A stretch of DNA of 64,000 nucleotides, taken from the NCBI RefSeq assembly GCF_021390155.1, contig NZ_CP089985.1, positions 6,209,118-6,273,117 of the forward strand. The letters run 5' to 3'. Below, in pieces: positions 1-64,000 of this stretch (position 1 is the first letter of the stretch; every line of letters begins with the position of its first letter). Origin of the DNA: Pseudomonas sp. HN11 (GTDB lineage: Bacteria; Pseudomonadota; Gammaproteobacteria; Pseudomonadales; Pseudomonadaceae). The translations under genes and the position numbers were made by a program. The notes beneath the pieces were generated by a model, which saw nothing but the letters and a program-made list of their open reading frames with translations, was not told the DNA's origin and made no database searches.

Positions 1-2003
1 CGGTGACCTTCACCAACAAGGCCGCTGCCGAGATGCGCCACCGCATCGAGCAGTTGATGGGCATCAGCCCGGCCGGCATGTGGGTGGGCACTTTCCACGG
101 CCTGGCACACCGCCTGTTGCGAGCACACTGGCAGGAAGCGGGCCTGGCCCAGACCTTCCAGATCCTCGACAGTGATGACCAGCAACGCCTGGTCAAGCGG
201 GTGATTCGCGAACTGGGCCTCGACGAGCAGCGTTGGCCGGCGCGCCAGGCGCAATGGTTCATCAACGGCCAGAAAGACGAAGGCCTGCGCCCGCAACACA
301 TCCAGGCCAGCGGCGATCTGTTCCTCGCTACCATGCGCAGCATTTATGAAGCCTACGAGGCCGCCTGCGTGCGCGCCGGGGTCATCGACTTCTCCGAACT
401 GCTGTTGCGCGCCCTCGACCTGTGGCGCGACAACCCAGGTTTGCTGGCGCACTACCAGAAACGCTTCCGGCACATCCTGGTGGACGAGTTCCAGGACACC
501 AACGCCGTGCAGTACGCCTGGTTGCGCCTGCTGGCCAAGGGCGGCGACAGCCTGATGGTGGTGGGCGACGACGACCAGTCGATCTACGGCTGGCGTGGCG
601 CGAAAATCGAGAACATCTACCAGTATTCCGAAGACTTCCCGGACGCGGTCACCATTCGCCTGGAGCAGAATTACCGCTCCACCGCCGGGATCCTCAAGGC
701 CGCCAACGCCTTGATCGCCAATAACACCGGACGCCTGGGCAAAGAGCTGTGGACCGACGGCGGCGAAGGCGAGGCGATCAACCTGTATGCGGCGTTCAAC
801 GAGCACGATGAAGCGCGCTACGTGGTGGAAACCATCGAAAGCGCGCTGAAAACCGGCCTGGCGCGCAGTGACATCGCAATTCTGTATCGCTCCAACGCCC
901 AATCGCGGGTCTTGGAAGAAGCCTTGCTGCGCGAACGTATCCCGTACCGCATCTACGGCGGCCAGCGCTTCTTCGAACGCGCGGAAATCAAGAACGCCAT
1001 GGCCTACCTGCGTTTGCTGGAAGGTCGCGGCAACGATGCGGCGCTGGAGCGGGTGATCAATATCCCGGCCCGTGGCATCGGCGAGAAAACCGTCGAAGCG
1101 ATTCGCGACCACGCGCGCCATGCCGATGTGTCGATGTGGGAAGCCATGCGCTTGCTCATCGTCAATAAAGGCCTGACCGGCCGTGCAGCGGGCGCACTGA
1201 ATGTGTTTGTCGAGCTGATCGAGAACCTGGCGGCCAAGTGCGCGGAAATGCCCCTGCACTTGATGACCCAGACCGTAATCGAGCAGTCCGGGCTGATCGC
1301 CTACCACGAAGCGGAAAAAGGCGAGAAAGGCCAGGCCCGGGTAGAGAACCTTGAGGAACTGGTCAGCGCCGCTCGCGCGTTCGAAAACACCGAGGAAGAC
1401 GAAGAGCTGACGCCACTGGCTGCGTTTCTCGGCCATGCATCGCTGGAAGCCGGTGATACCCAGGCCGATGAGCATGAAGACAGCATCCAGCTGATGACCT
1501 TGCACAGCGCCAAGGGCCTGGAATTCCCGTATGTGTTCCTGGTGGGCATGGAAGAAGGCCTGTTCCCCCACAAGATGAGCCTGGAAGAACCCGGCCGTCT
1601 TGAGGAAGAGCGCCGCCTGGCCTATGTGGGTATCACCCGTGCCATGCAGAACCTGGTGATGACCTACGCCGAGACCCGACGCCTGTACGGCAGCGAGACC
1701 TACAACAAGGTGTCGCGCTTCGTACGTGAAGTGCCGAAGGGTCTGATCCAGGAAGTGCGCCTGTCCAACAGCGTCAGCCGCCCGTTCGGCGGCGGCCAGC
1801 AGCAGAACTCCAGCACCTTGTTTGCTGGCTCCGAGATTCCGGAAACCCAGTTCAGTCTTGGCCAGCAGGTCAGGCATTCAGTGTTCGGCGAAGGTGTCAT
1901 CCTCAACTTCGAAGGCGCGGGTGCCCAGGCGCGGGTGCAGGTGAATTTCGCCGAAGGCAGCAAGTGGCTGATGATGGGTTACGCGAAACTCGAAGCCATT
2001 TGA
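1..2003 (+). CDS. uvrD: DNA helicase II UvrD (5' end outside window)
   Basis: SF1 3'-5' helicase of nucleotide excision and mismatch repair. The reading frame is open from the window edge; about 60 N-terminal residues, including the Walker A motif, lie outside. Visible motifs in order: TFTNKAAAEM (motif Ia, near the start), DEFQDT (Walker B, about residue 160), GDDDQSIYGWRGA (motif III, about 189), LMTLHSAKGLEF (motif V, about 497) and VGITRA (motif VI, about 543). The Gly/Gln-rich linker followed by a C-terminal domain with VFGEGVI is typical of UvrD and PcrA and argues against Rep. A hairpin follows the stop codon. Confidence 0.96.
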   Translation, partial: VTFTNKAAAEMRHRIEQLMGISPAGMWVGTFHGLAHRLLRAHWQEAGLAQTFQILDSDDQQRLVKRVIRELGLDEQRWPARQAQWFINGQKDEGLRPQHIQASGDLFLATMRSIYEAYEAACVRAGVIDFSELLLRALDLWRDNPGLLAHYQKRFRHILVDEFQDTNAVQYAWLRLLAKGGDSLMVVGDDDQSIYGWRGAKIENIYQYSEDFPDAVTIRLEQNYRSTAGILKAANALIANNTGRLGKELWTDGGEGEAINLYAAFNEHDEARYVVETIESALKTGLARSDIAILYRSNAQSRVLEEALLRERIPYRIYGGQRFFERAEIKNAMAYLRLLEGRGNDAALERVINIPARGIGEKTVEAIRDHARHADVSMWEAMRLLIVNKGLTGRAAGALNVFVELIENLAAKCAEMPLHLMTQTVIEQSGLIAYHEAEKGEKGQARVENLEELVSAARAFENTEEDEELTPLAAFLGHASLEAGDTQADEHEDSIQLMTLHSAKGLEFPYVFLVGMEEGLFPHKMSLEEPGRLEEERRLAYVGITRAMQNLVMTYAETRRLYGSETYNKVSRFVREVPKGLIQEVRLSNSVSRPFGGGQQQNSSTLFAGSEIPETQFSLGQQVRHSVFGEGVILNFEGAGAQARVQVNFAEGSKWLMMGYAKLEAI

Positions 2004-2024
2004 AACATTTACCTACATGAAGCT

Positions 2025-2063
2025 TATTGGCCCGCCCTTGTTTTTAACGAGCGCGGGCCAATA
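2025..2063 (+). terminator. Putative terminator hairpin after uvrD
   Basis: Arms TATTGGCCCGC (2025-2035) and GCGGGCCAATA (2053-2063) are perfect complements around a 17-base loop. The U-tract is weak (TGTTTAATAAG), so termination efficiency is uncertain. Confidence 0.5.
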
Positions 2064-2192
2064 TGTTTAATAAGTCCTACAGACCCTTCGGAATCGGTCT
2101 TACGCAAAAGCCCGAAACATTATGCCGCTAGCCACTGTCACTACACCTGTGCAACATGGCGCGCGTGCAATCCACAAATGGGAATTCCCTTT

Positions 2193-3062
2193 ATGAAACG
2201 TTTTCTTAGCATCGCCATGGCGTTGTGCATCGGCCTGACGATGAGCATCGACGCCAACGCCAAGCGCTTCGGTGGCGGCAAAAGTTCGGGGGCAGCACCG
2301 ACTCACCAGACCAGCCAAATGGCACCATCCGCCGGTGCCGGCGGTGCTGCGGCTACCGCAGGCGCAGCCGGTGCTGCCGGTGCCGCAGCCAAGGCCGGCG
2401 GTGCTTCGCGCTGGTTGGGCCCTCTGGCCGGTATCGCCGCTGGTGGCCTGCTCGCTTCCATGTTCATGGGCGGCGGCTTCCAGGGCATGCAGATCTTCGA
2501 CATGCTGATCCTGGCGGTCATTGCCTTTGTGATCTTCCGCTTTATCGCCGCCCGTCGCCGCAAGCAGCAGGAGCACCTGGCTCCAGCCGGCGCGCCGATG
2601 CAGCGTGAAGTGTTCGAGCAAAAGCCAGCCATGGGCTCGATCTTTGGCGGTTCGGCAGCACCTGCTGCTGCCCGTCCAGTGATCAACGCGCCAGCCTGGT
2701 TCAACGAAGAACGTTTCGTGGAAGCGGCCCGCAGCCACTTCCAGTCCCTGCAGCAACACTGGGACGCCAACGAAATGGATAAGATCTCCGAGTTCGTGAC
2801 CCCGCAACTGCTGGAGTTCCTCAAGCGCGAACGCGCCGACCTGGGCGACGGCTTCCAGTCGACCTATATCGACGACCTGCGCGTCCAGCTGGAAGGTGTG
2901 GATGATCGCGCCGACAAGACCATCGCCACCCTGACCTTCAGCGGTGTGTCGAAGACCTCGCGTTTCGACCAGGGCGAAGTATTCAGCGAAAGCTGGAACA
3001 TGGAACGTGCTCAGGGCGACAACCAGCCTTGGCTGGTCGCCGGTATCCGCCAGAACGGCTGA
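2193..3062 (+). CDS. Tim44-like domain membrane protein
   Basis: 289 aa. It begins with a signal-like sequence (MKRFLSIAMALCIGLTMSIDA), followed by a Gly/Ala-rich low-complexity stretch, two hydrophobic segments (around residues 75-97 and 103-120) and an RRRK stop-transfer. The C-terminal half, from about residue 165, looks like the Tim44/MBA1 domain (WFNEERFVEAARSHF). The start at 2193 was preferred over the in-frame ATG at 2178 because it directly begins the signal sequence. Function of bacterial members is unclear; an envelope role is inferred from topology only. A strong terminator follows. Confidence 0.85.
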   Translation: MKRFLSIAMALCIGLTMSIDANAKRFGGGKSSGAAPTHQTSQMAPSAGAGGAAATAGAAGAAGAAAKAGGASRWLGPLAGIAAGGLLASMFMGGGFQGMQIFDMLILAVIAFVIFRFIAARRRKQQEHLAPAGAPMQREVFEQKPAMGSIFGGSAAPAAARPVINAPAWFNEERFVEAARSHFQSLQQHWDANEMDKISEFVTPQLLEFLKRERADLGDGFQSTYIDDLRVQLEGVDDRADKTIATLTFSGVSKTSRFDQGEVFSESWNMERAQGDNQPWLVAGIRQNG

Positions 3063-3090
3063 TCCCTGCACGCTTAGCACGCAGATACAA

Positions 3091-3116
3091 AAAACCCCGG
3101 ACCTGTCCGGGGTTTT
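3091..3116 (+). terminator. Rho-independent terminator
   Basis: AAAACCCCGGAC pairs with GTCCGGGGTTTT in a stem of 11-12 bp, ending in a T-run. It lies 28 bases after the Tim44-like gene; the A-rich 5' arm may let it also work from the other strand. Confidence 0.88.
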
Positions 3117-3197
3117 CTATTTCACGGTTGCACTTATAGCGAGCTACTGTATAAAACGCCCCTATAAACCGCGCCATTTAGCAAGAGGATCCCGGCC

Positions 3198-3605
3198 GTG
3201 GAAGAAATCATCGAACAATTGCGTGAAGCCAACGAACCGGTCCCGGTTCCGCTGGAGCTGCCTGACGAAGACCTGTTGGTGGAAATCGAGGAACAACTGT
3301 TCATCGACATCCCGTTTGTCTTCCGTGAATTCCTGCTGACCGTCAGCGACGTGGTGTACGGCAGCCTGGAGCCGGTGACCGTCACCGACCCGCAATCTCA
3401 CACCTACCTGCCGGACGTTGCCGCCAACGCCTGGGACGCCGGTGTTGATCGTAGCCTGATCCCGATCTGCCAGGACGGCGACGACTACTACTGCGTTGAG
3501 GAAGACGGCACTGTGGTGCTGTGGTCCGCAGAAGAAGAACTCGTCACCGAGGAAACCTGGGAATCGGTGTGGCACTGGGCGCGGGATGTCTGGCTGGAAA
3601 GCTGA
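3198..3605 (+). CDS. SMI1/KNR4 family protein
   Basis: 135 aa, very acidic. The pattern IDIPFVFREFLLTVSD, then VYG and later YYCVEEDGTVVLWS matches the SMI1/KNR4 (SUKH) fold. In polymorphic toxin systems this fold often serves as an immunity protein, but no toxin gene is adjacent here, and the conserved neighbourhood suggests a housekeeping gene of unknown role. The start is an ATG 7 bases after an AGGA-like stretch. It converges with the antiporter gene, whose stop lies 16 bases downstream. Confidence 0.75.
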   Translation: MEEIIEQLREANEPVPVPLELPDEDLLVEIEEQLFIDIPFVFREFLLTVSDVVYGSLEPVTVTDPQSHTYLPDVAANAWDAGVDRSLIPICQDGDDYYCVEEDGTVVLWSAEEELVTEETWESVWHWARDVWLES

Positions 3606-3620
3606 GTCCACACCAGGCGC

Positions 3621-5384
3621 TTAGTGCTCCGGCGTGTCCTTGTGGTTATCCAGCGTCTCCAGCAAGGCGACCTGCATCCGCGTATGCACGCGGATGAACC
3701 ACCGCCAGAGCACAGCCGCTACCGCCGCCGTGACCACGGCGATCAGTACCAGTAACTTGTTGGTCGGCAGAATGCTGGCCGACAAGGCTGCCAATAACAG
3801 GAAGATTACCAGCAGCGAAAGGATCGGGATCAACTCCGCGATGACTCTTCGTACGCGCTGGGTATGCCGCCCGGCCATTTCCGGCTTCACGCTCATTTCC
3901 GCCAGCAGCATCGAGAGCGCCTTGAGCTTGCGATACGCCGCGATCAAAAACGGCAGCGACAACAGCAACGCCCCACCCCAGATCAATGCCTTCTGCCAAC
4001 TTGGATCACTGATCCAGCCCTCCAGATACCCGCCAATGCGCGCTGCGAAAAAGCTGCCGGCAAAGAAGATTGCCACCACCAGCGCCAGGTTCACCCCTAC
4101 TTGCAGGATGATCTTGCGGATCATCGACGCCAGCATCGCACTCGCGCCTTGAGGTTGGATACTGCGCAACCATTCGCCGTACATGCCGAACACTCGGCTC
4201 ATACGTTGAGGCATGATCGCTGCAATCTTCAAGGACAATGGGTCTGCGCCACGAATCAGGTACGGCGTGAGCAGCGTGGTAATCGCTGAAACCGCCACGG
4301 CGACGGGATAAAGGAAATCACTAGTTACCTGCAGCGTCATCCCCAGGGCCGCGATGATGAAGGAAAACTCACCAATCTGTGACAGACCCATGCCCACACG
4401 CAGTGAGGTACGACCGTCATTGCCGGCAATAAATGCCCCTAGGCCGCAGGACAACATCTTGCCCAACACCACAGCCACGGTAATCACCGCAATTGGCCAG
4501 GCATATTGCAGCAGGATCTGCGGGTCGATCATCAAGCCAATAGCAACAAAGAAGATGGCGCTGAACATGTCGCGAACCGGCTCGATCAGGCGCTCGATCT
4601 TAATCAACTGACGGGATTCGGCCATGATCGCGCCGATCAGGAACGCGCCCAGCACCATGCTGTATTCCAGCTTGACCACCAGCAGGCAGAAACCGAAACA
4701 CAGGCCCAGTACGGTGATCAGCAACATCTCGTTGCTTTCGAACTTGGCCACGTAGGCCAGCAAGCGCGGCACCAGCAAAATACCGATAACCAGCGCTACG
4801 ATCATGAACAGCGAAAGCTTGCCGACCGTGGAAAACACCTCGCCGGAGCTGACCGTGCCACTGACGGCAATGCTCGACAACAAGGCGATGATGCCGATGC
4901 CAAGGATGTCCTCGACGATCAGCACACCGAAAATCAGCTGGGCGAAGCGCTGGTTTTTCATCTTCAGGTCATTGAGCGCCTTGACGATGATGGTGGTGGA
5001 GGAAATCGCCAGGATTGCGCCGAGGAACAGCGAGTCCATGGTGTTCCAATCAAACCAGCGGCCGATCTCATAGCCGATCCAGATCATCAGAATGATCTCC
5101 AGGAAGGCTGCGATAAACGCCGTGGCGCCGACCTTGAACAGCTTGCGCAGGCTGAACTCCAGGCCCAGGCAGAACATCAGGAAGATCACCCCCAGCTCAG
5201 CGAGGGTCTTGATGGTGTCCTCATCATGGATCAGGCCGAACGGCGGGGTGTGAGGGCCGATGATGAACCCGGCGACGATATAGCCCAGCACTACCGGCTG
5301 CTTGAGGCGGTGAAACAGGATGGTGACAACCCCGGCCACCAACATGATCACGGCCAAATCCTGGATAAAGCTGATGGCGTGCAT
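3621..5384 (-). CDS. Cation:proton antiporter, CPA2 family (KefB/YbaL-like)
   Basis: 587 aa integral membrane protein, probably exchanging K+ or Na+ for H+. The N-terminal Na_H_exchanger domain starts with HRLKQPVVLGYIVAGFIIGP and includes LGVIFLMFCLGLEFS and the GLSQIGEFSFI helix. At least twelve hydrophobic helices are visible. Unlike Kef proteins it lacks a C-terminal RCK (TrkA-N) nucleotide-binding domain; instead it ends in two or three extra membrane helices. The start at 5384 (MHAISFIQD) was chosen over an upstream in-frame extension because GGAG lies 7 bases before it and the extension has no membrane-protein character. Confidence 0.88.
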   Translation of the reverse strand: MHAISFIQDLAVIMLVAGVVTILFHRLKQPVVLGYIVAGFIIGPHTPPFGLIHDEDTIKTLAELGVIFLMFCLGLEFSLRKLFKVGATAFIAAFLEIILMIWIGYEIGRWFDWNTMDSLFLGAILAISSTTIIVKALNDLKMKNQRFAQLIFGVLIVEDILGIGIIALLSSIAVSGTVSSGEVFSTVGKLSLFMIVALVIGILLVPRLLAYVAKFESNEMLLITVLGLCFGFCLLVVKLEYSMVLGAFLIGAIMAESRQLIKIERLIEPVRDMFSAIFFVAIGLMIDPQILLQYAWPIAVITVAVVLGKMLSCGLGAFIAGNDGRTSLRVGMGLSQIGEFSFIIAALGMTLQVTSDFLYPVAVAVSAITTLLTPYLIRGADPLSLKIAAIMPQRMSRVFGMYGEWLRSIQPQGASAMLASMIRKIILQVGVNLALVVAIFFAGSFFAARIGGYLEGWISDPSWQKALIWGGALLLSLPFLIAAYRKLKALSMLLAEMSVKPEMAGRHTQRVRRVIAELIPILSLLVIFLLLAALSASILPTNKLLVLIAVVTAAVAAVLWRWFIRVHTRMQVALLETLDNHKDTPEH

Positions 5385-5674
5385 GGCGAGGGGCTCCTTG
5401 AGGGGTGCTGGCGCTTTTCCCACTTCCGCCCGCGCTTTTGAACTGTCGCAAAGCGCAAGGAAAAGTCGACATTGATCGTAAGAAATGCCCTGAGATGGGC
5501 TTTTGAAGGTTAACACCGCGACTTCCAGCAGAAAGCCGGTGCAATATATGGAAACAGATCGGTACGCGCGTGACGGCAAGCCGACCACCGGCGTCCCGTT
5601 AAAGAAGGCGCAGCAAAGATTCCAGCACCCGCAGAGGTGCCCCCCAACCAATGCCTACAACCCGTGAGTGTGCT

Positions 5675-6157
5675 ATGGAACCCGGAAATGCCCAGCTGTC
5701 GATGACGGTATTGATGACCCCTGATATGGCCAACTTCTCAGGCAATGTCCACGGCGGCACCCTGCTCAAGTACCTCGACGAAGTGGCCTACGCCTGCGCG
5801 AGCCGTTATGCAGGTCGCTATGTCGTCACGTTGTCGGTGGATCAGGTGATTTTTCGCGAGCCGATCCATGTCGGCGAGCTGGTGACCTTCCTCGCGTCGG
5901 TCAACTACACCGGCAACACCTCAATGGAGGTGGGCATCAAGGTGGTGACCGAGAACATCCGCGAACGCTCGGTGCGCCACACCAACAGCTGCTTCTTCAC
6001 CATGGTGGCCGTGGACGACCAGCGCAAACCGGCCGCCGTGCCGCCGCTGCAGCCGCAGAACAGCGAAGATAAGCGCCGGTTCGTTCAGGCACAGCAGCGC
6101 CGGCAGATCCGCCAGGAGCTGGAAAAACGCTACCAGGAAATCAAGGCAGACGCGTAA
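5675..6157 (+). CDS. Acyl-CoA thioesterase (hotdog fold, YciA-like)
   Basis: 160 aa from ATG 5675; an ATG at 5651 in the same frame is possible. It hydrolyses acyl-CoA to free acid and CoA. The hotdog signature is MTPDMANFSGNVHGGTLLKYLDE, in which Asn-Val-His-Gly-Gly and the following Asp form the active-site loop, and RHTNSCFFTMVAVD forms the central strand. The Arg/Glu-rich C-terminal helix is usual for the family. It is divergent from the antiporter, and its stop abuts the stop of pdxY. Confidence 0.88.
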   Translation: MEPGNAQLSMTVLMTPDMANFSGNVHGGTLLKYLDEVAYACASRYAGRYVVTLSVDQVIFREPIHVGELVTFLASVNYTGNTSMEVGIKVVTENIRERSVRHTNSCFFTMVAVDDQRKPAAVPPLQPQNSEDKRRFVQAQQRRQIRQELEKRYQEIKADA

Positions 6158-7030
6158 TCACAGGCTGATCGGCGTCGCCTCGAACCGCACGCGGGGATGG
6201 GCGATACGGTCCTGAGCACGCACCAGCTCCAGTTCATAACTGGCGCAAGCCTGGGTTTCCAGCAGCACTTCATGCACCGCTGCAGCGGTGAACTCGAACG
6301 CCGCTAACAGGCTGTCGCCCAACAGTACCCGCGCCAGGAACAGCCCCGAGGTCAGGTCGCCCACGCCCACGGGCTGACGCGGAAACGCCAGCAGTGGTCG
6401 GCGCAAGTGCCAGCTGCCTTCAGAGGTCACCAGTAGCATCTCGAAACCGTCCGGTAGCTTGCCGGGGTAATCCAGGTGCTTAACCAATACGGCTTTAGGC
6501 CCGCGTTCCAGCAGCGCCTTGGCCATGGCCAGGCAATCGAACAGTGACTGCGGCTTGCGCCCGGCAAAGCTGTCCAGTTCCAGCTGGTTGGGACACAAGA
6601 AGTCGGCCATGGCCGCGGCTTCGTCCAGCAGGAAATCGCTGACTTCCTGCGGCACGATGCAACCTTTCTCCGGGTGACCCATTACGGGATCGCACAGATA
6701 CAGGGCCTTGGGGTTGATGGCCTTGATGCGCGCCACCCCGGTCAGGATCGCCCGTCCCTGATCCGCACTGCCCAGATAGCCGGACAGAATAGCGTCGCAA
6801 TTGCCCAATTCACCAATGGCGGCGATGCCTTCCACCAGCGCTGGAATCTGCTGCGGCGCCAACACTTCGCCTGCCCACTGGCCATACTGAGTGTGGTTGG
6901 AGAACTGTACCGTGTTCAGCGGCCAGACGTTCACCCCGACCCGTTGCATGGGGAACACGGCGGCGCTGTTTCCGGCGTGGCCAAAGACCACATGAGACTG
7001 GATCGCAAGCAGATGAGGTGTGCGTTTCAT
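6158..7030 (-). CDS. pdxY: Pyridoxal kinase PdxY
   Basis: 290 aa. It phosphorylates pyridoxal to pyridoxal 5'-phosphate in the vitamin B6 salvage pathway. Visible features are the N-terminal [23 protein letters not shown] substrate segment, [21 protein letters not shown], and the ribokinase-family anion hole [12 protein letters not shown] with its catalytic Asp. The length matches PdxY (about 287-290 aa). It is transcribed leftward as a single gene. Confidence 0.95.
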
Positions 7031-7147
7031 GCGGGAGATTTCCGTAAAGCCGTTGAAATTCTGGCCGCGCAGTATGCGACTAAACGCAGCCTGTACGACA
7101 GACCGGCGACACAGTTAAGCTGCTCTCACTTTGTTGGAGTCTTTCGC

Positions 7148-7543
7148 ATGCTGACCCTGGGAAATATCTTCGTGTTGATGCTGCTGGCGACCGGTGCAGC
7201 CTGGGTGTGGCACAACCACGGCCTGCGCGAGCGGGCGCTGGAGCGGGTCAGGCAGCATTGCGCAAAGCTTGACATTGAGCTGCTCGACGGCGCGGTGGCG
7301 CTCAAGCGTATCGGGTTTGTGAAGGACGCCAATGGTCGGCGACGCCTGGCACGTATCTACAACTTTGAATTCACGGTGACTGGCGAAACCCGCCACGCCG
7401 GCGTGATCACTCAGTTCGGCGCTCACAGCGCGCAGATCGAACTGGCGCCCTACCCGTTCGAGATCAAGGAGCCGTTGCCCAGCGCCGAGGTGATCGAACT
7501 GAGTCAGTGGCGCCAGGACCACGCGACCAAGAACCGTCAGTAA
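7148..7543 (+). CDS. DUF3301 domain-containing membrane protein
   Basis: 131 aa. One N-terminal membrane helix (LGNIFVLMLLATGAAWVW) is followed by a soluble part with the family pattern RERALERVRQHC, LLDGAVALKRIGF and RIYNFEFTVTGE. The start is ATG 7148 with GGAG 9 bases upstream. No function is established for this family. The 3' end overlaps the 3' end of the convergent COG0523 gene by 7 bases. Confidence 0.8.
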   Translation: MLTLGNIFVLMLLATGAAWVWHNHGLRERALERVRQHCAKLDIELLDGAVALKRIGFVKDANGRRRLARIYNFEFTVTGETRHAGVITQFGAHSAQIELAPYPFEIKEPLPSAEVIELSQWRQDHATKNRQ

Positions 7544-8508
7544 CGGCAGGCTGCCAATGCGGCCTGCAAGGCGGCCACGTCCTGTGGTTCGCTGAAAATC
7601 AATTCAATGCGCGAGTCGCGACGCCATTCGCTGGGCTGCCACGTGAGCTCGCCGTTATCCACAGCATTGGTGGATACCCAGCCTTCGGCGCTGTGGATAA
7701 CCAGTTTGGCGCGGAGCCACTCAAGGCTTGCGATCCATTGATGCAGGCGTTGCCCGTCGAATTGCTGGCTCGAGTGCCAGCGCCAGCCGATACTCCAACC
7801 GCCCTCCTGGGCCTGACTCAGGCAAATGGGTTGAGTGGGATCGCTCCAGAGTGCCGGCATCAGCCCTGGGCCTTCTGGCACTTCGAAGTTATCCACAGCC
7901 CGCTGCGCCTGCGCATTCAAACCGGGTAGCTGCTCCAGCGGTAATTGCGCCTGGCGCGTCCAGTAAAACGGCGAGTCCGGTAGCCGCTGTTCGATCGCCT
8001 GACGCTGTGCGGCGTCCAGCGTTTCATCCTTGTTCAGTACCAACAGCCCGGCACTCGTCAACGCCTCCTGTTGCGCTGTTGGCAAGGGTTTTCCCATTGC
8101 CAACGCCTGGGCATCCAGCACCAGCACACAGGGCTGGACCGCCAGCACGCCCTGCCACGGCGCCTCCCGCAACTGCTTGAGCAACTGCGCCGGATGGCCA
8201 AGGCCCGATGGTTCGATAAACAGCCGGTCAGGCCTGGCCTTACGCAATAGACGACTCAGTCCTACCTGAAACGGCGCACCATTCACACAACACAGACAGC
8301 CTCCGGCGACTTCGCCCAGGGCAATGCCTTCGTCATCCTGGGTGAGCAAGGCTGCGTCGAGGCCGATCTGCCCGAATTCGTTGATCAGTACGGCCCAGCG
8401 CTCGTTGGCCGGGCGTTGGGCAAGCAGGTGTTTGATGAGGCTGGTCTTGCCGGCCCCCAAGGGCCCGGCAATCACATGGGTAGGAATGTTCTGCAGCATG
8501 AGGGGCAT
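7537..8508 (-). CDS. COG0523 (CobW/G3E) GTPase, putative metal chaperone
   Basis: 323 aa. Walker A GPLGAGKTS, the metal-binding CxCC as GCLCC, and the switch ESSG-like segment EPSGLGHPAQ identify the G3E GTPase family; the CobW C-terminal domain is shortened. COG0523 proteins are thought to deliver zinc or other metals to client enzymes. It is the last gene of a leftward unit dksA2, COG0523, DUF1826, COG0523 whose promoter carries a Zur box at 10863-10875, so induction by zinc starvation is inferred. An alternative start is ATG 8499; neither has a clear ribosome site. Confidence 0.88.
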   Translation of the reverse strand: MPLMLQNIPTHVIAGPLGAGKTSLIKHLLAQRPANERWAVLINEFGQIGLDAALLTQDDEGIALGEVAGGCLCCVNGAPFQVGLSRLLRKARPDRLFIEPSGLGHPAQLLKQLREAPWQGVLAVQPCVLVLDAQALAMGKPLPTAQQEALTSAGLLVLNKDETLDAAQRQAIEQRLPDSPFYWTRQAQLPLEQLPGLNAQAQRAVDNFEVPEGPGLMPALWSDPTQPICLSQAQEGGWSIGWRWHSSQQFDGQRLHQWIASLEWLRAKLVIHSAEGWVSTNAVDNGELTWQPSEWRRDSRIELIFSEPQDVAALQAALAACRY

Positions 8509-8543
8509 CGTTCAGACCGTGTAGAGCGTTTGATCCTACGCGG

Positions 8544-9188
8544 TTATGCGAGCCAATCCAGTGTCAGGATCAATCGGCGCTCGTCGGCCTCGAGTGCAGG
8601 CGAACGGTGAATCAGTCCATGACCTTCATTGCCATGCCATTTGGTGCCCTTCAGCAGGGCGACTTCGCCGCAGTGAATCTGTTCGATACGCTCGCTGGGC
8701 TCGGCATCCGGTTGGCTAAGCTTGCGGCGGTCCATCACGCCTTCGCGCAACCATTGGCTGCCGATCCCCGCATAGGTGGTGATCAACCGCACCGGCACAT
8801 GGTCAACGTGAAAACGTGGACACATGGCCTTGTCCAACAGACGGAGGCGCACACCAATGCGCTTGGCACCCAGCAAGCAAGCGAACGCGCTGACCAGCCA
8901 CGACACATCGGCGATAAAGCCTTCATAGCCTTCAAGATCACGGCAACTGGACGCCAAACCCTGCAGGTTGGGCACGGCGTCTTCGTTGCTGAGTTCGATG
9001 ACCATGGAATCAGCCAACGGCTCGTTCAGTGCCACCAGCAAGGCGCCGAACTCAGCAATGTGCAGTGGCAACTGCCGCTCCCACACGGCCAGGTTAACGC
9101 CATCTTCCAAGATGTCGGACAGCGCCAAAGGGGTGTCACCGCGGGTCTGGCGGATCACGGGGCGCAGGGGAATCACCGGGGCCAGCAT
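8544..9188 (-). CDS. DUF1826 domain-containing protein
   Basis: 214 aa, no signal peptide or membrane helix. The C-terminal part has CPRFHVDHVPVRLITTY, GEVALLKGTKWHG and GLIHRSPALEADERRLILTLD, a His-rich arrangement (HVDHV ... WHGNEGHGLIHR) that would suit metal binding. Its role is not established. Start and stop overlap with the upstream COG0523 gene (TGATG), implying translational coupling, and another COG0523 gene follows 35 bases later. The position between two putative zinc-chaperone GTPases suggests it works with them. Confidence 0.82.
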   Translation of the reverse strand: MLAPVIPLRPVIRQTRGDTPLALSDILEDGVNLAVWERQLPLHIAEFGALLVALNEPLADSMVIELSNEDAVPNLQGLASSCRDLEGYEGFIADVSWLVSAFACLLGAKRIGVRLRLLDKAMCPRFHVDHVPVRLITTYAGIGSQWLREGVMDRRKLSQPDAEPSERIEQIHCGEVALLKGTKWHGNEGHGLIHRSPALEADERRLILTLDWLA

Positions 9189-10396
9189 CAGGCGGCTGCC
9201 TCCTCATACCAAGGGCCGAAAGGATCGACCAGCAGGCGCCAGCCTTCGACGCCCAGGGCCATTTCTTCATCGGTGAGCAAGCAGGCGTCCAGCTCGGTGC
9301 GCATTTGGATGAAGTCGATGTTCTGCCCGATAAACACCAGTTCCTGGCGGCAGTCACCGGTGCTCAGTTGCCAGTTGCCCATGATCGCCGCGACACTTTC
9401 TTCGTCCTGAGGCCACTGGCTTTTCGGCACAAAGCGCCACCAGCGACCGGCGAACCCATGGCGCATCAAACCGCCGGCCTGGGACCAACTGCCCGCATCC
9501 TGATGCTTGCTGGCCAGCCAGAAAAAACCCTTGGAACGCAGCAATTTGCCGTTCACCCAGGGCCGGTCGATAAAGTCGAAAAAACGCTGTGGATGAAAGG
9601 GACGGCGCGCCCGGTAGGCCGTGGAAGCAATGCCGTATTCTTCGGTTTCCGGCGCGTGCTCGCCGCGCAGTTCCTGCAACCAGCCTGGCGCTTGGGCGGC
9701 GCGCTCGAAGTCGAAACGGCCGGTGTTGAGGATCTTGTACAACGGCACTTCGCCCATGACCATCGGGATGATTTCCGCCTGAGCGTTGAGGCGCTCAAGG
9801 ATCGCCATCAACTCTTCGCGTTCGCGGCTGCTGATCAGGTCGATCTTGCTGATGAGGATCACATCGGCGAATTCGATCTGCTCAATCAGCAGGTCGGTGA
9901 TGGAACGCTCGTCCTCTTCACCGAGGGTTTCACCGCGCGACGCCAGGCTTTCAGCAGCTTGGTAATCAAGCAGGAAGTTCATGCCATCGACCACGGTGAC
10001 CATGGTGTCCAGGCGCGCGATGTCGGCCAGGCTTTGCTCGTTTTCATCGCGAAAGGTGAAGGTCTCGGCCACAGGCAAGGGTTCGGAGATACCGGTGGAC
10101 TCGATCAGCAGGTAATCGAAACGACCTTCCTTGGCGAGTTTTCCGACCTCTTCGAGCAGGTCTTCCCGCAAGGTGCAGCAGATGCAGCCGTTGCTCATTT
10201 CCACCAGTTTTTCTTCGGCGCGGTTGAGGGTGACGTCGCGCTGGACTTCGCTACCGTCGATGTTGATTTCGCTCATGTCGTTGACGATTACTGCTACCCG
10301 CAGGTTTTCGCGGTTGCGCAGGACGTAATTGAGCAGCGTGCTTTTACCGGCGCCGAGAAAGCCGGACAACACAGTCACGGGGAGACGATTGGGCAT
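9188..10396 (-). CDS. COG0523 (CobW/ZigA-type) GTPase, putative zinc chaperone
   Basis: 402 aa. Walker [13 protein letters not shown] at residues 12-23, the family CxCC motif as [15 protein letters not shown]-type switch ([17 protein letters not shown]), and a full CobW C-terminal domain ([27 protein letters not shown]). This is the long subgroup that includes zinc-starvation proteins such as ZigA. It lies 27 bases after dksA2 and overlaps DUF1826 by one base, so it probably shares the Zur-boxed promoter upstream of dksA2. Confidence 0.9.
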
Positions 10397-10423
10397 CAGG
10401 TATTCCTCATCAGGGTTGGCCGG

Positions 10424-10828
10424 TCAAATCGCCCGTTTATGGCGTTCGCGCAGCTCTTCACGTTCTTTGGCTTCGATACACAGGGTGGCGGTAGGACGTA
10501 GCAATAAGCGCTGTAGGCCGATGGCCTCGCCGGTTTCGCGGCACCAGCCGTATTCACCGCGGGCCAGCAGCTCGAGGGCGTCGTCGATCTTGTCCAGCAG
10601 CTTCTTTTCGCGTTCCAGCAGGCGCAGTTGCCATTGGCGCTGTTCTTCGGCGCTGCCGACATCGGCTGGGTCGCTGTTGGTTTCCTGTTCACGCAGCATC
10701 AGAAACTCAGCATCAATGCGTGCTTGCAGCTCATTACGCTGAGTCAGCAGCAACTCGCGGAAGAAGCCTTGTTGGGCTTCATTCATGTAGTCGAGGGGAG
10801 GCTGGGCCAAGAGGTCTTGTCTGGTCAT
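10424..10828 (-). CDS. dksA2: DksA2, zinc-independent RNA polymerase regulator
   Basis: 134 aa. DksA binds the RNA polymerase secondary channel and, with ppGpp, adjusts transcription in the stringent response. The coiled coil runs from about residue 10 to 85 (tip near NSDPADVGSAEE). The C-terminal zinc finger is degenerate: CRET, then 17 residues, then CIEA, so two of the four zinc cysteines of DksA (CxxC-x17-CxxC) are replaced. This CxxT/CxxA form is the known DksA2 type, which replaces DksA when zinc is scarce. The Zur box lies 35 bases upstream. The ATG 10828 has no obvious Shine-Dalgarno. Confidence 0.93.
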   Translation of the reverse strand: MTRQDLLAQPPLDYMNEAQQGFFRELLLTQRNELQARIDAEFLMLREQETNSDPADVGSAEEQRQWQLRLLEREKKLLDKIDDALELLARGEYGWCRETGEAIGLQRLLLRPTATLCIEAKEREELRERHKRAI

Positions 10829-10862
10829 AGGGAGCGGTTCACGGGTCAGGCTGTGTTTTAAT

Positions 10863-10875
10863 GTTATAGTATAAC
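10863..10875. promoter_or_regulatory. Zur box between dksA2 and the secreted-protein gene
   Basis: GTTATAGTATAAC, extended to a 15-bp palindrome TGTTATAGTATAACA. It matches the zinc-uptake-regulator consensus of Pseudomonas (GTTATANTATAAC) fully. It overlaps sequences resembling a -10 box on both strands (TATAGT and TATACT), so zinc-bound Zur would block both divergent promoters. Confidence 0.88.
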
Positions 10876-10955
10876 AATGCAAATAAGCCAATCCCCTCTT
10901 GAACGCTACGACGAAGGGCGCAATGCTTGGATACTTCCCGACCTTGAGAAACCCG

Positions 10956-11324
10956 ATGAAACACTTGGTGTGCGCCTTGTTATTGGTTGCCGCTGGACCG
11001 GCCTGCGCGCAGGTACCCAGCCTGCTGGCCAACTGCACGCGCAGCGCCAACCTGCTCGCTTGTGTCGACCCATTAGGCAACGCCTACAGTGTGGCGACGG
11101 TAGGCACTACCACGTATTTGCGCGGTTACGAAGTGATCGGCAAACGCTATTGGGCACAGACCAACAGCCGCTACGGGCAACTGACGTTCTTTACCGGGTT
11201 GGCGTCCGATGGTGAGGCGTGGGTCGGCTACACGCGACGCGTGGGCTGGACCACCCTCAACCGGTTTTCCAGTTCGGGTGGCGCCAGCGCCAAGTTCACC
11301 TGCAGCCGTATGACCGGCTGTTAG
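10956..11324 (+). CDS. Secreted hypothetical protein, four-cysteine
   Basis: 122 aa with a clear signal peptide (MKHLVCALLLVAAGPACA, cleavage before QVPS). The mature part has four Cys (ANCT, LACVD, FTCS, TGC at the C-terminus), probably two disulfides, and Tyr/Thr-rich beta-like segments. I do not recognise the family. ATG 10956 was chosen because it begins the signal peptide; ATG 10923, with a GAAGGG ribosome site, would add 11 residues. It starts about 80 bases from the Zur box and is divergent from dksA2, so zinc-responsive expression is likely. It overlaps the end of amiA by 4 bases. Confidence 0.7.
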   Translation: MKHLVCALLLVAAGPACAQVPSLLANCTRSANLLACVDPLGNAYSVATVGTTTYLRGYEVIGKRYWAQTNSRYGQLTFFTGLASDGEAWVGYTRRVGWTTLNRFSSSGGASAKFTCSRMTGC

Positions 11325-12523
11325 ACCTGACCGTTCTTCTGTTCCTGCACCCACGCCATGTAGCTGTTCATGGGTGGGTTCTTCTGGAAGTACTTCTTCA
11401 GGCCTTCGAACAGGCCATCGGCAACCGCCTGTTGATGACGCGCGGTGACCAGCCGTGCACTGTCCCGCGCGTTGGAAATAAACCCGGTTTCCACCAGGAT
11501 CGACGGCACGTCCGGTGACTTGAGCACCGCGAAACCCGCCTGCTCCACACGCTTCTGATGCAGGCTGGTGATGCCTTCCAGGCTACCCAGGATCGAGTTG
11601 CCCAGTTGCAGGCTGGAAGCGATGGTGGCGTTCATCGACATATCCAGGATCACCCCGGCGAGCATCGGGTCCTTGTCCTTCAGGTTGAGCAGGCTGGTGG
11701 CGCCGAGCAGGTCGGCGCCGTTTTCCCGTTGCGCCATGAACCGCGCCGTAGCTGATGTGGCGCCGCCTTCCGATAAGGCATATACCGAAGCGCCCGACGC
11801 GGTGATCCGTGGCGCCGCGTCCGCATGCACCGAGATAAACATATCGGCATTGTGCTTGTGGGCGATTTCCACGCGTTTGCGCAACGGTACGAAGAAGTCG
11901 TCGTTGCGCACCAACTTCACATCGAAGCCCTTCTCGCGCTTCAAACGTTTAGCCAGCAGTTGGGCGATGGACAGCACCACATCTTTTTCGCGCTGCCCCT
12001 TGGAGCCGACCGCACCTGGGTCTTTGCCGCCGTGGCCAGGGTCGACCACCACAATAATGTCACGCTTGGGGTGCGCCTTATCCACCAGCGCCTTGGGCTC
12101 GGCCGCAATCTGGCGAGGCGCCTGGGTGGCGCTGGTCAGGTCCAACACCAGGCGATGGCCTTGGCCATCCTGGGGCGGCAATAGAAAGCTGTTGAGCTGC
12201 ATCGGTGCGGCAAGGTCCAGCACGATGCGCGTATCGCCTTTGCCGAAATGCCCGGAGCGGATCGAGGTGATCCCGCTGTTTTTCAGCGCCAACTGAGAGA
12301 AATCACCACTGAGCCCGGCGCCGCTGAGGTCGATGATCAAGCGTTCCGGCGCGCTCAGGGTAAACGTCTTGTATTGGATCGGACCGCTGAGATCGAACAC
12401 CAGCCGCAGCTTGTCGTCCGAGCGCCACAGGCGGGCGTTGCTGATTTGCGTGGCGTGGGCGGTAAACGGCAAGGTGAACAGCGGGCTGGCCAGAAGCAAG
12501 TTTAGGAGCTGACGTCTGTGCAT
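11321..12523 (-). CDS. amiA: N-acetylmuramoyl-L-alanine amidase AmiA
   Basis: 400 aa. It cleaves the amide bond between MurNAc and the peptide in peptidoglycan, in the periplasm. Domains: signal peptide with a twin-arginine start (MHRRQLLNLLLASP), N-terminal AMIN domain (about residues 30-130, SNARLWRSDDKLRLVFDLSG), then Amidase_3 with the zinc ligands in VVDPGHGGKDPGA, Glu in QREKDVVLSIA, MFISVHADA, and the catalytic VETGFISN. The start at 12523 was preferred for the signal peptide; ATG 12562 is possible. The Zur box 83 bases upstream suggests a zinc-starvation paralogue of the usual amidase. Confidence 0.9.
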   Translation of the reverse strand: MHRRQLLNLLLASPLFTLPFTAHATQISNARLWRSDDKLRLVFDLSGPIQYKTFTLSAPERLIIDLSGAGLSGDFSQLALKNSGITSIRSGHFGKGDTRIVLDLAAPMQLNSFLLPPQDGQGHRLVLDLTSATQAPRQIAAEPKALVDKAHPKRDIIVVVDPGHGGKDPGAVGSKGQREKDVVLSIAQLLAKRLKREKGFDVKLVRNDDFFVPLRKRVEIAHKHNADMFISVHADAAPRITASGASVYALSEGGATSATARFMAQRENGADLLGATSLLNLKDKDPMLAGVILDMSMNATIASSLQLGNSILGSLEGITSLHQKRVEQAGFAVLKSPDVPSILVETGFISNARDSARLVTARHQQAVADGLFEGLKKYFQKNPPMNSYMAWVQEQKNGQV

Positions 12524-12606
12524 GAAAAATACCGCAAATAAAGGAGCGTCCCTACTCGACATGACTGAAAAAAGGCTGGAGCAGAAAAATCATCGTCGAC
12601 TCAATA

Positions 12607-12619
12607 GTTATAATATAAC
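12607..12619. promoter_or_regulatory. Zur box between amiA and folE2
   Basis: GTTATAATATAAC is a full match to the Pseudomonas Zur consensus. It contains TATAAT (12609-12614), a perfect -10 hexamer for the rightward folE2 operon, so Zur would sit on the promoter. It lies 32 bases before folE2 and 83 before amiA. Confidence 0.9.
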
Positions 12620-12651
12620 ATGTCTTTTTATTTCCAACGATGGACCTGCTC

Positions 12652-13542
12652 ATGAACGCGCTGACTCTGCCGGATATCGCCGCGCAGGCTTCACGCCAAG
12701 CCTTGCCACTCGACTGGGTGGGCATGTGCGGTATCGCCCTACCGATTCTTATCGACGGCCAGCGCTTGGCTGCAACCGCCGATGCCGGAGTGAGCCTGGA
12801 CGATGGCGCCGCCCGTGGCATTCATATGTCTCGCCTGTACCTGGCGCTGGGGATGCTCGACCAGCAACCGCTTACGCCCGCACTTCTGCGTACTGTACTG
12901 CAGCGTTTTCTCGACAGTCATGAAGGTTTATCTAATAACGCCTACCTACGCATCCACACCGATTTGCTGCTCAAACGCCCGGCGCTGGTCAGCCCGCTGG
13001 CCGGCTGGAAAGGCTACCCGGTGAGCATTGAAGCGCGCCTGGAAAACCAGATGTTCCACGTGGAACTAAAAATTGACGTTATTTATTCCTCAACGTGCCC
13101 ATGCTCCGCTGCCCTCGCCAGGCAGTTGATTCAGCAACAATTTCTCGGCGACTTCGCCAACACACCGTTGCAGCATGAAGACGTGTTGACCTGGCTTGGC
13201 AGCGCCAATGGCATCGTCGCCACGCCTCATAGCCAGCGCAGCAGTGCGCAGTTGCATGTCCAGTTGAATGGCGAGCAACTGCCGCTTACGGAATTGATCG
13301 ACACCGTCGAAGCCGCCCTGGGCACCGCCGTACAAACCGCTGTAAAACGCGCGGACGAACAAGCCTTCGCTTTGGCTAACGGGCAAAACCTGATGTTCTG
13401 CGAAGACGCCGCCCGCCGCTTGAACCTCGCCTTGAAACGCTCGGATGCGGTCAAAGCCTTCCACCTGAAAGTGATCCACGCCGAAAGCTTGCACGCGCAC
13501 GACGCCGTGGCTGAAAGCCGCTGGACGAGACACCCTGCATGA
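12652..13542 (+). CDS. folE2: GTP cyclohydrolase FolE2 (type IB)
   Basis: 296 aa. It converts GTP to dihydroneopterin triphosphate, the first step of folate synthesis, and replaces zinc-dependent FolE because the IB type can use Mn or other metals. Visible are the DWVGMCGIALPI start region, LKIDVIYSSTCPCSAALARQL containing the catalytic Cys, HSQRSSAQLHVQL, and NLMFCEDAARRL. An ATG at 12640 is an alternative start. It heads a Zur-box-controlled operon; the stop overlaps the next start as ATGA. A parS-like palindrome lies inside the gene. Confidence 0.94.
   Translation: MNALTLPDIAAQASRQALPLDWVGMCGIALPILIDGQRLAATADAGVSLDDGAARGIHMSRLYLALGMLDQQPLTPALLRTVLQRFLDSHEGLSNNAYLRIHTDLLLKRPALVSPLAGWKGYPVSIEARLENQMFHVELKIDVIYSSTCPCSAALARQLIQQQFLGDFANTPLQHEDVLTWLGSANGIVATPHSQRSSAQLHVQLNGEQLPLTELIDTVEAALGTAVQTAVKRADEQAFALANGQNLMFCEDAARRLNLALKRSDAVKAFHLKVIHAESLHAHDAVAESRWTRHPA
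13052..13067. promoter_or_regulatory. parS-like ParB binding site within folE2
   Basis: TGTTCCACGTGGAACT matches the 16-bp Pseudomonas parS TGTTCCACGTGGAACA at 15 of 16 positions; the inner 14 bp (13053-13066) are a perfect palindrome. It lies about 38 kb from parB and about 50 kb from oriC, inside the range where parS sites are found. It also encodes MFHVEL of FolE2, so chance or coding constraint is possible. Confidence 0.6.
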
Positions 13543-14207
13543 TCACCTGCACCGCTTTGCGCTGGGGCGCACCCGGCCAACCGCTGACACCCGCCATCGA
13601 CATTACCCTGGAAAAAGGCAGCCTCACCGGCATTATCGGTGCCAACGGCACCGGCAAAAGTAGCTTGCTCAAAGTCATCGCCGGCCTGCAAAAGCCGCTG
13701 TCGGGCAAAGTCAGCGTGGATGTTCCACGCCGTGGCGGCCTGTCATTCCTACCCCAGCAGCAACATTTGGATCGACAGTTTCCCATCAGCCTGCAAGAGC
13801 TGGTCGCCGCCGGTTTCTGGGGCACCCAACTCGCACCGCAACAACGCAGTCAGCGTCTTGAAGCGGTTCTGGAAGACTGGTGCCTGAATGGCCTGGAACA
13901 CCGTCCGCTAATGGCCTTATCTGGTGGCGAACTGCAACGCGCCCTGCTCGCCCGCATGAGCCTGGCCGAAGCTCCCGTGCTGTTGCTCGACGAACCCCAC
14001 GCCGCTCTTGATGAAGAAGGCCAGGTACTGTGCTGGAAACATATTCACGCCTGGCACCAGCAAGGCCGCACGTTGATCGTGGTCTGCCATGACCTCGCCT
14101 CAGTACGCCAGCACACCCAACAAGTGGTGCAGATCAAAAGCACCGGCTGCGTCTTCGGCTCGAGCAAAGAGCTGATCCGCCCGCAGTCACAGATGCAGGT
14201 GGCCTGA
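13539..14207 (+). CDS. Zinc ABC transporter ATPase (ZnuC-like)
   Basis: 222 aa. Walker A GANGTGKSS, Q-loop LPQQQHLDR, ABC signature LSGGELQRALLARMS, Walker B VLLLDEPHAALD, and H-loop VVCHDL. The organisation with a following membrane permease and periplasmic binding protein marks a metal ABC importer. It lies in the Zur-boxed folE2 operon, making zinc the expected substrate. Its stop overlaps the permease start (TGATG). This is probably a second system in addition to the usual zur-linked znuABC, which is not in the window. Confidence 0.9.
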   Translation: MITCTALRWGAPGQPLTPAIDITLEKGSLTGIIGANGTGKSSLLKVIAGLQKPLSGKVSVDVPRRGGLSFLPQQQHLDRQFPISLQELVAAGFWGTQLAPQQRSQRLEAVLEDWCLNGLEHRPLMALSGGELQRALLARMSLAEAPVLLLDEPHAALDEEGQVLCWKHIHAWHQQGRTLIVVCHDLASVRQHTQQVVQIKSTGCVFGSSKELIRPQSQMQVA

Positions 14208-15073
14208 TGCATTTTGCCGCCCACCTGTGGATGCCCTTCGTCGACTTCGTTTTCATGCGTCGCGCTTTGATTGGCGGGCTGGTACTCGCCTGCAGCACCG
14301 CGCCCTTGGGGGTATTCCTGATCCTGCGGCGCATGAGTCTGATCGGAGATGCCGTCGCCCACGGCATTCTGCCTGGTGCCGCACTCGGCTTCTGGTTTGC
14401 CGGCCTCAGCCTGCCCGCCTTGACCATCGGCGGCCTCGGCGCGGGCCTGGGTATGGCTGGCCTGTCCGCCTGGATTACCCGCCGCACCGGCCTGCGCGAA
14501 GACGCCAGCCTCGCTGCCATCTACCCCATCTCCCTCGCCGCCGGCGTATTGATCCTCGGCATCGCCGGCAAGCGCCTCGACCTGCTGCACCTGCTGTTCG
14601 GCTCTGCCCTGGCCGTCGACGAAACCACCCTCACGGGCATGCTTTGGGTTTCCAGCTTCAGCCTGATCACCATGGCCGCGATCTACAAACCGCTGCTGCT
14701 GGACACCCTCGACCCGTTGTTTCTGCAGACCGTCAGCCGCCTCGGCCCGCTGGCACACGGGTTGTTCCTGACCCTGGTGGTGCTGAACCTGGTGATCGGC
14801 TTCCAGGCCATCGGCGCCTTGATGGTGGTGGGTCTGATGATGTTACCGGCCATTGCTTCACGTTTCTGGAGCCGGCGCCTACCGGTGTTGATCGCGGTAT
14901 CGGCGGTGCTGGGATGCCTGTCGGTGTGGTTGGGTTTGTTGCTGTCGTTCTACTACTCGTTGCCCAGCGGCCCGGCCATCGTGCTAATGGCGGGTGCCGG
15001 GTATCTGCTGTCCGTGGTCTTCGGTCCGGTGCACGGCTTGCTGCGCCGCCCGCCCTTGCTGTCATCCCAATGA
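14207..15073 (+). CDS. Zinc ABC transporter permease (ZnuB-like)
   Basis: 288 aa, seven to nine hydrophobic helices. ABC-3 family landmarks are FMRRALIGGLVLACSTAPLG, LRRMSLIGDAVAHGILPG (the loop contacting the ATPase), LLFGSALAVD and AIGALMVVGLMMLPAIASRFW. It forms the inner-membrane channel with the preceding ATPase and the binding protein 11 bases downstream. Confidence 0.9.
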   Translation: MHFAAHLWMPFVDFVFMRRALIGGLVLACSTAPLGVFLILRRMSLIGDAVAHGILPGAALGFWFAGLSLPALTIGGLGAGLGMAGLSAWITRRTGLREDASLAAIYPISLAAGVLILGIAGKRLDLLHLLFGSALAVDETTLTGMLWVSSFSLITMAAIYKPLLLDTLDPLFLQTVSRLGPLAHGLFLTLVVLNLVIGFQAIGALMVVGLMMLPAIASRFWSRRLPVLIAVSAVLGCLSVWLGLLLSFYYSLPSGPAIVLMAGAGYLLSVVFGPVHGLLRRPPLLSSQ

Positions 15074-15084
15074 GGTGTTTCCCG

Positions 15085-15963
15085 ATGCGCGCTCTACTCG
15101 TACTGTTCAGTCTCGTCCTGTCGTTGTCGACGGCCCAGGCCGCAGACAAGCTCCAGGTGGTTACCAGCTTCAGCATCCTCGATGACATTACCCACCAGAT
15201 CGGTGGTGATCACATCCAGATCAGCAACATGGTCGGCCCCGACGCCGACGCCCACACCTACGAGCCAACGCCGGACAACGCGAAGGCGCTGCTCAAGGCC
15301 AAGCTGATCATCAAGAACGGCCTGGGCTTCGAGCCGTGGCTGGACCGGCTGGTGGCCAGCACTGAAACCAAGGCGACCGTGGTCACCGCCAGCAAAGGCG
15401 TGATTTCCCACACCATGGATGAGGATGGCGAGACCATTCCCGACCCGCACGCCTGGCACAACTTGGCCAACGCCGAAATCTATGTGAACAACATCACCAA
15501 GGCCTTGATCGCTGCCGACCCGGCCAACAAAAGCGACTATCAACACAACAGCCAAACCTACCTGAAAGAAATCTACCGCCTGCTGGCCGAAGCCAAAACC
15601 AAGTTCGGCGCCCTGCCAGCCGGTAACCGCCGCATCGTCACCTCCCACGACGCCTTCGGATACCTGGGCCAGGCTTACGGTATCGAGTTCCTCGCACCCC
15701 AGGGCCTGTCCACAGAACGTGAGCCGTCCGCTGCTGAAGTGGCCGCGCTGATCACCCAGATCCGCAAAGACAAGGTCAAAGCCGTGTTCATGGAAAACAT
15801 CAAGGATTCACGCCTGCTCAAGCAGATTGCTGACGAAAGCGGCGCGCGGATCGGCGGCACGCTGTACTCCGACGCCCTCGCCGCAGAAGGGCCAGCCAGC
15901 ACCTTTACCGGGCTGTTCGAATACAACCTCAATACTTTGTGCGCCGCCCTGATCAAGCCATGA
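15085..15963 (+). CDS. Zinc ABC transporter periplasmic binding protein (ZnuA-like)
   Basis: 292 aa. A signal peptide (MRALLVLFSLVLSLSTAQA) precedes a cluster A-I metal-binding fold. Likely metal ligands are His in DAHTYEPTP, His in DPHAWHNLAN, His in TSHDAFGYL and Asp in YSDALA. There is no His-rich loop like that of many ZnuA proteins; the segment between the first two histidines is short. The start at 15085 has GAGG 9 bases upstream; ATG 15070 would add five residues. The start of hisI2 overlaps its stop (ATGA). Confidence 0.9.
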   Translation: MRALLVLFSLVLSLSTAQAADKLQVVTSFSILDDITHQIGGDHIQISNMVGPDADAHTYEPTPDNAKALLKAKLIIKNGLGFEPWLDRLVASTETKATVVTASKGVISHTMDEDGETIPDPHAWHNLANAEIYVNNITKALIAADPANKSDYQHNSQTYLKEIYRLLAEAKTKFGALPAGNRRIVTSHDAFGYLGQAYGIEFLAPQGLSTEREPSAAEVAALITQIRKDKVKAVFMENIKDSRLLKQIADESGARIGGTLYSDALAAEGPASTFTGLFEYNLNTLCAALIKP

Positions 15964-16373
15964 CCCTGAGCATGCTTGACCTGGAAGAGGCTGCCGTCGG
16001 CAGCCGCTTTCCACTCGAACCCGTGCTCGATGCCCTGCCGTGGAACAGCGCTGGCCTGATCGCCGCCATCGCCCAGCAACACGGCAGCGGCGAGGTATTA
16101 ATGCTGGCCTGGATGAACCGCCAGGCCCTCCAGGAAACCCTGGGCACCGGGCAGGTCTGCTACTGGTCGCGCTCGCGCCAGCGGTTGTGGCGCAAGGGCG
16201 AACGCTCCGGTCATTGGCAACAGTTGGTGGAAGCACGCCTGGATTGCGACGGCGACGCAGTATTGCTGATCGTCGACCAACAGGGACCGGCCGGCCACAC
16301 AGGGCGGCCTACCTGCTTCTACAACGCCATCGACGGCGACTACGTTCACATCATTACGGAGCCCTTAGCATGA
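15960..16373 (+). CDS. hisI: Phosphoribosyl-AMP cyclohydrolase paralogue (HisI2)
   Basis: 137 aa. The family hydrolyses phosphoribosyl-AMP in histidine synthesis. The body is recognisable (LMLAWMNRQALQETL, CYWSRSRQRLWRKGE, ARLDCDGDAVLLIVDQ). HisI uses three Cys to hold zinc: one in DCD, one in ACHTG and one in SCF. Here the second is Gly (GPAGHTGRPTCF), while the other two remain. Location in the Zur operon suggests a low-zinc paralogue of the main hisI. Overlaps both neighbours by ATGA. Confidence 0.88.
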   Translation: MTLSMLDLEEAAVGSRFPLEPVLDALPWNSAGLIAAIAQQHGSGEVLMLAWMNRQALQETLGTGQVCYWSRSRQRLWRKGERSGHWQQLVEARLDCDGDAVLLIVDQQGPAGHTGRPTCFYNAIDGDYVHIITEPLA

Positions 16374-16930
16374 TCCGCAAAAACCCGTCCGGCGATCTGC
16401 CCGTGATTGCCGAATCGGCCTACGTCGACAAGACCGCCATCATCTGCGGGAAGGTCGTCATTGGCGAAAATGTTTTCGTCGGCCCCTACGCCGTGATCCG
16501 CGCCGACGAAGTCGACGCCAGCGGTGGTATGGACCCGATCATCATCGGCGCCAACTCCAATATCCAGGACGGCGTGGTCATCCACTCCAAGTCCGGGGCG
16601 GCGGTGACCATCGGCGAGTTCACCTCCATTGCACACCGTTCCATCGTCCACGGCCCCTGCACCGTCGGCGACCGCGTGTTCATCGGCTTCAACAGCGTGC
16701 TGTTCAACTGCGCCGTGGGCGATGGTTGTGTGGTGCGCCACAACTCGGTGGTCGACGGCCGCGACTTGCCTGCCGCGTTCTACGTGCCCTCCACCACCCG
16801 CATCGGGCCCAACACCGACCTCTCGCAATTCCCGCCGGTGAGCGTGAGCGCCTCGGAGTTTTCCGAAGACGTGGCACGCACCAACGTTGACCTGGTGCGT
16901 GGCTACAAAGCCTTGCAAAACGAGTTCTGA
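16370..16930 (+). CDS. Gamma-class carbonic anhydrase family protein
   Basis: 186 aa. Left-handed beta-helix hexapeptide repeats (IICGKVVIGENVFVGPYAVI onward). The three His ligands of the gamma class are placed as expected: VVIHSK, then AHRSIVHG with a five-residue step. The C-terminal helix ends the protein. Gamma enzymes can use iron or cobalt, so a role as a substitute for zinc-dependent beta carbonic anhydrase under zinc limitation is a fair inference from its Zur-operon position. Activity itself is not shown by sequence. It is 3 bases from pyrC2. Confidence 0.88.
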   Translation: MIRKNPSGDLPVIAESAYVDKTAIICGKVVIGENVFVGPYAVIRADEVDASGGMDPIIIGANSNIQDGVVIHSKSGAAVTIGEFTSIAHRSIVHGPCTVGDRVFIGFNSVLFNCAVGDGCVVRHNSVVDGRDLPAAFYVPSTTRIGPNTDLSQFPPVSVSASEFSEDVARTNVDLVRGYKALQNEF

Positions 16931-16933
16931 CCC

Positions 16934-18271
16934 ATGAGCCGCCTGTTGATCCGCAACGCCCGCCTGGTGAATGAAGGCCAGACATTCGACGCCGATGTGT
17001 TGGTCGCCAATGGTCGTATCGAAAAGATCGCCAGCAGTATCCAGGACCATAACGCGCCTGTCGCCATCGACGCCCAAGGCCAATGGCTGCTGCCCGGTAT
17101 GATCGATGACCAAGTGCACTTTCGCGAACCTGGCGCGCCGGACAAAGGCAGTTTCTACAGCGAATCCCGCGCAGCAGTGGCCGGCGGCATCACCAGCTTC
17201 ATGGACATGCCCAACACCCGCCCGGCCACCCTCGACCTGGACGCCCTGGCCGACAAAAAGCGCCGCGCTGCCCTGCACTCGGTGGCCAACTATGGATTTC
17301 ATTTCGGCGTGAGCAACGACAACCTCGACACCGTCGCCGCCCTCGACCCGCGCGAGGTGGCTGGGGTCAAAGTCTTCATGGGCGCCTCGACCGGCAATAT
17401 GTTGGTGGATGATCCACGGATCCTGGAGCGCCTGTTTGCCGAAGTCCCCACTATCTTGCTGGCCCATTGCGAACACACGCCAAGCATCCAGGCCAACGAG
17501 CTGCGGCTGCGCGAGCGTTTCGGCGAGCACATCCCCGCCGTCGCCCATCCGCTGATCCGCGATGCCGAGGCGTGCTATCGCTCGTCATCCTTTGCAGTGG
17601 AATTGGCCAAACGCCATGGCACCCGCCTGCACGTACTGCACCTCACCAGCGCCCGTGAACTGGCGCTGTTCGAAGACAAACCCTTGTGCGAAAAACGCAT
17701 CACCGCCGAAGTCTGCCTGCACCACCTGCTGTTCGATGACCGCGACTATCACCGTCTTGGGCACCAGATCAAATGCAACCCGGCAATCAAGACCCGTGCC
17801 GACCGTGACGCCTTGCGCCAAGCCTTGTTGAGTGATCGTCTGGACGTGATTGGCAGTGACCATGCGCCGCATACATGGGCGCAAAAACAATTGGGTTATC
17901 GCGAGGCGCCGTCGGGATTGCCTCTGGTGCAGCACGCGCTGCCGGCATTGTTGGAGTTGGTGGCCGACGGGCTGCTGCCGCTGACCACCCTAGTGGCAAA
18001 AACCAGCCACCGGGTGGCCGACCTGTTCGCCATCCCGGATCGCGGTTATCTACGTGAAGGGTATTGGGCCGACCTGGTGCTGATCAAACCGGAGCCCGAA
18101 GGCAAACACGTCAGCAGCCAGCCGATCCTGGCCCGCTGCGGCTGGACGCCCTTCACCGAGCGCAGCTTTCGCCACAGCGTCAGCACCACCCTGGTTTCCG
18201 GCCACTTGGCCTGGCACAACGGCCAAGTGGTGGACAGTTGCCAGGGCTTGCCTCTGCATTTTCTGCGTTAA
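16934..18271 (+). CDS. Dihydroorotase paralogue (PyrC2/PyrQ type)
   Basis: 445 aa amidohydrolase catalysing carbamoyl-aspartate to dihydroorotate in pyrimidine synthesis. Motifs: GMIDDQVHFREPG (about residue 57), the carboxylated Lys in VKVFMGAST, HCEHTP, VLHLTSA, and the catalytic Asp in GSDHAPHT. In most dihydroorotases the first motif is DxHVH; here the first His is Gln (DQVH), leaving one of the two His ligands. The substitution also occurs in a known dihydroorotase subgroup. Last gene of the Zur operon; it overlaps the convergent DUF3617 gene by 4 bases. Confidence 0.9.
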   Translation: MSRLLIRNARLVNEGQTFDADVLVANGRIEKIASSIQDHNAPVAIDAQGQWLLPGMIDDQVHFREPGAPDKGSFYSESRAAVAGGITSFMDMPNTRPATLDLDALADKKRRAALHSVANYGFHFGVSNDNLDTVAALDPREVAGVKVFMGASTGNMLVDDPRILERLFAEVPTILLAHCEHTPSIQANELRLRERFGEHIPAVAHPLIRDAEACYRSSSFAVELAKRHGTRLHVLHLTSARELALFEDKPLCEKRITAEVCLHHLLFDDRDYHRLGHQIKCNPAIKTRADRDALRQALLSDRLDVIGSDHAPHTWAQKQLGYREAPSGLPLVQHALPALLELVADGLLPLTTLVAKTSHRVADLFAIPDRGYLREGYWADLVLIKPEPEGKHVSSQPILARCGWTPFTERSFRHSVSTTLVSGHLAWHNGQVVDSCQGLPLHFLR

Positions 18272-18789
18272 GCGCGAGGTTTGACCGTTCCGCAATCGTT
18301 GCCCAGCCACTGGGCATGGCTGTCCAGGCTGCCCTTTTGCTGAATACCAGTAGCATTGAAGGTGCCGTTGACGGTGGTGGTGAATTCTTTCTGGCTCTGG
18401 AAAGTAGCGACTCCAGTGCCTTGGGCTTTCGGGCAACTGAAGCGGAACTTCCACTGGTTGCCGGTCTTGTCGGTCACTTCCTGCTTGCAGCCCGACTGCG
18501 GGTCGGTCAGCGGGATCGAATCGGAGGCGACCTGAGCCGGGGTCAGGCACACCTGTACGCCTTTACCGGCCATGGTGATGCCTTGTTTTTCCAGCATGGC
18601 GCGCTGTTCCGGAGTCATCTGTTGCTTGAGCTGACCGAGGATCAGCGACAGGTCCGGCAGGTCCTGATTATCGACTTTCATATTACTAGTGGTCAGTTCC
18701 CACAAGCCCGGCGCCAGCATCTGCGCCTGCGCCGCCACCGGCAGCGACAAACCAATCATCATGGCCAAAGACAGCAGACGAGCATTCAT
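18268..18789 (-). CDS. DUF3617 domain-containing periplasmic protein
   Basis: 173 aa with signal peptide (MNARLLSLAMMIGLSLPVAAQA). The mature start MLAPGLWELTTSNMKV is the DUF3617 hallmark, followed by CLTPAQV, GCKQEV, FRFSCPK and NDCG; the four Cys likely form disulfides. Function unknown. The ATG has an AGGAG ribosome site. Leftward single gene, convergent with pyrC2 and divergent from cardiolipin synthase. Confidence 0.82.
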   Translation of the reverse strand: MNARLLSLAMMIGLSLPVAAQAQMLAPGLWELTTSNMKVDNQDLPDLSLILGQLKQQMTPEQRAMLEKQGITMAGKGVQVCLTPAQVASDSIPLTDPQSGCKQEVTDKTGNQWKFRFSCPKAQGTGVATFQSQKEFTTTVNGTFNATGIQQKGSLDSHAQWLGNDCGTVKPRA

Positions 18790-18920
18790 CGGGTAACTCC
18801 TGGGTAATGTTGGGCGTTAGACGCCGCAAAGGTGCCAGGGTTGCACGGCAAATAAAATAGCGACATTCCTGACCAGACATGGTCTGTTAGGCACTTGGAT
18901 TGCCTGGAGTTACGTCGTCC

Positions 18921-20360
18921 ATGGATTTCTTTGGCCCGCACCTGCTCGCCTATTTCATCGCCACGCTGCATTTTCTGGGGACCCTCGCCGCGATCCACGC
19001 GGTGCTGACCGTCAGGACCGCCCAAGGCTCGATCGCCTGGGCCTTGTCGCTGATGTTCATGCCTTACCTCACCCTGATACCCTACCTGATCTTCGGTCGC
19101 AGCACGTTCGATGCTTATATCCAGGCGCGTCGCCAGGCCAACCAGGAAATGCACAAGGCGATCACCGCATTGAACTGGCGCCCGTGGGTCGAGGAAGCCC
19201 TCGCCGCGCGTAGTTCCAATGCGTACGCCTCTCTGCGCGCCATGCCCAAACTGGGGCGCATGCCGTGCCTGGCGAACAATGAAGTACGCCTGTTAGTCAA
19301 CGGCGAGGCCACCTTCAGCGCAATCTTCGAGGCCATTCGCAGCGCGAGGACCGCCGTACTCTTGCAATTCTTCATCATTCATGACGACGAACTCGGCCGG
19401 CAACTGCACGCCTTGCTGAAAGAAAAAGCCGCCCAAGGCGTCGCCATCTACGTGTTGTACGACCGCATTGGCAGCCACGCCCTGCCCCATCGCTACGTAC
19501 AGTCGTTACGTGAAGCCGGCGTGCATATCAAGGCGTTTGCTACCCGCAGCGGCTGGCTCAATCGCTTCCAGGTCAACTTCCGCAACCACCGCAAGATTGT
19601 GGTGGTGGACGGCGTCACCGGTTTTGTGGGCGGGCATAACGTCGGGGATGAATACCTAGGCAAGAAGCCACCACTGGCGCCGTGGCGCGATACTCATGTC
19701 CAGGTCGTGGGCCCTGTGGTGGCGTGCTTGCAGGAGTCGTTTGCCGAAGACTGGTTCTGGGCCGCGCGCGAGTTGCCGCCGCTGATCCTGCCGGATGCCT
19801 ACCCCGAGGACGGCGTGCTCTGCCAGTTGCTCGCCAGCGGCCCGGCCGACCCGTATGAAACATGCTCGCTGTTTTTTGTCGAAGCCATTCACGCAGCAAC
19901 CGAACGCGTATGGATCACCAGCCCGTATTTCGTCCCCGACGAGGCCGTATTCGCCGCCCTGCGCCTGGCGGTTTTGCGCGGTGTCGATGTGCGCCTGCTG
20001 CTGCCGTCACGCCCGGATCACCGCATTGTCTACGCCGCCTCCAGCCTTTACGCTATCGAAGCGGTGCGGGCTGGCGTGCGGGTGTTCCGGTATACGCCGG
20101 GCTTTTTGCATCAGAAGGTGGTGCTGGTGGACAGCGAAATCAGCGCCATCGGCAGTGCGAACATGGACAACCGTTCGTTCCGGCTGAATTTCGAAGTGAT
20201 GCTGCTGACGGTCGACGAGGCCTTCGCCAAGGAAGTGGAACACATGCTGCTGGACGACTTCGCCCTGGCCCATGAAGTCAGCCAAGAAGAAAGCCGCGAA
20301 ACCCGCCGCCTTCAACAATTGGGCATGCGGGTCGCGCGGCTTATTTCTCCGATTCTTTAG
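18921..20360 (+). CDS. cls: Cardiolipin synthase
   Basis: 479 aa. It joins two phosphatidylglycerol molecules to give cardiolipin at the inner membrane. Two N-terminal membrane helices ([16 protein letters not shown] and [20 protein letters not shown]) precede two phospholipase D domains with HKD motifs NHRKIVVVD (about residue 222) and LHQKVVLVD (about 397). The start at 18921 gives the usual N-terminus; GTG/ATG codons further upstream add only seven residues. Confidence 0.95.
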
Positions 20361-20435
20361 CTCGACGGCCGGCGCAGAAGCACTGGCATGCTGGACTAAG
20401 CTTCACAGCGTCACATCCGACAAGTGAGGTCCATC

Positions 20436-20855
20436 ATGAATACAGTACCCACCCTGCAGGTGGAAATCGGCAAACCAACCTACATCCTGCATCTGCATTA
20501 TAAAGTACTTTACCCCGACAAACCGTTTGAGCGTGCAGCTGTTTATCTTTACGACAACGGCATATACCTGATCCTTTCACCGGGCGAACACCACTGGGGC
20601 GTATTCGTTATCATTGGTGATATGAACGAGCCGACCTGGGGAATGAGCTTTATTTCACTGCCATCCGATGACTGGGGTAAAAACCTGGCCCGGCATGACC
20701 TGTCGTTCAGACAAACCAGCAATACATTTACCCAGCAACTGTACATCCAAGATGATCAGGATCCAGCGAAACAGCATGGAACGTTTGAGCGCTTCCCTAA
20801 CAGCGTGGTCGATCCGACCACGCTGAGGTGGTACAACATCCCTCAACCAAAGTAG
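20436..20855 (+). CDS. Hypothetical protein
   Basis: 139 aa, no signal peptide or membrane helix. Aromatic-rich, beta-like (YILHLHYKVLYPDKPFE, HHWGVFVIIGDMNEPTWG). I do not recognise the family. The ATG at 20436 follows GAGG by 6 bases, so translation is well supported. Base composition is more AT-rich than the neighbouring cls and methyltransferase genes, hinting at later acquisition. The last 13 bases overlap the 3' end of the convergent methyltransferase gene. Confidence 0.7.
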   Translation: MNTVPTLQVEIGKPTYILHLHYKVLYPDKPFERAAVYLYDNGIYLILSPGEHHWGVFVIIGDMNEPTWGMSFISLPSDDWGKNLARHDLSFRQTSNTFTQQLYIQDDQDPAKQHGTFERFPNSVVDPTTLRWYNIPQPK

Positions 20856-22030
20856 ATATCACTGCGGGTCCAAGGCAGTTCATGGCTGCCATCTGCATGG
20901 GGCTTGGTTGCAAGAATTTGATGCAGATTTATCCAGCCCCGCGCAAACGCATACGCGCAACCGGCCAGGTACAACCGCCAGATACGTAACGCTTGCTCCG
21001 GCACCATCTTCGCTGCCGCTTCCAGATTGTCTTCCAGGCGCTCGCTCCAATGGTCCAGGGTGCGCGCGTAATGCAGGCGCAGGCTTTCGACGTCGACCAC
21101 TTCCAGCCCGACTTCACTGATTTCAGCAGTCATCATCGCCAAGTGCGGCAGTTCGCCATTGGGAAACACATAGCGCTCGATAAAATCCCCGGCGCCACGC
21201 CCCACAGGGCGGCCATCTGTGTGCTTGGCGGTAATGCCGTGGTTCATCACCAGGCCGCCTTCGCGCACCGCGCCAAACAGCGTCTTGCAGTACTGCGCCA
21301 GGTTGGCATGGCCGACGTGTTCAAACATGCCCACGCTGACCACTTTGTCGAAACGGCCGTCTTGTGGCAGGTCACGGTAGTCGAGCAATTGCAGGTCTAC
21401 CTGATCTTCCAGGCCTTCGGCTTTCACCCGTTCGCGTGCCAATGCCAACTGCTCTTTGCTCAGGGTGATGCCAAATACTTTGACCCCGAACTCCCGCGCG
21501 GCAAACCGCGCCAGTCCACCCCAGCCACAGCCTACATCGAGCAAATATTCGCCCGGCTGCAACCGCAACTTGCGGCACAGGTGGCGAAATTTGTCTTGTT
21601 GAGCCTGGTCGATGGATTCGCTGCCGGTTTCGAAATAACCGCAGGAGTACGCCATGTCCTGGTCCAGCCACAGCTGGTAGAACTCGTTGGACAGGTCGTA
21701 ATGATAGGAAATGGCCGCGGCGTCGGTGGCCTTGTCGTGGATCGAGCGCACCGGACGACTCCCCTCGTCGTCTTCGATCAGAGCGTGACTCAACTCATCA
21801 CATACCCGGATGACCTCGGAGATGGAGCCTTCCAGCTCCAGTTTGCCCTCGACGAAGGCTTCGCCCAGTGAATCGAGCGTTGGATGGGTCAGCTTGGTCA
21901 CGACCGTGGGGTCCTTCACCACGATGGTCACACTGGGCTCTGGGCCCAAGTTGAATTCATGGCCGTCCCAGAGTCGCAGACGCAGCGGTAGCTGAAGATT
22001 CTGTAAGGCCGGTGGAAGTTGCGCGAGCAT
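20843..22030 (-). CDS. Cyclopropane-fatty-acid synthase family methyltransferase
   Basis: 395 aa. SAM-binding motif LLDVGCGWGGLARFA at about residues 166-180, preceded by AISYHYDLSNEFYQLWLDQDMAYSCGYF, the CFA/mycolic acid methylase signature, and EHVGHANL. The family methylates unsaturated acyl chains of membrane phospholipids. Pseudomonas also has a main cfaB-type enzyme, so this paralogue may have another lipid substrate. The gene is alone on the minus strand. Confidence 0.88.
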   Translation of the reverse strand: MLAQLPPALQNLQLPLRLRLWDGHEFNLGPEPSVTIVVKDPTVVTKLTHPTLDSLGEAFVEGKLELEGSISEVIRVCDELSHALIEDDEGSRPVRSIHDKATDAAAISYHYDLSNEFYQLWLDQDMAYSCGYFETGSESIDQAQQDKFRHLCRKLRLQPGEYLLDVGCGWGGLARFAAREFGVKVFGITLSKEQLALARERVKAEGLEDQVDLQLLDYRDLPQDGRFDKVVSVGMFEHVGHANLAQYCKTLFGAVREGGLVMNHGITAKHTDGRPVGRGAGDFIERYVFPNGELPHLAMMTAEISEVGLEVVDVESLRLHYARTLDHWSERLEDNLEAAAKMVPEQALRIWRLYLAGCAYAFARGWINLHQILATKPHADGSHELPWTRSDIYFG

Positions 22031-22117
22031 GAGTTGTCCCCCCTTGTTTCAGACGTCTGAGGTGAGGTTAGACCATCCGAAGACAAAGTAGGAGGCTATC
22101 GATTTAATAGCGTTCTT

Positions 22118-22906
22118 CTATGGGGCTCGGCGCTCGAGCAAACCGTCTTGGACCCACTGTTTAAGCCATGTGACAGCCTGCAGTGGCGCACCCTCTGCAT
22201 AAGTGACTGCCAACGCCGCACACAGTTCGGCAAAGCTCCAACCGGTCGTCACCATGCCTGCCAGCGCATACGCCTCTGCCGACTCAAGGCTACGGTAATG
22301 GCAGACATTCTGATGGCGCCACACCAGGCACGTCTGCGCCGGGGCCAGTGCATGGCTGTCGGGGAAGTCGGATTCATCCTTGCTGGCACGCCAGATCGCT
22401 ACGCTGTTGAATCGGCACAGCAGCTCTTGCACCGTCGGCGCCAGGCAAACCTGCAACACCGGCCACGCCTGCGGCGGCAGCGATGCCATATCGTTCAGCG
22501 TCAGCGGTTGGCCCCGCGGTGCATCAAATGCCAGGGTAAACGACCATTCCAAACGCGCCAGCTCCGCCAATGGCGCACCCTGCTCAGCCACCAGATGCTC
22601 AAGGATAAACGCCGGGAAACGCTCGCCCAGCCAACGCAGGCTGTAATGAGCCGAGGGGTAGCGCCGCAGGTAGGCCTCGGTCAACGCGGCAAATTCTTCA
22701 TCACCCAGCCAATAAAGGGTGGCGCTGAAGTCATGCCGCAAGACTTCCTGCAACCGTGAAAGATAGGCGTTGTGGTAAATCGCCAGGCCCGTGTCCACAT
22801 CCAGCGTCGGCCCGCCTAATAGAGTGGCGGCAAAAACACTGTTGGGCACTGCCGTGTCGGCTAACAAGTGCTGTTCGAAAGCCAACTGCCAATCGATCAG
22901 GCGCAT
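22118..22906 (-). CDS. DUF2063 protein, MNIO partner (BufC/HvfC-like)
   Basis: 262 aa. The N-terminal DUF2063 region shows GLAIYHNAYLSRLQEVLRHD, LYWLGDEEFAALTEAYL and YSLRWLGERFPAFI. Members act with DUF692 (MNIO) enzymes, binding the precursor peptide so that its cysteines can be modified. It overlaps the MNIO gene by 10 bases and is the third gene of bufA-bufB-bufC on the minus strand. Alternative name: putative DNA-binding domain protein, an older family label without good support. Confidence 0.85.
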   Translation of the reverse strand: MRLIDWQLAFEQHLLADTAVPNSVFAATLLGGPTLDVDTGLAIYHNAYLSRLQEVLRHDFSATLYWLGDEEFAALTEAYLRRYPSAHYSLRWLGERFPAFILEHLVAEQGAPLAELARLEWSFTLAFDAPRGQPLTLNDMASLPPQAWPVLQVCLAPTVQELLCRFNSVAIWRASKDESDFPDSHALAPAQTCLVWRHQNVCHYRSLESAEAYALAGMVTTGWSFAELCAALAVTYAEGAPLQAVTWLKQWVQDGLLERRAP

Positions 22907-23742
22907 AACGGCCTCCTGGCCAGGGCCGTCCTGCCCAGTTCGCGGGCCTTGCTCAGTTCAGTGAGCAACTCTTCAAAAGGTGGGAAATGGTCGTCCCGCT
23001 CCAGTAGCGTCGACACCGGCCCCAGATGCTCAAGCGTTTGTTGATAAAGCACCCACACCGGATCGCACACGGGATGGTCATGGGTGTCGACCACGTAATC
23101 GCCGTAATCCATATGCCCCGCCAGATGCAGTTGGCGGATGCTTTCCGGTGGCAGGTTGCGGATAAACGTCCAGGCATCGAAGCCATGGTTGCGCGAGCTG
23201 ACATACACATTGTTGACGTCCAGCAACAACTGGCAGCCTGACAGATGGGTCAGGGCATTGAGGAATTCCCACTCAGTGAATTCGTCCGCCTTCGAGCGCA
23301 CATAACTGGAGACGTTTTCCAGCACCAGCGGGCGTTGCAGCACGTCTTGCACTTGGCGGACACGGGCGGCCACGTGGTAGAGGCTTTCTTCGGTATAAGG
23401 CAGTGGCAGCAGGTCATGCAACTGGTGGGCGCTGCCACGGCTCCAGCACAGATGATCGGAAATCCACGACGGCTGGATACGCTCGGCGAGCTGTTTGATT
23501 TGTTTCAGGTAATCGGTATCAAGGGCATGGGGCCCACCGATGGACAGGGATACACCGTGCATCACCAAGGGATAGCGCTCGGCTATCGCATCCAGGTAAT
23601 ACAAGGCTTTACCGCCCTGGATCAAGTAATTCTCGGAGATCACTTCGAACCAATCCACGCCTGGCGATTGTTCAAGGATCTGCTGATAGTACTCACTGCG
23701 TAAACCCAGGCCGTAACCGAGGCTCGGAACAGAGGTAGGCAT
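22897..23742 (-). CDS. MNIO family enzyme (DUF692, BufB/HvfB-like)
   Basis: 281 aa TIM barrel of the multinuclear non-haem iron oxidase family, which modifies Cys in ribosomal peptides. Visible conserved parts: GYGLGLRSEYYQQIL, FEVISENYL, MHGVSLSIGG (His), SDHLCW, LENVSSY (Glu), LLLDVNNVYVSSRNHGFD (Asp, Asn, His), HLAGHMDYG, DTHDHPV. These carboxylates and histidines are the expected iron ligands. The start at 23742 has AGGAG 6 bases upstream; a longer in-frame extension is repetitive and antisense to the precursor region, so it was rejected. Confidence 0.92.
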   Translation of the reverse strand: MPTSVPSLGYGLGLRSEYYQQILEQSPGVDWFEVISENYLIQGGKALYYLDAIAERYPLVMHGVSLSIGGPHALDTDYLKQIKQLAERIQPSWISDHLCWSRGSAHQLHDLLPLPYTEESLYHVAARVRQVQDVLQRPLVLENVSSYVRSKADEFTEWEFLNALTHLSGCQLLLDVNNVYVSSRNHGFDAWTFIRNLPPESIRQLHLAGHMDYGDYVVDTHDHPVCDPVWVLYQQTLEHLGPVSTLLERDDHFPPFEELLTELSKARELGRTALARRPLCA

Positions 23743-23807
23743 AAGACACTCCTGGGAAAGTGTCCGCAGCGGTGGGGGCGACCGCTGCGGGTGCACTCGT
23801 TTGTCGG

Positions 23808-24062
23808 TTACTCGCCGACTGTACCGCCAGCCTTGGTGCACGCATCGGCACTGGCCATCGCCTTGAAGCCTTGGCCTTTGCAAGAACCTTGGCCTTTGCA
23901 GGCGTGGTCCTTGGTTTTGCAGTCGTTCTGGCCTTTGCAAGCGTTGATGCCGTAGCAGTGAACCGCTGTGTCAGCGGCTTGAACCTGAGTGACAACACCG
24001 GCAAACATGGTAGCGGCGGCCATTGCGAGAGCGGCACCAGCAGCAGCGGATTTGATGTTCAT
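23808..24062 (-). CDS. Bufferin-like RiPP precursor (BufA family)
   Basis: 84 aa. A typical signal peptide (MNIKSAAAGAALAMAAATMF ... QVQA) is followed by a Cys-repeat core: HCYGINACKGQNDCKT, then ACKGQGSCKGQGF, then DACTKAGG, six Cys in all with CKGQ three times. Precursors of this kind are secreted and, after Cys modification by MNIO enzymes, bind copper or other metals. The ATG 24062 has GAGGA 8 bases upstream; ATG 24077 is less likely. The MNIO gene begins 65 bases downstream on the same strand. Confidence 0.87.
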   Translation of the reverse strand: MNIKSAAAGAALAMAAATMFAGVVTQVQAADTAVHCYGINACKGQNDCKTKDHACKGQGSCKGQGFKAMASADACTKAGGTVGE

Positions 24063-24178
24063 TGTTGTATTCCTCATGATCGTAGGGGTGTCGGTCTGAA
24101 CGGATTGTCCAGTCTCGACACACCACTAGAGTGAGGTCCCTGCGCCGCGTTACAGCCCTGAGCAAATATTCCTGAAAA

Positions 24179-26065
24179 TTATTCTTCGAGCTTCAAAAGC
24201 GGTTCTTGAAAACGCAGCAAACGCCCGGCATTGCCCAGTACCAGCAAGGTGCTGAGGTTATGCAACACCGCTGCAATCATGGCGCCCGCCGCGCCCAACC
24301 AACCGAACGCGGCGAACACGACAATGGCCAGGGTCCAACCCAGGCCGATGATCACGTTCACCTGCAAGGTCTGCCGGCACTGGCGACTCAAACGCACACA
24401 GGTGCCCAGACGCCGCAAGTCACTGCCGATCAACACCACATCAGCTGATGCCAAGGCAATATCTGCCCCGCCCGCGCCCATGGCCACGCCGACCACACCC
24501 GCCTTGAGCGCCAAGGAGTCGTTGATGCCGTCGCCCACCACCATCGGGCGGAAGCCGCTGCCAATTTCTCCCAACACGCGGTTGAGCTTGTCTTCGGGCA
24601 AGGCCTGGGCTTCGACATCGCTGATGCCTACCTCCAGCGCCAGGCTGGTGGCCACGCTTTGACGATCACCGGTAAGCAGCAGTTGGCGACCGAGACCGAG
24701 ATCGCGCAGTTCTTGCAGCGCCTGGCGTGCCTCCGGCTTGACACTGTCGGCCAGCAGCAACCAGGCGAGGAATTGCCCATTCAGCGCAAGCCCCGCGATG
24801 GGGCCATCGTGGTTCGGTACAGAGGTGGTGACGATGCCCAGTTGCTCGAACAATTCCGGGCGCCCCAAGGCCGCTTCGCCCTGATCGGTCTGCGCCACGA
24901 CGCCCAGCCCCTGACGCTCACGAATGGCCGTCAACGCCAGCAGTTGCTCCTGCGTGGCCAAACCCGCCAACGCCCGACTGACCGGATGGCTACTCGCTGA
25001 GCCCAGGCTGGCCGCCAGATTCAGCAGCCCCTGCCGATCCGGCGCAGTGGTCTCGATGGATTGCAGGCGCAAGGTGCCGAAGGTCAGCGTTCCAGTCTTG
25101 TCGACCACCAATGAAGTCAGGTCGGCCAGCTCCTCCAGAAACGCCGAGCTGCGAATCAGAATCCCATGCCGCGCCGCGACTGCTATCCCGGCGATCGCCG
25201 TGGCCGGTGCCGACAGCACCAGCGCGCATGGGCACGCGGCCACCAGCACGGCGAGCATCGCCTGGGGGTCGTTGGTCACAAACCAGGTCACCGCCGCCAG
25301 CAACAATACCAACACCATATAGCTGCCGGCATAGCGTTCCAGCAGCCGTGTGATCGGTGGCTTGGAGCGCTCGGCGTTCTGCATCAGCGCGATGACTTTG
25401 CCCAAGGTGGATTCGTTACCCGTGCGGGTCACTTGCAGACGCAGCAGGCCATCAAGGTTGATCGCCCCGCCAAACACCTGCATGCCCACACTGGCTTCCA
25501 ACGGCACCGACTCACCGGTAATCGGCGCCGTGTCCAGGCTCGCCTGGCCCGACAGCACCACGCCGTCAGCCGGCACGCGGTCACCGGCACGCACCTCGAC
25601 CACATCACCGGTGTTCAGCGTGCCGTTATCCACCTCAACAATGCTGCCGTCAGCCTGCACCAGACGCGCATGGCTGCGCGTCAGCTTGCCCAACGCGTGG
25701 ATGGCTTCCTGGGAACCGATCACGCTGCGCTCTTCCAGCACGTGACCGAAGATCATGATAATCGGCAGCAACGCCGCAGTCAGTAGATCCCCTGTGGCCC
25801 AGGCACCGAGCATGGCCAGGGCGATCAGTTGGTCGGTGATGCCATGCAGGCTGGGAAACCGCAGGCTGTACCAGGCCGAACGCATCACTGGCACGGCCAC
25901 CAGCAACGACGCGACGCCCAGCAGCAGTTGGCTCACACCGATCTGGTCCGGCGCCAGCCAACGCCATACCAGCCCCAGTACCAACAAACCCAAAGCCAAC
26001 ATGGCCAGGGTCAATTGCCGGGCAGCGCTGCGCTGTTCGGCTGAGGTCAGCATGGGTGCGCTCAT
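24179..26065 (-). CDS. Heavy-metal P1B-type ATPase
   Basis: 628 aa. Membrane helices at about 17-75 and 80-115, actuator TGES, the metal-translocating CPC (ACPCALVLSAP, about residue 277), phosphorylation motif DKTGTLT (about 321) and GDGINDSLALKAG. There is no N-terminal HMA or His-rich metal-binding domain, which is short for the family. In the last helix the motif is HNLSTLLVLGNA, not the HD/HDGST of zinc exporters such as ZntA, so the metal is uncertain. Overlaps the preceding SPFH gene by ATGA; fourth and last gene of that operon. Confidence 0.9.
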   Translation of the reverse strand: MSAPMLTSAEQRSAARQLTLAMLALGLLVLGLVWRWLAPDQIGVSQLLLGVASLLVAVPVMRSAWYSLRFPSLHGITDQLIALAMLGAWATGDLLTAALLPIIMIFGHVLEERSVIGSQEAIHALGKLTRSHARLVQADGSIVEVDNGTLNTGDVVEVRAGDRVPADGVVLSGQASLDTAPITGESVPLEASVGMQVFGGAINLDGLLRLQVTRTGNESTLGKVIALMQNAERSKPPITRLLERYAGSYMVLVLLLAAVTWFVTNDPQAMLAVLVAACPCALVLSAPATAIAGIAVAARHGILIRSSAFLEELADLTSLVVDKTGTLTFGTLRLQSIETTAPDRQGLLNLAASLGSASSHPVSRALAGLATQEQLLALTAIRERQGLGVVAQTDQGEAALGRPELFEQLGIVTTSVPNHDGPIAGLALNGQFLAWLLLADSVKPEARQALQELRDLGLGRQLLLTGDRQSVATSLALEVGISDVEAQALPEDKLNRVLGEIGSGFRPMVVGDGINDSLALKAGVVGVAMGAGGADIALASADVVLIGSDLRRLGTCVRLSRQCRQTLQVNVIIGLGWTLAIVVFAAFGWLGAAGAMIAAVLHNLSTLLVLGNAGRLLRFQEPLLKLEE

Positions 26066-27096
26066 TGTTCGGCTCCCTGGATGATCAAGCGGGAGTCGTC
26101 TTTCGGATCGACCGTGGTCACGGCACCGGCCTGGCCGAGAATCTTCGGCAAGCGCTCGCGGTACAGACGCAGCAGCAGGCCCGGGTCTTTCACCTTGGCC
26201 AGGCTGACGACGGTCGCGGTTTGCGCCTGGGCGTTGGCCAGACGCTCGCTGGCCTGGGCGTGGGCGACTTGCACCAGGCGGTCGGCCTGCTGAGTCGCGG
26301 TCTGGGTGAGTTTTTCCGCGTCGGTGCGCGCGTTGGCCACGGCCTTGTCGGCTTGCTGGCTGGCCGTCAGTACGGCGTTAAAGGCATTCACCGCCGGGCC
26401 CGGCAGGCTCGATTGCACATCGACACGGGTCACTACGATGCCCAGTCCCAAGCCTGTGGAAGCCAGTTCCGTGAGGCGTTTATTGATGCCTTGCACCAAG
26501 TCGCCGCGCAACCGTTCACGGCGTTCGGCGGCGCCGTTGTCGGTGCCGATCAATTCAGGTCGCGCTACCAAAATAGTGTCCAAGTCCCGCGCCGCGGTGA
26601 GCGCCACGGCGCTGCGCGTCACCAGCCTGTCCAGGGCCGGCAACACATGATCGCCCTGCAACACAAACGCATAGGGTTCGGTGACCTTGTAGAACACCCG
26701 AACATCCAGTTGCACCACACCGGCATCCCCCGTTAGCAGGTAACCGGAACCGGCCAGCGCATCACTCAACGGCGTGGCGAAACTGGCTACACGGTCGGCC
26801 TGGATCGCCGCGTCGGAGCGCAGCAGGTTCTCCACACGGCGTTCGATCACGCGGTCAGCCGCCGGAAGCAACACCACCTGCTCGAACGGCTGCGGCCACG
26901 CCAGCAACAGCCCGGCATTCTGGATGCGGTCGAGCGCGCCGAAATGCAGGACCACTGCACGGTTCTGCGGGTCGATCTGGCGCACATTGGAAAACGCCCA
27001 GGCCAATGCCGCCAATACCGTCACCGCGTACAACGCCAGGAAGGTCAAACGCCCGGCCTGGATCCATGGGCTGTCCGGGCTGGCACGCTCAGTCAT
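26062..27096 (-). CDS. SPFH domain protein (HflK/HflC-like), third SPFH gene
   Basis: 344 aa. One membrane helix (LTFLALYAVTVLAALAWAFS) then an SPFH/band 7 domain (VRQIDPQNRAVVLHFGAL), ending with an Ala/Gln coiled coil (KAVANARTDAEKLTQTATQQ). HflK and HflC form a membrane cage around the FtsH protease; this is a paralogue away from the hflX locus. It overlaps the ATPase start and the preceding gene's stop (ATGA both sides), so the products are made together. Confidence 0.85.
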   Translation of the reverse strand: MTERASPDSPWIQAGRLTFLALYAVTVLAALAWAFSNVRQIDPQNRAVVLHFGALDRIQNAGLLLAWPQPFEQVVLLPAADRVIERRVENLLRSDAAIQADRVASFATPLSDALAGSGYLLTGDAGVVQLDVRVFYKVTEPYAFVLQGDHVLPALDRLVTRSAVALTAARDLDTILVARPELIGTDNGAAERRERLRGDLVQGINKRLTELASTGLGLGIVVTRVDVQSSLPGPAVNAFNAVLTASQQADKAVANARTDAEKLTQTATQQADRLVQVAHAQASERLANAQAQTATVVSLAKVKDPGLLLRLYRERLPKILGQAGAVTTVDPKDDSRLIIQGAEQ

Positions 27097-28079
27097 GGCT
27101 GGACGTCCTTCGGCCCGTCCACCAAGGCGCGGAACGGTGCGGCGTCGGTGCGCAGGATGATTTTGGTACCTGGAGTGACCACGGTGCCCAAGGTGTCGAG
27201 AGACCGCAGCAAGTTGTAAAGCTGTGGATTACCCGCATAGGCACGGCCATAGATCTGCGCCGCTTCGACCCGCGATTGCGCTTCGATATCGGCAGCCTTC
27301 ACCGTGGCATCGGCCTGCACAATCCGCGCATCACGCTCGGCGGCGGAACGGATCTGCGCGGCTTCACGCTTGCCCACGGCGGTGCGTTCGGTGGCGATGG
27401 TTTCACGCTCGGCGCGCATGCGGTCGACCGTGGCGGTAAGGGTCACTGATGGCAAAGTGAGCCGCTCGATACCCACCTGGGCTACACGCACGCCATAGGT
27501 GGCGAGCAATTGTTGATCAATCTGCTGGCGCAACTGCGCTTCGAAATCAGCGATGCGCACTTGGCTGGCGTCAGTGTTGATCAGGCTGGACAGGTCGAAG
27601 CTGGCCGCCGTGGTTTCCAGCGCCGAGCCAACGAAGGTGCGAATCTGCCGCGCCGCTTCATCTGGCTGGTTCTGCACGGCGCGCATAAAGCGTTGCACGT
27701 TGTCCGCGTCGCCCTGCACCTGCCACGCCACGTACGCCTGCACGATGATGCGCAGTCCGTCGCGGGTGCCCACATCCTGCAAACCGCTGGAGGTGGTGCG
27801 CAGACGCAAATCCACCGGGATCGCCGCCTCGAACGGCGCCGGCCAGCACCAGCCAAGGCCCGGCTCCAACAGCACCCGCGACGGGTTACCGAAACGGGTA
27901 ATCACCGTGGCCTCGCCGGAACGCACTTGCACGAGGCTGGCGGCGGCAACCGCAAACAGCACCAGCAACAGCGCCCAGGCCATACGCCGCCAGGGGAACG
28001 GGCCGGCCGCTTGTTCATCACCGTGATGATGGTGGTGATGACCGTGATGATGACCGTGATCGTGAGAATGAGCGCTCAA
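27093..28079 (-). CDS. SPFH domain protein with His-rich N-terminus
   Basis: 328 aa. The first 20 residues carry a run of His (HDHGHHHGHHHHHHGD), a likely cytoplasmic metal-binding tail. Next are a membrane helix (MAWALLLVLFAVAAASLV) and an SPFH domain (EATVITRFGNPSRVLLEPGL) with the HflC-like RTVDRMRAERETIATE and RDARIVQADATVKAADIEAQ helix. His-rich tails on SPFH proteins are unusual and fit the Zur-like box of this operon. Overlaps the next gene by ATGA. Confidence 0.87.
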   Translation of the reverse strand: MSAHSHDHGHHHGHHHHHHGDEQAAGPFPWRRMAWALLLVLFAVAAASLVQVRSGEATVITRFGNPSRVLLEPGLGWCWPAPFEAAIPVDLRLRTTSSGLQDVGTRDGLRIIVQAYVAWQVQGDADNVQRFMRAVQNQPDEAARQIRTFVGSALETTAASFDLSSLINTDASQVRIADFEAQLRQQIDQQLLATYGVRVAQVGIERLTLPSVTLTATVDRMRAERETIATERTAVGKREAAQIRSAAERDARIVQADATVKAADIEAQSRVEAAQIYGRAYAGNPQLYNLLRSLDTLGTVVTPGTKIILRTDAAPFRALVDGPKDVQP

Positions 28080-28091
28080 CAGACAGACTCC

Positions 28092-29996
28092 TTATTGAAC
28101 GGCTTTACGCGGCACCGAGGGATCGGCCGGCAAGGTAAAAGAACGCAGATCGATCGTCGGCGCGCCGTCGGCACCGAGGCGATGATCCAGAATCAGCAGC
28201 TTGGCATGGGCCAGGCCCTGGCTGAGTTGACCGAGATACTGTTCCAGCACAAACGCCTGGCCGGCCGTGGCGTAGGCCTTTTGTTCGGCGGCGAAGCGCA
28301 GATTGGCCGCTTGCGCGCCCGCGTTCACTTCGCGGGCAGTGGCGGTGGCCTGGTCGCGGACGGTGCTGGCTTGCAGCAACGCTTGGTTGGTGTGTTCGCT
28401 GGCCGCGCCGCGCTCACGGGAGATCAGGGCCTGGGCGCCGATCTGTGCAGCCTGCACACCGTGATAAGCGTTGGCGGCTCCGGCCGGTGGGTGGATCGCC
28501 TCCACCACCGTGGCGAGAATTTCTACGCCGCTGTCGAGTTTTTGCAGGTCGGCCTGCACAGCGCGGCCAATTTCCTCGGCCAGGCTGGTGCGTTGTTCGC
28601 CGAGCAATTCGTCGAGGGTGCGCGAGGCAAAATCATGCACGAGGATGCGGCTGGCGATGCTGCGGATCAGGGTCGGTACGTCCGCGCTGTTATAGGTGGC
28701 GGCGAGCGCGGCCTGGTCGGTGAGGCCGATGCGGTAGACGAACCGCACATCCATATTGACGATCTGGAAGCTCTGTTTGTCGCCGCTGCTGCTGGCGATC
28801 ACCTGGGACTTGTCATTCACATGGCTGGCGTCCCACAAGCGATTGGCAATCAACGGCGCCGGGCCTTCGGCAGGGGCCAGTTCCGGCGTGGCGGCTTCGC
28901 TGACGCTGGTAGCCAATTCATGCACCACACCGTTTTCCACGCTGATCACGCGGCCCAATGGCCACGGCAACCCCGCATGCAAGCCAGGGCCGAAGACCTG
29001 CACCGGCTTGCCGAAACGTTCATAGATCCCACGGCCTTGCAGGGGCACTTCGTGCACGCCGGTGAGCGCCCAGCCTACCGCCAATACCACCAACAACACG
29101 GGAAGGAACGCCCGGCGCATGTAGGTAAACGCCCAGATCTGACGCAGGTCGATGCCAAAGCGGTTGTGCAATTCATGTTGCAACGCGAGCAAGGGTTGCG
29201 GCGGCCAGCGCAACAGCCCGGCGATAAAGCTTTGCGCCATCAGGCGGGGTTCCAGGCGTGGCTGGCGTGGGCTGAACAGGGACAGCACCGCTCTTGATAG
29301 AAACTCCAGCGAGACGAGTGCCGGCAGCAAGCCGATCAATACGGCCACCCTCAGGGGCCAGACTGAGTTTGCACCGGCAAACAGCAGACACACCGCACTG
29401 ACCACCAGGCAAATAATCGCCACCCGGCTCAACTGCGCCAGTTGCGAGGCTTCGGGCCATTGCGCTGCGGTCTCCTGTGCAAGACAGCGTTCAAACACCA
29501 GCAACCCGAACGCCAATCCCAACCCCAGCGCAGCACCGATGCTTGCCGATTGACCGACCGTTGCGGCGGGCAAGGCCAGGTTCCAGAACTCGACAAGGCT
29601 GACCAGCGCCAGCAACGACCAGCCGCCGAGCCACAATACCGGCGCGCCGATCTGTTGGCCAAAACGCTGCGCAAGGCGCGCATACCGGCTTGCGTCTTCA
29701 ACCGGCACATCAACCGACGGTTCTTCCAACGCCTGGGCACGCCAATCCGCCACCCACCACGCCGATTGCAAACCCGCCACCAGCAGCAACAATGCCGACG
29801 CACAGTTGATCAACACCACCGGCCAGATCGACAACGGCGCAAACAACGCGACAAACAGCGCCAGCACCCAGCCGGCAACGGCCAACACCGTCAGGCTGAT
29901 ACCGGCCCGGCGCAATCGACGGGCATGGAACAGCCCTTGTTGAAACCGCGGAAGGCCTTCCACCGAAGCGCCGTCAGCTTCCAGATCCACTTGCAT
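28092..29996 (-). CDS. Multi-spanning SPFH domain protein (HflK-like)
   Basis: 634 aa from ATG 29996; a TTG at 30020 would add eight residues. The N-terminal ~300 residues are hydrophobic, with about six membrane helices, and are not part of typical HflK. A further helix (FLPVLLVVLAVGWALTGV) leads into the SPFH domain (PLQGRGIYERFGKPVQVFGPGLH), then a long Ala/Gln/Glu helix (RERGAASEHTNQALLQ). First gene of the four-gene leftward operon; the Zur-like box lies 28 bases upstream. Confidence 0.82.
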   Translation of the reverse strand: MQVDLEADGASVEGLPRFQQGLFHARRLRRAGISLTVLAVAGWVLALFVALFAPLSIWPVVLINCASALLLLVAGLQSAWWVADWRAQALEEPSVDVPVEDASRYARLAQRFGQQIGAPVLWLGGWSLLALVSLVEFWNLALPAATVGQSASIGAALGLGLAFGLLVFERCLAQETAAQWPEASQLAQLSRVAIICLVVSAVCLLFAGANSVWPLRVAVLIGLLPALVSLEFLSRAVLSLFSPRQPRLEPRLMAQSFIAGLLRWPPQPLLALQHELHNRFGIDLRQIWAFTYMRRAFLPVLLVVLAVGWALTGVHEVPLQGRGIYERFGKPVQVFGPGLHAGLPWPLGRVISVENGVVHELATSVSEAATPELAPAEGPAPLIANRLWDASHVNDKSQVIASSSGDKQSFQIVNMDVRFVYRIGLTDQAALAATYNSADVPTLIRSIASRILVHDFASRTLDELLGEQRTSLAEEIGRAVQADLQKLDSGVEILATVVEAIHPPAGAANAYHGVQAAQIGAQALISRERGAASEHTNQALLQASTVRDQATATAREVNAGAQAANLRFAAEQKAYATAGQAFVLEQYLGQLSQGLAHAKLLILDHRLGADGAPTIDLRSFTLPADPSVPRKAVQ

Positions 29997-30023
29997 CCAC
30001 TTATGTCCGCTCGCACACAATTA

Positions 30024-30036
30024 GTTACGATATAAC
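30024..30036. promoter_or_regulatory. Zur-like box upstream of the SPFH/ATPase operon
   Basis: GTTACGATATAAC differs from the consensus GTTATANTATAAC at two positions (5 and 6). It lies 28 bases from the start of the first SPFH gene, the same distance range as the two perfect boxes in this window. The rightward neighbour starts 146 bases away and is less likely to be the target. Confidence 0.65.
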
Positions 30037-30181
30037 ACAAGGCGTGAAATTTTTGTTTGCTTAGAGGCAGACCGTGACTAACCCCCCAGAAACACACGCC
30101 ATCACTGGTGCAGGCCACGATTAATCGGCACACTCCAGAACAGTTTTTCGCGGGTCCACAGACAAGGAAGCGTCACCTCCC

Positions 30182-30805
30182 ATGATTTCGATCTATCAGC
30201 TCAAACCGCGCTTTCAAAATCTGCTGCGCCCTCTCGTGCAACGTCTCTATGACAATGGCACCACCGCCAACCAAATCACCGTGCTGGCCGGTGTGATTTC
30301 CTTGCTGGTCGGCCTGCTGATCGCCAGTTTCGCCCAATATCTATGGCTGTTTGCGTTGATCCCGCTGTGGATGATCCTGCGCATGGCCCTCAACGCCATC
30401 GATGGCATGCTCGCCCGTGAATTCGGCCAGCAGTCGCGCCTGGGCGCCTACCTGAATGAACTGTGTGATGTGATCGCCGACAGCGCGCTGATCCTGCCGT
30501 TTGCGTTGATCCCCGGCGTGAGCCTGGCGCCGGTGCTGCTGGTGGCGTTGTTGGCGGTGTTCAGCGAATACGCCGGCGTGCTGGGGCCGATGGTGGGAGC
30601 ATCGCGGCGCTATGACGGGCCGATGGGCAAAAGTGATCGCGCCTTCGTACTCGGCGTGCTGGCCACCGGCGTGGCGCTGGGCTGGCTGGGCGCGGGCTGG
30701 ATCGACGCGGTGATGTGGCTGGTGGCGGCCCTGCTCGCCTACACCTTGGTCAATCGGGTGCGCCAGGGCCTCAAAGAACAAAAAGAAACCTCACCGATTG
30801 CATAA
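30182..30805 (+). CDS. CDP-alcohol phosphatidyltransferase (YnbA-like)
   Basis: 207 aa, about six membrane helices. It transfers a phosphatidyl group from CDP-diacylglycerol to an alcohol. The signature DGMLAREFGQQSRLGAYLNE fits DGx2ARx8Gx3, but the first and third Asp of the usual D-x2-DG ... G-x3-D-x3-D motif are Asn (NAID and GAYLN); the catalytic last Asp is kept (LCD). This resembles E. coli YnbA, whose substrate is unknown. First gene of a six-gene operon, 11 bases before the next. Confidence 0.86.
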   Translation: MISIYQLKPRFQNLLRPLVQRLYDNGTTANQITVLAGVISLLVGLLIASFAQYLWLFALIPLWMILRMALNAIDGMLAREFGQQSRLGAYLNELCDVIADSALILPFALIPGVSLAPVLLVALLAVFSEYAGVLGPMVGASRRYDGPMGKSDRAFVLGVLATGVALGWLGAGWIDAVMWLVAALLAYTLVNRVRQGLKEQKETSPIA

Positions 30806-30816
30806 GGATTTTTGCG

Positions 30817-32565
30817 ATGCGCGAACAGCAAGAGCACACCTTCAGTACCCATGACGGCGTCGAGCTTTTCTACCGGCACTGGCCAGCCACGGAGAATACC
30901 GGGCCGCGCAAGGCAATCGTGTTGTTCCATCGAGGCCATGAGCATTCGGGGCGTATCGCCCACCTGGTGGATGAGCTGAACCTGCCGCACTTCGACTTTT
31001 TCGCCTGGGACGCCCGTGGCCATGGCCAATCCCCCGGCGAGCGCGGTGACAGCCCCAGCTTCGCCACCAGCGCCCGTGATGTGCAGACCTTCTGCGACCA
31101 CATCGGGGCCGCCTATGGCATCGAGGAGGAAAACTTCGCCATCATCGCCCAAAGCGTTGGCGCGGTGATTGCCGCGACCTGGGTGCACGACTACGCGCCG
31201 AAGATCCGCGCGCTGGTGCTCGCTTCCCCGGCGTTCAAGGTCAAGCTCTACGTGCCCTTTGCACGGCCGGGCCTGGCGTTGATGCGCAAGTTTCGCGGCA
31301 ACTTTTTCGTCAACAGCTACGTTAAGGCCAAGTTCCTCAGCCATGACCCTGAGCGCGTGGCCTCCTATGACAGCGACCCGTTGATCACCAAGGCCATCTC
31401 GGTGAATGTGCTGCTCGGCCTGTACGAAGCGGCCGACCGGGTTGTCGCCGATGCCCAGGCGATCCAGGTGCCGACTCAACTGCTGGTCTCTGGCTCCGAC
31501 TTCGTCGTGCATCGCAAACCCCAGCAGCAATTTTTTGACCGCCTCGGCAGCCTGAAAAAAGAGCTGCACATTCTCCCCGGTTTCTTCCATGACACCCTCG
31601 GTGAGCGCGACCGCGCCACCGCCGTAAACAGCGCCCGGCGTTTCATCCTGCAGAACTTCGAACACCCGCTGGACCGCGCGTCACTGCTGGATGCCGACAA
31701 ACTGGGCGCCACCTGCGCCGAGTCTGAAGCCCTCGCCGCGCCACTACCGCGCAATTCCCTGCGCGACCTGTACTGGCGCCTGACCCGCGCCAGCATGGGC
31801 CTGGGCAAGAACCTGTCGGATGGCGTGAAGCTGGGCTTCGACACCGGTTTCGACTCCGGCAGCACCCTGGACTACGTGTACCGCAACACCCCCACCGGCA
31901 AGGGCGGGCTGGGGCGGATGATCGATACCAACTACCTCAACTCCATCGGTTGGCGCGGCATTCGCCAACGCAAGCTGAATGTCGAAGAGCTACTGCGCCT
32001 GGCGATGGCCACGTTGCGTGGGGAAGATCGTGAAGTACGCATTGTGGATATCGCCGCCGGCCACGGTCGCTACATTCTGGAAGCCTTACAGGGCGTGTCG
32101 CCGCTGCCGGAATCGATCCTGCTGCGTGACTACAGCGACATCAACGTGCGCGACGGTGGCGCGCTGATCCGCGAGAAGGGCCTTGGGGATATCGCGCAGT
32201 TCGTCAAAGGTGACGCGTTCGACCGTTTGGACCTGGCCGCGCTGGATCCGAAACCGACGCTGGCGGTGGTGTCCGGGTTGTACGAGTTGTTTGCCGATAA
32301 CGGCATGGTCGGCGGTTCATTGGCCGGACTGGCCGAAGCCGTGGAGGCCGGTGGCTACCTGGTCTACACCGGCCAGCCGTGGCACCCGCAACTGGAGCTG
32401 ATCGCCCGTGCGCTGACCAGCCACCGCCAGGGTCAGGCCTGGGTGATGCGTCGCCGCAGCCAGGCGGAAATGGACCAACTGGTGGAAGCGGCCGGTTTCC
32501 GCAAGATCACCCAGCGTGTGGATGAGTGGGGCATTTTCACCGTGTCCCTGGCACAGAAGATCTGA
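30817..32565 (+). CDS. Alpha/beta hydrolase-methyltransferase fusion (YnbC-like)
   Basis: 582 aa, two domains. Residues about 1-300 are a serine hydrolase of the monoacylglycerol-lipase type: LFHRGHEHSGR, FFAWDARGHGQSPG, nucleophile IAQSVGAV, acid and base in SGSDFVVH and GFFHDTLGE. From about residue 400 a class I methyltransferase domain follows (EVRIVDIAAGHGRYILEAL). The same fusion is found in E. coli YnbC (585 aa). AAGGA lies 9 bases before the ATG. Lipid is the likely substrate by context. Confidence 0.86.
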   Translation: MREQQEHTFSTHDGVELFYRHWPATENTGPRKAIVLFHRGHEHSGRIAHLVDELNLPHFDFFAWDARGHGQSPGERGDSPSFATSARDVQTFCDHIGAAYGIEEENFAIIAQSVGAVIAATWVHDYAPKIRALVLASPAFKVKLYVPFARPGLALMRKFRGNFFVNSYVKAKFLSHDPERVASYDSDPLITKAISVNVLLGLYEAADRVVADAQAIQVPTQLLVSGSDFVVHRKPQQQFFDRLGSLKKELHILPGFFHDTLGERDRATAVNSARRFILQNFEHPLDRASLLDADKLGATCAESEALAAPLPRNSLRDLYWRLTRASMGLGKNLSDGVKLGFDTGFDSGSTLDYVYRNTPTGKGGLGRMIDTNYLNSIGWRGIRQRKLNVEELLRLAMATLRGEDREVRIVDIAAGHGRYILEALQGVSPLPESILLRDYSDINVRDGGALIREKGLGDIAQFVKGDAFDRLDLAALDPKPTLAVVSGLYELFADNGMVGGSLAGLAEAVEAGGYLVYTGQPWHPQLELIARALTSHRQGQAWVMRRRSQAEMDQLVEAAGFRKITQRVDEWGIFTVSLAQKI

Positions 32566-32567
32566 GC

Positions 32568-33866
32568 ATGCGCGAACCCGGTTTGTTGAAACCAGCGGTA
32601 CTCTGGCTGTTGCTGTTGGCGCCGCTGTTTTTTAGCACCTACGGATTCGCCACCTGGGTCACCAGCCAGCGCAGCGACGTCGGCACGCTGGTGTTCGGCT
32701 GGGAAACCCATATGCCGTTCCTGGCCTGGACCATCGTGCCTTACTGGTCCATCGACCTGCTCTACGGGTTTTCCCTGCTGCTGCCCAACACCCGGTATGA
32801 GTTGAAACAACATGCGCTGCGCTTGCTGAGTGCCCAGGTGATCGCCGTGAGCTGCTTCCTGCTCTGGCCGCTGCGCTTCACCTTCGAGCGGCCGGAGCTG
32901 GACGGCGTGTTTGGCTGGCTGTTTGCGGTGCTGGCGGGGTTCGACAAGCCGTTCAACCAGGCGCCGTCGCTGCATATAGCGTTGCTGGTGATCCTGTGGG
33001 TCATGTACCAGCGCCATACCCAGGGTTTCTGGCGATGGTTGGTGCATGGCTGGTTCGTCTTGATCGGTATTTCGGTGCTGACCACTTATCAACACCACTT
33101 TATCGACTTACCCACAGGCGCCCTCGCCGGGTGGATTTGCGTGTGGCTGTGGCCGGTGGGACATCCGAACCCACTGTTGAATGCGCGGTTGACGCGGGAT
33201 CCCAAGCGTTGGCGGCTGGGTATACGTTACGGGCTGGGTGCTCTAATACTGGCGATTCTCGCCCTGGTACTGGGCGGTGGCTGGCTGTGGTTACTGTGGC
33301 CTGCGGTTTCTCTCGCCTTGGTCAAGGCAAACTATCTGGTGCTGGGTGCTTGGGGTTTCCAGAAACGCGCCGATGGCCGAATGTCGCCCGCCGCGCGCTG
33401 GCTGTATGCACCGTATAGGGCGGGCGCGTGGATTAACTCGCGCCTGTGGACACGCAAGCGTCCAAAGCCCGATCTGATGGTGGATAACGTCTGGCTTGGG
33501 CGAATTCCTGCGACAAATGAGCAGAAGCCCTTCAACGCTATCGTCGATTTATGCGCCGAATTGCCGATTGATCCACAGGGCCGCGCCTACCAATGCATTC
33601 CCGTGCTGGACCTGATCGCCCCAACTCCCGACGATTGCCTGCAAGCGGCACACGCCATCGAGCGCCTGCGCGCCAGCGGCCCGCTGCTGGTGTGCTGCGC
33701 ACTCGGCTACTCGCGCAGCGCTACCGCCGTTGCCGCCTGGTTGCTGCACACCGGACGCGCCGCGACGGTCGAGCAGGCGCTGACTATCATTCGTACAGCG
33801 CGGGCCGATGTGGTCCTGCACCCCGCACATCGTGAAGCATTGGAGGGTTTGCCCCATGCCGGCTGA
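32568..33866 (+). CDS. PAP2-like and dual-specificity phosphatase fusion (YnbD-like)
   Basis: 432 aa. The N-terminal half has about six membrane helices with a PAP2-like lipid phosphatase motif (APSLHIALLVILW and TTYQHHFIDLPTGALAG). The C-terminal ~110 residues form a dual-specificity phosphatase domain with the Cys-x5-Arg active site CCALGYSRSATAVAAW. E. coli YnbD has the same arrangement and length. Two bases after the hydrolase gene; the 3' end overlaps the next gene by 11 bases. Confidence 0.86.
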   Translation: MREPGLLKPAVLWLLLLAPLFFSTYGFATWVTSQRSDVGTLVFGWETHMPFLAWTIVPYWSIDLLYGFSLLLPNTRYELKQHALRLLSAQVIAVSCFLLWPLRFTFERPELDGVFGWLFAVLAGFDKPFNQAPSLHIALLVILWVMYQRHTQGFWRWLVHGWFVLIGISVLTTYQHHFIDLPTGALAGWICVWLWPVGHPNPLLNARLTRDPKRWRLGIRYGLGALILAILALVLGGGWLWLLWPAVSLALVKANYLVLGAWGFQKRADGRMSPAARWLYAPYRAGAWINSRLWTRKRPKPDLMVDNVWLGRIPATNEQKPFNAIVDLCAELPIDPQGRAYQCIPVLDLIAPTPDDCLQAAHAIERLRASGPLLVCCALGYSRSATAVAAWLLHTGRAATVEQALTIIRTARADVVLHPAHREALEGLPHAG

Positions 33867-34299
33867 TATGGAACTCCAAGTGGTCGCCAGCCTGTTACGG
33901 CGTGGCCGCTCGCTCGATCACTTATCCACAGGTCTGACCGTGGCCGGTGTGTTGTTCGGCCTGGCCCAGTTGTTGATGGCGAGTATCTCGACAATCTGTC
34001 TGCTGCTCAGCCTGTGGATGATTGTCCTCGGGCTGCTGCAAAAGTACTGGTCGCTGCGCGTGGCCTTCGACGCCGACCTGTTCGCCCTACTGGCCCGCGA
34101 CATTGATCGCACGTCAGACCTCGACCAAGCCTTGCTGAGCCTTGGCCTGCAATCGGCCAAGCGCATTGGTCGCCATTGGACCGAACGCCGTCGCGGCGCT
34201 CTAAAACTGTTGCGCAAACAAGCCTGGCTGCTGGGCGCGCAAGCGCTGCTGACCCTGGGCGTGATCCTCGCCAGCCCCTGGCTACCTTTCGCCGGATAA
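33856..34299 (+). CDS. Small membrane protein of the lipid cluster
   Basis: 147 aa, two membrane helices near residues 27-60 and one near the C-terminus (AWLLGAQALLTLGVILAS). No recognised domain. It overlaps the 3' end of the phosphatase gene and precedes the acyltransferase by 9 bases, so it is cotranscribed; a scaffold or partner role in lipid modification is an inference. Confidence 0.7.
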   Translation: MPADMELQVVASLLRRGRSLDHLSTGLTVAGVLFGLAQLLMASISTICLLLSLWMIVLGLLQKYWSLRVAFDADLFALLARDIDRTSDLDQALLSLGLQSAKRIGRHWTERRRGALKLLRKQAWLLGAQALLTLGVILASPWLPFAG

Positions 34300-34308
34300 G
34301 GAATCCCC

Positions 34309-34929
34309 ATGTTCGAACCCGTGGTCGCCACGCTGATTACCTCCATGGCCCGTACCGTTACTGGTGCCCGCAGCCTGTGGCTGGGATGCGCGCCGGTGCC
34401 GGTGCAACGCATCTACTTCGCCAACCACAGCAGCCACGGCGACTTCGTGTTGCTGTGGGCCTCGCTCCCGCAGAACCTGCGCAAATTCACGCGCCCGGTG
34501 GCAGGCAGCGATTACTGGAATGCAAGCGCCCTGCGTCGCTACATCATCAACCGCGTGTTCAACGGCGTGCTGATCGACCGCGAACGCAAGGACCCTGTGG
34601 ATAACCCTTTGCAACCCATGCTCAACGCCCTGGAAGATGGTGATTCGCTGATCATCTTCCCCGAAGGTACACGCAACCTCGAAGATGGCCTGCTGCCATT
34701 TAAAAGCGGCCTGTACCACCTGGCAAAAAGTTACCCACAGGCCGAACTGGTTCCTGTGTGGATCGCCAACCTCAACCGGGTCATGCCTAAAGGCCGCGTA
34801 TTGCCGCTGCCATTGTTGTGCACCACCAGCTTCGGCGCGCCGCTGCAACTGGAAGAAGGCGAAGACAAGACCACCTTTCTCGCCCGCACCCGCGATGCCC
34901 TGCTCGCCCTTGCCCCGGAGCATGTCTGA
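34309..34929 (+). CDS. Lysophospholipid acyltransferase (PlsC-like)
   Basis: 206 aa. Acyltransferase motif I NHSSHGDFVLL (HX4D) at about residue 38, motif II FNGVLIDRE and motif III FPEGTRNLEDGLLPFKSG. It would acylate a lysophospholipid or glycerol-phosphate derivative at the membrane. It follows the small membrane protein in the operon and ends just before the cytidylyltransferase start, with GGAG near the junction. Confidence 0.88.
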   Translation: MFEPVVATLITSMARTVTGARSLWLGCAPVPVQRIYFANHSSHGDFVLLWASLPQNLRKFTRPVAGSDYWNASALRRYIINRVFNGVLIDRERKDPVDNPLQPMLNALEDGDSLIIFPEGTRNLEDGLLPFKSGLYHLAKSYPQAELVPVWIANLNRVMPKGRVLPLPLLCTTSFGAPLQLEEGEDKTTFLARTRDALLALAPEHV

Positions 34930-34930
34930 C

Positions 34931-35863
34931 ATGGATAGCCAAACCCTGATGTTGTTCGGTGGCATCGGCGCGATTCTGGTGCTCGCCTCGCTGATCGGCC
35001 TGATCCTCAAACTGCGCACCCGTGGCACCCCCAATGCGGTGATCGACAACCTCAACGCTCGCATCAACGCCTGGTGGGTGATGGTGGTGGTCATCGGCAT
35101 CGCCTTCTGGCTCGGCACCGGCGCGGTGATCCTGCTGTTCTACGCGGTATCGTTCTACGCCCTGCGCGAATTCCTCACCCTCACCCCCACCCGCCGCAGC
35201 GACTACCCGGCGTTGGTCGCTGCGTTCTACCTGGCGCTGCCGCTGCAATACCTGCTGATCTATTCGGACTGGTACGGGCTGTTCTCGATCTTCATCCCGG
35301 TGTACGTATTCCTGCTGCTGCCGATCCTCGCCTCCTTGGGTGGCGACAGCACGCACTTTCTGGAGCGCGCGTCGAAAGTGCAGTGGGGCCTGATGATTGC
35401 GGTGTTCTGTGTGTCGTTCGTGCCCGCCCTGCTGACCCTCGACATCCCCGGCTACGAAGGCCGCAACCTGCTGCTGATCGCCTACCTGGTGATCGTGGTG
35501 CAGCTGTCGGACGTATTGCAGTACGTGTGTGGGAAGTTGTTCGGCAAGCACAAGATCGCGCCGAACCTGTCACCGTCGAAAACCGTGGAAGGCTTTGTCG
35601 GCGGCATCCTGTTGTCGTCCCTGATCGGCGCGGCACTGTGGTGGACCACGCCATTCAACCCGTGGCAGTCGTTTTTGATTGCTCTACTGATCAACCTGCT
35701 GGGGTTTGCCGGCGGCATCGTGATGTCGGCGATCAAACGCGACCGGGGCGTGAAGGACTGGGGTCACATGATCGAAGGGCACGGCGGGATGTTGGATCGG
35801 TTGGATTCGGTGTGCTTTGCGGCGCCGATTTTCTTTCATCTTGTGCGGTATTGGTGGACGTAA
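34931..35863 (+). CDS. Phosphatidate cytidylyltransferase (CdsA/YnbB-like)
   Basis: 310 aa, eight hydrophobic helices. It forms CDP-diacylglycerol from phosphatidic acid and CTP. The family signature is in the C-terminal third: KIAPNLSPSKTVEGFVGG, then SAIKRDRGVKDWGHMIEGHG and GMLDRLDSV. A start at 34922 overlapping the upstream stop is possible. With the phosphatidyltransferase at the other end of the operon, this provides the CDP-lipid donor, as in the E. coli ynb operon. Confidence 0.9.
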   Translation: MDSQTLMLFGGIGAILVLASLIGLILKLRTRGTPNAVIDNLNARINAWWVMVVVIGIAFWLGTGAVILLFYAVSFYALREFLTLTPTRRSDYPALVAAFYLALPLQYLLIYSDWYGLFSIFIPVYVFLLLPILASLGGDSTHFLERASKVQWGLMIAVFCVSFVPALLTLDIPGYEGRNLLLIAYLVIVVQLSDVLQYVCGKLFGKHKIAPNLSPSKTVEGFVGGILLSSLIGAALWWTTPFNPWQSFLIALLINLLGFAGGIVMSAIKRDRGVKDWGHMIEGHGGMLDRLDSVCFAAPIFFHLVRYWWT

Positions 35864-35899
35864 ATTTTGTTGCCATTAACAATTTGAAAGAATTTGTAA

Positions 35900-36007
35900 G
35901 CCTATAGGCAAACAAAATTATGTGTTTTGTTAGCCTATAGGCTTATTTTTTTATTATTTTGTATGCCTATAGGCTAATATTAATTACGAAATTGATAGCC
36001 TACAGGC
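35900..36007. repeat. Four phased palindromic operator repeats
   Basis: GCCTATAGGC occurs at 35900-35909, 35933-35942 and 35965-35974, and GCCTACAGGC at 35998-36007. Centres are 33, 32 and 33 bp apart, close to three helical turns, so all face one side of the DNA. The AT-rich sequence between is unlike the GC-rich neighbours. They lie just before the start of the regulator gene at 36027 and are likely its binding sites. Confidence 0.8.
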
Positions 36008-36026
36008 TTACAAAGGGTTATTCACC

Positions 36027-36491
36027 ATGAGTGCTTCCAAGCTCTACAAACTGCGCCTTTCTCAGGTAGAACGTGCCATTGAGCCGTTTAATACCCTTAA
36101 AAGTGCGGCTGCTCCGCCAGGCGGTTGGCTGCGGGCTATCCGAGAATCACTAGGCCGCTCATTAAAAACGCAGGCCGAAATTGCCGGCGTATCCTCAGGG
36201 ACGTTGACTAAGTCCGAGCGCTCCGAGGCTGAAGATCGGATATCGCTCGCACAGCTAAGAAAGCTAGCAGCAGCACTGGACTGTGAACTCGTCTACGGCC
36301 TGGTCCCCAAGAAGCCCCTGCACGAAGTCGTCCAAGACCGCGCCGAATTCATGGCGAAGCAAGAAATCCTAGGCGTTGCACATTCCATGAGCTTCGAAGA
36401 CCAACGCCCCTCTGATGCGTTCATCGAACGTCAGATTGATGAACGTCGCAGAGAACTACTCGACGGTTCGTGGGCCCGCCTATGGCAATAG
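36027..36491 (+). CDS. Mobile mystery protein A (Xre-type regulator)
   Basis: 154 aa. A helix-turn-helix domain lies around residues 35-95 (WLRAIRESLGRSLKTQAEIA, GVSSGTLTKSERSE, ISLAQLRKLAAALDCELVYG). Matches the mobile mystery protein A family, always found with protein B. AAAGGG lies 10 bases before the ATG. The last 10 bases overlap the Fic gene, as in toxin-antitoxin pairs. It probably represses its own operon through the phased palindromes upstream. Confidence 0.87.
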   Translation: MSASKLYKLRLSQVERAIEPFNTLKSAAAPPGGWLRAIRESLGRSLKTQAEIAGVSSGTLTKSERSEAEDRISLAQLRKLAAALDCELVYGLVPKKPLHEVVQDRAEFMAKQEILGVAHSMSFEDQRPSDAFIERQIDERRRELLDGSWARLWQ

Positions 36492-37069
36492 AACTGGAAC
36501 TGAAACCAGGCCAAACGCCGCTCGATCCCGACGAAGTCGCTGGCCTGAAACCGAGGCATATCGCCAACCAGGGTGAATTGGATGAATGGGAGGCGCAGAA
36601 CATCCTCAAAGCCTCACGTTGGATAGCGCGGCAAAAAAAACTGGATGTACTGAACGACCATTTCTGCCGTGAGCTTCACCTGAAAATGTTCGACGACACT
36701 TGGAAATGGGCCGGCACCTTCCGCAAATCCGATAAGAATATCGGCTGTGATTGGACGCAGATCGCGGTCAACTTACGGCAGTTGCTCGACAACATGACTT
36801 ACTGGCTGGAACACAATGTCTTCCTGCCAGAAGAGGTTGCCGTGCGCTTTCACCACCGACTTGTTTGGCTATACGCCTTTCCGAATGGCAACGGTAGACA
36901 TGCTCGCCTCATGGCCGACTGCCTGCTGAGGCAATGTGGTCTTGCTCCCTTCTCCTGGGGTCGCGGTAACTTGGTGACCGCTAATGAAGTGCGCCAACGC
37001 TACATCCAAGCGCTTCGCGCTGCCGACAACAATGATTACACGCTACTGTTGACATTCGTGCGCAGTTGA
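36482..37069 (+). CDS. Mobile mystery protein B (Fic domain)
   Basis: 195 aa Fic fold. Fic proteins transfer AMP or related groups to target proteins using a His in HPFxxGNGR. Here the motif is LYAFPNGNGRHARLMAD: the His is Tyr (TAC) and the Pro is Ala, while the phosphate-binding GNGR is intact. The rest of the family pattern (WKWAGTFRKSDKNIG, FHHRLVW) is normal, so the protein may be catalytically inactive or have a shifted activity. Translated from an overlap with the upstream regulator. Confidence 0.85.
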   Translation: MAIELELKPGQTPLDPDEVAGLKPRHIANQGELDEWEAQNILKASRWIARQKKLDVLNDHFCRELHLKMFDDTWKWAGTFRKSDKNIGCDWTQIAVNLRQLLDNMTYWLEHNVFLPEEVAVRFHHRLVWLYAFPNGNGRHARLMADCLLRQCGLAPFSWGRGNLVTANEVRQRYIQALRAADNNDYTLLLTFVRS

Positions 37070-37197
37070 AGCGCCGCTTGAACGGGCAAAGTCTGAAACT
37101 ACGACTCCTACGTCCCGCTTCCCTTTCTTTCGCAGGACATTTCCGAGAGAACCCCAACCACTTGTGCCCTGCCTTTGTCGGTGGCTAGTCTGCGTTC

Positions 37198-37217
37198 GTC
37201 ACTGTCAATTCAGTGAC
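37198..37217 (+). promoter_or_regulatory. Hairpin in the leader of the DUF6124 gene
   Basis: GTCACTG and CAGTGAC form a 7-bp stem around TCAATT, 48 bases before ATG 37265. The following CGGGTTTAGCAGC is part of the leader. No U-run follows, so it is not a simple terminator. A regulatory role is possible but unproven. Confidence 0.35.
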
Positions 37218-37264
37218 CGGGTTTAGCAGCTCGAATGTACATTGGACTACTGGGAGTTATTGAA

Positions 37265-37465
37265 ATGACCAAAGTAAAGTCCAACCCACCCCACCACTTT
37301 TTCACCACCCATCCCGACCTCAGTCTCGAAGACGCCCTGGCTTATGCCTCAGACCTGCTCCACTGTGCCGAGGGGTTGAATGATTCCCCCAAGGCCGCCG
37401 GTTACCTGATGGAAATGGCCAAAGTGATGGTGGATCGTTCACTCGACTGCATGACGCCGCAGTAA
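37265..37465 (+). CDS. DUF6124 family protein
   Basis: 66 aa. Pattern HHFFTTHPDLSLEDALAYAS, DLLHCAE, GYLMEMAKVMVDRSL is typical of a small Pseudomonas family of unknown function. GGGAG lies 9 bases before the ATG. The gene stands alone, with a hairpin in its leader at 37198-37217 and a terminator-like hairpin 8 bases after its stop codon. Confidence 0.75.
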   Translation: MTKVKSNPPHHFFTTHPDLSLEDALAYASDLLHCAEGLNDSPKAAGYLMEMAKVMVDRSLDCMTPQ

Positions 37466-37472
37466 CCCTGTG

Positions 37473-37494
37473 GTGAGCGTGCAAGCCCGCTCAC
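37473..37494. terminator. Hairpin between DUF6124 gene and Lrp gene
   Basis: GTGAGCG and CGCTCAC pair around an 8-base loop, between convergent genes. No T-run on either side, so termination is only suggested by position. Confidence 0.4.
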
Positions 37495-37503
37495 AGAAGG
37501 CGA

Positions 37504-37986
37504 TTAGTTGGGCAAATGCCCCAGCGGTAACGCCCCTGGGGTTTTCACGGTCTGAATCGCGAAGTTGCTGCGAATGTCCCTCACCCCCGGCAGCTTCAGC
37601 AAACTACCCGTGACGAACCGCTCATAGCCGCGCAAATCCGGAACCACCACCTGCAACAGAAAGTCCGACTCCCCCGACACCAGGAACGCCGAGATCACTT
37701 CCGGCAGCGCCGTCACTGCCTCGCGAAAGGCGTTGGCCTCGGTGTCGTTATGCCGCTCCACCTTCACGCCCACGAATACCATCATCCCCAGGCCGACTTC
37801 GTCACGGTCCAGCGTGGCCTGGTAGCCGCGAATCACACCGGCCTCTTCCAGCAGACGCACGCGCCGCAGGCAGGGTGAGGCGGACAGCCCGATCTCATCG
37901 GCCAGTTGTACATTACTCAGGCGGCCGTCGCGTTGCAGGGCTTCAAGAATCTTGCGGTCAAACGCATCGAGTTTAAGGTTTGGCAT
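37504..37986 (-). CDS. Lrp/AsnC family transcriptional regulator
   Basis: 160 aa. N-terminal winged helix (FDRKILEALQRDGRLSNVQL, GLSASPCLRRVRLLEEAGVI) and C-terminal RAM ligand domain (FLVSGESDFLLQVVV, GVRDIRSNFAI). It is divergent from the LysE-type exporter gene, an arrangement in which the regulator usually senses the exported amino acid. The start at 37986 removes an unlikely upstream extension. Confidence 0.92.
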   Translation of the reverse strand: MPNLKLDAFDRKILEALQRDGRLSNVQLADEIGLSASPCLRRVRLLEEAGVIRGYQATLDRDEVGLGMMVFVGVKVERHNDTEANAFREAVTALPEVISAFLVSGESDFLLQVVVPDLRGYERFVTGSLLKLPGVRDIRSNFAIQTVKTPGALPLGHLPN

Positions 37987-38112
37987 AAGTGAACGGTCAA
38001 TAAGGTTATCAATGGCAGAGAATGCCAAGAATAGACGATTCTCTGGCTGACTACGCAAGCACCTGCGCCACCTTTCGGCCCTAGAATTGGCCAACACACA
38101 AGGGGGTGAGAC

Positions 38113-38742
38113 ATGACGGAACTCTGGTTATTCCTGGTGGCATTGTCGGTGGCGTATCTGTTGCCCGGGCCGGACATGATCCTGCTGCTGCAGACCGGAG
38201 CGCGCCAGGGCAAGGCCTTGGCGCTGACCACGGCGATTGGCTTGGGACTGGCCCGCGCCTGCCATGTGGCGTTGGCGGGCATGGGGTTGGCGACCTTGTT
38301 CAAGGTGGCGCCGTGGACCTTTGATGCAGTGCGCCTGGGTGGCGCGGCCTATCTGTTGTGGCTGGGTATTCAATGCCTGCGCGCGAATATGCTGCCGTTC
38401 CTGGATACAGCACACACCACACTGGCAGCCCATGCCTGGCGTGCAGCACTGCAACGCGGCTTGCTGACCAACCTGCTCAACCCCAAGGCGCTGCTGTTCT
38501 GCTCGGTCCTGTTGCCGCAGTTCATCAACCCGCAAGCGGGGCCGGTGGCGGCACAATTCGCGCTGCTGGGCGTGATCCTGGTGGTCGTCGGTTTCGTCTT
38601 CGATTGCTGCTACGCCCTGGCCGGTGCGCGCATCGGCCAGTGGCTGGCGCGCAATCGCTCAGCACAACGCATGCAGCAGTGGTTATTCGGCAGCCTGTTG
38701 ATCGGTTTTGCGGTGCGTCTCACTTTTGTGCAACACGCCTGA
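38113..38742 (+). CDS. LysE family amino acid exporter
   Basis: 209 aa, five to six membrane helices. The LysE/RhtB signature is at the N-terminus (SVAYLLPGPDMILLLQTGARQGKALA), followed by GLGLARACHVALAGMG and LLTNLLNPKALLFCSVLLPQ. The substrate is probably one or more amino acids. GGGGTGAG precedes the ATG. It is divergent from the Lrp-type regulator, which likely controls it. Confidence 0.92.
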   Translation: MTELWLFLVALSVAYLLPGPDMILLLQTGARQGKALALTTAIGLGLARACHVALAGMGLATLFKVAPWTFDAVRLGGAAYLLWLGIQCLRANMLPFLDTAHTTLAAHAWRAALQRGLLTNLLNPKALLFCSVLLPQFINPQAGPVAAQFALLGVILVVVGFVFDCCYALAGARIGQWLARNRSAQRMQQWLFGSLLIGFAVRLTFVQHA

Positions 38743-38790
38743 CGAGGGCATTTCGGCTGTGCATCAGCGACGTTAAGTAGCTCACCGAAA

Positions 38791-39159
38791 TCAATCGGAC
38801 ACGAGTTCCACATAACGGGACTCGCCGCCACCCGTCGCACCAGCCAACCAGCCCCATGAGAACGCAAGCGTCGTCAGCCCGATCTCATCCACGCCAACGG
38901 TGCCACGAGACCAACCCGCCAACAGTTCACCTTCCGTCGTCAGGCACTGGTACAGCAATTCGATGGTGTCGGGACCTGTAACACGCCCGACCTGCTGCCC
39001 GTTGCGAATCCGCCCGCCCTGGTAAGTGCTCGAGATAGCATGGCCCTCGACCTGATAATGAAACACCGTGCCGGCCCCGGAAAGACCTTGGGTGTTGTTT
39101 GCGACGACAAACCGGCGATGGTGCAAACGCTCGCTGATCTGGGAGAAGGGAGATTGCAT
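38791..39159 (-). CDS. Small hypothetical protein
   Basis: 122 aa, no signal peptide or membrane helix. Pattern RRFVVANNTQGLSGAGTVFHYQ, AISSTYQGGRIRNGQQVGRV and ELLYQCLTTEGELLAG resembles a small beta-rich family that databases often mislabel as N-acetylglutamate synthase; no such activity is implied. AGGAT near the start serves as ribosome site. A long inverted repeat separates it from glmS. Confidence 0.65.
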   Translation of the reverse strand: MQSPFSQISERLHHRRFVVANNTQGLSGAGTVFHYQVEGHAISSTYQGGRIRNGQQVGRVTGPDTIELLYQCLTTEGELLAGWSRGTVGVDEIGLTTLAFSWGWLAGATGGGESRYVELVSD

Positions 39160-39178
39160 GGGTGTCGAATCCTTTCAT

Positions 39179-39213
39179 CGTATCCTGGAGGCCCGACGGG
39201 CCTCCAGGATACG
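39179..39213. terminator. Perfect 17-bp inverted repeat after glmS
   Basis: CGTATCCTGGAGGCCCG (39179-39195) and its exact complement (39197-39213) flank a single base. It starts 6 bases past the glmS stop on the minus strand. The stem is very stable but lacks a U-run, so it may be a terminator or RNA-stabilising hairpin. Confidence 0.6.
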
Positions 39214-39218
39214 GCGTA

Positions 39219-41051
39219 TTACTCCACCGTCACCGACTTCGCCAGGTTGCGCGGCTGGTCTACGTCGGTGCCCTTGAGCACGGCCACGTAGTACGAAAGC
39301 AACTGAAGCGGAATGGTGTAGAGGATCGGCGACAGGGTGTCGTTGATGTGCGGCATATTGATGACGTGAGTGCCTTCACCGTTGGTCATGCCGGCTTTCT
39401 CATCGGCAAACACCACCAGTTGGCCCCCACGGGCTCGTACTTCCTGCAAGTTGGACTTTAGTTTTTCCAACAGTTCGTTGTTTGGCGCCACGGTGACCAC
39501 TGGCATGTCGTCATCCACTAGGGCCAATGGGCCATGTTTGAGCTCGCCGGCCGGGTAAGCTTCGGCGTGGATGTACGAGATTTCCTTGAGCTTGAGCGAG
39601 CCTTCCATCGCCACCGGGTATTGCGCGCCGCGGCCGAGGAACAGGGTGTGGTTCTTGTCGGCGAACAGCTCGGCGACTTTTTCGACGGTGCTGTCCATGG
39701 CCAGGGCTTCACCCAGACGAGTTGGCAGGCGGCGCAGTTCTTCGACCAGCATGGCTTCGACGCCGTCGGCCAGGGTGCCACGCACTTGACCGAGGGACAG
39801 GGTCAGCAGTAACAGGCCGACAAGCTGGGTGGTAAAGGCTTTGGTGGATGCTACGCCGATTTCGCGACCGGCCTGGGTCAGCAGGGTCAGGTCGGACTCA
39901 CGCACCAGGGAGCTGATGCTGACGTTGCAGATTGCCAGGCTGGCCAGGAAGCCCAGTTCCTTGGCGTTGCGCAGTGCGGCCAGGGTGTCGGCGGTTTCGC
40001 CGGACTGGGAGATGGTCACGAACAGGGTGTCGGGCTGCACCACCACCTTGCGGTAGCGGAACTCACTGGCGACTTCCACCTGGCACGGGATACCGGCCAG
40101 TTCTTCCAGCCAGTAACGGGCAACCATACCGGCGTGGTAGCTGGTGCCGCAGGCCACGATTTGCACATTGCGCACTTTGGCAAACAGTTCGGCAGCTTGT
40201 GGGCCGAAGGCATTGACCAACACCTGGTTCTGACTCAGGCGACCTTCCAGGGTGCGTTGCACCACGGCTGGCTGCTCGTGGATTTCCTTGAGCATGAAGT
40301 GGCGGTATTCGCCTTTGTCGGCGGCTTCGGCACCGTCGCGGTATTGCACGGCTTCGCGCTCGACGGAGTTACCGTTAACGTCCCAGATCGCTACGCTTTC
40401 GCGGCGGATGTCAGCAATATCACCTTCTTCCAGGTACATGAAACGGTCGGTGACCTGGCGCAGGGCCAATTGGTCGGAGGCGAGAAAGTTTTCGCCGAGG
40501 CCCAAGCCGATCACCAGTGGGCTGCCACTGCGAGCAGCGACTACGCGGTCCGGTTGGCTGGCGCTGACCACGGCCAGGCCGTAGGCGCCGTGCAGCTCCT
40601 TGACCGTGGCCTTAAGGGCGGTGGTCAAGTCGCTGTGGTCCTTGAGCTTGTGGTTGAGCAAGTGGGCGATGACTTCGGTATCGGTGTCCGAGGTGAACAC
40701 GTAGCCCTGGCCCTTGAGGTGTTCGCGCAGCACTTCGTGGTTTTCGATAATGCCGTTGTGCACCACGGCCAAGTCACCGGAGAAGTGCGGGTGGGCATTG
40801 CGTTCGCACGGTGCACCGTGGGTGGCCCAGCGGGTGTGGGCGATACCCAAACGGCCAACCAGCGGCTCGCCGGCCAGGGCCTGCTCCAACTCGCTGACTT
40901 TACCCGGACGGCGCATGCGCTCCAGCTTACCGGCGTTGGTGAAGACGGCCACACCGGCGCTGTCATAGCCGCGGTATTCCAGGCGCTTGAGGCCTTCGAT
41001 CAAAATCGGGGTGATGTTGCGTTCAGCGACTGCGCCTACGATGCCACACAT
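39219..41051 (-). CDS. glmS: Glucosamine-6-phosphate synthase GlmS
   Basis: 610 aa. It makes glucosamine-6-phosphate from fructose-6-phosphate and glutamine for peptidoglycan and LPS. The N-terminal glutaminase begins [12 protein letters not shown] with catalytic Cys2; [10 protein letters not shown] follows. Two SIS domains form the isomerase part ([20 protein letters not shown]; the C-terminal end LAKSVTVE). It is followed by the inverted repeat and lies 10 bases after the DeoR gene. Confidence 0.97.
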
Positions 41052-41061
41052 GGTGTTTCTC

Positions 41062-41829
41062 CTAGATGATTGCCGCGCATATCAGCGTAATGCCGCGGGC
41101 TTGGATCTGGTCGCGGGCCTCAAGCGGCAGGCGATCATCGGTGATAAGGGTATGGACGCTGCTCCAGGGCAGTTCCAGGTTGGGAATCTTGCGGCCGATC
41201 TTGTCGGACTCGACCATCACCACGACTTCACGGGCGACCTCTGCCATGACGCGGCTCAGGCCCAGTAATTCGTTGAAGGTGGTGGTGCCGCGCTGCAGGT
41301 CGATACCATCGGCCCCGATAAACAACTGGTCAAAGTCATAGGACCGCAGCACTTGCTCGGCCACCTGCCCTTGGAACGAGTCCGAATGCGGGTCCCAGGT
41401 GCCGCCGGTCATCAACAGCACGGGCTCATGTTCCAGTTCGCTCAAAGCGCTGGCGACGTGCAGGGAGTTGGTCATCACCACCAGGCCCGGCTGGTGGCCC
41501 AATTCGGGGATCATGGCGGCGGTGGTGCTGCCGCTGTCGATGATGATGCGAGCGTGTTCGCGCAAGCGCGTCACTGCGGCACGCGCGATGGCACGCTTGT
41601 ACACCGAAATGGGCTGGGCAGCGTCGCCTACAAGTTCCTGAGGCATGGTGATGGCGCCACCGTAGCGGCGAAGCAGCAGGCCGTTGCTTTCCAAGGCCGC
41701 CAGGTCCTTGCGGATCGTGACTTCCGAGGTTTCGAAACGCTTGGCCAATTCGTCCACGCTGACTTCGCCCTGTTCATTGAGCAAGGTCAGGATGTTGTGG
41801 CGCCGCTGGGGGGTATTTCGTTTCGACAT
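41062..41829 (-). CDS. glmR: DeoR family regulator of glmS (GlmR-like)
   Basis: 255 aa. N-terminal DeoR helix-turn-helix ([46 protein letters not shown]) and C-terminal sugar-phosphate sensing domain ([24 protein letters not shown]). Position just before glmS is typical of Pseudomonas glmR, which adjusts glucosamine-6-phosphate synthesis. It is 10 bases from glmS, so they share a transcript. Confidence 0.88.
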
Positions 41830-41911
41830 TTTGACTAAAAGTTTCGTTTCGAAAGATAACGAAGGGAATCAAAACCTATTCGGGGAAAATCGTCAATACG
41901 CGGCTATAAAA

Positions 41912-41940
41912 AAACCTGTTGGTGATGAGCCAACAGGTTT
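41912..41940 (-). terminator. Rho-independent terminator of glmU
   Basis: On the minus strand AAACCTGTTGG and CCAACAGGTTT pair around a 7-base loop, followed by a run of seven T. It begins 17 bases after the glmU stop. Confidence 0.92.
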
Positions 41941-41957
41941 CAGTGACTGTGGATAAC

Positions 41958-43325
41958 TCAGGGCTTTTTGATTTTGACCGGGCGCTTCCAGCCGTCGATG
42001 TTACGTTGGCGGGCTCGCGCTACCGCCAGTTGAGACTTATCCACATCCTGGTTGATGGTTGAGCCCGCTGCCGTGTTCGAGCCGTCACCAATAGATACAG
42101 GCGCAATCAGTGAATTATTGGAGCCGATAAATACGTCTTCACCAATAATCGTCTGGTACTTGTTCGCGCCATCGTAGTTACACGTAATGGCACCGGCGCC
42201 AATGTTGCTGCGAGCCCCAATCACCGCATCACCGAGGTAGGCCAAGTGGCCGGCCTTCGCATCGTCACCCATTTTGGCGTTTTTCAGCTCGACGAAATTG
42301 CCAACGTGCGCCCTGGCGCCCATTACGGTTCCCGGACGCAGGCGCGCAAATGGACCCGCATCACTGCCCTCGCCCATCACCGCGCCGTCCAAGTGACTGT
42401 TGGCCTTGACCACCACGCCTTTATGCAGGGTGCAGTCCTTGATCACGCAGTTAGGGCCAATCACCACGTCGTCTTCGATGATCACGCGGCCTTCGAGGAT
42501 CACATTGATGTCGATCAGCACATCGCGCCCAACGGTCACTTCACCCCGTACATCGAAGCGTGCCGGATCGCGCAGCGTCACGCCCTGGGCCATCAGGCGG
42601 CGACCCTCACGCAATTGGTAGTGACGCTCCAGTTCGGCGAGTTGCTTGCGGTCGTTGGCGCCCTGCACTTCCATCGGATCGTGGGGTTGCTCGGTGGCGA
42701 CCAACAGGCCGTCACTTACCGCCATCTCGATGACATCGGTAAGGTAGTACTCGCCCTGGGCGTTATTGTTGGACAGGCGGCTCATCCAATCCGCGAGCTT
42801 ATTGGCAGGCACAGCAAGAATACCGGTGTTGCCTTCGGTGATGGCGCGCTGGGCTTCGCTGGCATCCTTGTGCTCAACGATAGCTGCAACCTTGCCATCG
42901 GCGTTACGCACGATGCGTCCGTAGCCGGTGGGATCGTCAAGTTCAACGGTCAACAGTCCCATCTGGCCAGGGACTACGTGCTTGAGCAGGCGTTGCAGGG
43001 TTTCGACTTCGATCAGAGGCACGTCGCCGTAGAGGATCAGTACGGTATCGGCGGTGATGAAGGGCACGGCTTGCGCGGTGGCATGACCGGTGCCCAGCTG
43101 TTTGTCCTGCAATACGAAATTCAGGTCGTCCGCGGTCAATCGCTCACGCACCACATCTGCACCATGGCCAATCACCACGTGAATGCGCTGTGGGGCGAGC
43201 TGACGGGCGCTGTGGATAACATGGCCCAGCATGGAGTTGCCGGCAACCGGGTGCAGCACCTTGGGCAGGGCCGAACGCATGCGGGTGCCCTGGCCTGCGG
43301 CGAGAATGACGATTTCAAGAGACAT
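41958..43325 (-). CDS. glmU: Bifunctional UDP-GlcNAc pyrophosphorylase/GlcN-1-P acetyltransferase GlmU
   Basis: 455 aa. It acetylates glucosamine-1-phosphate and then forms UDP-GlcNAc. The N-terminal uridyltransferase has [19 protein letters not shown]; the C-terminal left-handed beta-helix acetyltransferase includes [20 protein letters not shown] and [14 protein letters not shown]. It is leftward, downstream of the atp operon's terminator, and ends in its own strong terminator. Confidence 0.97.
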
Positions 43326-43385
43326 GAGTGGCTACCAATCCTGGGCGGTCCGGCTTCAGACCAGAGAAGTGTTTTGCTGAAAAAG

Positions 43386-43413
43386 AAAAAGGGTAGCCGA
43401 GGCTACCCTTTTT
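43386..43413. terminator. Terminator of the atp operon
   Basis: AAAAAGGGTAGCC and GGCTACCCTTTTT form a 13-bp stem with a 2-base centre, followed by a T-rich tract on the minus strand, 36 bases after the atpC stop. Confidence 0.9.
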
Positions 43414-43448
43414 AATCAATCTCGCATGAAGCATGACGGCGAGGCCGC

Positions 43449-43865
43449 TTACTTCTTGCGGATCTGCTGGAGCGTGCGCAGCTGAGCTGCAGCCTCGGCC
43501 AGACGTACAGCAGCAGCGCTGTAGTCGAAGTCCGCACCCTTTTCGTTCAGGGCCTTCTCAGCAGCCTTGACGGCTTCCTGAGCGGAGGCTTCATCCAGGT
43601 CGCCAGCACGTTGCACGGTGTCGGCAAGTACCTTGACCATGTTCGGCTGAACCTCGAGGAAACCACCAGAGATGTAAAACACCTCCTTTTCCCCGCCTTG
43701 CTTGGTCAGAGTGATCGGACCTGGCTTCAAGCTGGTGATCAACGGCGCGTGACCCATGGCAATACCAAGGTCACCGAGTTCGCCGTGTGCAATCACCATC
43801 TCTACCAGACCGGAGAAGATTTCCCCTTCCGCGCTGACGATATCGCAATGGACTGTCATAGCCAT
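43449..43865 (-). CDS. atpC: ATP synthase epsilon subunit
   Basis: 138 aa. N-terminal beta-sandwich ([54 protein letters not shown]) and a C-terminal two-helix hairpin. It connects gamma to the c-ring and can inhibit ATP hydrolysis. GAGG precedes the ATG by 7 bases. Last gene of the atp operon. Confidence 0.96.
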
Positions 43866-43909
43866 CTGATTGCCTCAACCTGATGAGCGCCCGTTTCCGG
43901 GCGCCTGGA

Positions 43910-45313
<1,404 letters not shown>

Positions 45314-46174
45314 TTAAACCGCGGCAGCGCCGCCGACGATTTCCGAGATCTCTTGGGTGATCGCAGCCTGACGCGCCTTGTTGTAGATCAGCTGCAAATC
45401 GCTGATCAGATCACCGGCGTTATCGGTAGCGTTTTTCATCGCGATCATCCGCGCCGCTTGTTCAGCTGCGTTGTTCTCGACCACCGCCTGGTACACCTGC
45501 GACTCCACGTAGCGCACCATCAAGCCGTCAAGCAGCTCTTTGGCGTCTGGTTCGTAGAGGTAGTCCCAGTGGTGCTTGAGTTCCTGATCCGGGGTCGCCA
45601 CCAGTGGAATCAATTGCTCCACGGTTGGCTGCTGGGTCATGGTGTTGATGAACTTGTTGGATACCACGGAAAGGCGGTCAATCCGGCCTTCCAGGTACGC
45701 ATCCAGCATCACCTTCACACTGCCGATCAAATCATTGATCGACGGCTCTTCACCCAGGTGGCTGATAGCTGCTACGACGTTGCCGCCGAAGTTGCGGAAA
45801 AAGGCCGCACCCTTGCTACCAACTACACACAGATCGATCTCGACGCCGTTTTCGCGGTTTACCGCCATGTCCTTGACCAGGGCCTTGAACAGGTTGGTAT
45901 TCAGACCACCACACAAACCACGGTCACTGCTCACAACCACATAACCGACGCGCTTAACTTTGCGCTCGATCATGAACGGGTGGCGGTACTCCGGGTTGGC
46001 GTTGGCCAGATGCCCAATTACCTGGCGGATACGCTCCGCATAAGGACGGCTAGCAGCCATGCGCATTTGTGCCTTGCGCATTTTGCTGACCGCCACTTTT
46101 TCCATGGCGCTGGTAATTTTTTGCGTGCTTTTGATGCTCGCAATCTTACTGCGAATCTCTTTTGCGCCTGCCAT
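45314..46174 (-). CDS. atpG: ATP synthase gamma subunit
   Basis: 286 aa. N-terminal coiled-coil helix ([20 protein letters not shown]), [16 protein letters not shown], and a C-terminal helix ([20 protein letters not shown]) that rotates inside the alpha-beta ring. Confidence 0.98.
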
Positions 46175-46224
46175 GTAACACCTATCAGGTTAGCAAGCGG
46201 GAGCCTTGCGGCTCCCGCTGCGGC

Positions 46225-47769
46225 TTACCAGGTTTGGGTGGCCTTGAACTTCTCGATACCGGCTTTGAGGCCAGCGTCGATTTCGTCATTGAAGTCACCC
46301 TTCACGTTGATCTTGGCCAACAAGTCGGCGTGATCGCGGTTGAAGTAAGCAATCAGCGCTTGTTCAAAGCTGCCGACCTTGGCGATTTCAACGTCGGTCA
46401 GGAACCCACGCTCAGCGGCATACAGCGACAACGCCATGTCAGCGATCGACATTGGGGCGTATTGCTTCTGCTTCATCAGCTCGGTAACGCGCTGACCATG
46501 CTCAAGTTGCTTACGGGTCGCTTCGTCCAGGTCAGAAGCGAACTGGGCGAATGCCGCCAGTTCACGGTACTGAGCCAGAGCGGTACGGATACCACCGGAG
46601 AGCTTCTTGATGATCTTGGTCTGAGCGGCACCACCCACACGGGATACCGAAACACCGGCGTTCACTGCAGGGCGGATGCCCGAGTTGAACATGGCCGATT
46701 CCAGGAAGATCTGACCGTCGGTGATGGAAATCACGTTGGTCGGAACGAAAGCGGAAACGTCGCCAGCCTGGGTTTCGATGATCGGCAGTGCGGTCAGGGA
46801 ACCGGTTTTGCCGGTCACTGCGCCGTTGGTGAACTTCTCTACGTACTCTTCCGAAACGCGGGATGCGCGCTCCAGCAGACGGGAGTGGAGATAGAACACG
46901 TCGCCTGGATAAGCTTCACGGCCTGGTGGACGGCGCAGCAGCAGGGAAATCTGGCGGTAAGCCACTGCTTGCTTGGACAGATCGTCATAAACGATCAGCG
47001 CGTCTTCACCGCGGTCGCGGAAGAATTCACCCATGGTGCAACCGGAGTACGGTGCCAGGAATTGCAGCGCAGGAGATTCCGAAGCACTGGCAGCCACGAT
47101 GATCGTGTTGGCCAGGGCGCCGTTTTCTTCCAGCTTGCGAACCACGTTGGCGATGGTCGATTGCTTCTGACCGATGGCTACGTAGACGCAGAAAATGCCG
47201 CTGTCTTTCTGGTTGATGATCGCGTCGATCGCCAGAGCGGTTTTACCGATCTGACGGTCACCGATGATCAGCTCACGCTGGCCACGGCCGACTGGAATCA
47301 TGGCATCGACAGCCTTGTAGCCAGTCTGTACAGGCTGGTCTACCGACTTACGCCAGATCACGCCTGGAGCAACTTTCTCGACCGCGTCGGTCTCGGTGTT
47401 GCCCAGTGGACCTTTACCGTCAACAGGGTTACCCAGTGCGTCAACTACGCGGCCCAGCAGTTCCTTACCAACCGGAACTTCCAGGATGCGGCCTGTGCAC
47501 TTGGCGCTCATGCCTTCAGCCAGACTGGTGTACGCGCCCAATACAACGGCACCTACGGAGTCTTGCTCCAGGTTGAGGGCCATACCGTAGACGCCGCCCG
47601 GAAACTCGATCATCTCGCCGTACATAACGTCGGCCAGACCGTGAATCCGCACGATGCCGTCAGATACGCTGACGACAGTGCCTTCGTTACGGGCTTGGGA
47701 GGTCACATCGAGCTTGTCGATGCGGCCCTTGATAATTTCACTTATTTCGGAAGGATTGAGTTGCTGCAT
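46225..47769 (-). CDS. atpA: ATP synthase alpha subunit
   Basis: 514 aa. Non-catalytic nucleotide-binding subunit with P-loop [13 protein letters not shown], the ATP synthase signature region ([20 protein letters not shown]) and an intact C-terminal helical domain. Confidence 0.98.
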
Positions 47770-47790
47770 TGCTCTGCTGCCCCTTCAAAC

Positions 47791-48327
47791 TCAAGATTTC
47801 AATGCTTCGGCAAGTTTCGCGATTTTTCCGCGAATCGAGCCATCGATAACCAGGTCGCCGGCACGGATAACAACACCACCAATCAGGGATGCGTCCTCCG
47901 AAGCTTGCAGGCGCACTTCCCGATTGAGTCGTGCACTGAGAACCTTGGCGAGTTTGTCTTGCTGTTCTTGGTTCAATGCAAAAGCACTGGTCACTTCAAC
48001 GTCTACCGACTTCTCTGCTTCGGCCTTGTACAGGTCGAACAGAGCGGCGATCTCCGGCAACAGCGGGAGACGGTCGTTTTCGGCAACGACATTGATGAAG
48101 TTCTGTGCCTTCACATCAAACTTGTCGCCGCACACTTCAATAAAAGTGGCGGCCTTGTCTGCGCTCGTCAGGCGCGGGGCCTTGAGCACGCGCTGCATGG
48201 TGTCGTCTTGCGACACTGCTGCAGCCAGGCCGAGCATGGCTGACCAAGAGGCCAGCTGCTGGTGGGCCTGGGCGTGCTCGAAGGCTGCCTTAGCGTAAGG
48301 TCGGGCCAACGTGGTCAGTTCTGCCAT
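47791..48327 (-). CDS. atpH: ATP synthase delta subunit
   Basis: 178 aa. Begins [14 protein letters not shown], the usual OSCP start, and ends [14 protein letters not shown]. It ties the b stalk to the top of the F1 head. It sits between atpF (12 bases) and atpA. Confidence 0.97.
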
Positions 48328-48339
48328 GATCGCCCTCGC

Positions 48340-48810
48340 TTAAATTTCAGCAGCCAGTTTGTTAACCAGCTCCGCGTGCGCGTTTTGATCGATTGTGGCA
48401 CCGAGGATCTTCTCAGCACCGCCGACCGCCAGAGCACCCAGTTGGGCACGCAGCGCGTCTTTGACGCCGTTCAGTTCCTGTTCGATCTCGGCATGAGCCG
48501 AAGCCTTCACACGGTCAGCTTCGACGCGGGCTTTTTCAACAGCCTCTTCGACGATCTGGTTACCGCGTTTCTTGGCTTGCTCAATGATCTCGGCTGCCTG
48601 TGCCTTAGCATCGCGCAGTTGATGACCCACTTTCTCTTGGGCCAACTCCAGATCGCGAGCTGCACGACTGGCAGCGTCCAAGCCATCAGCGATCTTCTTC
48701 TGACGTTCGTGCAGAGCTGCGATGACCGGAGGCCATACGAACTTCATGCAGAAAACGACAAAAATCAAGAACGCTAAGGACTGACCAATAATGGTTGCAT
48801 TAATGTTCAC
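48340..48810 (-). CDS. atpF: ATP synthase b subunit
   Basis: 156 aa. Start codon is GTG at 48810 ([20 protein letters not shown]) with GAGG 7 bases before it; the longer in-frame ATG upstream was rejected. One membrane helix followed by a long charged helix ([20 protein letters not shown]) that forms the peripheral stalk dimer. Confidence 0.95.
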
Positions 48811-48866
48811 GCCAATACCTCGCTCATTCGTTGCACAACACACCAATCACTCGAAAAAACGAGTGA

Positions 48867-49139
<273 letters not shown>

Positions 49140-49211
49140 TTACGTCGTATGGTTTAGGTTTTTTAGATTTTAAAGCGGTAAAACAAATCGTTTCATAGCC
49201 CTGGTGGGCCA

Positions 49212-49233
49212 CCTTCCCGTTTGACCGGGAAGG
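49212..49233 (-). promoter_or_regulatory. Hairpin between atpB and atpE
   Basis: CCTTCCCG and CGGGAAGG form an 8-bp stem around a 6-base loop in the 133-base gap between atpB and atpE. Between it and atpE the transcript is A/U-rich, like the translational enhancer known before E. coli atpE. It may protect the 3' part of the transcript. Confidence 0.5.
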
Positions 49234-49257
49234 ACATCAGACTAGTCGAGACTGGTC

Positions 49258-50551
<1,294 letters not shown>

Positions 50552-50628
50552 CACTCTTGCTCCTCAATGGTCGGCTGCCGGAAATCAATAACTTGGCATA
50601 ATTTGTGCCGACAAAATGCGCGCAGAGT

Positions 50629-50650
50629 ATAGGGGCGGTTCTGCCCCTAT
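50629..50650. terminator. Hairpin between parB and atpI
   Basis: ATAGGGGC and GCCCCTAT form an 8-bp stem around GGTTCT, in the 148-base gap after parB. No T-run, so it may be a weak terminator of the par operon or part of the atp promoter region. Confidence 0.4.
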
Positions 50651-50699
50651 TCAACTGTCGGGTAGTGATTTCCGATCACACGCTACATAAGCAAATGTT

Positions 50700-51572
50700 T
50701 CAGCGGATGTGGGCAAGGACGCCCTGAAGCTCATCGAGCGAGTTATAACCGATCACCAATTGCCCTTTGCCTTTCTTGCCATGGCGAATTTGCACCGCAG
50801 AGCCCAGCCGCTCGGCCAGGCGCTGCTCAAGCCGCGCGATGTCCGGATCAACTTTGGCGGTTTCCACCGGCGCAGGTTTGCCGCTGAGCCACTGGCGAAC
50901 CAGCGCCTCGGTCTGGCGTACGGTAAGACCTCGTGCGACAACGTGTCGCGCCCCTTCAACCTGTTGATTTTCCGGCAAACCGAGCAAAGCACGGGCGTGA
51001 CCCATTTCCAGGTCGCCGTGGGACAGCATGGTCTTGATGACTTCCGGCAGCGCGATCAGGCGCAGCAAGTTGGAAACCGTCACGCGGGATTTACCCACCG
51101 CCTCGGCCACTTGTTGCTGAGTCAGCTGGAATTCCTGTTGCAAACGCTGCAGGGCGATCGCTTCTTCGATCGGATTGAGGTCTTCGCGCTGGATGTTCTC
51201 GATCAACGCCATGGCGATGGCGGTTTCATCCGGCACGTCGCGTACCATCGCCGGGATGGTTTCCTTACCGGCCTGCTGGCTTGCGCGCCACCGGCGCTCA
51301 CCGGCGATGATCTCAAAGCGGCCGCCGCCAATCGGGCGCACCACGATCGGCTGCATCACGCCCTGGGCCTTGATCGAGTTGGCCAGTTCTTCCAGCGCCT
51401 GGGGGTCCATGTCCCGGCGTGGCTGGTATTTTCCGCGCTGGATCAAGTCCAGCGGCAGGTGTTGCAACTCGCGCTCGTCGGCCTGCACCGCTTGTTCTTC
51501 AAGCGATGTGACGGTCGGACCACTCAACAGTGCATCCAGTCCACGTCCGAGACCTCGTTTCTTGACGGCCAT
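50700..51572 (-). CDS. parB: Chromosome partition protein ParB
   Basis: 290 aa. N-terminal KKRGLGRGLDALLSG binds ParA; the central domain has PLDLIQRGKYQPRRD, the CTPase motif GERRWRASQ and a helix-turn-helix (LTQQQVAEAVGKSRVTVSNL); the C-terminus dimerises. It binds parS sites near oriC and spreads; a parS-like sequence lies at 13052-13067. Follows parA by 9 bases. Confidence 0.97.
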   Translation of the reverse strand: MAVKKRGLGRGLDALLSGPTVTSLEEQAVQADERELQHLPLDLIQRGKYQPRRDMDPQALEELANSIKAQGVMQPIVVRPIGGGRFEIIAGERRWRASQQAGKETIPAMVRDVPDETAIAMALIENIQREDLNPIEEAIALQRLQQEFQLTQQQVAEAVGKSRVTVSNLLRLIALPEVIKTMLSHGDLEMGHARALLGLPENQQVEGARHVVARGLTVRQTEALVRQWLSGKPAPVETAKVDPDIARLEQRLAERLGSAVQIRHGKKGKGQLVIGYNSLDELQGVLAHIR

Positions 51573-51581
51573 GGGGATTCC

Positions 51582-52379
51582 TTAAGTTGGCTGGGCAGCA
51601 GCGGTGCGTGAGTTGCGGCGTTGGCGACGAACCATCTCGCCAGCCAGCGCCAGGTAGGCAATGGCGCCACGGGATTGTTTGTCGTAGGCCAGGGCCGGCA
51701 TGCCATAGCTTGGCGCTTCGGCCAAACGGATGTTGCGCGGGATCACCGTGTCGTACAGCTGGTCACCGAAGTGTTCCTTGAGCTGCGCCGACACATCGTT
51801 CATCAGGCTCAGGCGCGGATCGAACATGGTCCGCAACAGGCCTTCGATCTGCAAGTTCGGGTTGAGCAACTCGGCGATGCGCTTGATGTTATCCACAAGG
51901 TCGCTCAGACCTTCCAACGCGTAGTACTCGCACTGCATGGGGATAATCACCCCATCGGCGGCCACCAGCGCGTTCAAGGTCAGCATCGACAGTGACGGCG
52001 GGCAGTCGATCAAAATGTAGTCGTAATTCTCACGGATCGGCGCCAGGGCGCTGCGCAGACGGCTTTCTTTCATCTGCATTTCCAGCAGCACCACTTCCGC
52101 CGCGGTCAAATCGCGGTTGGCCGGCAGCAGTTGATAACCACCGTGTTCGGAGTAGTGCATGGCCTGGGCCAGGTCGCACTCGCCAATCAGCAAGTCGTAG
52201 ACCGAGTTTTCCAGGCCGTGTTTATCCACACCGCTACCCATGGTGGCGTTGCCCTGTGGATCGAGATCGATCAACAGCACCCGGCGCTTGGTAGCGACCA
52301 GGGATGCTGCGAGGTTGATGCAGGTGGTGGTTTTGCCCACGCCACCTTTCTGGTTCGCTATCGCGAATACCTTAGCCAT
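51582..52379 (-). CDS. parA: Chromosome partition ATPase ParA
   Basis: 265 aa. Deviant Walker A KGGVGKTTTCIN at residues 11-22, IDLDPQGNATMG, and DCPPSLSMLTLNAL. It works with ParB to segregate the replicated origin. The start at 52379 (MAKVFAIANQ) gives the usual N-terminus; six extra residues upstream were rejected. Starts 18 bases after rsmG. Confidence 0.97.
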   Translation of the reverse strand: MAKVFAIANQKGGVGKTTTCINLAASLVATKRRVLLIDLDPQGNATMGSGVDKHGLENSVYDLLIGECDLAQAMHYSEHGGYQLLPANRDLTAAEVVLLEMQMKESRLRSALAPIRENYDYILIDCPPSLSMLTLNALVAADGVIIPMQCEYYALEGLSDLVDNIKRIAELLNPNLQIEGLLRTMFDPRLSLMNDVSAQLKEHFGDQLYDTVIPRNIRLAEAPSYGMPALAYDKQSRGAIAYLALAGEMVRRQRRNSRTAAAQPT

Positions 52380-52397
52380 TCTTGCTTGTGTTCCCAA

Positions 52398-53042
52398 TCA
52401 TGCCGTGCGGCGCAGTATCAGCAGATGGCGTTGGCCTTGGCAACCGGGTACGGCCAAGGCGTGTTCGCTATCGAGGTGGAAGTCTGGCGGCAATGCTAAC
52501 AGCTCGTCGCTTGGATGGACGCCCTTCATTGCCAGCCAGCGGGTATCGCGGCCGCCGAGGTGGCGGGTCCAGTTGCTGAAGTTCTCCATGCTGCTGAACG
52601 CCCTGGAAACAATTCCGTTGAAAGGCTGTTCAGGCGTGAAGGCTTCGACGCGACTGTGGATAACCTGCAGGTTATCCAACTTGAGTTCGAGTTTGACCTG
52701 GGTCAGGAAACGGGTCTTTTTGCCGTTGCTGTCCAGGCAGGTTACTTGGGACTCGGGAAACAGGATGGCCAACGGAATGCCAGGCATGCCGCCGCCACTG
52801 CCCACGTCCAACCAACGGCCATTTTCGATGAATGGCATCACGCTCAAACTGTCGAGCAAGTGACGGGAGACCATTTCGTCGGGATCACGCACCGCTGTCA
52901 GGTTGTAAGCCTTGTTCCATTTGATTAACAAGGCCAGATAGCCCAGCAGCAATTCGTGCTGGACCGGGGTCAGGTCGACGCCCAACTGGCGTGCGCCTGT
53001 GGATAACTCTTCGGCGTGTTGCGTGGTGACCAACGAACTCAA
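52398..53042 (-). CDS. rsmG: 16S rRNA m7G527 methyltransferase RsmG
   Basis: 214 aa. SAM-binding motif [20 protein letters not shown], then [20 protein letters not shown]. It methylates G527 in 16S rRNA and is the old gidB. It overlaps mnmG by 4 bases (ATGA), and it precedes parA as in other Pseudomonas. Confidence 0.97.
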
Positions 53043-54934
53043 GCGCTTTGCTCCAACTGACGGCCGGCGCCGCGTTTTTTCAAATGAATCATCAACAGCG
53101 ATATCGCCGCCGGGGTGACGCCTGGGATACGTGAAGCCTGGCCCAGGGTTTCCGGCCGAGTTATCCCCAGCTTGCTTTGGATTTCTTTCGACAGCCCCGA
53201 AATCCTGGTGTAATCGATATCCGCAGGCAGCTTGGTATCTTCGCTGGCGCGCAGTCGAGCGATCTCGTCCTGTTGGCGGTCAATATAACCGGCGTATTTG
53301 GTCCTGATTTCGACCTGCTCGGCGACCTGTGGGTCTTCCGCGCCTTGGCCAGTCACTTCGACCAGACCAGCGTAGTCGATTTCCGGACGGGACAGCAGGT
53401 TCAGCAAGTTGTATTCATGGGTCAGCGGCGTGCCGAATTTTTCAGCGATCGCGTCGCCTTGTTCGGTGCACGGCCGGACCCAGGTGCTTTTCAGACGCTG
53501 TTCTTCCAACGCAATGCTTTCTCGTTTTTTGCAGAAGGCTTCCCAACGCACATCATCGACCAGACCGAGTTCGCGACCTTTTTCGGTCAGACGCAGGTCG
53601 GCGTTGTCTTCGCGCAGGATCAAACGGTATTCCGCACGGGACGTGAACATCCGGTACGGTTCCTGGGTGCCCAGGGTAATCAGGTCATCGACCAATACGC
53701 CGATGTACGCTTCGTCACGACGCGGGCACCAGCTGTCTTTGCCCTGTGCGCGCAGTGCTGCGTTGGTTCCAGCCAGCAAACCTTGGGCCCCGGCTTCTTC
53801 GTAACCGGTGGTGCCGTTGATTTGGCCAGCGAAGAACAGACCACCAATCACTTTGGTTTCCAGGCTGTACTTCAGGTCACGCGGGTCGAAGTAGTCGTAT
53901 TCGATGGCGTAGCCCGGACGCACGATGTGCGCGTTTTCCATGCCGCGGATCGACTGCACGATCTGGATCTGCACATCGAACGGCAGCGAAGTGGAAATGC
54001 CGTTCGGGTACAGCTCATGGGTGGTCAAGCCTTCGGGCTCGATAAAGACCTGATGGCTTTCCTTGTCGGCAAAGCGGTGGATCTTGTCTTCGATCGACGG
54101 GCAATAACGTGGGCCGATACCTTCGATCACGCCGGAATACATCGGCGAACGGTCGAGGTTCGCGGCGATGATTTCGTGGGTGCGGGCATTGGTGTGGGTG
54201 ATCCAGCAACTGACCTGTTTGGGGTGCTGTTCTTTGGAGCCCATGAACGACATCACCGGGATCGGTGTATCGCCAGCTTGCTCTGTCATCACTGAGAAAT
54301 CCACAGAACGCCCGTCGATACGTGGCGGGGTCCCGGTTTTCAGGCGGCCGACACGCAGCGGCAATTCACGCAGGCGTTTTGCCAAGGCAATCGACGGTGG
54401 ATCACCGGCACGGCCACCGGAGTAGTTCTGCATACCGATGTGGATAAGTCCGCCGAGGAACGTGCCGGTGGTCAACACCACGGATTGCGCGAAGAAACGC
54501 AGGCCCATTTGCGTGACAACACCGCGTACCTGGTCTTGCTCGACGATCAAGTCATCCGCCGCTTGTTGAAATATCCACAGATTCGGCTGGTTTTCCAGGG
54601 TTTCGCGCACCGCAGCCTTGTACAGGATGCGGTCGGCTTGAGCCCGAGTGGCACGCACGGCTGGGCCTTTGCGGCTGTTGAGCACGCGAAATTGAATACC
54701 ACCCTTATCGGTAGCCATGGCCATCACGCCGCCAAGGGCATCGATTTCCTTGACCAGGTGGCTTTTGCCGATCCCACCAATGGCGGGGTTGCAACTCATG
54801 GCACCGAGAGTTTCCACGTTGTGCGTGAGCAACAGGGTTTTTACGCCCATACGTGCTGACGCCAGTGCTGCCTCGGTACCGGCATGACCGCCGCCGATGA
54901 CGATCACTTCAAAACGGGAAGGGAAATCCACCAC
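53039..54934 (-). CDS. mnmG: tRNA uridine-5-carboxymethylaminomethyl modification enzyme MnmG
   Basis: 631 aa. FAD-binding [17 protein letters not shown] at the N-terminus, [20 protein letters not shown], and [12 protein letters not shown]; the C-terminal domain binds MnmE ([16 protein letters not shown]). With MnmE it modifies the wobble uridine of several tRNAs. mnmE is not adjacent here; an iron-uptake cassette of about 4 kb lies between. Confidence 0.98.
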
Positions 54935-55459
54935 GCACCTCGTGCCTGCTTATGTAGGTAATCAGGAATTGTCTGTTGAAAGAGTTTTGCAGCTTTGGCG
55001 GCAAGTATAGGGACTTAGCCCCTCCTAAAGAACCCTTTGCACAAAATTTAACCAGCTGTGGATGAATCACAGACAATAGAAATTAAAAGAGAGAAATTTA
55101 TTAAATCTTTGTTTTTATGTTTATTTCTACTGAGCATGATTTCTGTGGATAGATCTCTAAAAGCCTCTATTTACAAAGTGTACAGCGATTCAAAAGTCTG
55201 TGGTCATGTGCCAATGAGAGGATTGGATAAGTGCCTTAAGCCTGTGGATTAAACAGGTGATTATCCACAGATGGGTTTTTACTCAGGTTTCAGGCGTTGT
55301 TATCAACTGGGCACAGAGGCGGTTATTCACAGGGCTTAGTCCACAGAAATTGGTGAATCTGTGTGTATTTCGCCTACTACGAAGCCCGCTAAATCCCCCT
55401 ACTCAGTGCTGGCCACTGCAAAAAGAGAGCTATTGTGAGAAATCCGCAGGGCAGTTAAT
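54935..55459. other. DnaA-box-containing intergenic region upstream of mnmG
   Basis: About 525 bases without a supported gene. One perfect DnaA box TTATCCACA (55261-55269) and four with one mismatch: TGTGGATGA (55057), TGTGGATAG (55144), TGTGGATTA (55243) and TTATTCACA (55323). The stretch around 55075-55195 is AT-rich. A 64-codon frame at 55058-55252 has no family match and is not called. In many bacteria oriC lies next to mnmG; here this may be a secondary or relict origin element. Confidence 0.6.
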
Positions 55460-55478
55460 AATAGCGATTATCATTAAC
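55460..55478. promoter_or_regulatory. Putative Fur box
   Basis: AATAGCGATTATCATTAAC matches 14 of 19 positions of the Fur consensus GATAATGATAATCATTATC; the right half GATTATCATTA is the better part. It lies 18 bases before the sigma factor start and fits iron-repressed expression of the cassette. Confidence 0.68.
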
Positions 55479-55495
55479 CCATCTTGTCATGTCTT

Positions 55496-56002
55496 ATGTC
55501 CCCTCCTTCGCACACCGCTGCAGTCCAGCACATCTACGAGCAACACCATTCCTGGCTGCACGGGTGGCTCAAAGGTAAGTTGCATAACGCTTGCGATGCG
55601 GCCGATGTAGCGCACGATACGTTCGTGCGCATTTTGGGCGGGCGTCATGCAGCGCAGATTCTTGAACCACGCCACTATCTGGCGACTGTCGCCCGTGGCT
55701 TGGTGATTGATCGCTACCGTCGACATGCCATCGAGCAGGCCTACAGGCAAACCTTGGCCGACCGGCCTGAAGCCATAGCTATCAGTGAAGAAGATAAGGC
55801 CATCATCATCGAGACCTTGGTCGCTGTGGATAAAGCCTTGTACGGACTTGGCGAGCGAGCGCGGCGAATCTTCATGCTGTCGCAGATTGAGGGGCTGACT
55901 TATCAACAGATTGCCGCTCAACTGCAGGTGTCATTGACCACAGTGAAGAAGCATATGATCCGAGCATTGACCGAGTGTTCGCTGATCATGGCCAGCCTGT
56001 AA
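55496..56002 (+). CDS. ECF sigma factor (FecI/PvdS type)
   Basis: 168 aa. Region 2 DAADVAHDTFVRILGG and YLATVARGLVIDRYRR, region 4 ARRIFMLSQIEGLTYQQIAA and VSLTTVKKHM. These match iron-starvation sigma factors that direct transcription of a siderophore receptor gene. A TTG start at 55484 is possible. The Fur box is directly upstream, and the stop overlaps the FecR start (TAATG). Confidence 0.9.
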   Translation: MSPPSHTAAVQHIYEQHHSWLHGWLKGKLHNACDAADVAHDTFVRILGGRHAAQILEPRHYLATVARGLVIDRYRRHAIEQAYRQTLADRPEAIAISEEDKAIIIETLVAVDKALYGLGERARRIFMLSQIEGLTYQQIAAQLQVSLTTVKKHMIRALTECSLIMASL

Positions 56003-56937
56003 TGGCTGTACCCGATCGCAAGACTTTCGAAGCCGCCGCCAGTTGGTATGTGCGGTTTCAATCCCAACCACCCACTGCCGCCGAACGCCTGGCCTGGCAA
56101 CAATGGATCAACGGCGATCCATCCCATCAGGCTGCATGGAACCAGATAGAACAGTTGCAGCGCAGCCTTGGCGCCCTGCCCCCGGACTTCACCCGTCGAG
56201 CCTTGTCGGCCACGCAACAACGCCGGCAGGTATTGAAGTGGATGCTCGTGCTGGGCGGCGCGGGTTATATGGGCTGGAATGTTCAGCAACACAGCCATGT
56301 AGGGGCCGACTACCGCACATCCATGGGCGAACGCCGGCGTATTGAATTGGCCGACGGCACGCGGGTTGATCTTAATACCAGCACTGCAATTGATGTGATG
56401 TACGACGGGCACCAGCGTTTAATCCGCCTGCGCGAAGGCGAGATACTTATCCACACCGGCAAGCTGGGCGGCCAGACGCCCTTTTATGTCGACACCCGCC
56501 AGGGCCGAATCCAGGCACTGGGGACCCGGTTTACCGTGCGTCAACTGCCAAACACCACGCGTGTCGGGGTGCTGGAGGACCGGGTAAGCGTGTCGCCCGG
56601 TGATCAGCCTGATCACGGCAGGCTGCTTGTCGCGGGCGAAAGTGCCGACTTTGATCGTCAGAACGTGGGACCGAACCACGACTATAGCGGGTCCCAATCT
56701 GCCTGGGTCGATGGTCAGTTGATCGTGCTGGATGCCCGACTCGGGGAGGTAATCGACGAACTTTCCCGCTATAGACCGGGTGTCCTGCAATGCGATCTGG
56801 CCGCCGCTCGCCTACGGGTTTCCGGGACCTTCCGTCTGGACTCCACCGATGCGGTACTGGGCAACCTGCAGGCGACTTTGCCGATTCAGGTGAGGTATTT
56901 CACGCGTTACTGGGTTTCGGTGACGCGAAGCGGGTGA
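56002..56937 (+). CDS. FecR family anti-sigma factor/regulator
   Basis: 311 aa. N-terminal DUF4880 domain (ASWYVRFQSQPPTAAERLAW and WINGDPSHQAAWNQIEQL), one membrane helix (VLKWMLVLGGAGYMGWNV), then the periplasmic FecR domain (GERRRIELADGTRVDLNTST, GRIQALGTRFTV). It receives the signal from the loaded receptor and activates the sigma factor. It is translationally coupled to the sigma gene. Confidence 0.92.
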   Translation: MAVPDRKTFEAAASWYVRFQSQPPTAAERLAWQQWINGDPSHQAAWNQIEQLQRSLGALPPDFTRRALSATQQRRQVLKWMLVLGGAGYMGWNVQQHSHVGADYRTSMGERRRIELADGTRVDLNTSTAIDVMYDGHQRLIRLREGEILIHTGKLGGQTPFYVDTRQGRIQALGTRFTVRQLPNTTRVGVLEDRVSVSPGDQPDHGRLLVAGESADFDRQNVGPNHDYSGSQSAWVDGQLIVLDARLGEVIDELSRYRPGVLQCDLAAARLRVSGTFRLDSTDAVLGNLQATLPIQVRYFTRYWVSVTRSG

Positions 56938-57028
56938 CCGAAAAAATTATCCACAAGGGGGTTATCTTTTTTTTGCCCGGATCGGCCCTACAGGTAACCA
57001 CGACGCTACCTTCAGGGCTAACCCACTT

Positions 57029-59467
57029 ATGCGCCTTCCTATCCAGTTCCGCCAGCGACTTTCCCTCCACGGCATGACCTATAGCCTCCTGCTCGGCACG
57101 GCTGCCACTGCCGGTGTCTTGCTATCCACAGATGTCATGGCCACCAGCGCGGTGCAACACTACGCCATTGACGCCGGCCCTCTGGACAGTGCCTTGAGCC
57201 AATTTGCAGCCAGGGCGAACGTGATCCTGTCTTTTTCGCCACAGCAAACCGCGCGATTGAGCACACCAGGCCTGGAGGGTGATTACTCGGTAGACCACGG
57301 TTTTGTAATGCTGCTGCAAAACTCGGGGTTACAAGCAGTGGTTCAGGCGCCCGGCAGTTATATCTTGCAGGCCGCTCCGACTGGCGAGCTCACACTCGCG
57401 CCGACCACCGTCAGTACTTATCAACAGGGTGGTTTCAATCAAGAGATTGCTGGGGATGTGGGCTACAAGGCACAAAGCAGCCGGATCGGCACCAAGACCA
57501 GCACGCCTCTGTCGGAAACGCCCCGTTCGGTCTCGGTTGTCACCGGCCAGCGTATCAAGGATCAGAAATCCCAGACCCTGACTGAAGTCCTGGGCTACGT
57601 GCCGGGCATCTTCGCGCCCCCCTTCGCCGCCGGCGATGGTTTGGCAGGTGACCTGTTTTTCATTCGGGGCTTCAATGCCACGGACTATGGCTACGGCCTG
57701 CTGCGTGATGGCCTACGTGTGCAGGGGAATAGGTACGACACTACTAGCGAGCCTTATGGCCTGGAGCGTGTTGAAATCTTCCGTGGTCCTTCTTCTCTGC
57801 TCTACGGTGAAAATGCCCCTGGTGGTTTGGTCAACCTGGTCAGCAAACACCCTACGGCTACGCCACAAGGCGAAGTGCAGTTGGGATATGGCTCGAATAA
57901 CCGACGCCAGGTGGGTGTGGATATCTCGGGCCCGCTCAACGACAGCGGCAATATCCTTGGTCGAGTGGTGATGCTCGGTCGTAAGTCCGACACACAGACC
58001 GATCATGTCCCGGACGATCGCCTCTACATCGCGCCGTCCCTGACCTTGAATTTCGATGATTACAACACCCTCACCCTGTTGGCCAATTATCAGAAGGACC
58101 ACACCAACCTGGAACTTGGCCTACCGGCTGCAGGTACCTTGCTCAAAAATCCCAATGGCAAGCTGTCCAAGCACACCCTGCTTGGCGATCCGGACTGGAA
58201 TACGTTCGAGCGCGAAGCCTGGAGCACCGGCTATGAATTCAGCCACAGTTTCAACGACGATTGGCAGTTCCGTCAGAACTCACGCTACATGCAGTCGCGC
58301 ATCAACCGCCATGAAACCTGGCCCAGCGCATTGAATAACCGCGGCTTCGGCACTCAGCTGAACATGACCGCCTACGACCGCTACAACAAATCGATGGTCT
58401 ACTCGCTGGATAACCAACTGGAAGGCAAATTCCAGGTCGGTGGACTGGAGAACACTGTGCTGTTCGGCGCCAGCTACGACCGCACCTCGTTCAACCAGGA
58501 TTGGGACGCGGGGTTTGCCGGCACCATCAATGTGTATAACCCGGTGTACCTGCGCGATCCGCTGACTCCGGTGGCGGTGCAAAACACATTGCTCGAACAG
58601 CAGATGAAAGGGGTTTATGCGCAGATCCAGAGCAAGTATGACCATTGGCTGTTTTTGCTCGGCGGACGCCAGGACTGGGTCGACAGCGATTTCCGCGACA
58701 AGGTGAACAAAGCCAGCAACACCAGCTCTGAAGACCGAAAGTTCACTTACCAGGGCGGAGTGATGTATCAGTTCGACAATGGCCTGACGCCGTATGTCAG
58801 CTATTCCACTGCTTTTGTACCGGTGCAGCAGATCTCCAACGCAGGATCCCCCTTAAAGCCGATCACCAGCAGCCAATATGAAGTGGGCGTGAAGTACGAG
58901 CCGATCGGCTGGGATACAGCGATGACCGTGTCGGTGTATGACCTGCGTAAAGAAGACGACACCTACCTTGACGCCACCACCAACAGTTACCGCCAGGTGG
59001 GCGAAAGTCGAGCCAAAGGTGCGGAAGTCGAGGTGAACAGCAATCTCACGCCCAACCTGAGCGTGACGGCTGCCTATACCTACACGGATGCGCGAATTAC
59101 CAAAGACTCAGCGACCTCACTGGTCGAGGGCCGTCAGATGACGGGGGTTCCGCGTAACCAGGCCTCGGTGTGGGGTAAGTACCGTTTACTCGATGGCCAA
59201 CTCAAAGGTTTGTCCCTGGGCGGAGGTGTGCGTTATTTCGACAGCACCTTTTCCTATACCGCGCCAACGCTCTACGGGAAGCTGGATGCGGGTAGCGTCA
59301 CCTTGGTGGATGCGGCCATTGGCTACCAGATCGACCAGCACTGGTCAGTGGATGTGAACGCTAAAAACCTGTTCGACAAGGAATATGTATCCGGTTGCAA
59401 CGATGCGGGCCGCTGTTACTGGGGTGACAGCCGTACCTTGCTCGGTACGGTGTCTTACAATTGGTAG
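57029..59467 (+). CDS. TonB-dependent siderophore receptor with signalling domain
   Basis: 812 aa. A signal peptide is followed by an STN signalling domain (about residues 45-120: HYAIDAGPLDSALSQFAARA), the plug (SETPRSVSVVTGQRI, RVEIFRGPSSLLYGENAPGG) and a 22-strand beta barrel ending in CYWGDSRTLLGTVSYNW. This C-terminus and the plug resemble receptors for hydroxamates such as ferrichrome or ferrioxamine, but the substrate is uncertain. The STN domain talks to the FecR protein encoded 91 bases upstream. Confidence 0.92.
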   Translation: MRLPIQFRQRLSLHGMTYSLLLGTAATAGVLLSTDVMATSAVQHYAIDAGPLDSALSQFAARANVILSFSPQQTARLSTPGLEGDYSVDHGFVMLLQNSGLQAVVQAPGSYILQAAPTGELTLAPTTVSTYQQGGFNQEIAGDVGYKAQSSRIGTKTSTPLSETPRSVSVVTGQRIKDQKSQTLTEVLGYVPGIFAPPFAAGDGLAGDLFFIRGFNATDYGYGLLRDGLRVQGNRYDTTSEPYGLERVEIFRGPSSLLYGENAPGGLVNLVSKHPTATPQGEVQLGYGSNNRRQVGVDISGPLNDSGNILGRVVMLGRKSDTQTDHVPDDRLYIAPSLTLNFDDYNTLTLLANYQKDHTNLELGLPAAGTLLKNPNGKLSKHTLLGDPDWNTFEREAWSTGYEFSHSFNDDWQFRQNSRYMQSRINRHETWPSALNNRGFGTQLNMTAYDRYNKSMVYSLDNQLEGKFQVGGLENTVLFGASYDRTSFNQDWDAGFAGTINVYNPVYLRDPLTPVAVQNTLLEQQMKGVYAQIQSKYDHWLFLLGGRQDWVDSDFRDKVNKASNTSSEDRKFTYQGGVMYQFDNGLTPYVSYSTAFVPVQQISNAGSPLKPITSSQYEVGVKYEPIGWDTAMTVSVYDLRKEDDTYLDATTNSYRQVGESRAKGAEVEVNSNLTPNLSVTAAYTYTDARITKDSATSLVEGRQMTGVPRNQASVWGKYRLLDGQLKGLSLGGGVRYFDSTFSYTAPTLYGKLDAGSVTLVDAAIGYQIDQHWSVDVNAKNLFDKEYVSGCNDAGRCYWGDSRTLLGTVSYNW

Positions 59468-59486
59468 AACGCTGTGGATAACTTGG

Positions 59487-60857
59487 CTATTTACCGATAC
59501 AGAAGCTCGAAAAAATCCGCCCCAGCAAATCATCGGAGCTGAATGCCCCGGTGATTTCGCCCAACAGCTGCTGTGCCTGACGTAAATCTTCAGCCAGCAG
59601 CTCCCCTGCCCCTGCCAAGGTCAACTGTGCCCGGCCGTGTTCCAAGGCTGCGCTCGCATGGCGCAGCGCCTCCAGATGCCGGCGGCGCGCACTGAAGCTG
59701 CTTTCCGAGGTCTGCTCATAGCCCATGCAGGCCTTGAGGTGCTCGCGCAGCAGTTCCAGGCCTTCCCCCGCAGACTTGGCGCTCAGGCTGATCGTGACAT
59801 GGCCATCAGCGCTGGTTTCCATCGCAATGGCTTCACCCGTCAGGTCGGCTTTGTTACGAATCAAAGTGACCTTGGCCGGGTCCGGCCGTTGCTCAAGGAA
59901 TTCCGGCCACAACGCGAAAGGATCCACAGCCTCGGGCGCCGTCGCATCCACCACCAGCAGAACCCTATCCGCTTCGCCGATGGCCTTGAGCGCGCGTTCC
60001 ACGCCGATCTTTTCCACCTGGTCATCGGTGTCGCGCAAACCGGCCGTGTCGACCACGTGCAATGGCATGCCGTCGATGTGGATATGTTCGCGCAGGATAT
60101 CCCGTGTGGTGCCGGCGATCTCAGTGACGATGGCGGCCTCACGCCCCGCAAGCGCATTCAACAGACTGGATTTGCCTGCATTGGGCCTTCCAGCAATCAC
60201 CACCGTCATGCCGTCACGCAGCAGCGCACCTTGCCCAGCTTCGCGCAGCACTGTGGATAACTCATCACGGACTTTATCGAGCATCGCCAATACATGGCCA
60301 TCCGCGAGGAAGTCGATTTCTTCCTCGGGAAAATCAATCGCCGCCTCGACGTAAATACGCAGGCTGATCAGTTGTTCTGTCAGGTTATGCACACGCAGGG
60401 AGAACGCGCCCTGCAGCGAGCGCAGTGCATTGCGTGCAGCCTGTGCAGAACTGGCCTCGATCAAATCAGCAATGGCTTCAGCCTGGGCCAGGTCGAGCTT
60501 GTCATTGAGAAAGGCGCGTTCGCTGAATTCCCCAGGCCTGGCCAAGCGGCAGCCTAGTTGCAGGCAACGCTGCAGCAACATATCCAGCACAACCGGGCCG
60601 CCGTGGCCCTGCAATTCCAGGACATCCTCCCCGGTAAAGGAATTGGGCCCAGGGAAATAAAGGGCCAAGCCTTCGTCCAGCACCGTTTCGTCTGCATCCA
60701 GGAACGGGCCGTAATGGGCATACCGCGGCTTCAACTCGCGGCCGCTGATAGCCTTGGCTGCAAGGCTTGCGAGCGGCCCGGAAATTCTAACGATACCGAC
60801 ACCGCCGCGACCTTGAGCGGTAGCGACAGCAGCGATGGTTTCACGAGGAGCGCTCAT
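59487..60857 (-). CDS. mnmE: tRNA modification GTPase MnmE
   Basis: 456 aa. N-terminal tetrahydrofolate-binding domain ([20 protein letters not shown]), G domain with [30 protein letters not shown] and RNKADL, and the C-terminal CIGK with the conserved Cys. It forms a complex with MnmG to modify tRNA wobble uridines. The stop lies 19 bases from the TonB receptor stop on the opposite strand. Confidence 0.97.
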
Positions 60858-60889
60858 CAGCAGGTTCCAGAACTAAAATGACGGAAAGC

Positions 60890-60911
60890 AAAACGCCCCA
60901 CTAGGGGGCGT
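60890..60911 (-). terminator. Terminator after yidC
   Basis: On the minus strand ACGCCCC and GGGGCGT form a 7-bp stem with a 5-base loop, followed by TTTTGCTTT. It ends the rpmH-rnpA-yidD-yidC transcript, 26 bases after the yidC stop. Confidence 0.78.
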
Positions 60912-60936
60912 CTTGAGTGGTTATCCACAGAGTAAA

Positions 60937-62619
60937 TTACGCAGAAGCTTTTGCGGTAGCCGCTTCGATTTTACGTGTGATGTACCACTGTTGAGAGATC
61001 GACAACACGTTGTTGACCACCCAGTACAGCACCAGACCCGCAGGGAACCATAGGAAGAAGAAGGTGAAGATGATTGGCATCATTTTCATCACCTTGGCCT
61101 GCATCGGATCCGGCGGAGTCGGGTTCAGACGCTGCTGGATAAACATGGTCGCGCCCATGATGATCGGCAGGATAAAGAACGGGTCTTTGATCGACAGGTC
61201 AGTTATCCACAGCATGAACGGTGCCTGGCGCATTTCCACGCTTTCCAGGAGTACCCAGTACAGCGAGAGGAAAACCGGCATCTGCACCAGAATCGGCAAG
61301 CATCCACCCAGCGGGTTGATCTTCTCTTTCTTGTACAGCTCCATCATGGCCTGCGACATTTTCTGCCGGTCATCGCCATGTTGCTCTTTCAGCGCCGCCA
61401 GTTTCGGAGCCACGGCACGCATGCGCGCCATCGACTTGTAGCTGGCTGCCGAGAGAGGGAAGAAAATCCCCTTGATCAGCATGGTCAGGAAGATGATCGA
61501 GAAACCCCAGTTACCCACAATGCTGTGGATATGTTGCAGCAACCAGAAAATCGGCTGGGCGATGAACCACAGGAAGCCGTAATCCACAGTCAATTCCAGA
61601 CCTGGGGACAACTCTTTCAGCACGGCCTGGCTTTTCGGACCGGCATACAGGGTGGCACTGGTTTCAGCCTTGGCACCTGGCGCGACGGTCAACGCCGGGC
61701 CAGTAAAGCCAATGATGTAGTTACCCTGGCTGTCCTTACGGGTTTGAACCAGGTTCGCTTCACCCTTGCTCGGGATCCAGGCGGTCACGAAGTAGTGTTG
61801 CAACCAGGCAACCCAGCCACCTTGGACGGTTTCTTTCAGCGAGCCCTTGTCGATGTCTTTCATCGACACTTTTTTGTACGGCTCGTTACTCGTCCACAGG
61901 GCAGCGCCCAGGTAAGTCGCGGTGCCTGTGGCAGTGCTGGAAGAAGGATCGGAACTGGCGTCACGCTTGAGCTGGGCAAACAGGTTGCCGCTCCAGGGTT
62001 TGTCGCTTTCGTTGTCGATCAGGTAAGTGACCTTCAAGTCGTACAGACCCCGGGTGAAGCTGAAGCGTTTGATGTAATTGACGCCGTCGAGGCTGAATTT
62101 CAGGTCGACGTTCAACTGGTTCTGGCCATCAGCCAGTTGATAAGTCTTCTGTTCGGTCGAATAAACCGGACGACCGGTAGCACGAGCATCCGGACCGTTG
62201 GTGCCGGTCAGGCCACTTTGCGCCAGATAAGTACGTTCACCACCGTTATCGAACAGCTGGAACGGAACATCCGGATGGTCTTGGCGACGTGGGTACAGCG
62301 GCAATTTCAACTGCGCGATATCACCACCTTGTGGGTCGATAGCCAGGTCGAGCACATCCGTTTTGACGTGGATGAGGTCTTTATTGGTGACCACTGGCGT
62401 TTCTAAAGGGGCGCTTGTCTCGCCATTCGCGCTGGGAACATCGGCACTCGCGGACGCATTGTTACCCAGCGGGGTGTCCGGAATAGCCGGCGCAGCCTGA
62501 TTGGTAGCAACATTCTGAGTCGGCAGGGCAGCCTGGCCGTAGTCCTGGTTCCACTTAAGAACCATGACGTAGGACACGATTGCCAGGGCGACGATCAGGA
62601 TCGTGCGTTTAATATCCAT
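60937..62619 (-). CDS. yidC: Membrane protein insertase YidC
   Basis: 560 aa. N-terminal membrane anchor (MDIKRTILIVALAIVSYVM), a periplasmic beta domain (about residues 55-340) and the conserved C-terminal five-helix core (GNWGFSIIFLTMLIKGIFFP, YKKEKINPLGGCLPILVQMP, FTFFFLWFPAGLVLYWVVNN). It inserts and folds inner-membrane proteins, including the ATP synthase c subunit encoded nearby. Confidence 0.98.
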   Translation of the reverse strand: MDIKRTILIVALAIVSYVMVLKWNQDYGQAALPTQNVATNQAAPAIPDTPLGNNASASADVPSANGETSAPLETPVVTNKDLIHVKTDVLDLAIDPQGGDIAQLKLPLYPRRQDHPDVPFQLFDNGGERTYLAQSGLTGTNGPDARATGRPVYSTEQKTYQLADGQNQLNVDLKFSLDGVNYIKRFSFTRGLYDLKVTYLIDNESDKPWSGNLFAQLKRDASSDPSSSTATGTATYLGAALWTSNEPYKKVSMKDIDKGSLKETVQGGWVAWLQHYFVTAWIPSKGEANLVQTRKDSQGNYIIGFTGPALTVAPGAKAETSATLYAGPKSQAVLKELSPGLELTVDYGFLWFIAQPIFWLLQHIHSIVGNWGFSIIFLTMLIKGIFFPLSAASYKSMARMRAVAPKLAALKEQHGDDRQKMSQAMMELYKKEKINPLGGCLPILVQMPVFLSLYWVLLESVEMRQAPFMLWITDLSIKDPFFILPIIMGATMFIQQRLNPTPPDPMQAKVMKMMPIIFTFFFLWFPAGLVLYWVVNNVLSISQQWYITRKIEAATAKASA

Positions 62620-62621
62620 GA

Positions 62622-62867
62622 TTACTCGGCCATCGAAGAAGAACGGGAGGTAGGGATAGGTGGAACCGGGTCATAACCACCGGGATTCCACGGATGACAG
62701 CGACCTAAACGACGAAAGGTCAGCCAGCCACCGCGCAGAAGACCATGATTTTCTATGGCCTCTAACGCGTAGCAGGAACAACTGGGGTAGAAACGACAGT
62801 GGTTGGCCATCAGAGGACTAATGGCATAGCGATAAAACTGGATCGGAACGAGGGCCAGTTTACGCAT
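62622..62867 (-). CDS. yidD: Membrane protein insertion efficiency factor YidD
   Basis: 81 aa. Characteristic [20 protein letters not shown], then [17 protein letters not shown] and [17 protein letters not shown]. It lies between rnpA and yidC (2 bases) as in most bacteria. The start overlaps the 3' end of rnpA by 8 bases; ATG 62870 is also possible. Confidence 0.96.
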
Positions 62868-63267
62868 CAAGGCTGTCTACCCCTACAGTTTCGGTGTTGG
62901 CAGCTGGAGCTGGTTTGTTGGTACGCGCCAGACGTTTCCAGAGCTTGCCGAAATGCTGAATCAATTCGGGGTTTTCTACGTCACCCAAGCCTTTGCGCGC
63001 GACTATAACGATATCCCAACCAACCAGAGTGTCCTGGTGGAGGCGAAACGATTCGCGCATCAGACGCTTGAGGCGATTGCGCTCAACGGAGAGCTTTACG
63101 CTCTTCTTGCCGATCACCAACCCGAGACGGGGGTGATCAAGATCGTTGTTACGCGCAAGGAGCAGGAGATTTTTCCCCGGAACCTTGCCGGTGGGGGAGT
63201 CAAAGACTGCCTTGAAATGCCGGGGGGTTAGCAGACGCTTTTCCCGACTGAAGTCCTGACTCACCAC
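62860..63267 (-). CDS. rnpA: Ribonuclease P protein component
   Basis: 135 aa. Protein part of RNase P, which removes 5' leaders from tRNA precursors. RNR motif [13 protein letters not shown], and [17 protein letters not shown] near the N-terminus. The start is a GTG at 63267 (two tandem GTG codons) by comparison with known Pseudomonas RnpA; the longer in-frame ATG would extend into rpmH. Confidence 0.95.
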
Positions 63268-63280
63268 CAGTACCGGATTA

Positions 63281-63415
63281 TCAAACTGCCAGACGCGCAC
63301 GACCTTTGGCGCGGCGACGCGACAGGACAGCACGGCCGTTCTTGGTAGCCATGCGAGCACGGAAGCCGTGGGTGCGGGCGCGTTTGATGGTGCTTGGTTG
63401 GAAAGTACGTTTCAT
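63281..63415 (-). CDS. rpmH: 50S ribosomal protein L34
   Basis: 44 aa, [19 protein letters not shown] at the start and [13 protein letters not shown] at the end, typical bL34. AGG lies 10 bases before the ATG. First gene of the rpmH-rnpA-yidD-yidC operon and directly next to oriC. Confidence 0.98.
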
Positions 63416-64000
63416 GGCGTTGTTACCTGGTTCGTCCACAACGGGCCGGAATGGCCCCCGTTTTAAGAGACCGGCGATTCTAGTGAAAGCAAGCCTCTAG
63501 GTCAATTTCCAACCAGCTTTTCCTTTAATTAGATCTCCACAGGCCATCCGGTCATTTCTGTCCGCCAGGCTTCCACCGGTCATGGGATAGATATAAAAAT
63601 AAAGAAGGAAGTTATTTAAAGCTTTTCTGTAAAGCTTATAAAAGCTAGGCAGCCAATCATCTGTGGATAACTACGTTAAGGCCATATTCTACATGGTGTA
63701 CAGAGGATGACAACACGGGGGAGAAACGGTGCTCTGCCTGTGCTGCGCTGTCGGATAAGCTGTGGGTGGAATGGCTTGTTATCCACAGGTCAGTTATCCA
63801 CAGACTTTGGACCTCATTTGTACAACGACCTTAAGGGCGCTTATCCACAGAGCTTATGCACAGACCATTGGTCGCCTTTATAACCGTTAAGACGTTGATT
63901 TTGGCTGGCCTGTGATCAAGCTACATGTGGATAAGTGGGCGGCTCGCCGCTACAATGGCGGCTGTTTTTGCCTCACCGGCTTTCAACTTAGGGGATATCC
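63416..64000. other. oriC: Chromosomal replication origin oriC (rpmH-dnaA region)
   Basis: About 585 bases without a gene. Perfect DnaA boxes: TGTGGATAA at 63662-63670 and 63926-63934, and TTATCCACA at 63779-63787, 63794-63802 and 63841-63849; TTATGCACA at 63854-63862 has one mismatch. AT-rich stretch around 63585-63650 is a candidate unwinding element. dnaA should start just past the window end. Gene order rpmH-oriC-dnaA is as known for the cloned Pseudomonas origin. Confidence 0.92.

Follow-up and report, generated by a model that had tools for sequence, protein, structure and literature searches.

Four genes on the reverse strand, between positions 24179 and 29996 of the window (the whole 64,000-nucleotide stretch of Pseudomonas sp. 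HN11 DNA that was analysed), encode three SPFH proteins, here called SPFH1 to SPFH3, and a P1B-type ATPase (Table 1). This composition, as given by an earlier sequence-only reading, was borne out by profile scores: each of the SPFH proteins scores above the Pfam Band_7 gathering threshold, and the ATPase lies above the cut-offs of TIGR01525 and TIGR01512 (489.4 against 313.5 for the latter). The genes had also been described as overlapping, which holds for two of the three junctions (4 nt each), but SPFH1 and SPFH2 are separated by 12 nt. Two start codons were considered for SPFH1, an ATG at 29996 (634 aa) and an upstream TTG at 30020 (642 aa); the ATG was preferred, 106 of the 118 genus loci having an ATG there.

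Table 1. Positions of the genes, protein segments and promoter elements in the window
Feature	Positions	Strand	Evidence
P1B metal ATPase (hmtA orthologue) with CPC motif, 628 aa	24179..26065	-	TIGR01525/TIGR01512, PA7 identity, motifs
SPFH3, PA2437-like, HflK-like, with a single N-terminal TM helix, 344 aa	26062..27096	-	Band_7, PDB relative
SPFH2, HflC-like, 328 aa from TTG, one TM helix, PA2438-like	27093..28079	-	Band_7, PDB relative
SPFH2 N-terminal arm, rich in His and predicted to be cytoplasmic	28020..28070	-	His counts
SPFH1, seven-helix HflK-like SPFH protein, PA2439-like	28092..29996	-	Band_7, HflK-like C-terminal part, start codon
SPFH1 membrane domain of six helices with a predicted CDF/ZnT-like fold, residues 26-253 of the 642-aa form	29262..29945	-	Two AlphaFold models
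Zur box GTTATATCGTAAC	30024..30036	-	Conserved in genus loci
Conserved element AACAAAAATTTCAC of the promoter, upstream of the Zur box at a spacing of 7 bp	30044..30057	-	Box-anchored columns

Gene order and orthology

Sequence comparison identifies the locus as orthologous to the Pseudomonas aeruginosa HmtA operon (PA2439-PA2434), the comparison having been made with strain PA7 rather than with PAO1 itself. Identities to the PA7 locus (L170/L177) were 79-80% for the ATPase, 82% for SPFH2, 68% for SPFH3 and 56% for SPFH1. The PA7 pump is in turn 94% identical to a P. aeruginosa cluster of 1424 members; the name HmtA did not appear among the 120 matches listed in the cluster search. The two loci share the gene order, orthologous proteins and a Zur-type promoter, but in PA7 a 205-aa gene separates SPFH3 from the pump and a 221-aa gene follows the pump, both absent from the window, and the PA7 pump has a short His-rich N-terminus that the window's pump lacks.

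The order SPFH1, SPFH2, SPFH3, ATPase was found in all 129 loci surveyed, PA7 included; the survey of gene order across Pseudomonas that the sequence-only reading had proposed, extended here with a phylum sample, thus showed a conserved arrangement. At the cut-offs used, the pump and SPFH1 occurred in identical sets of genomes, 118 of 199 in the genus (after five weak SPFH1 matches of 28-30% identity had been left out) and the same 11 of 398 in the phylum sample; loci L108, L124 and L132 were left out before one count. Shared genomes and shared order strongly support, at the genetic level, a probable partnership of the SPFH proteins and the pump. This co-occurrence is linkage, not contact.

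That the operon is a Zur target is already known and is not new here: PA2434-PA2439 was listed as such for P. aeruginosa in 2015. New are the shared genomes of pump and SPFH1 together with the kept order, the conservation of the box within a composite operator, the His-rich N-terminus of SPFH2, the predicted CDF/ZnT-like helices and the lack of three ZntA residues in the pump.

Zur box and promoter

The near end of the box GTTATATCGTAAC lies 28 nt upstream of the SPFH1 ATG, the distance given by the sequence-only reading. That reading had counted 11 of 12 defined positions; against GTTATANTATAAC, 10 of 12 were matched, and against GTTATRNNATAAC there was one mismatch. Boxes with 0-1 mismatch to GTTATRNNATAAC occur at no fewer than 18 distinct places in the genome, so that a single box is not rare; with up to 2 mismatches the pattern was counted 279+306 times, less often than its reversed control (603+585). 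The box was nevertheless kept at 9/12 or better, at varying distances, in 117 of the 118 genus loci, and a score of at least 10 was reached in 108 of them, against 0.55% of resampled upstream regions. A chance origin was rejected on account of this conservation upstream of the orthologous operons, although one such box proves little in this genome. Control of the operon by Zur, as the sequence-only reading had suggested, is supported by the same conservation; a box lacking from orthologous operons, which that reading had named as a refutation, was not what the genus showed. The box is weaker or doubtful in PA7 (8/12 at -65, against the stronger 10/12 of the window) and in some distant loci. 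In the genome of the window a FUR-family gene adjoins znuCB and znuA, and the zur-znuA intergenic box scores 9/12.

The element AACAAAAATTTCAC has a single perfect copy in the genome. The composite TTTCAC-N7-GTTATANNGTAAC was found at 96 sites in 199 genomes, all of them at this operon. Of the box-anchored column counts that show AACAAAAATTTCAC, one left out the four of the 129 loci with box scores under 9, and in another the box positions of L170 and L173 were set by hand. A promoter scan gave no sigma-70 consensus site at the box; as a guess, AACAAAAATTTCAC may be a second, degenerate site for Zur, or else a -35 region of unusual sequence.

Published work on P. aeruginosa bears on this regulation. 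Zur shifts the PA2439 promoter in an EMSA (completely only with zinc), the genes PA2434-PA2439 are up 5.6-14.4 fold in a znuA mutant, and the operon proteins are raised in zinc depletion. The SPFH genes are modestly up with N-acetylcysteine. In one study, hmtA mRNA stayed at a steady low level and the addition of zinc did not repress it.

Pump and SPFH proteins

The pump shares the P1B architecture, the CPC motif (129 of 129 pumps) and a TIGR01512 score above cut-off with the ZntA/CadA (P1B-2) exporters, but scores 283.4 against the 1240 of the ZntA exception model NF033775. It also differs in having T, T and H (alignment to 4umv) in place of the ZntA residues E202, K693 and D714; a CadA-like pump of the same genome (L133) has E, K and D there, the own-genome ATPase paralogue L136 having been left out of this comparison. 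Loss of these residues does not by itself give the direction of transport. The motifs DLxTA, IGLGWT and HNxST were present in 129, 124 and 127 of the 129 pumps, respectively (the two sequences without HNxST end before that point). Counted from the earliest possible start codon, at least four His lie before or near the first helix in 35/129 pumps, that of PA7 included, and none in 76/129, among them the pump of the window. A tally over the first 70 aligned residues, with 0-3 His per pump, had suggested that the whole family lacks a His-rich N-terminus, which the 35 pumps rule out; because these carry their own His, the SPFH2 arm is not just a substitute for an absent pump site across the whole family.

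In SPFH2 at least eight His fall within the first 45 residues in all 129 loci, against 0 in the HflK-, HflC- and QmcA-like proteins elsewhere in the genome of the window. The sequence-only reading had noted a His-rich tail on this protein; the richness stands, but it is found at the N-terminus, on the predicted cytoplasmic side. The SPFH proteins are predicted to be N-in with a periplasmic SPFH domain. The closest PDB relatives are HflK for SPFH3 and HflC for SPFH2, and SPFH1 is HflK-like in its C-terminal part and in its SPFH fold. Filing the three as HflK/HflC was rejected on scores far below the equivalog cut-offs (SPFH1 60.4 and SPFH3 89.6 against 159.4 for HflK; SPFH2 90.7 against 134.4 for HflC). 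HflK- and HflC-like genes are present elsewhere in the same genome, the HflK-like product measuring 395 aa. The likeness to the HflK/HflC cage around FtsH (E. coli 7wi3, 9cz2) lies in the SPFH fold, the predicted N-in orientation and the periplasmic SPFH domain; the present system differs in its three SPFH genes, the six-helix domain on one and the His arm on another, the pump in place of FtsH in the operon, and the low equivalog scores.

SPFH1 has seven hydrophobic helices, six of which precede the HflK-like one, as the sequence-only reading had estimated. For these six a CDF/ZnT-like fold was predicted (two AlphaFold models, Foldseek/VIA-align), although Z values of this kind can arise by chance between helical bundles. 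The resemblance is a predicted match of fold only, at about 10% identity. Pfam Cation_efflux (PF01545) did not match SPFH1, which matches Band_7 only, and found two other genes in the genome; hhalign of the membrane domain with two CDF proteins of the same genome gave no match (probability 0.2%), and a PDB profile search with this domain returned no CDF match. SPFH1 was therefore not filed as a CDF protein. In CDF proteins zinc is bound by D/H residues of helices 2 and 5; no such set is evident in helices 2 and 5 of SPFH1, which were judged by reading rather than by a residue-level structural alignment. These points, together with the adjoining SPFH domain, set SPFH1 apart from YiiP and ZnT1.

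Interpretation of the operon

HmtA is, as far as we know, the most prominent case in which a P-type pump has been claimed to take up transition metals. It is reported to import Zn and Cu, and its overexpression to cause hypersensitivity and raised intracellular Zn/Cu; a review also states that the import direction needs confirmation. The sequence-only reading had found it odd that an exporter should be made when zinc is scarce. This paradox was rejected because the orthologue HmtA is reported as an importer, which largely answers it.

We lean, at somewhat short of even confidence, towards an importing HmtA with SPFH1-3 as its partners, the whole acting as a zinc-starvation machine. More tentatively, the three SPFH proteins, one with a degenerate CDF-like domain and one with zinc-binding arms, may form a dedicated inner-membrane compartment around the zinc-importing ATPase. 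Of the SPFH scaffold around a metal pump proposed by the sequence-only reading, the partnership is strongly supported by genomes and order, and a physical cage is a well-motivated hypothesis. On the favoured reading, Zur would release when zinc is scarce, and SPFH1-3 would be made together with the pump. The SPFH proteins would form an HflK/C-like ring with their SPFH domains as a periplasmic dome, and HmtA would sit inside or against this dome, docked by the CDF-like six-helix domain of SPFH1, and would bring in zinc and possibly copper as well. At the cytoplasmic mouth, zinc would be caught and handed on by the His-rich arm of SPFH2, present there in many copies; no other such site would serve the window's lineage, and the pumps of PA7 and further distant relatives would add their own short His-rich stretch. 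Within the dome, zinc may be collected by invariant histidines of SPFH1 that lie in the periplasm. If true, SPFH cages would extend from proteases to metal transport, as a counterpart of the HflK/C-FtsH cage.

If the SPFH proteins are partners of HmtA, experiments on HmtA without them may mislead. The P. aeruginosa SPFH genes, PaFlo5-PaFlo7 (PA14_33070/33080/33110), would then gain a testable role in zinc starvation, the reported phenotypes having been subtle under standard conditions. Against the favoured reading, a triple SPFH deletion in PA14 is reported to give only subtle phenotypes, reduced biofilm and attenuation in Galleria; no zinc assay was found in the text consulted.

An exporting HmtA is a rather doubtful alternative. 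It would act as an assembly pump and not as a detoxifier: in zinc scarcity the His arms would concentrate zinc from the cytosol and feed it by way of HmtA into an SPFH-enclosed periplasmic space, for the metallation of essential zinc proteins of the membrane or periplasm. Nearly all P1B pumps export (the TIGR01512 score and a review agree on the family), and His stretches on the cytoplasmic side, in SPFH2 of every locus and in the 35 pumps, would suit feeding from the cytosol. The reported overexpression phenotype, the replacement of the ZntA E/K/D by T, T and H, and the grouping with uptake and zinc-sparing genes argue against it. Another unlikely reading makes the three SPFH proteins a form of HflK/HflC for zinc starvation, with membrane quality control or the zinc protease FtsH as what they modulate and with HmtA sharing the operon for co-regulation only. 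Publications on P. aeruginosa have suggested such a role for its genes, and it fits the relation to HflK/HflC in sequence and fold, but the equivalog scores, the other HflK- and HflC-like genes of the genome, the constant pairing of SPFH1 with an HmtA-type pump in both genome samples (at the cut-offs used) and the absence of the His arm from the genome's other HflK/C proteins speak against it.

It is very improbable that the operon mainly serves copper, with HmtA importing this metal and the Zur link secondary. HmtA is reported to import both Zn and Cu and to escape repression by Zn, and a bufA-like gene lies downstream in 41/129 loci, which would fit copper handling, bufferins being reported to chelate excess copper. 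The operator found is, however, a Zur box, and the other 88 loci gave no bufA match. Including the bufferin genes in the operon was rejected: they lie at least 100 bp downstream in all 41 bufA loci, behind a conserved region of their own that holds no Zur box (best match 8/12).

Gene content and relation to the HmtA operon

As the sequence-only reading had proposed, three SPFH proteins (HflK/HflC-like; SPFH1, SPFH2 and SPFH3) and a metal ATPase are encoded by four minus-strand genes: Pfam finds Band_7 (SPFH) in each of the first three proteins and P-type ATPase domains in the fourth. The ATPase was assigned to the heavy-metal P1B family with TIGR01525 (525.4 bits, cut-off 346.25) and also matched TIGR01512 (489.4 bits, cut-off 313.5; both NCBIfam). 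The genes had been described as overlapping, which applies to two of the three junctions; SPFH1 and SPFH2 lie 12 nt apart. The ATG at 29996 is the better SPFH1 start (106 of 118 genus loci have an ATG there), and from this start the Zur-like box does lie 28 nt upstream.

Pseudomonas aeruginosa PA7 (NC_009656.1, locus L177) carries orthologous genes in the same order, with identities to the window of 56% (SPFH1), 82% (SPFH2), 68% (SPFH3) and 80% (ATPase); it differs by an extra 205-aa gene before the pump and a 221-aa gene after it. PA7 and locus L170 share the same SPFH1 (100% identity), and the PA7 pump has 94% identity to a P. aeruginosa protein cluster of 1424 members. Compared by way of PA7, the gene order fits PA2439-PA2438-PA2437-(PA2436)-PA2435-PA2434 in the table of PMC4542158, in which PA2435 is HmtA. 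Five of seven loci of PA7's genus (L167, L168, L170, L171 and L172) have an additional ORF of 150-205 aa at the PA2436 position, between SPFH3 and the pump; L166 and L169 hold no ORF of at least 100 aa there.

Co-occurrence: SPFH1 was matched at E ≤0.001 in 123 genomes of a sample from the window's genus (n=199), and removal of five weak matches (28-30% identity) left 118. The ATPase (E ≤1e-120) was likewise found in 118 of the 199, and at these cut-offs the two sets are identical. In a phylum sample (398 genomes, some shared with the genus sample) SPFH1 (E 1e-20) and the ATPase (E 1e-150) were each found in 11 genomes, again the same ones. Gene order, which the earlier reading had suggested surveying, was compared in 129 loci: the 118 of the genus, of which the window is one, and 11 outside it, from further genera of the same family and from two other families. 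The order SPFH1-SPFH2-SPFH3-ATPase was found in all 129. By contrast, PMC13086221 (2026) looked at ten other Pseudomonas reference genomes and reports the operon in just two, P. knackmussii and P. syringae. SPFH1 also has named relatives in Buttiauxella, Cedecea, Sodalis and Entomomonas. For the four proteins, pairwise distances are correlated (r=0.93-0.97, 126 loci), which may reflect nothing beyond species history. SPFH1 in two frames (L132, genome G034) and SPFH2 as two adjacent ORFs (L176) are broken or frame-shifted copies. Operon neighbours are usually kept: 104 of the 118 genus loci have cfa- and cardiolipin synthase-like genes.

Zur box, composite operator and published zinc response

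The box had been scored at 11 of 12 defined positions; against GTTATANTATAAC the count is 10 of 12. Matches to GTTATRNNATAAC with 0-1 mismatch fall, among those listed, in at least 18 distinct places of the genome; with up to two mismatches the pattern (279+306) is rarer than its reversed control (603+585). One box of such quality is not rare in the window's genome. Conservation upstream of orthologous operons, on which the Zur proposal had been made to depend, was observed: at least 9 of 12 positions are matched in 117 of 118 genus loci, which are mutually related and hence not independent in these counts. Near the start of SPFH1, the highest-scoring 13-mer reached 10 in 108 loci, 9 in nine and 6 in one; Markov-resampled upstream regions reached at least 9 in 6.4% and at least 10 in 0.55%. 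The distance from box to start position ranges from about 38 to 131 nt across the 117 loci. When 125 of the 129 loci were anchored on the box, 11 of its 13 columns were conserved at 92-100% and two middle ones at 74 and 78%; columns from 8 nt past the box reached 29-56%. Some of the 11 distant loci have a clear box (L176, 11/12; L175 and L169, 10/12), others a weak or doubtful one (L170, 8/12 at -65; L173; L174, 8/12).

A second conserved block, approximately AACAAAAATTTCAC, is matched in 121 of 129 loci at no fewer than 9 of its 14 positions, and its single perfect copy in the window's genome is at the SPFH-pump operon. The composite TTTCAC-N7-GTTATANNGTAAC occurs in 96 of the 199 genomes, once in each, and its reversed control in none; all 96 sites begin 51-129 nt upstream of SPFH1, in 96 of the 118 operon loci. 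Across the 199 genomes the composite operator is private to this operon. In the window's genome a FUR-family gene adjoining znuCB and znuA is taken as zur by its neighbourhood; between it and znuA lies a 9/12 box (chance expectation at that match level in the stretch, 0.24).

In P. aeruginosa, loss of znuA raises expression of the listed PA2434-PA2439 genes 5.6-14.4 fold, and the operon's Zur site is termed weak (E 0.11; PMC4542158). Zur needs zinc for a complete shift of the PA2439 promoter, and hmtA mRNA is constantly low and not repressed by zinc (PMC8531726). Operon proteins are elevated under zinc depletion; PA2438 (DDA) and PA2439 are called significant in the text, and the table values seen are <0.05 for PA2438 in DDA only (PMC11761036). 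N-acetylcysteine modestly induces the three SPFH genes (log2 0.6-0.8) as Zur regulon members (PMC9431628). A review (PMC10393844) states that cell Zn and Cu rise on HmtA overexpression, that its unusual transport direction needs confirmation, and that Zur was bound at every uptake promoter except hmtA; this exception fits poorly with the PA2439 promoter shift. Already known for P. aeruginosa are the operon, its response to Zur and, at second hand, the import reported for HmtA.

Protein features and a possible SPFH-pump assembly

The His-rich stretch ascribed to an SPFH2 tail exists, at the N-terminus: the first 45 residues hold at least eight His in 129/129 loci (12 in the window), against none in the corresponding count for HflK-, HflC- and QmcA-like proteins encoded at other sites of the genome (identified by reading). 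This arm should be cytoplasmic, as one helix follows it. Six His columns of SPFH1 are kept at 98% or more (126 loci); mapped by order and spacing to residues 367, 400, 462, 510, 520 and 613, they all lie past the last helix, and the genome's HflK-like protein shares only the His at 462.

Counting in the ATPase from the residue that aligns with the first one of the window's pump gave 0-3 His within 70 aa. When the count begins at the earliest possible start, the pumps of 76 of 129 loci, including the window, have none and those of 35 have at least four, PA7 and most distant loci inspected being among the latter; by these counts the window's pump lacks the short His arm of relatives, and every locus of the set has the SPFH2 arm. 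Distant relatives (L166-L174, L131) have their own short His-rich pump N-terminus, missing from the window's lineage, either by loss or by relocation of the metal site to SPFH2. The pump's CPC motif is present in 129/129 loci. On alignment with ZntA (4umv) and with L133, a CadA-like pump encoded in the same genome, it has T, T and H in place of their E, K and D, in the motifs DLxTA (129/129), IGLGWT (124/129) and HNxST (127/129). In ZntA these residues are E202, K693 and D714. Their loss alone is no proof of import.

Zur control and the integrity of the module are well supported. SPFH1-3 could form an HflK/C-like cage enclosing or flanking HmtA, which would dock through the CDF-like domain of SPFH1 (its six-helix membrane part, with a predicted fold like CDF/ZnT zinc transporters); the His arms may hand over zinc, and transport would be directed inward. 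The HflK/C-like sequence of the trio, taken alone, would suit a modulator of FtsH instead, but all three proteins miss the HflK/HflC equivalog cut-offs (NCBIfam), the genome has other HflK- and HflC-like genes, and among the sampled genomes the SPFH tie to the pump is exclusive. For the trio, named PaFlo5-7, subtle phenotypes on triple deletion are described in PMC13086221, whose main text mentions none of HmtA, Zur and ATPase. In the open-access literature searched (subscription papers are mostly outside it) no paper was found that ties the trio functionally to HmtA, and the His arm, composite operator and CDF-like domain were not found described.

Neighbouring genes

Bufferin-type RiPP genes lie downstream of the operon. 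The region upstream of them is conserved and, in the 41 loci with bufA, holds no Zur box; these bufA matches (41/129 loci) lie at least 100 bp past the pump. A zinc-sparing island is found a few kb from the operon, and 78 of the 118 genus loci have one of its genes (pyrC2-, folE2- or zinc ABC permease-like) within the sequence retrieved around the operon.

Coordinates of features in the window
Feature	Position	Strand	Remark
Zur-like box	30024-30036		
Second conserved block, approximately AACAAAAATTTCAC	30044-30057	minus	7 bp upstream of Zur box, box-anchored view
Bufferin-type RiPP genes	22118-24062	minus	
bufA-like precursor, 84 aa	23808-24062	minus	by reading
bufB MNIO maturase	22897-23742	minus	NF050167 above cut-off
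bufC-like DUF2063 protein	22118-22906	minus	
Zinc-sparing island: COG0523-type GTPases; dksA2-, amidase-, folE2-like	7537-18271		named by reading, without profile
Zinc-sparing island: zinc ABC transporter-, gamma-carbonic anhydrase-, pyrC2-like	7537-18271		named by reading, without profile
Perfect Zur box in island	10863-10875		
Perfect Zur box in island	12607-12619
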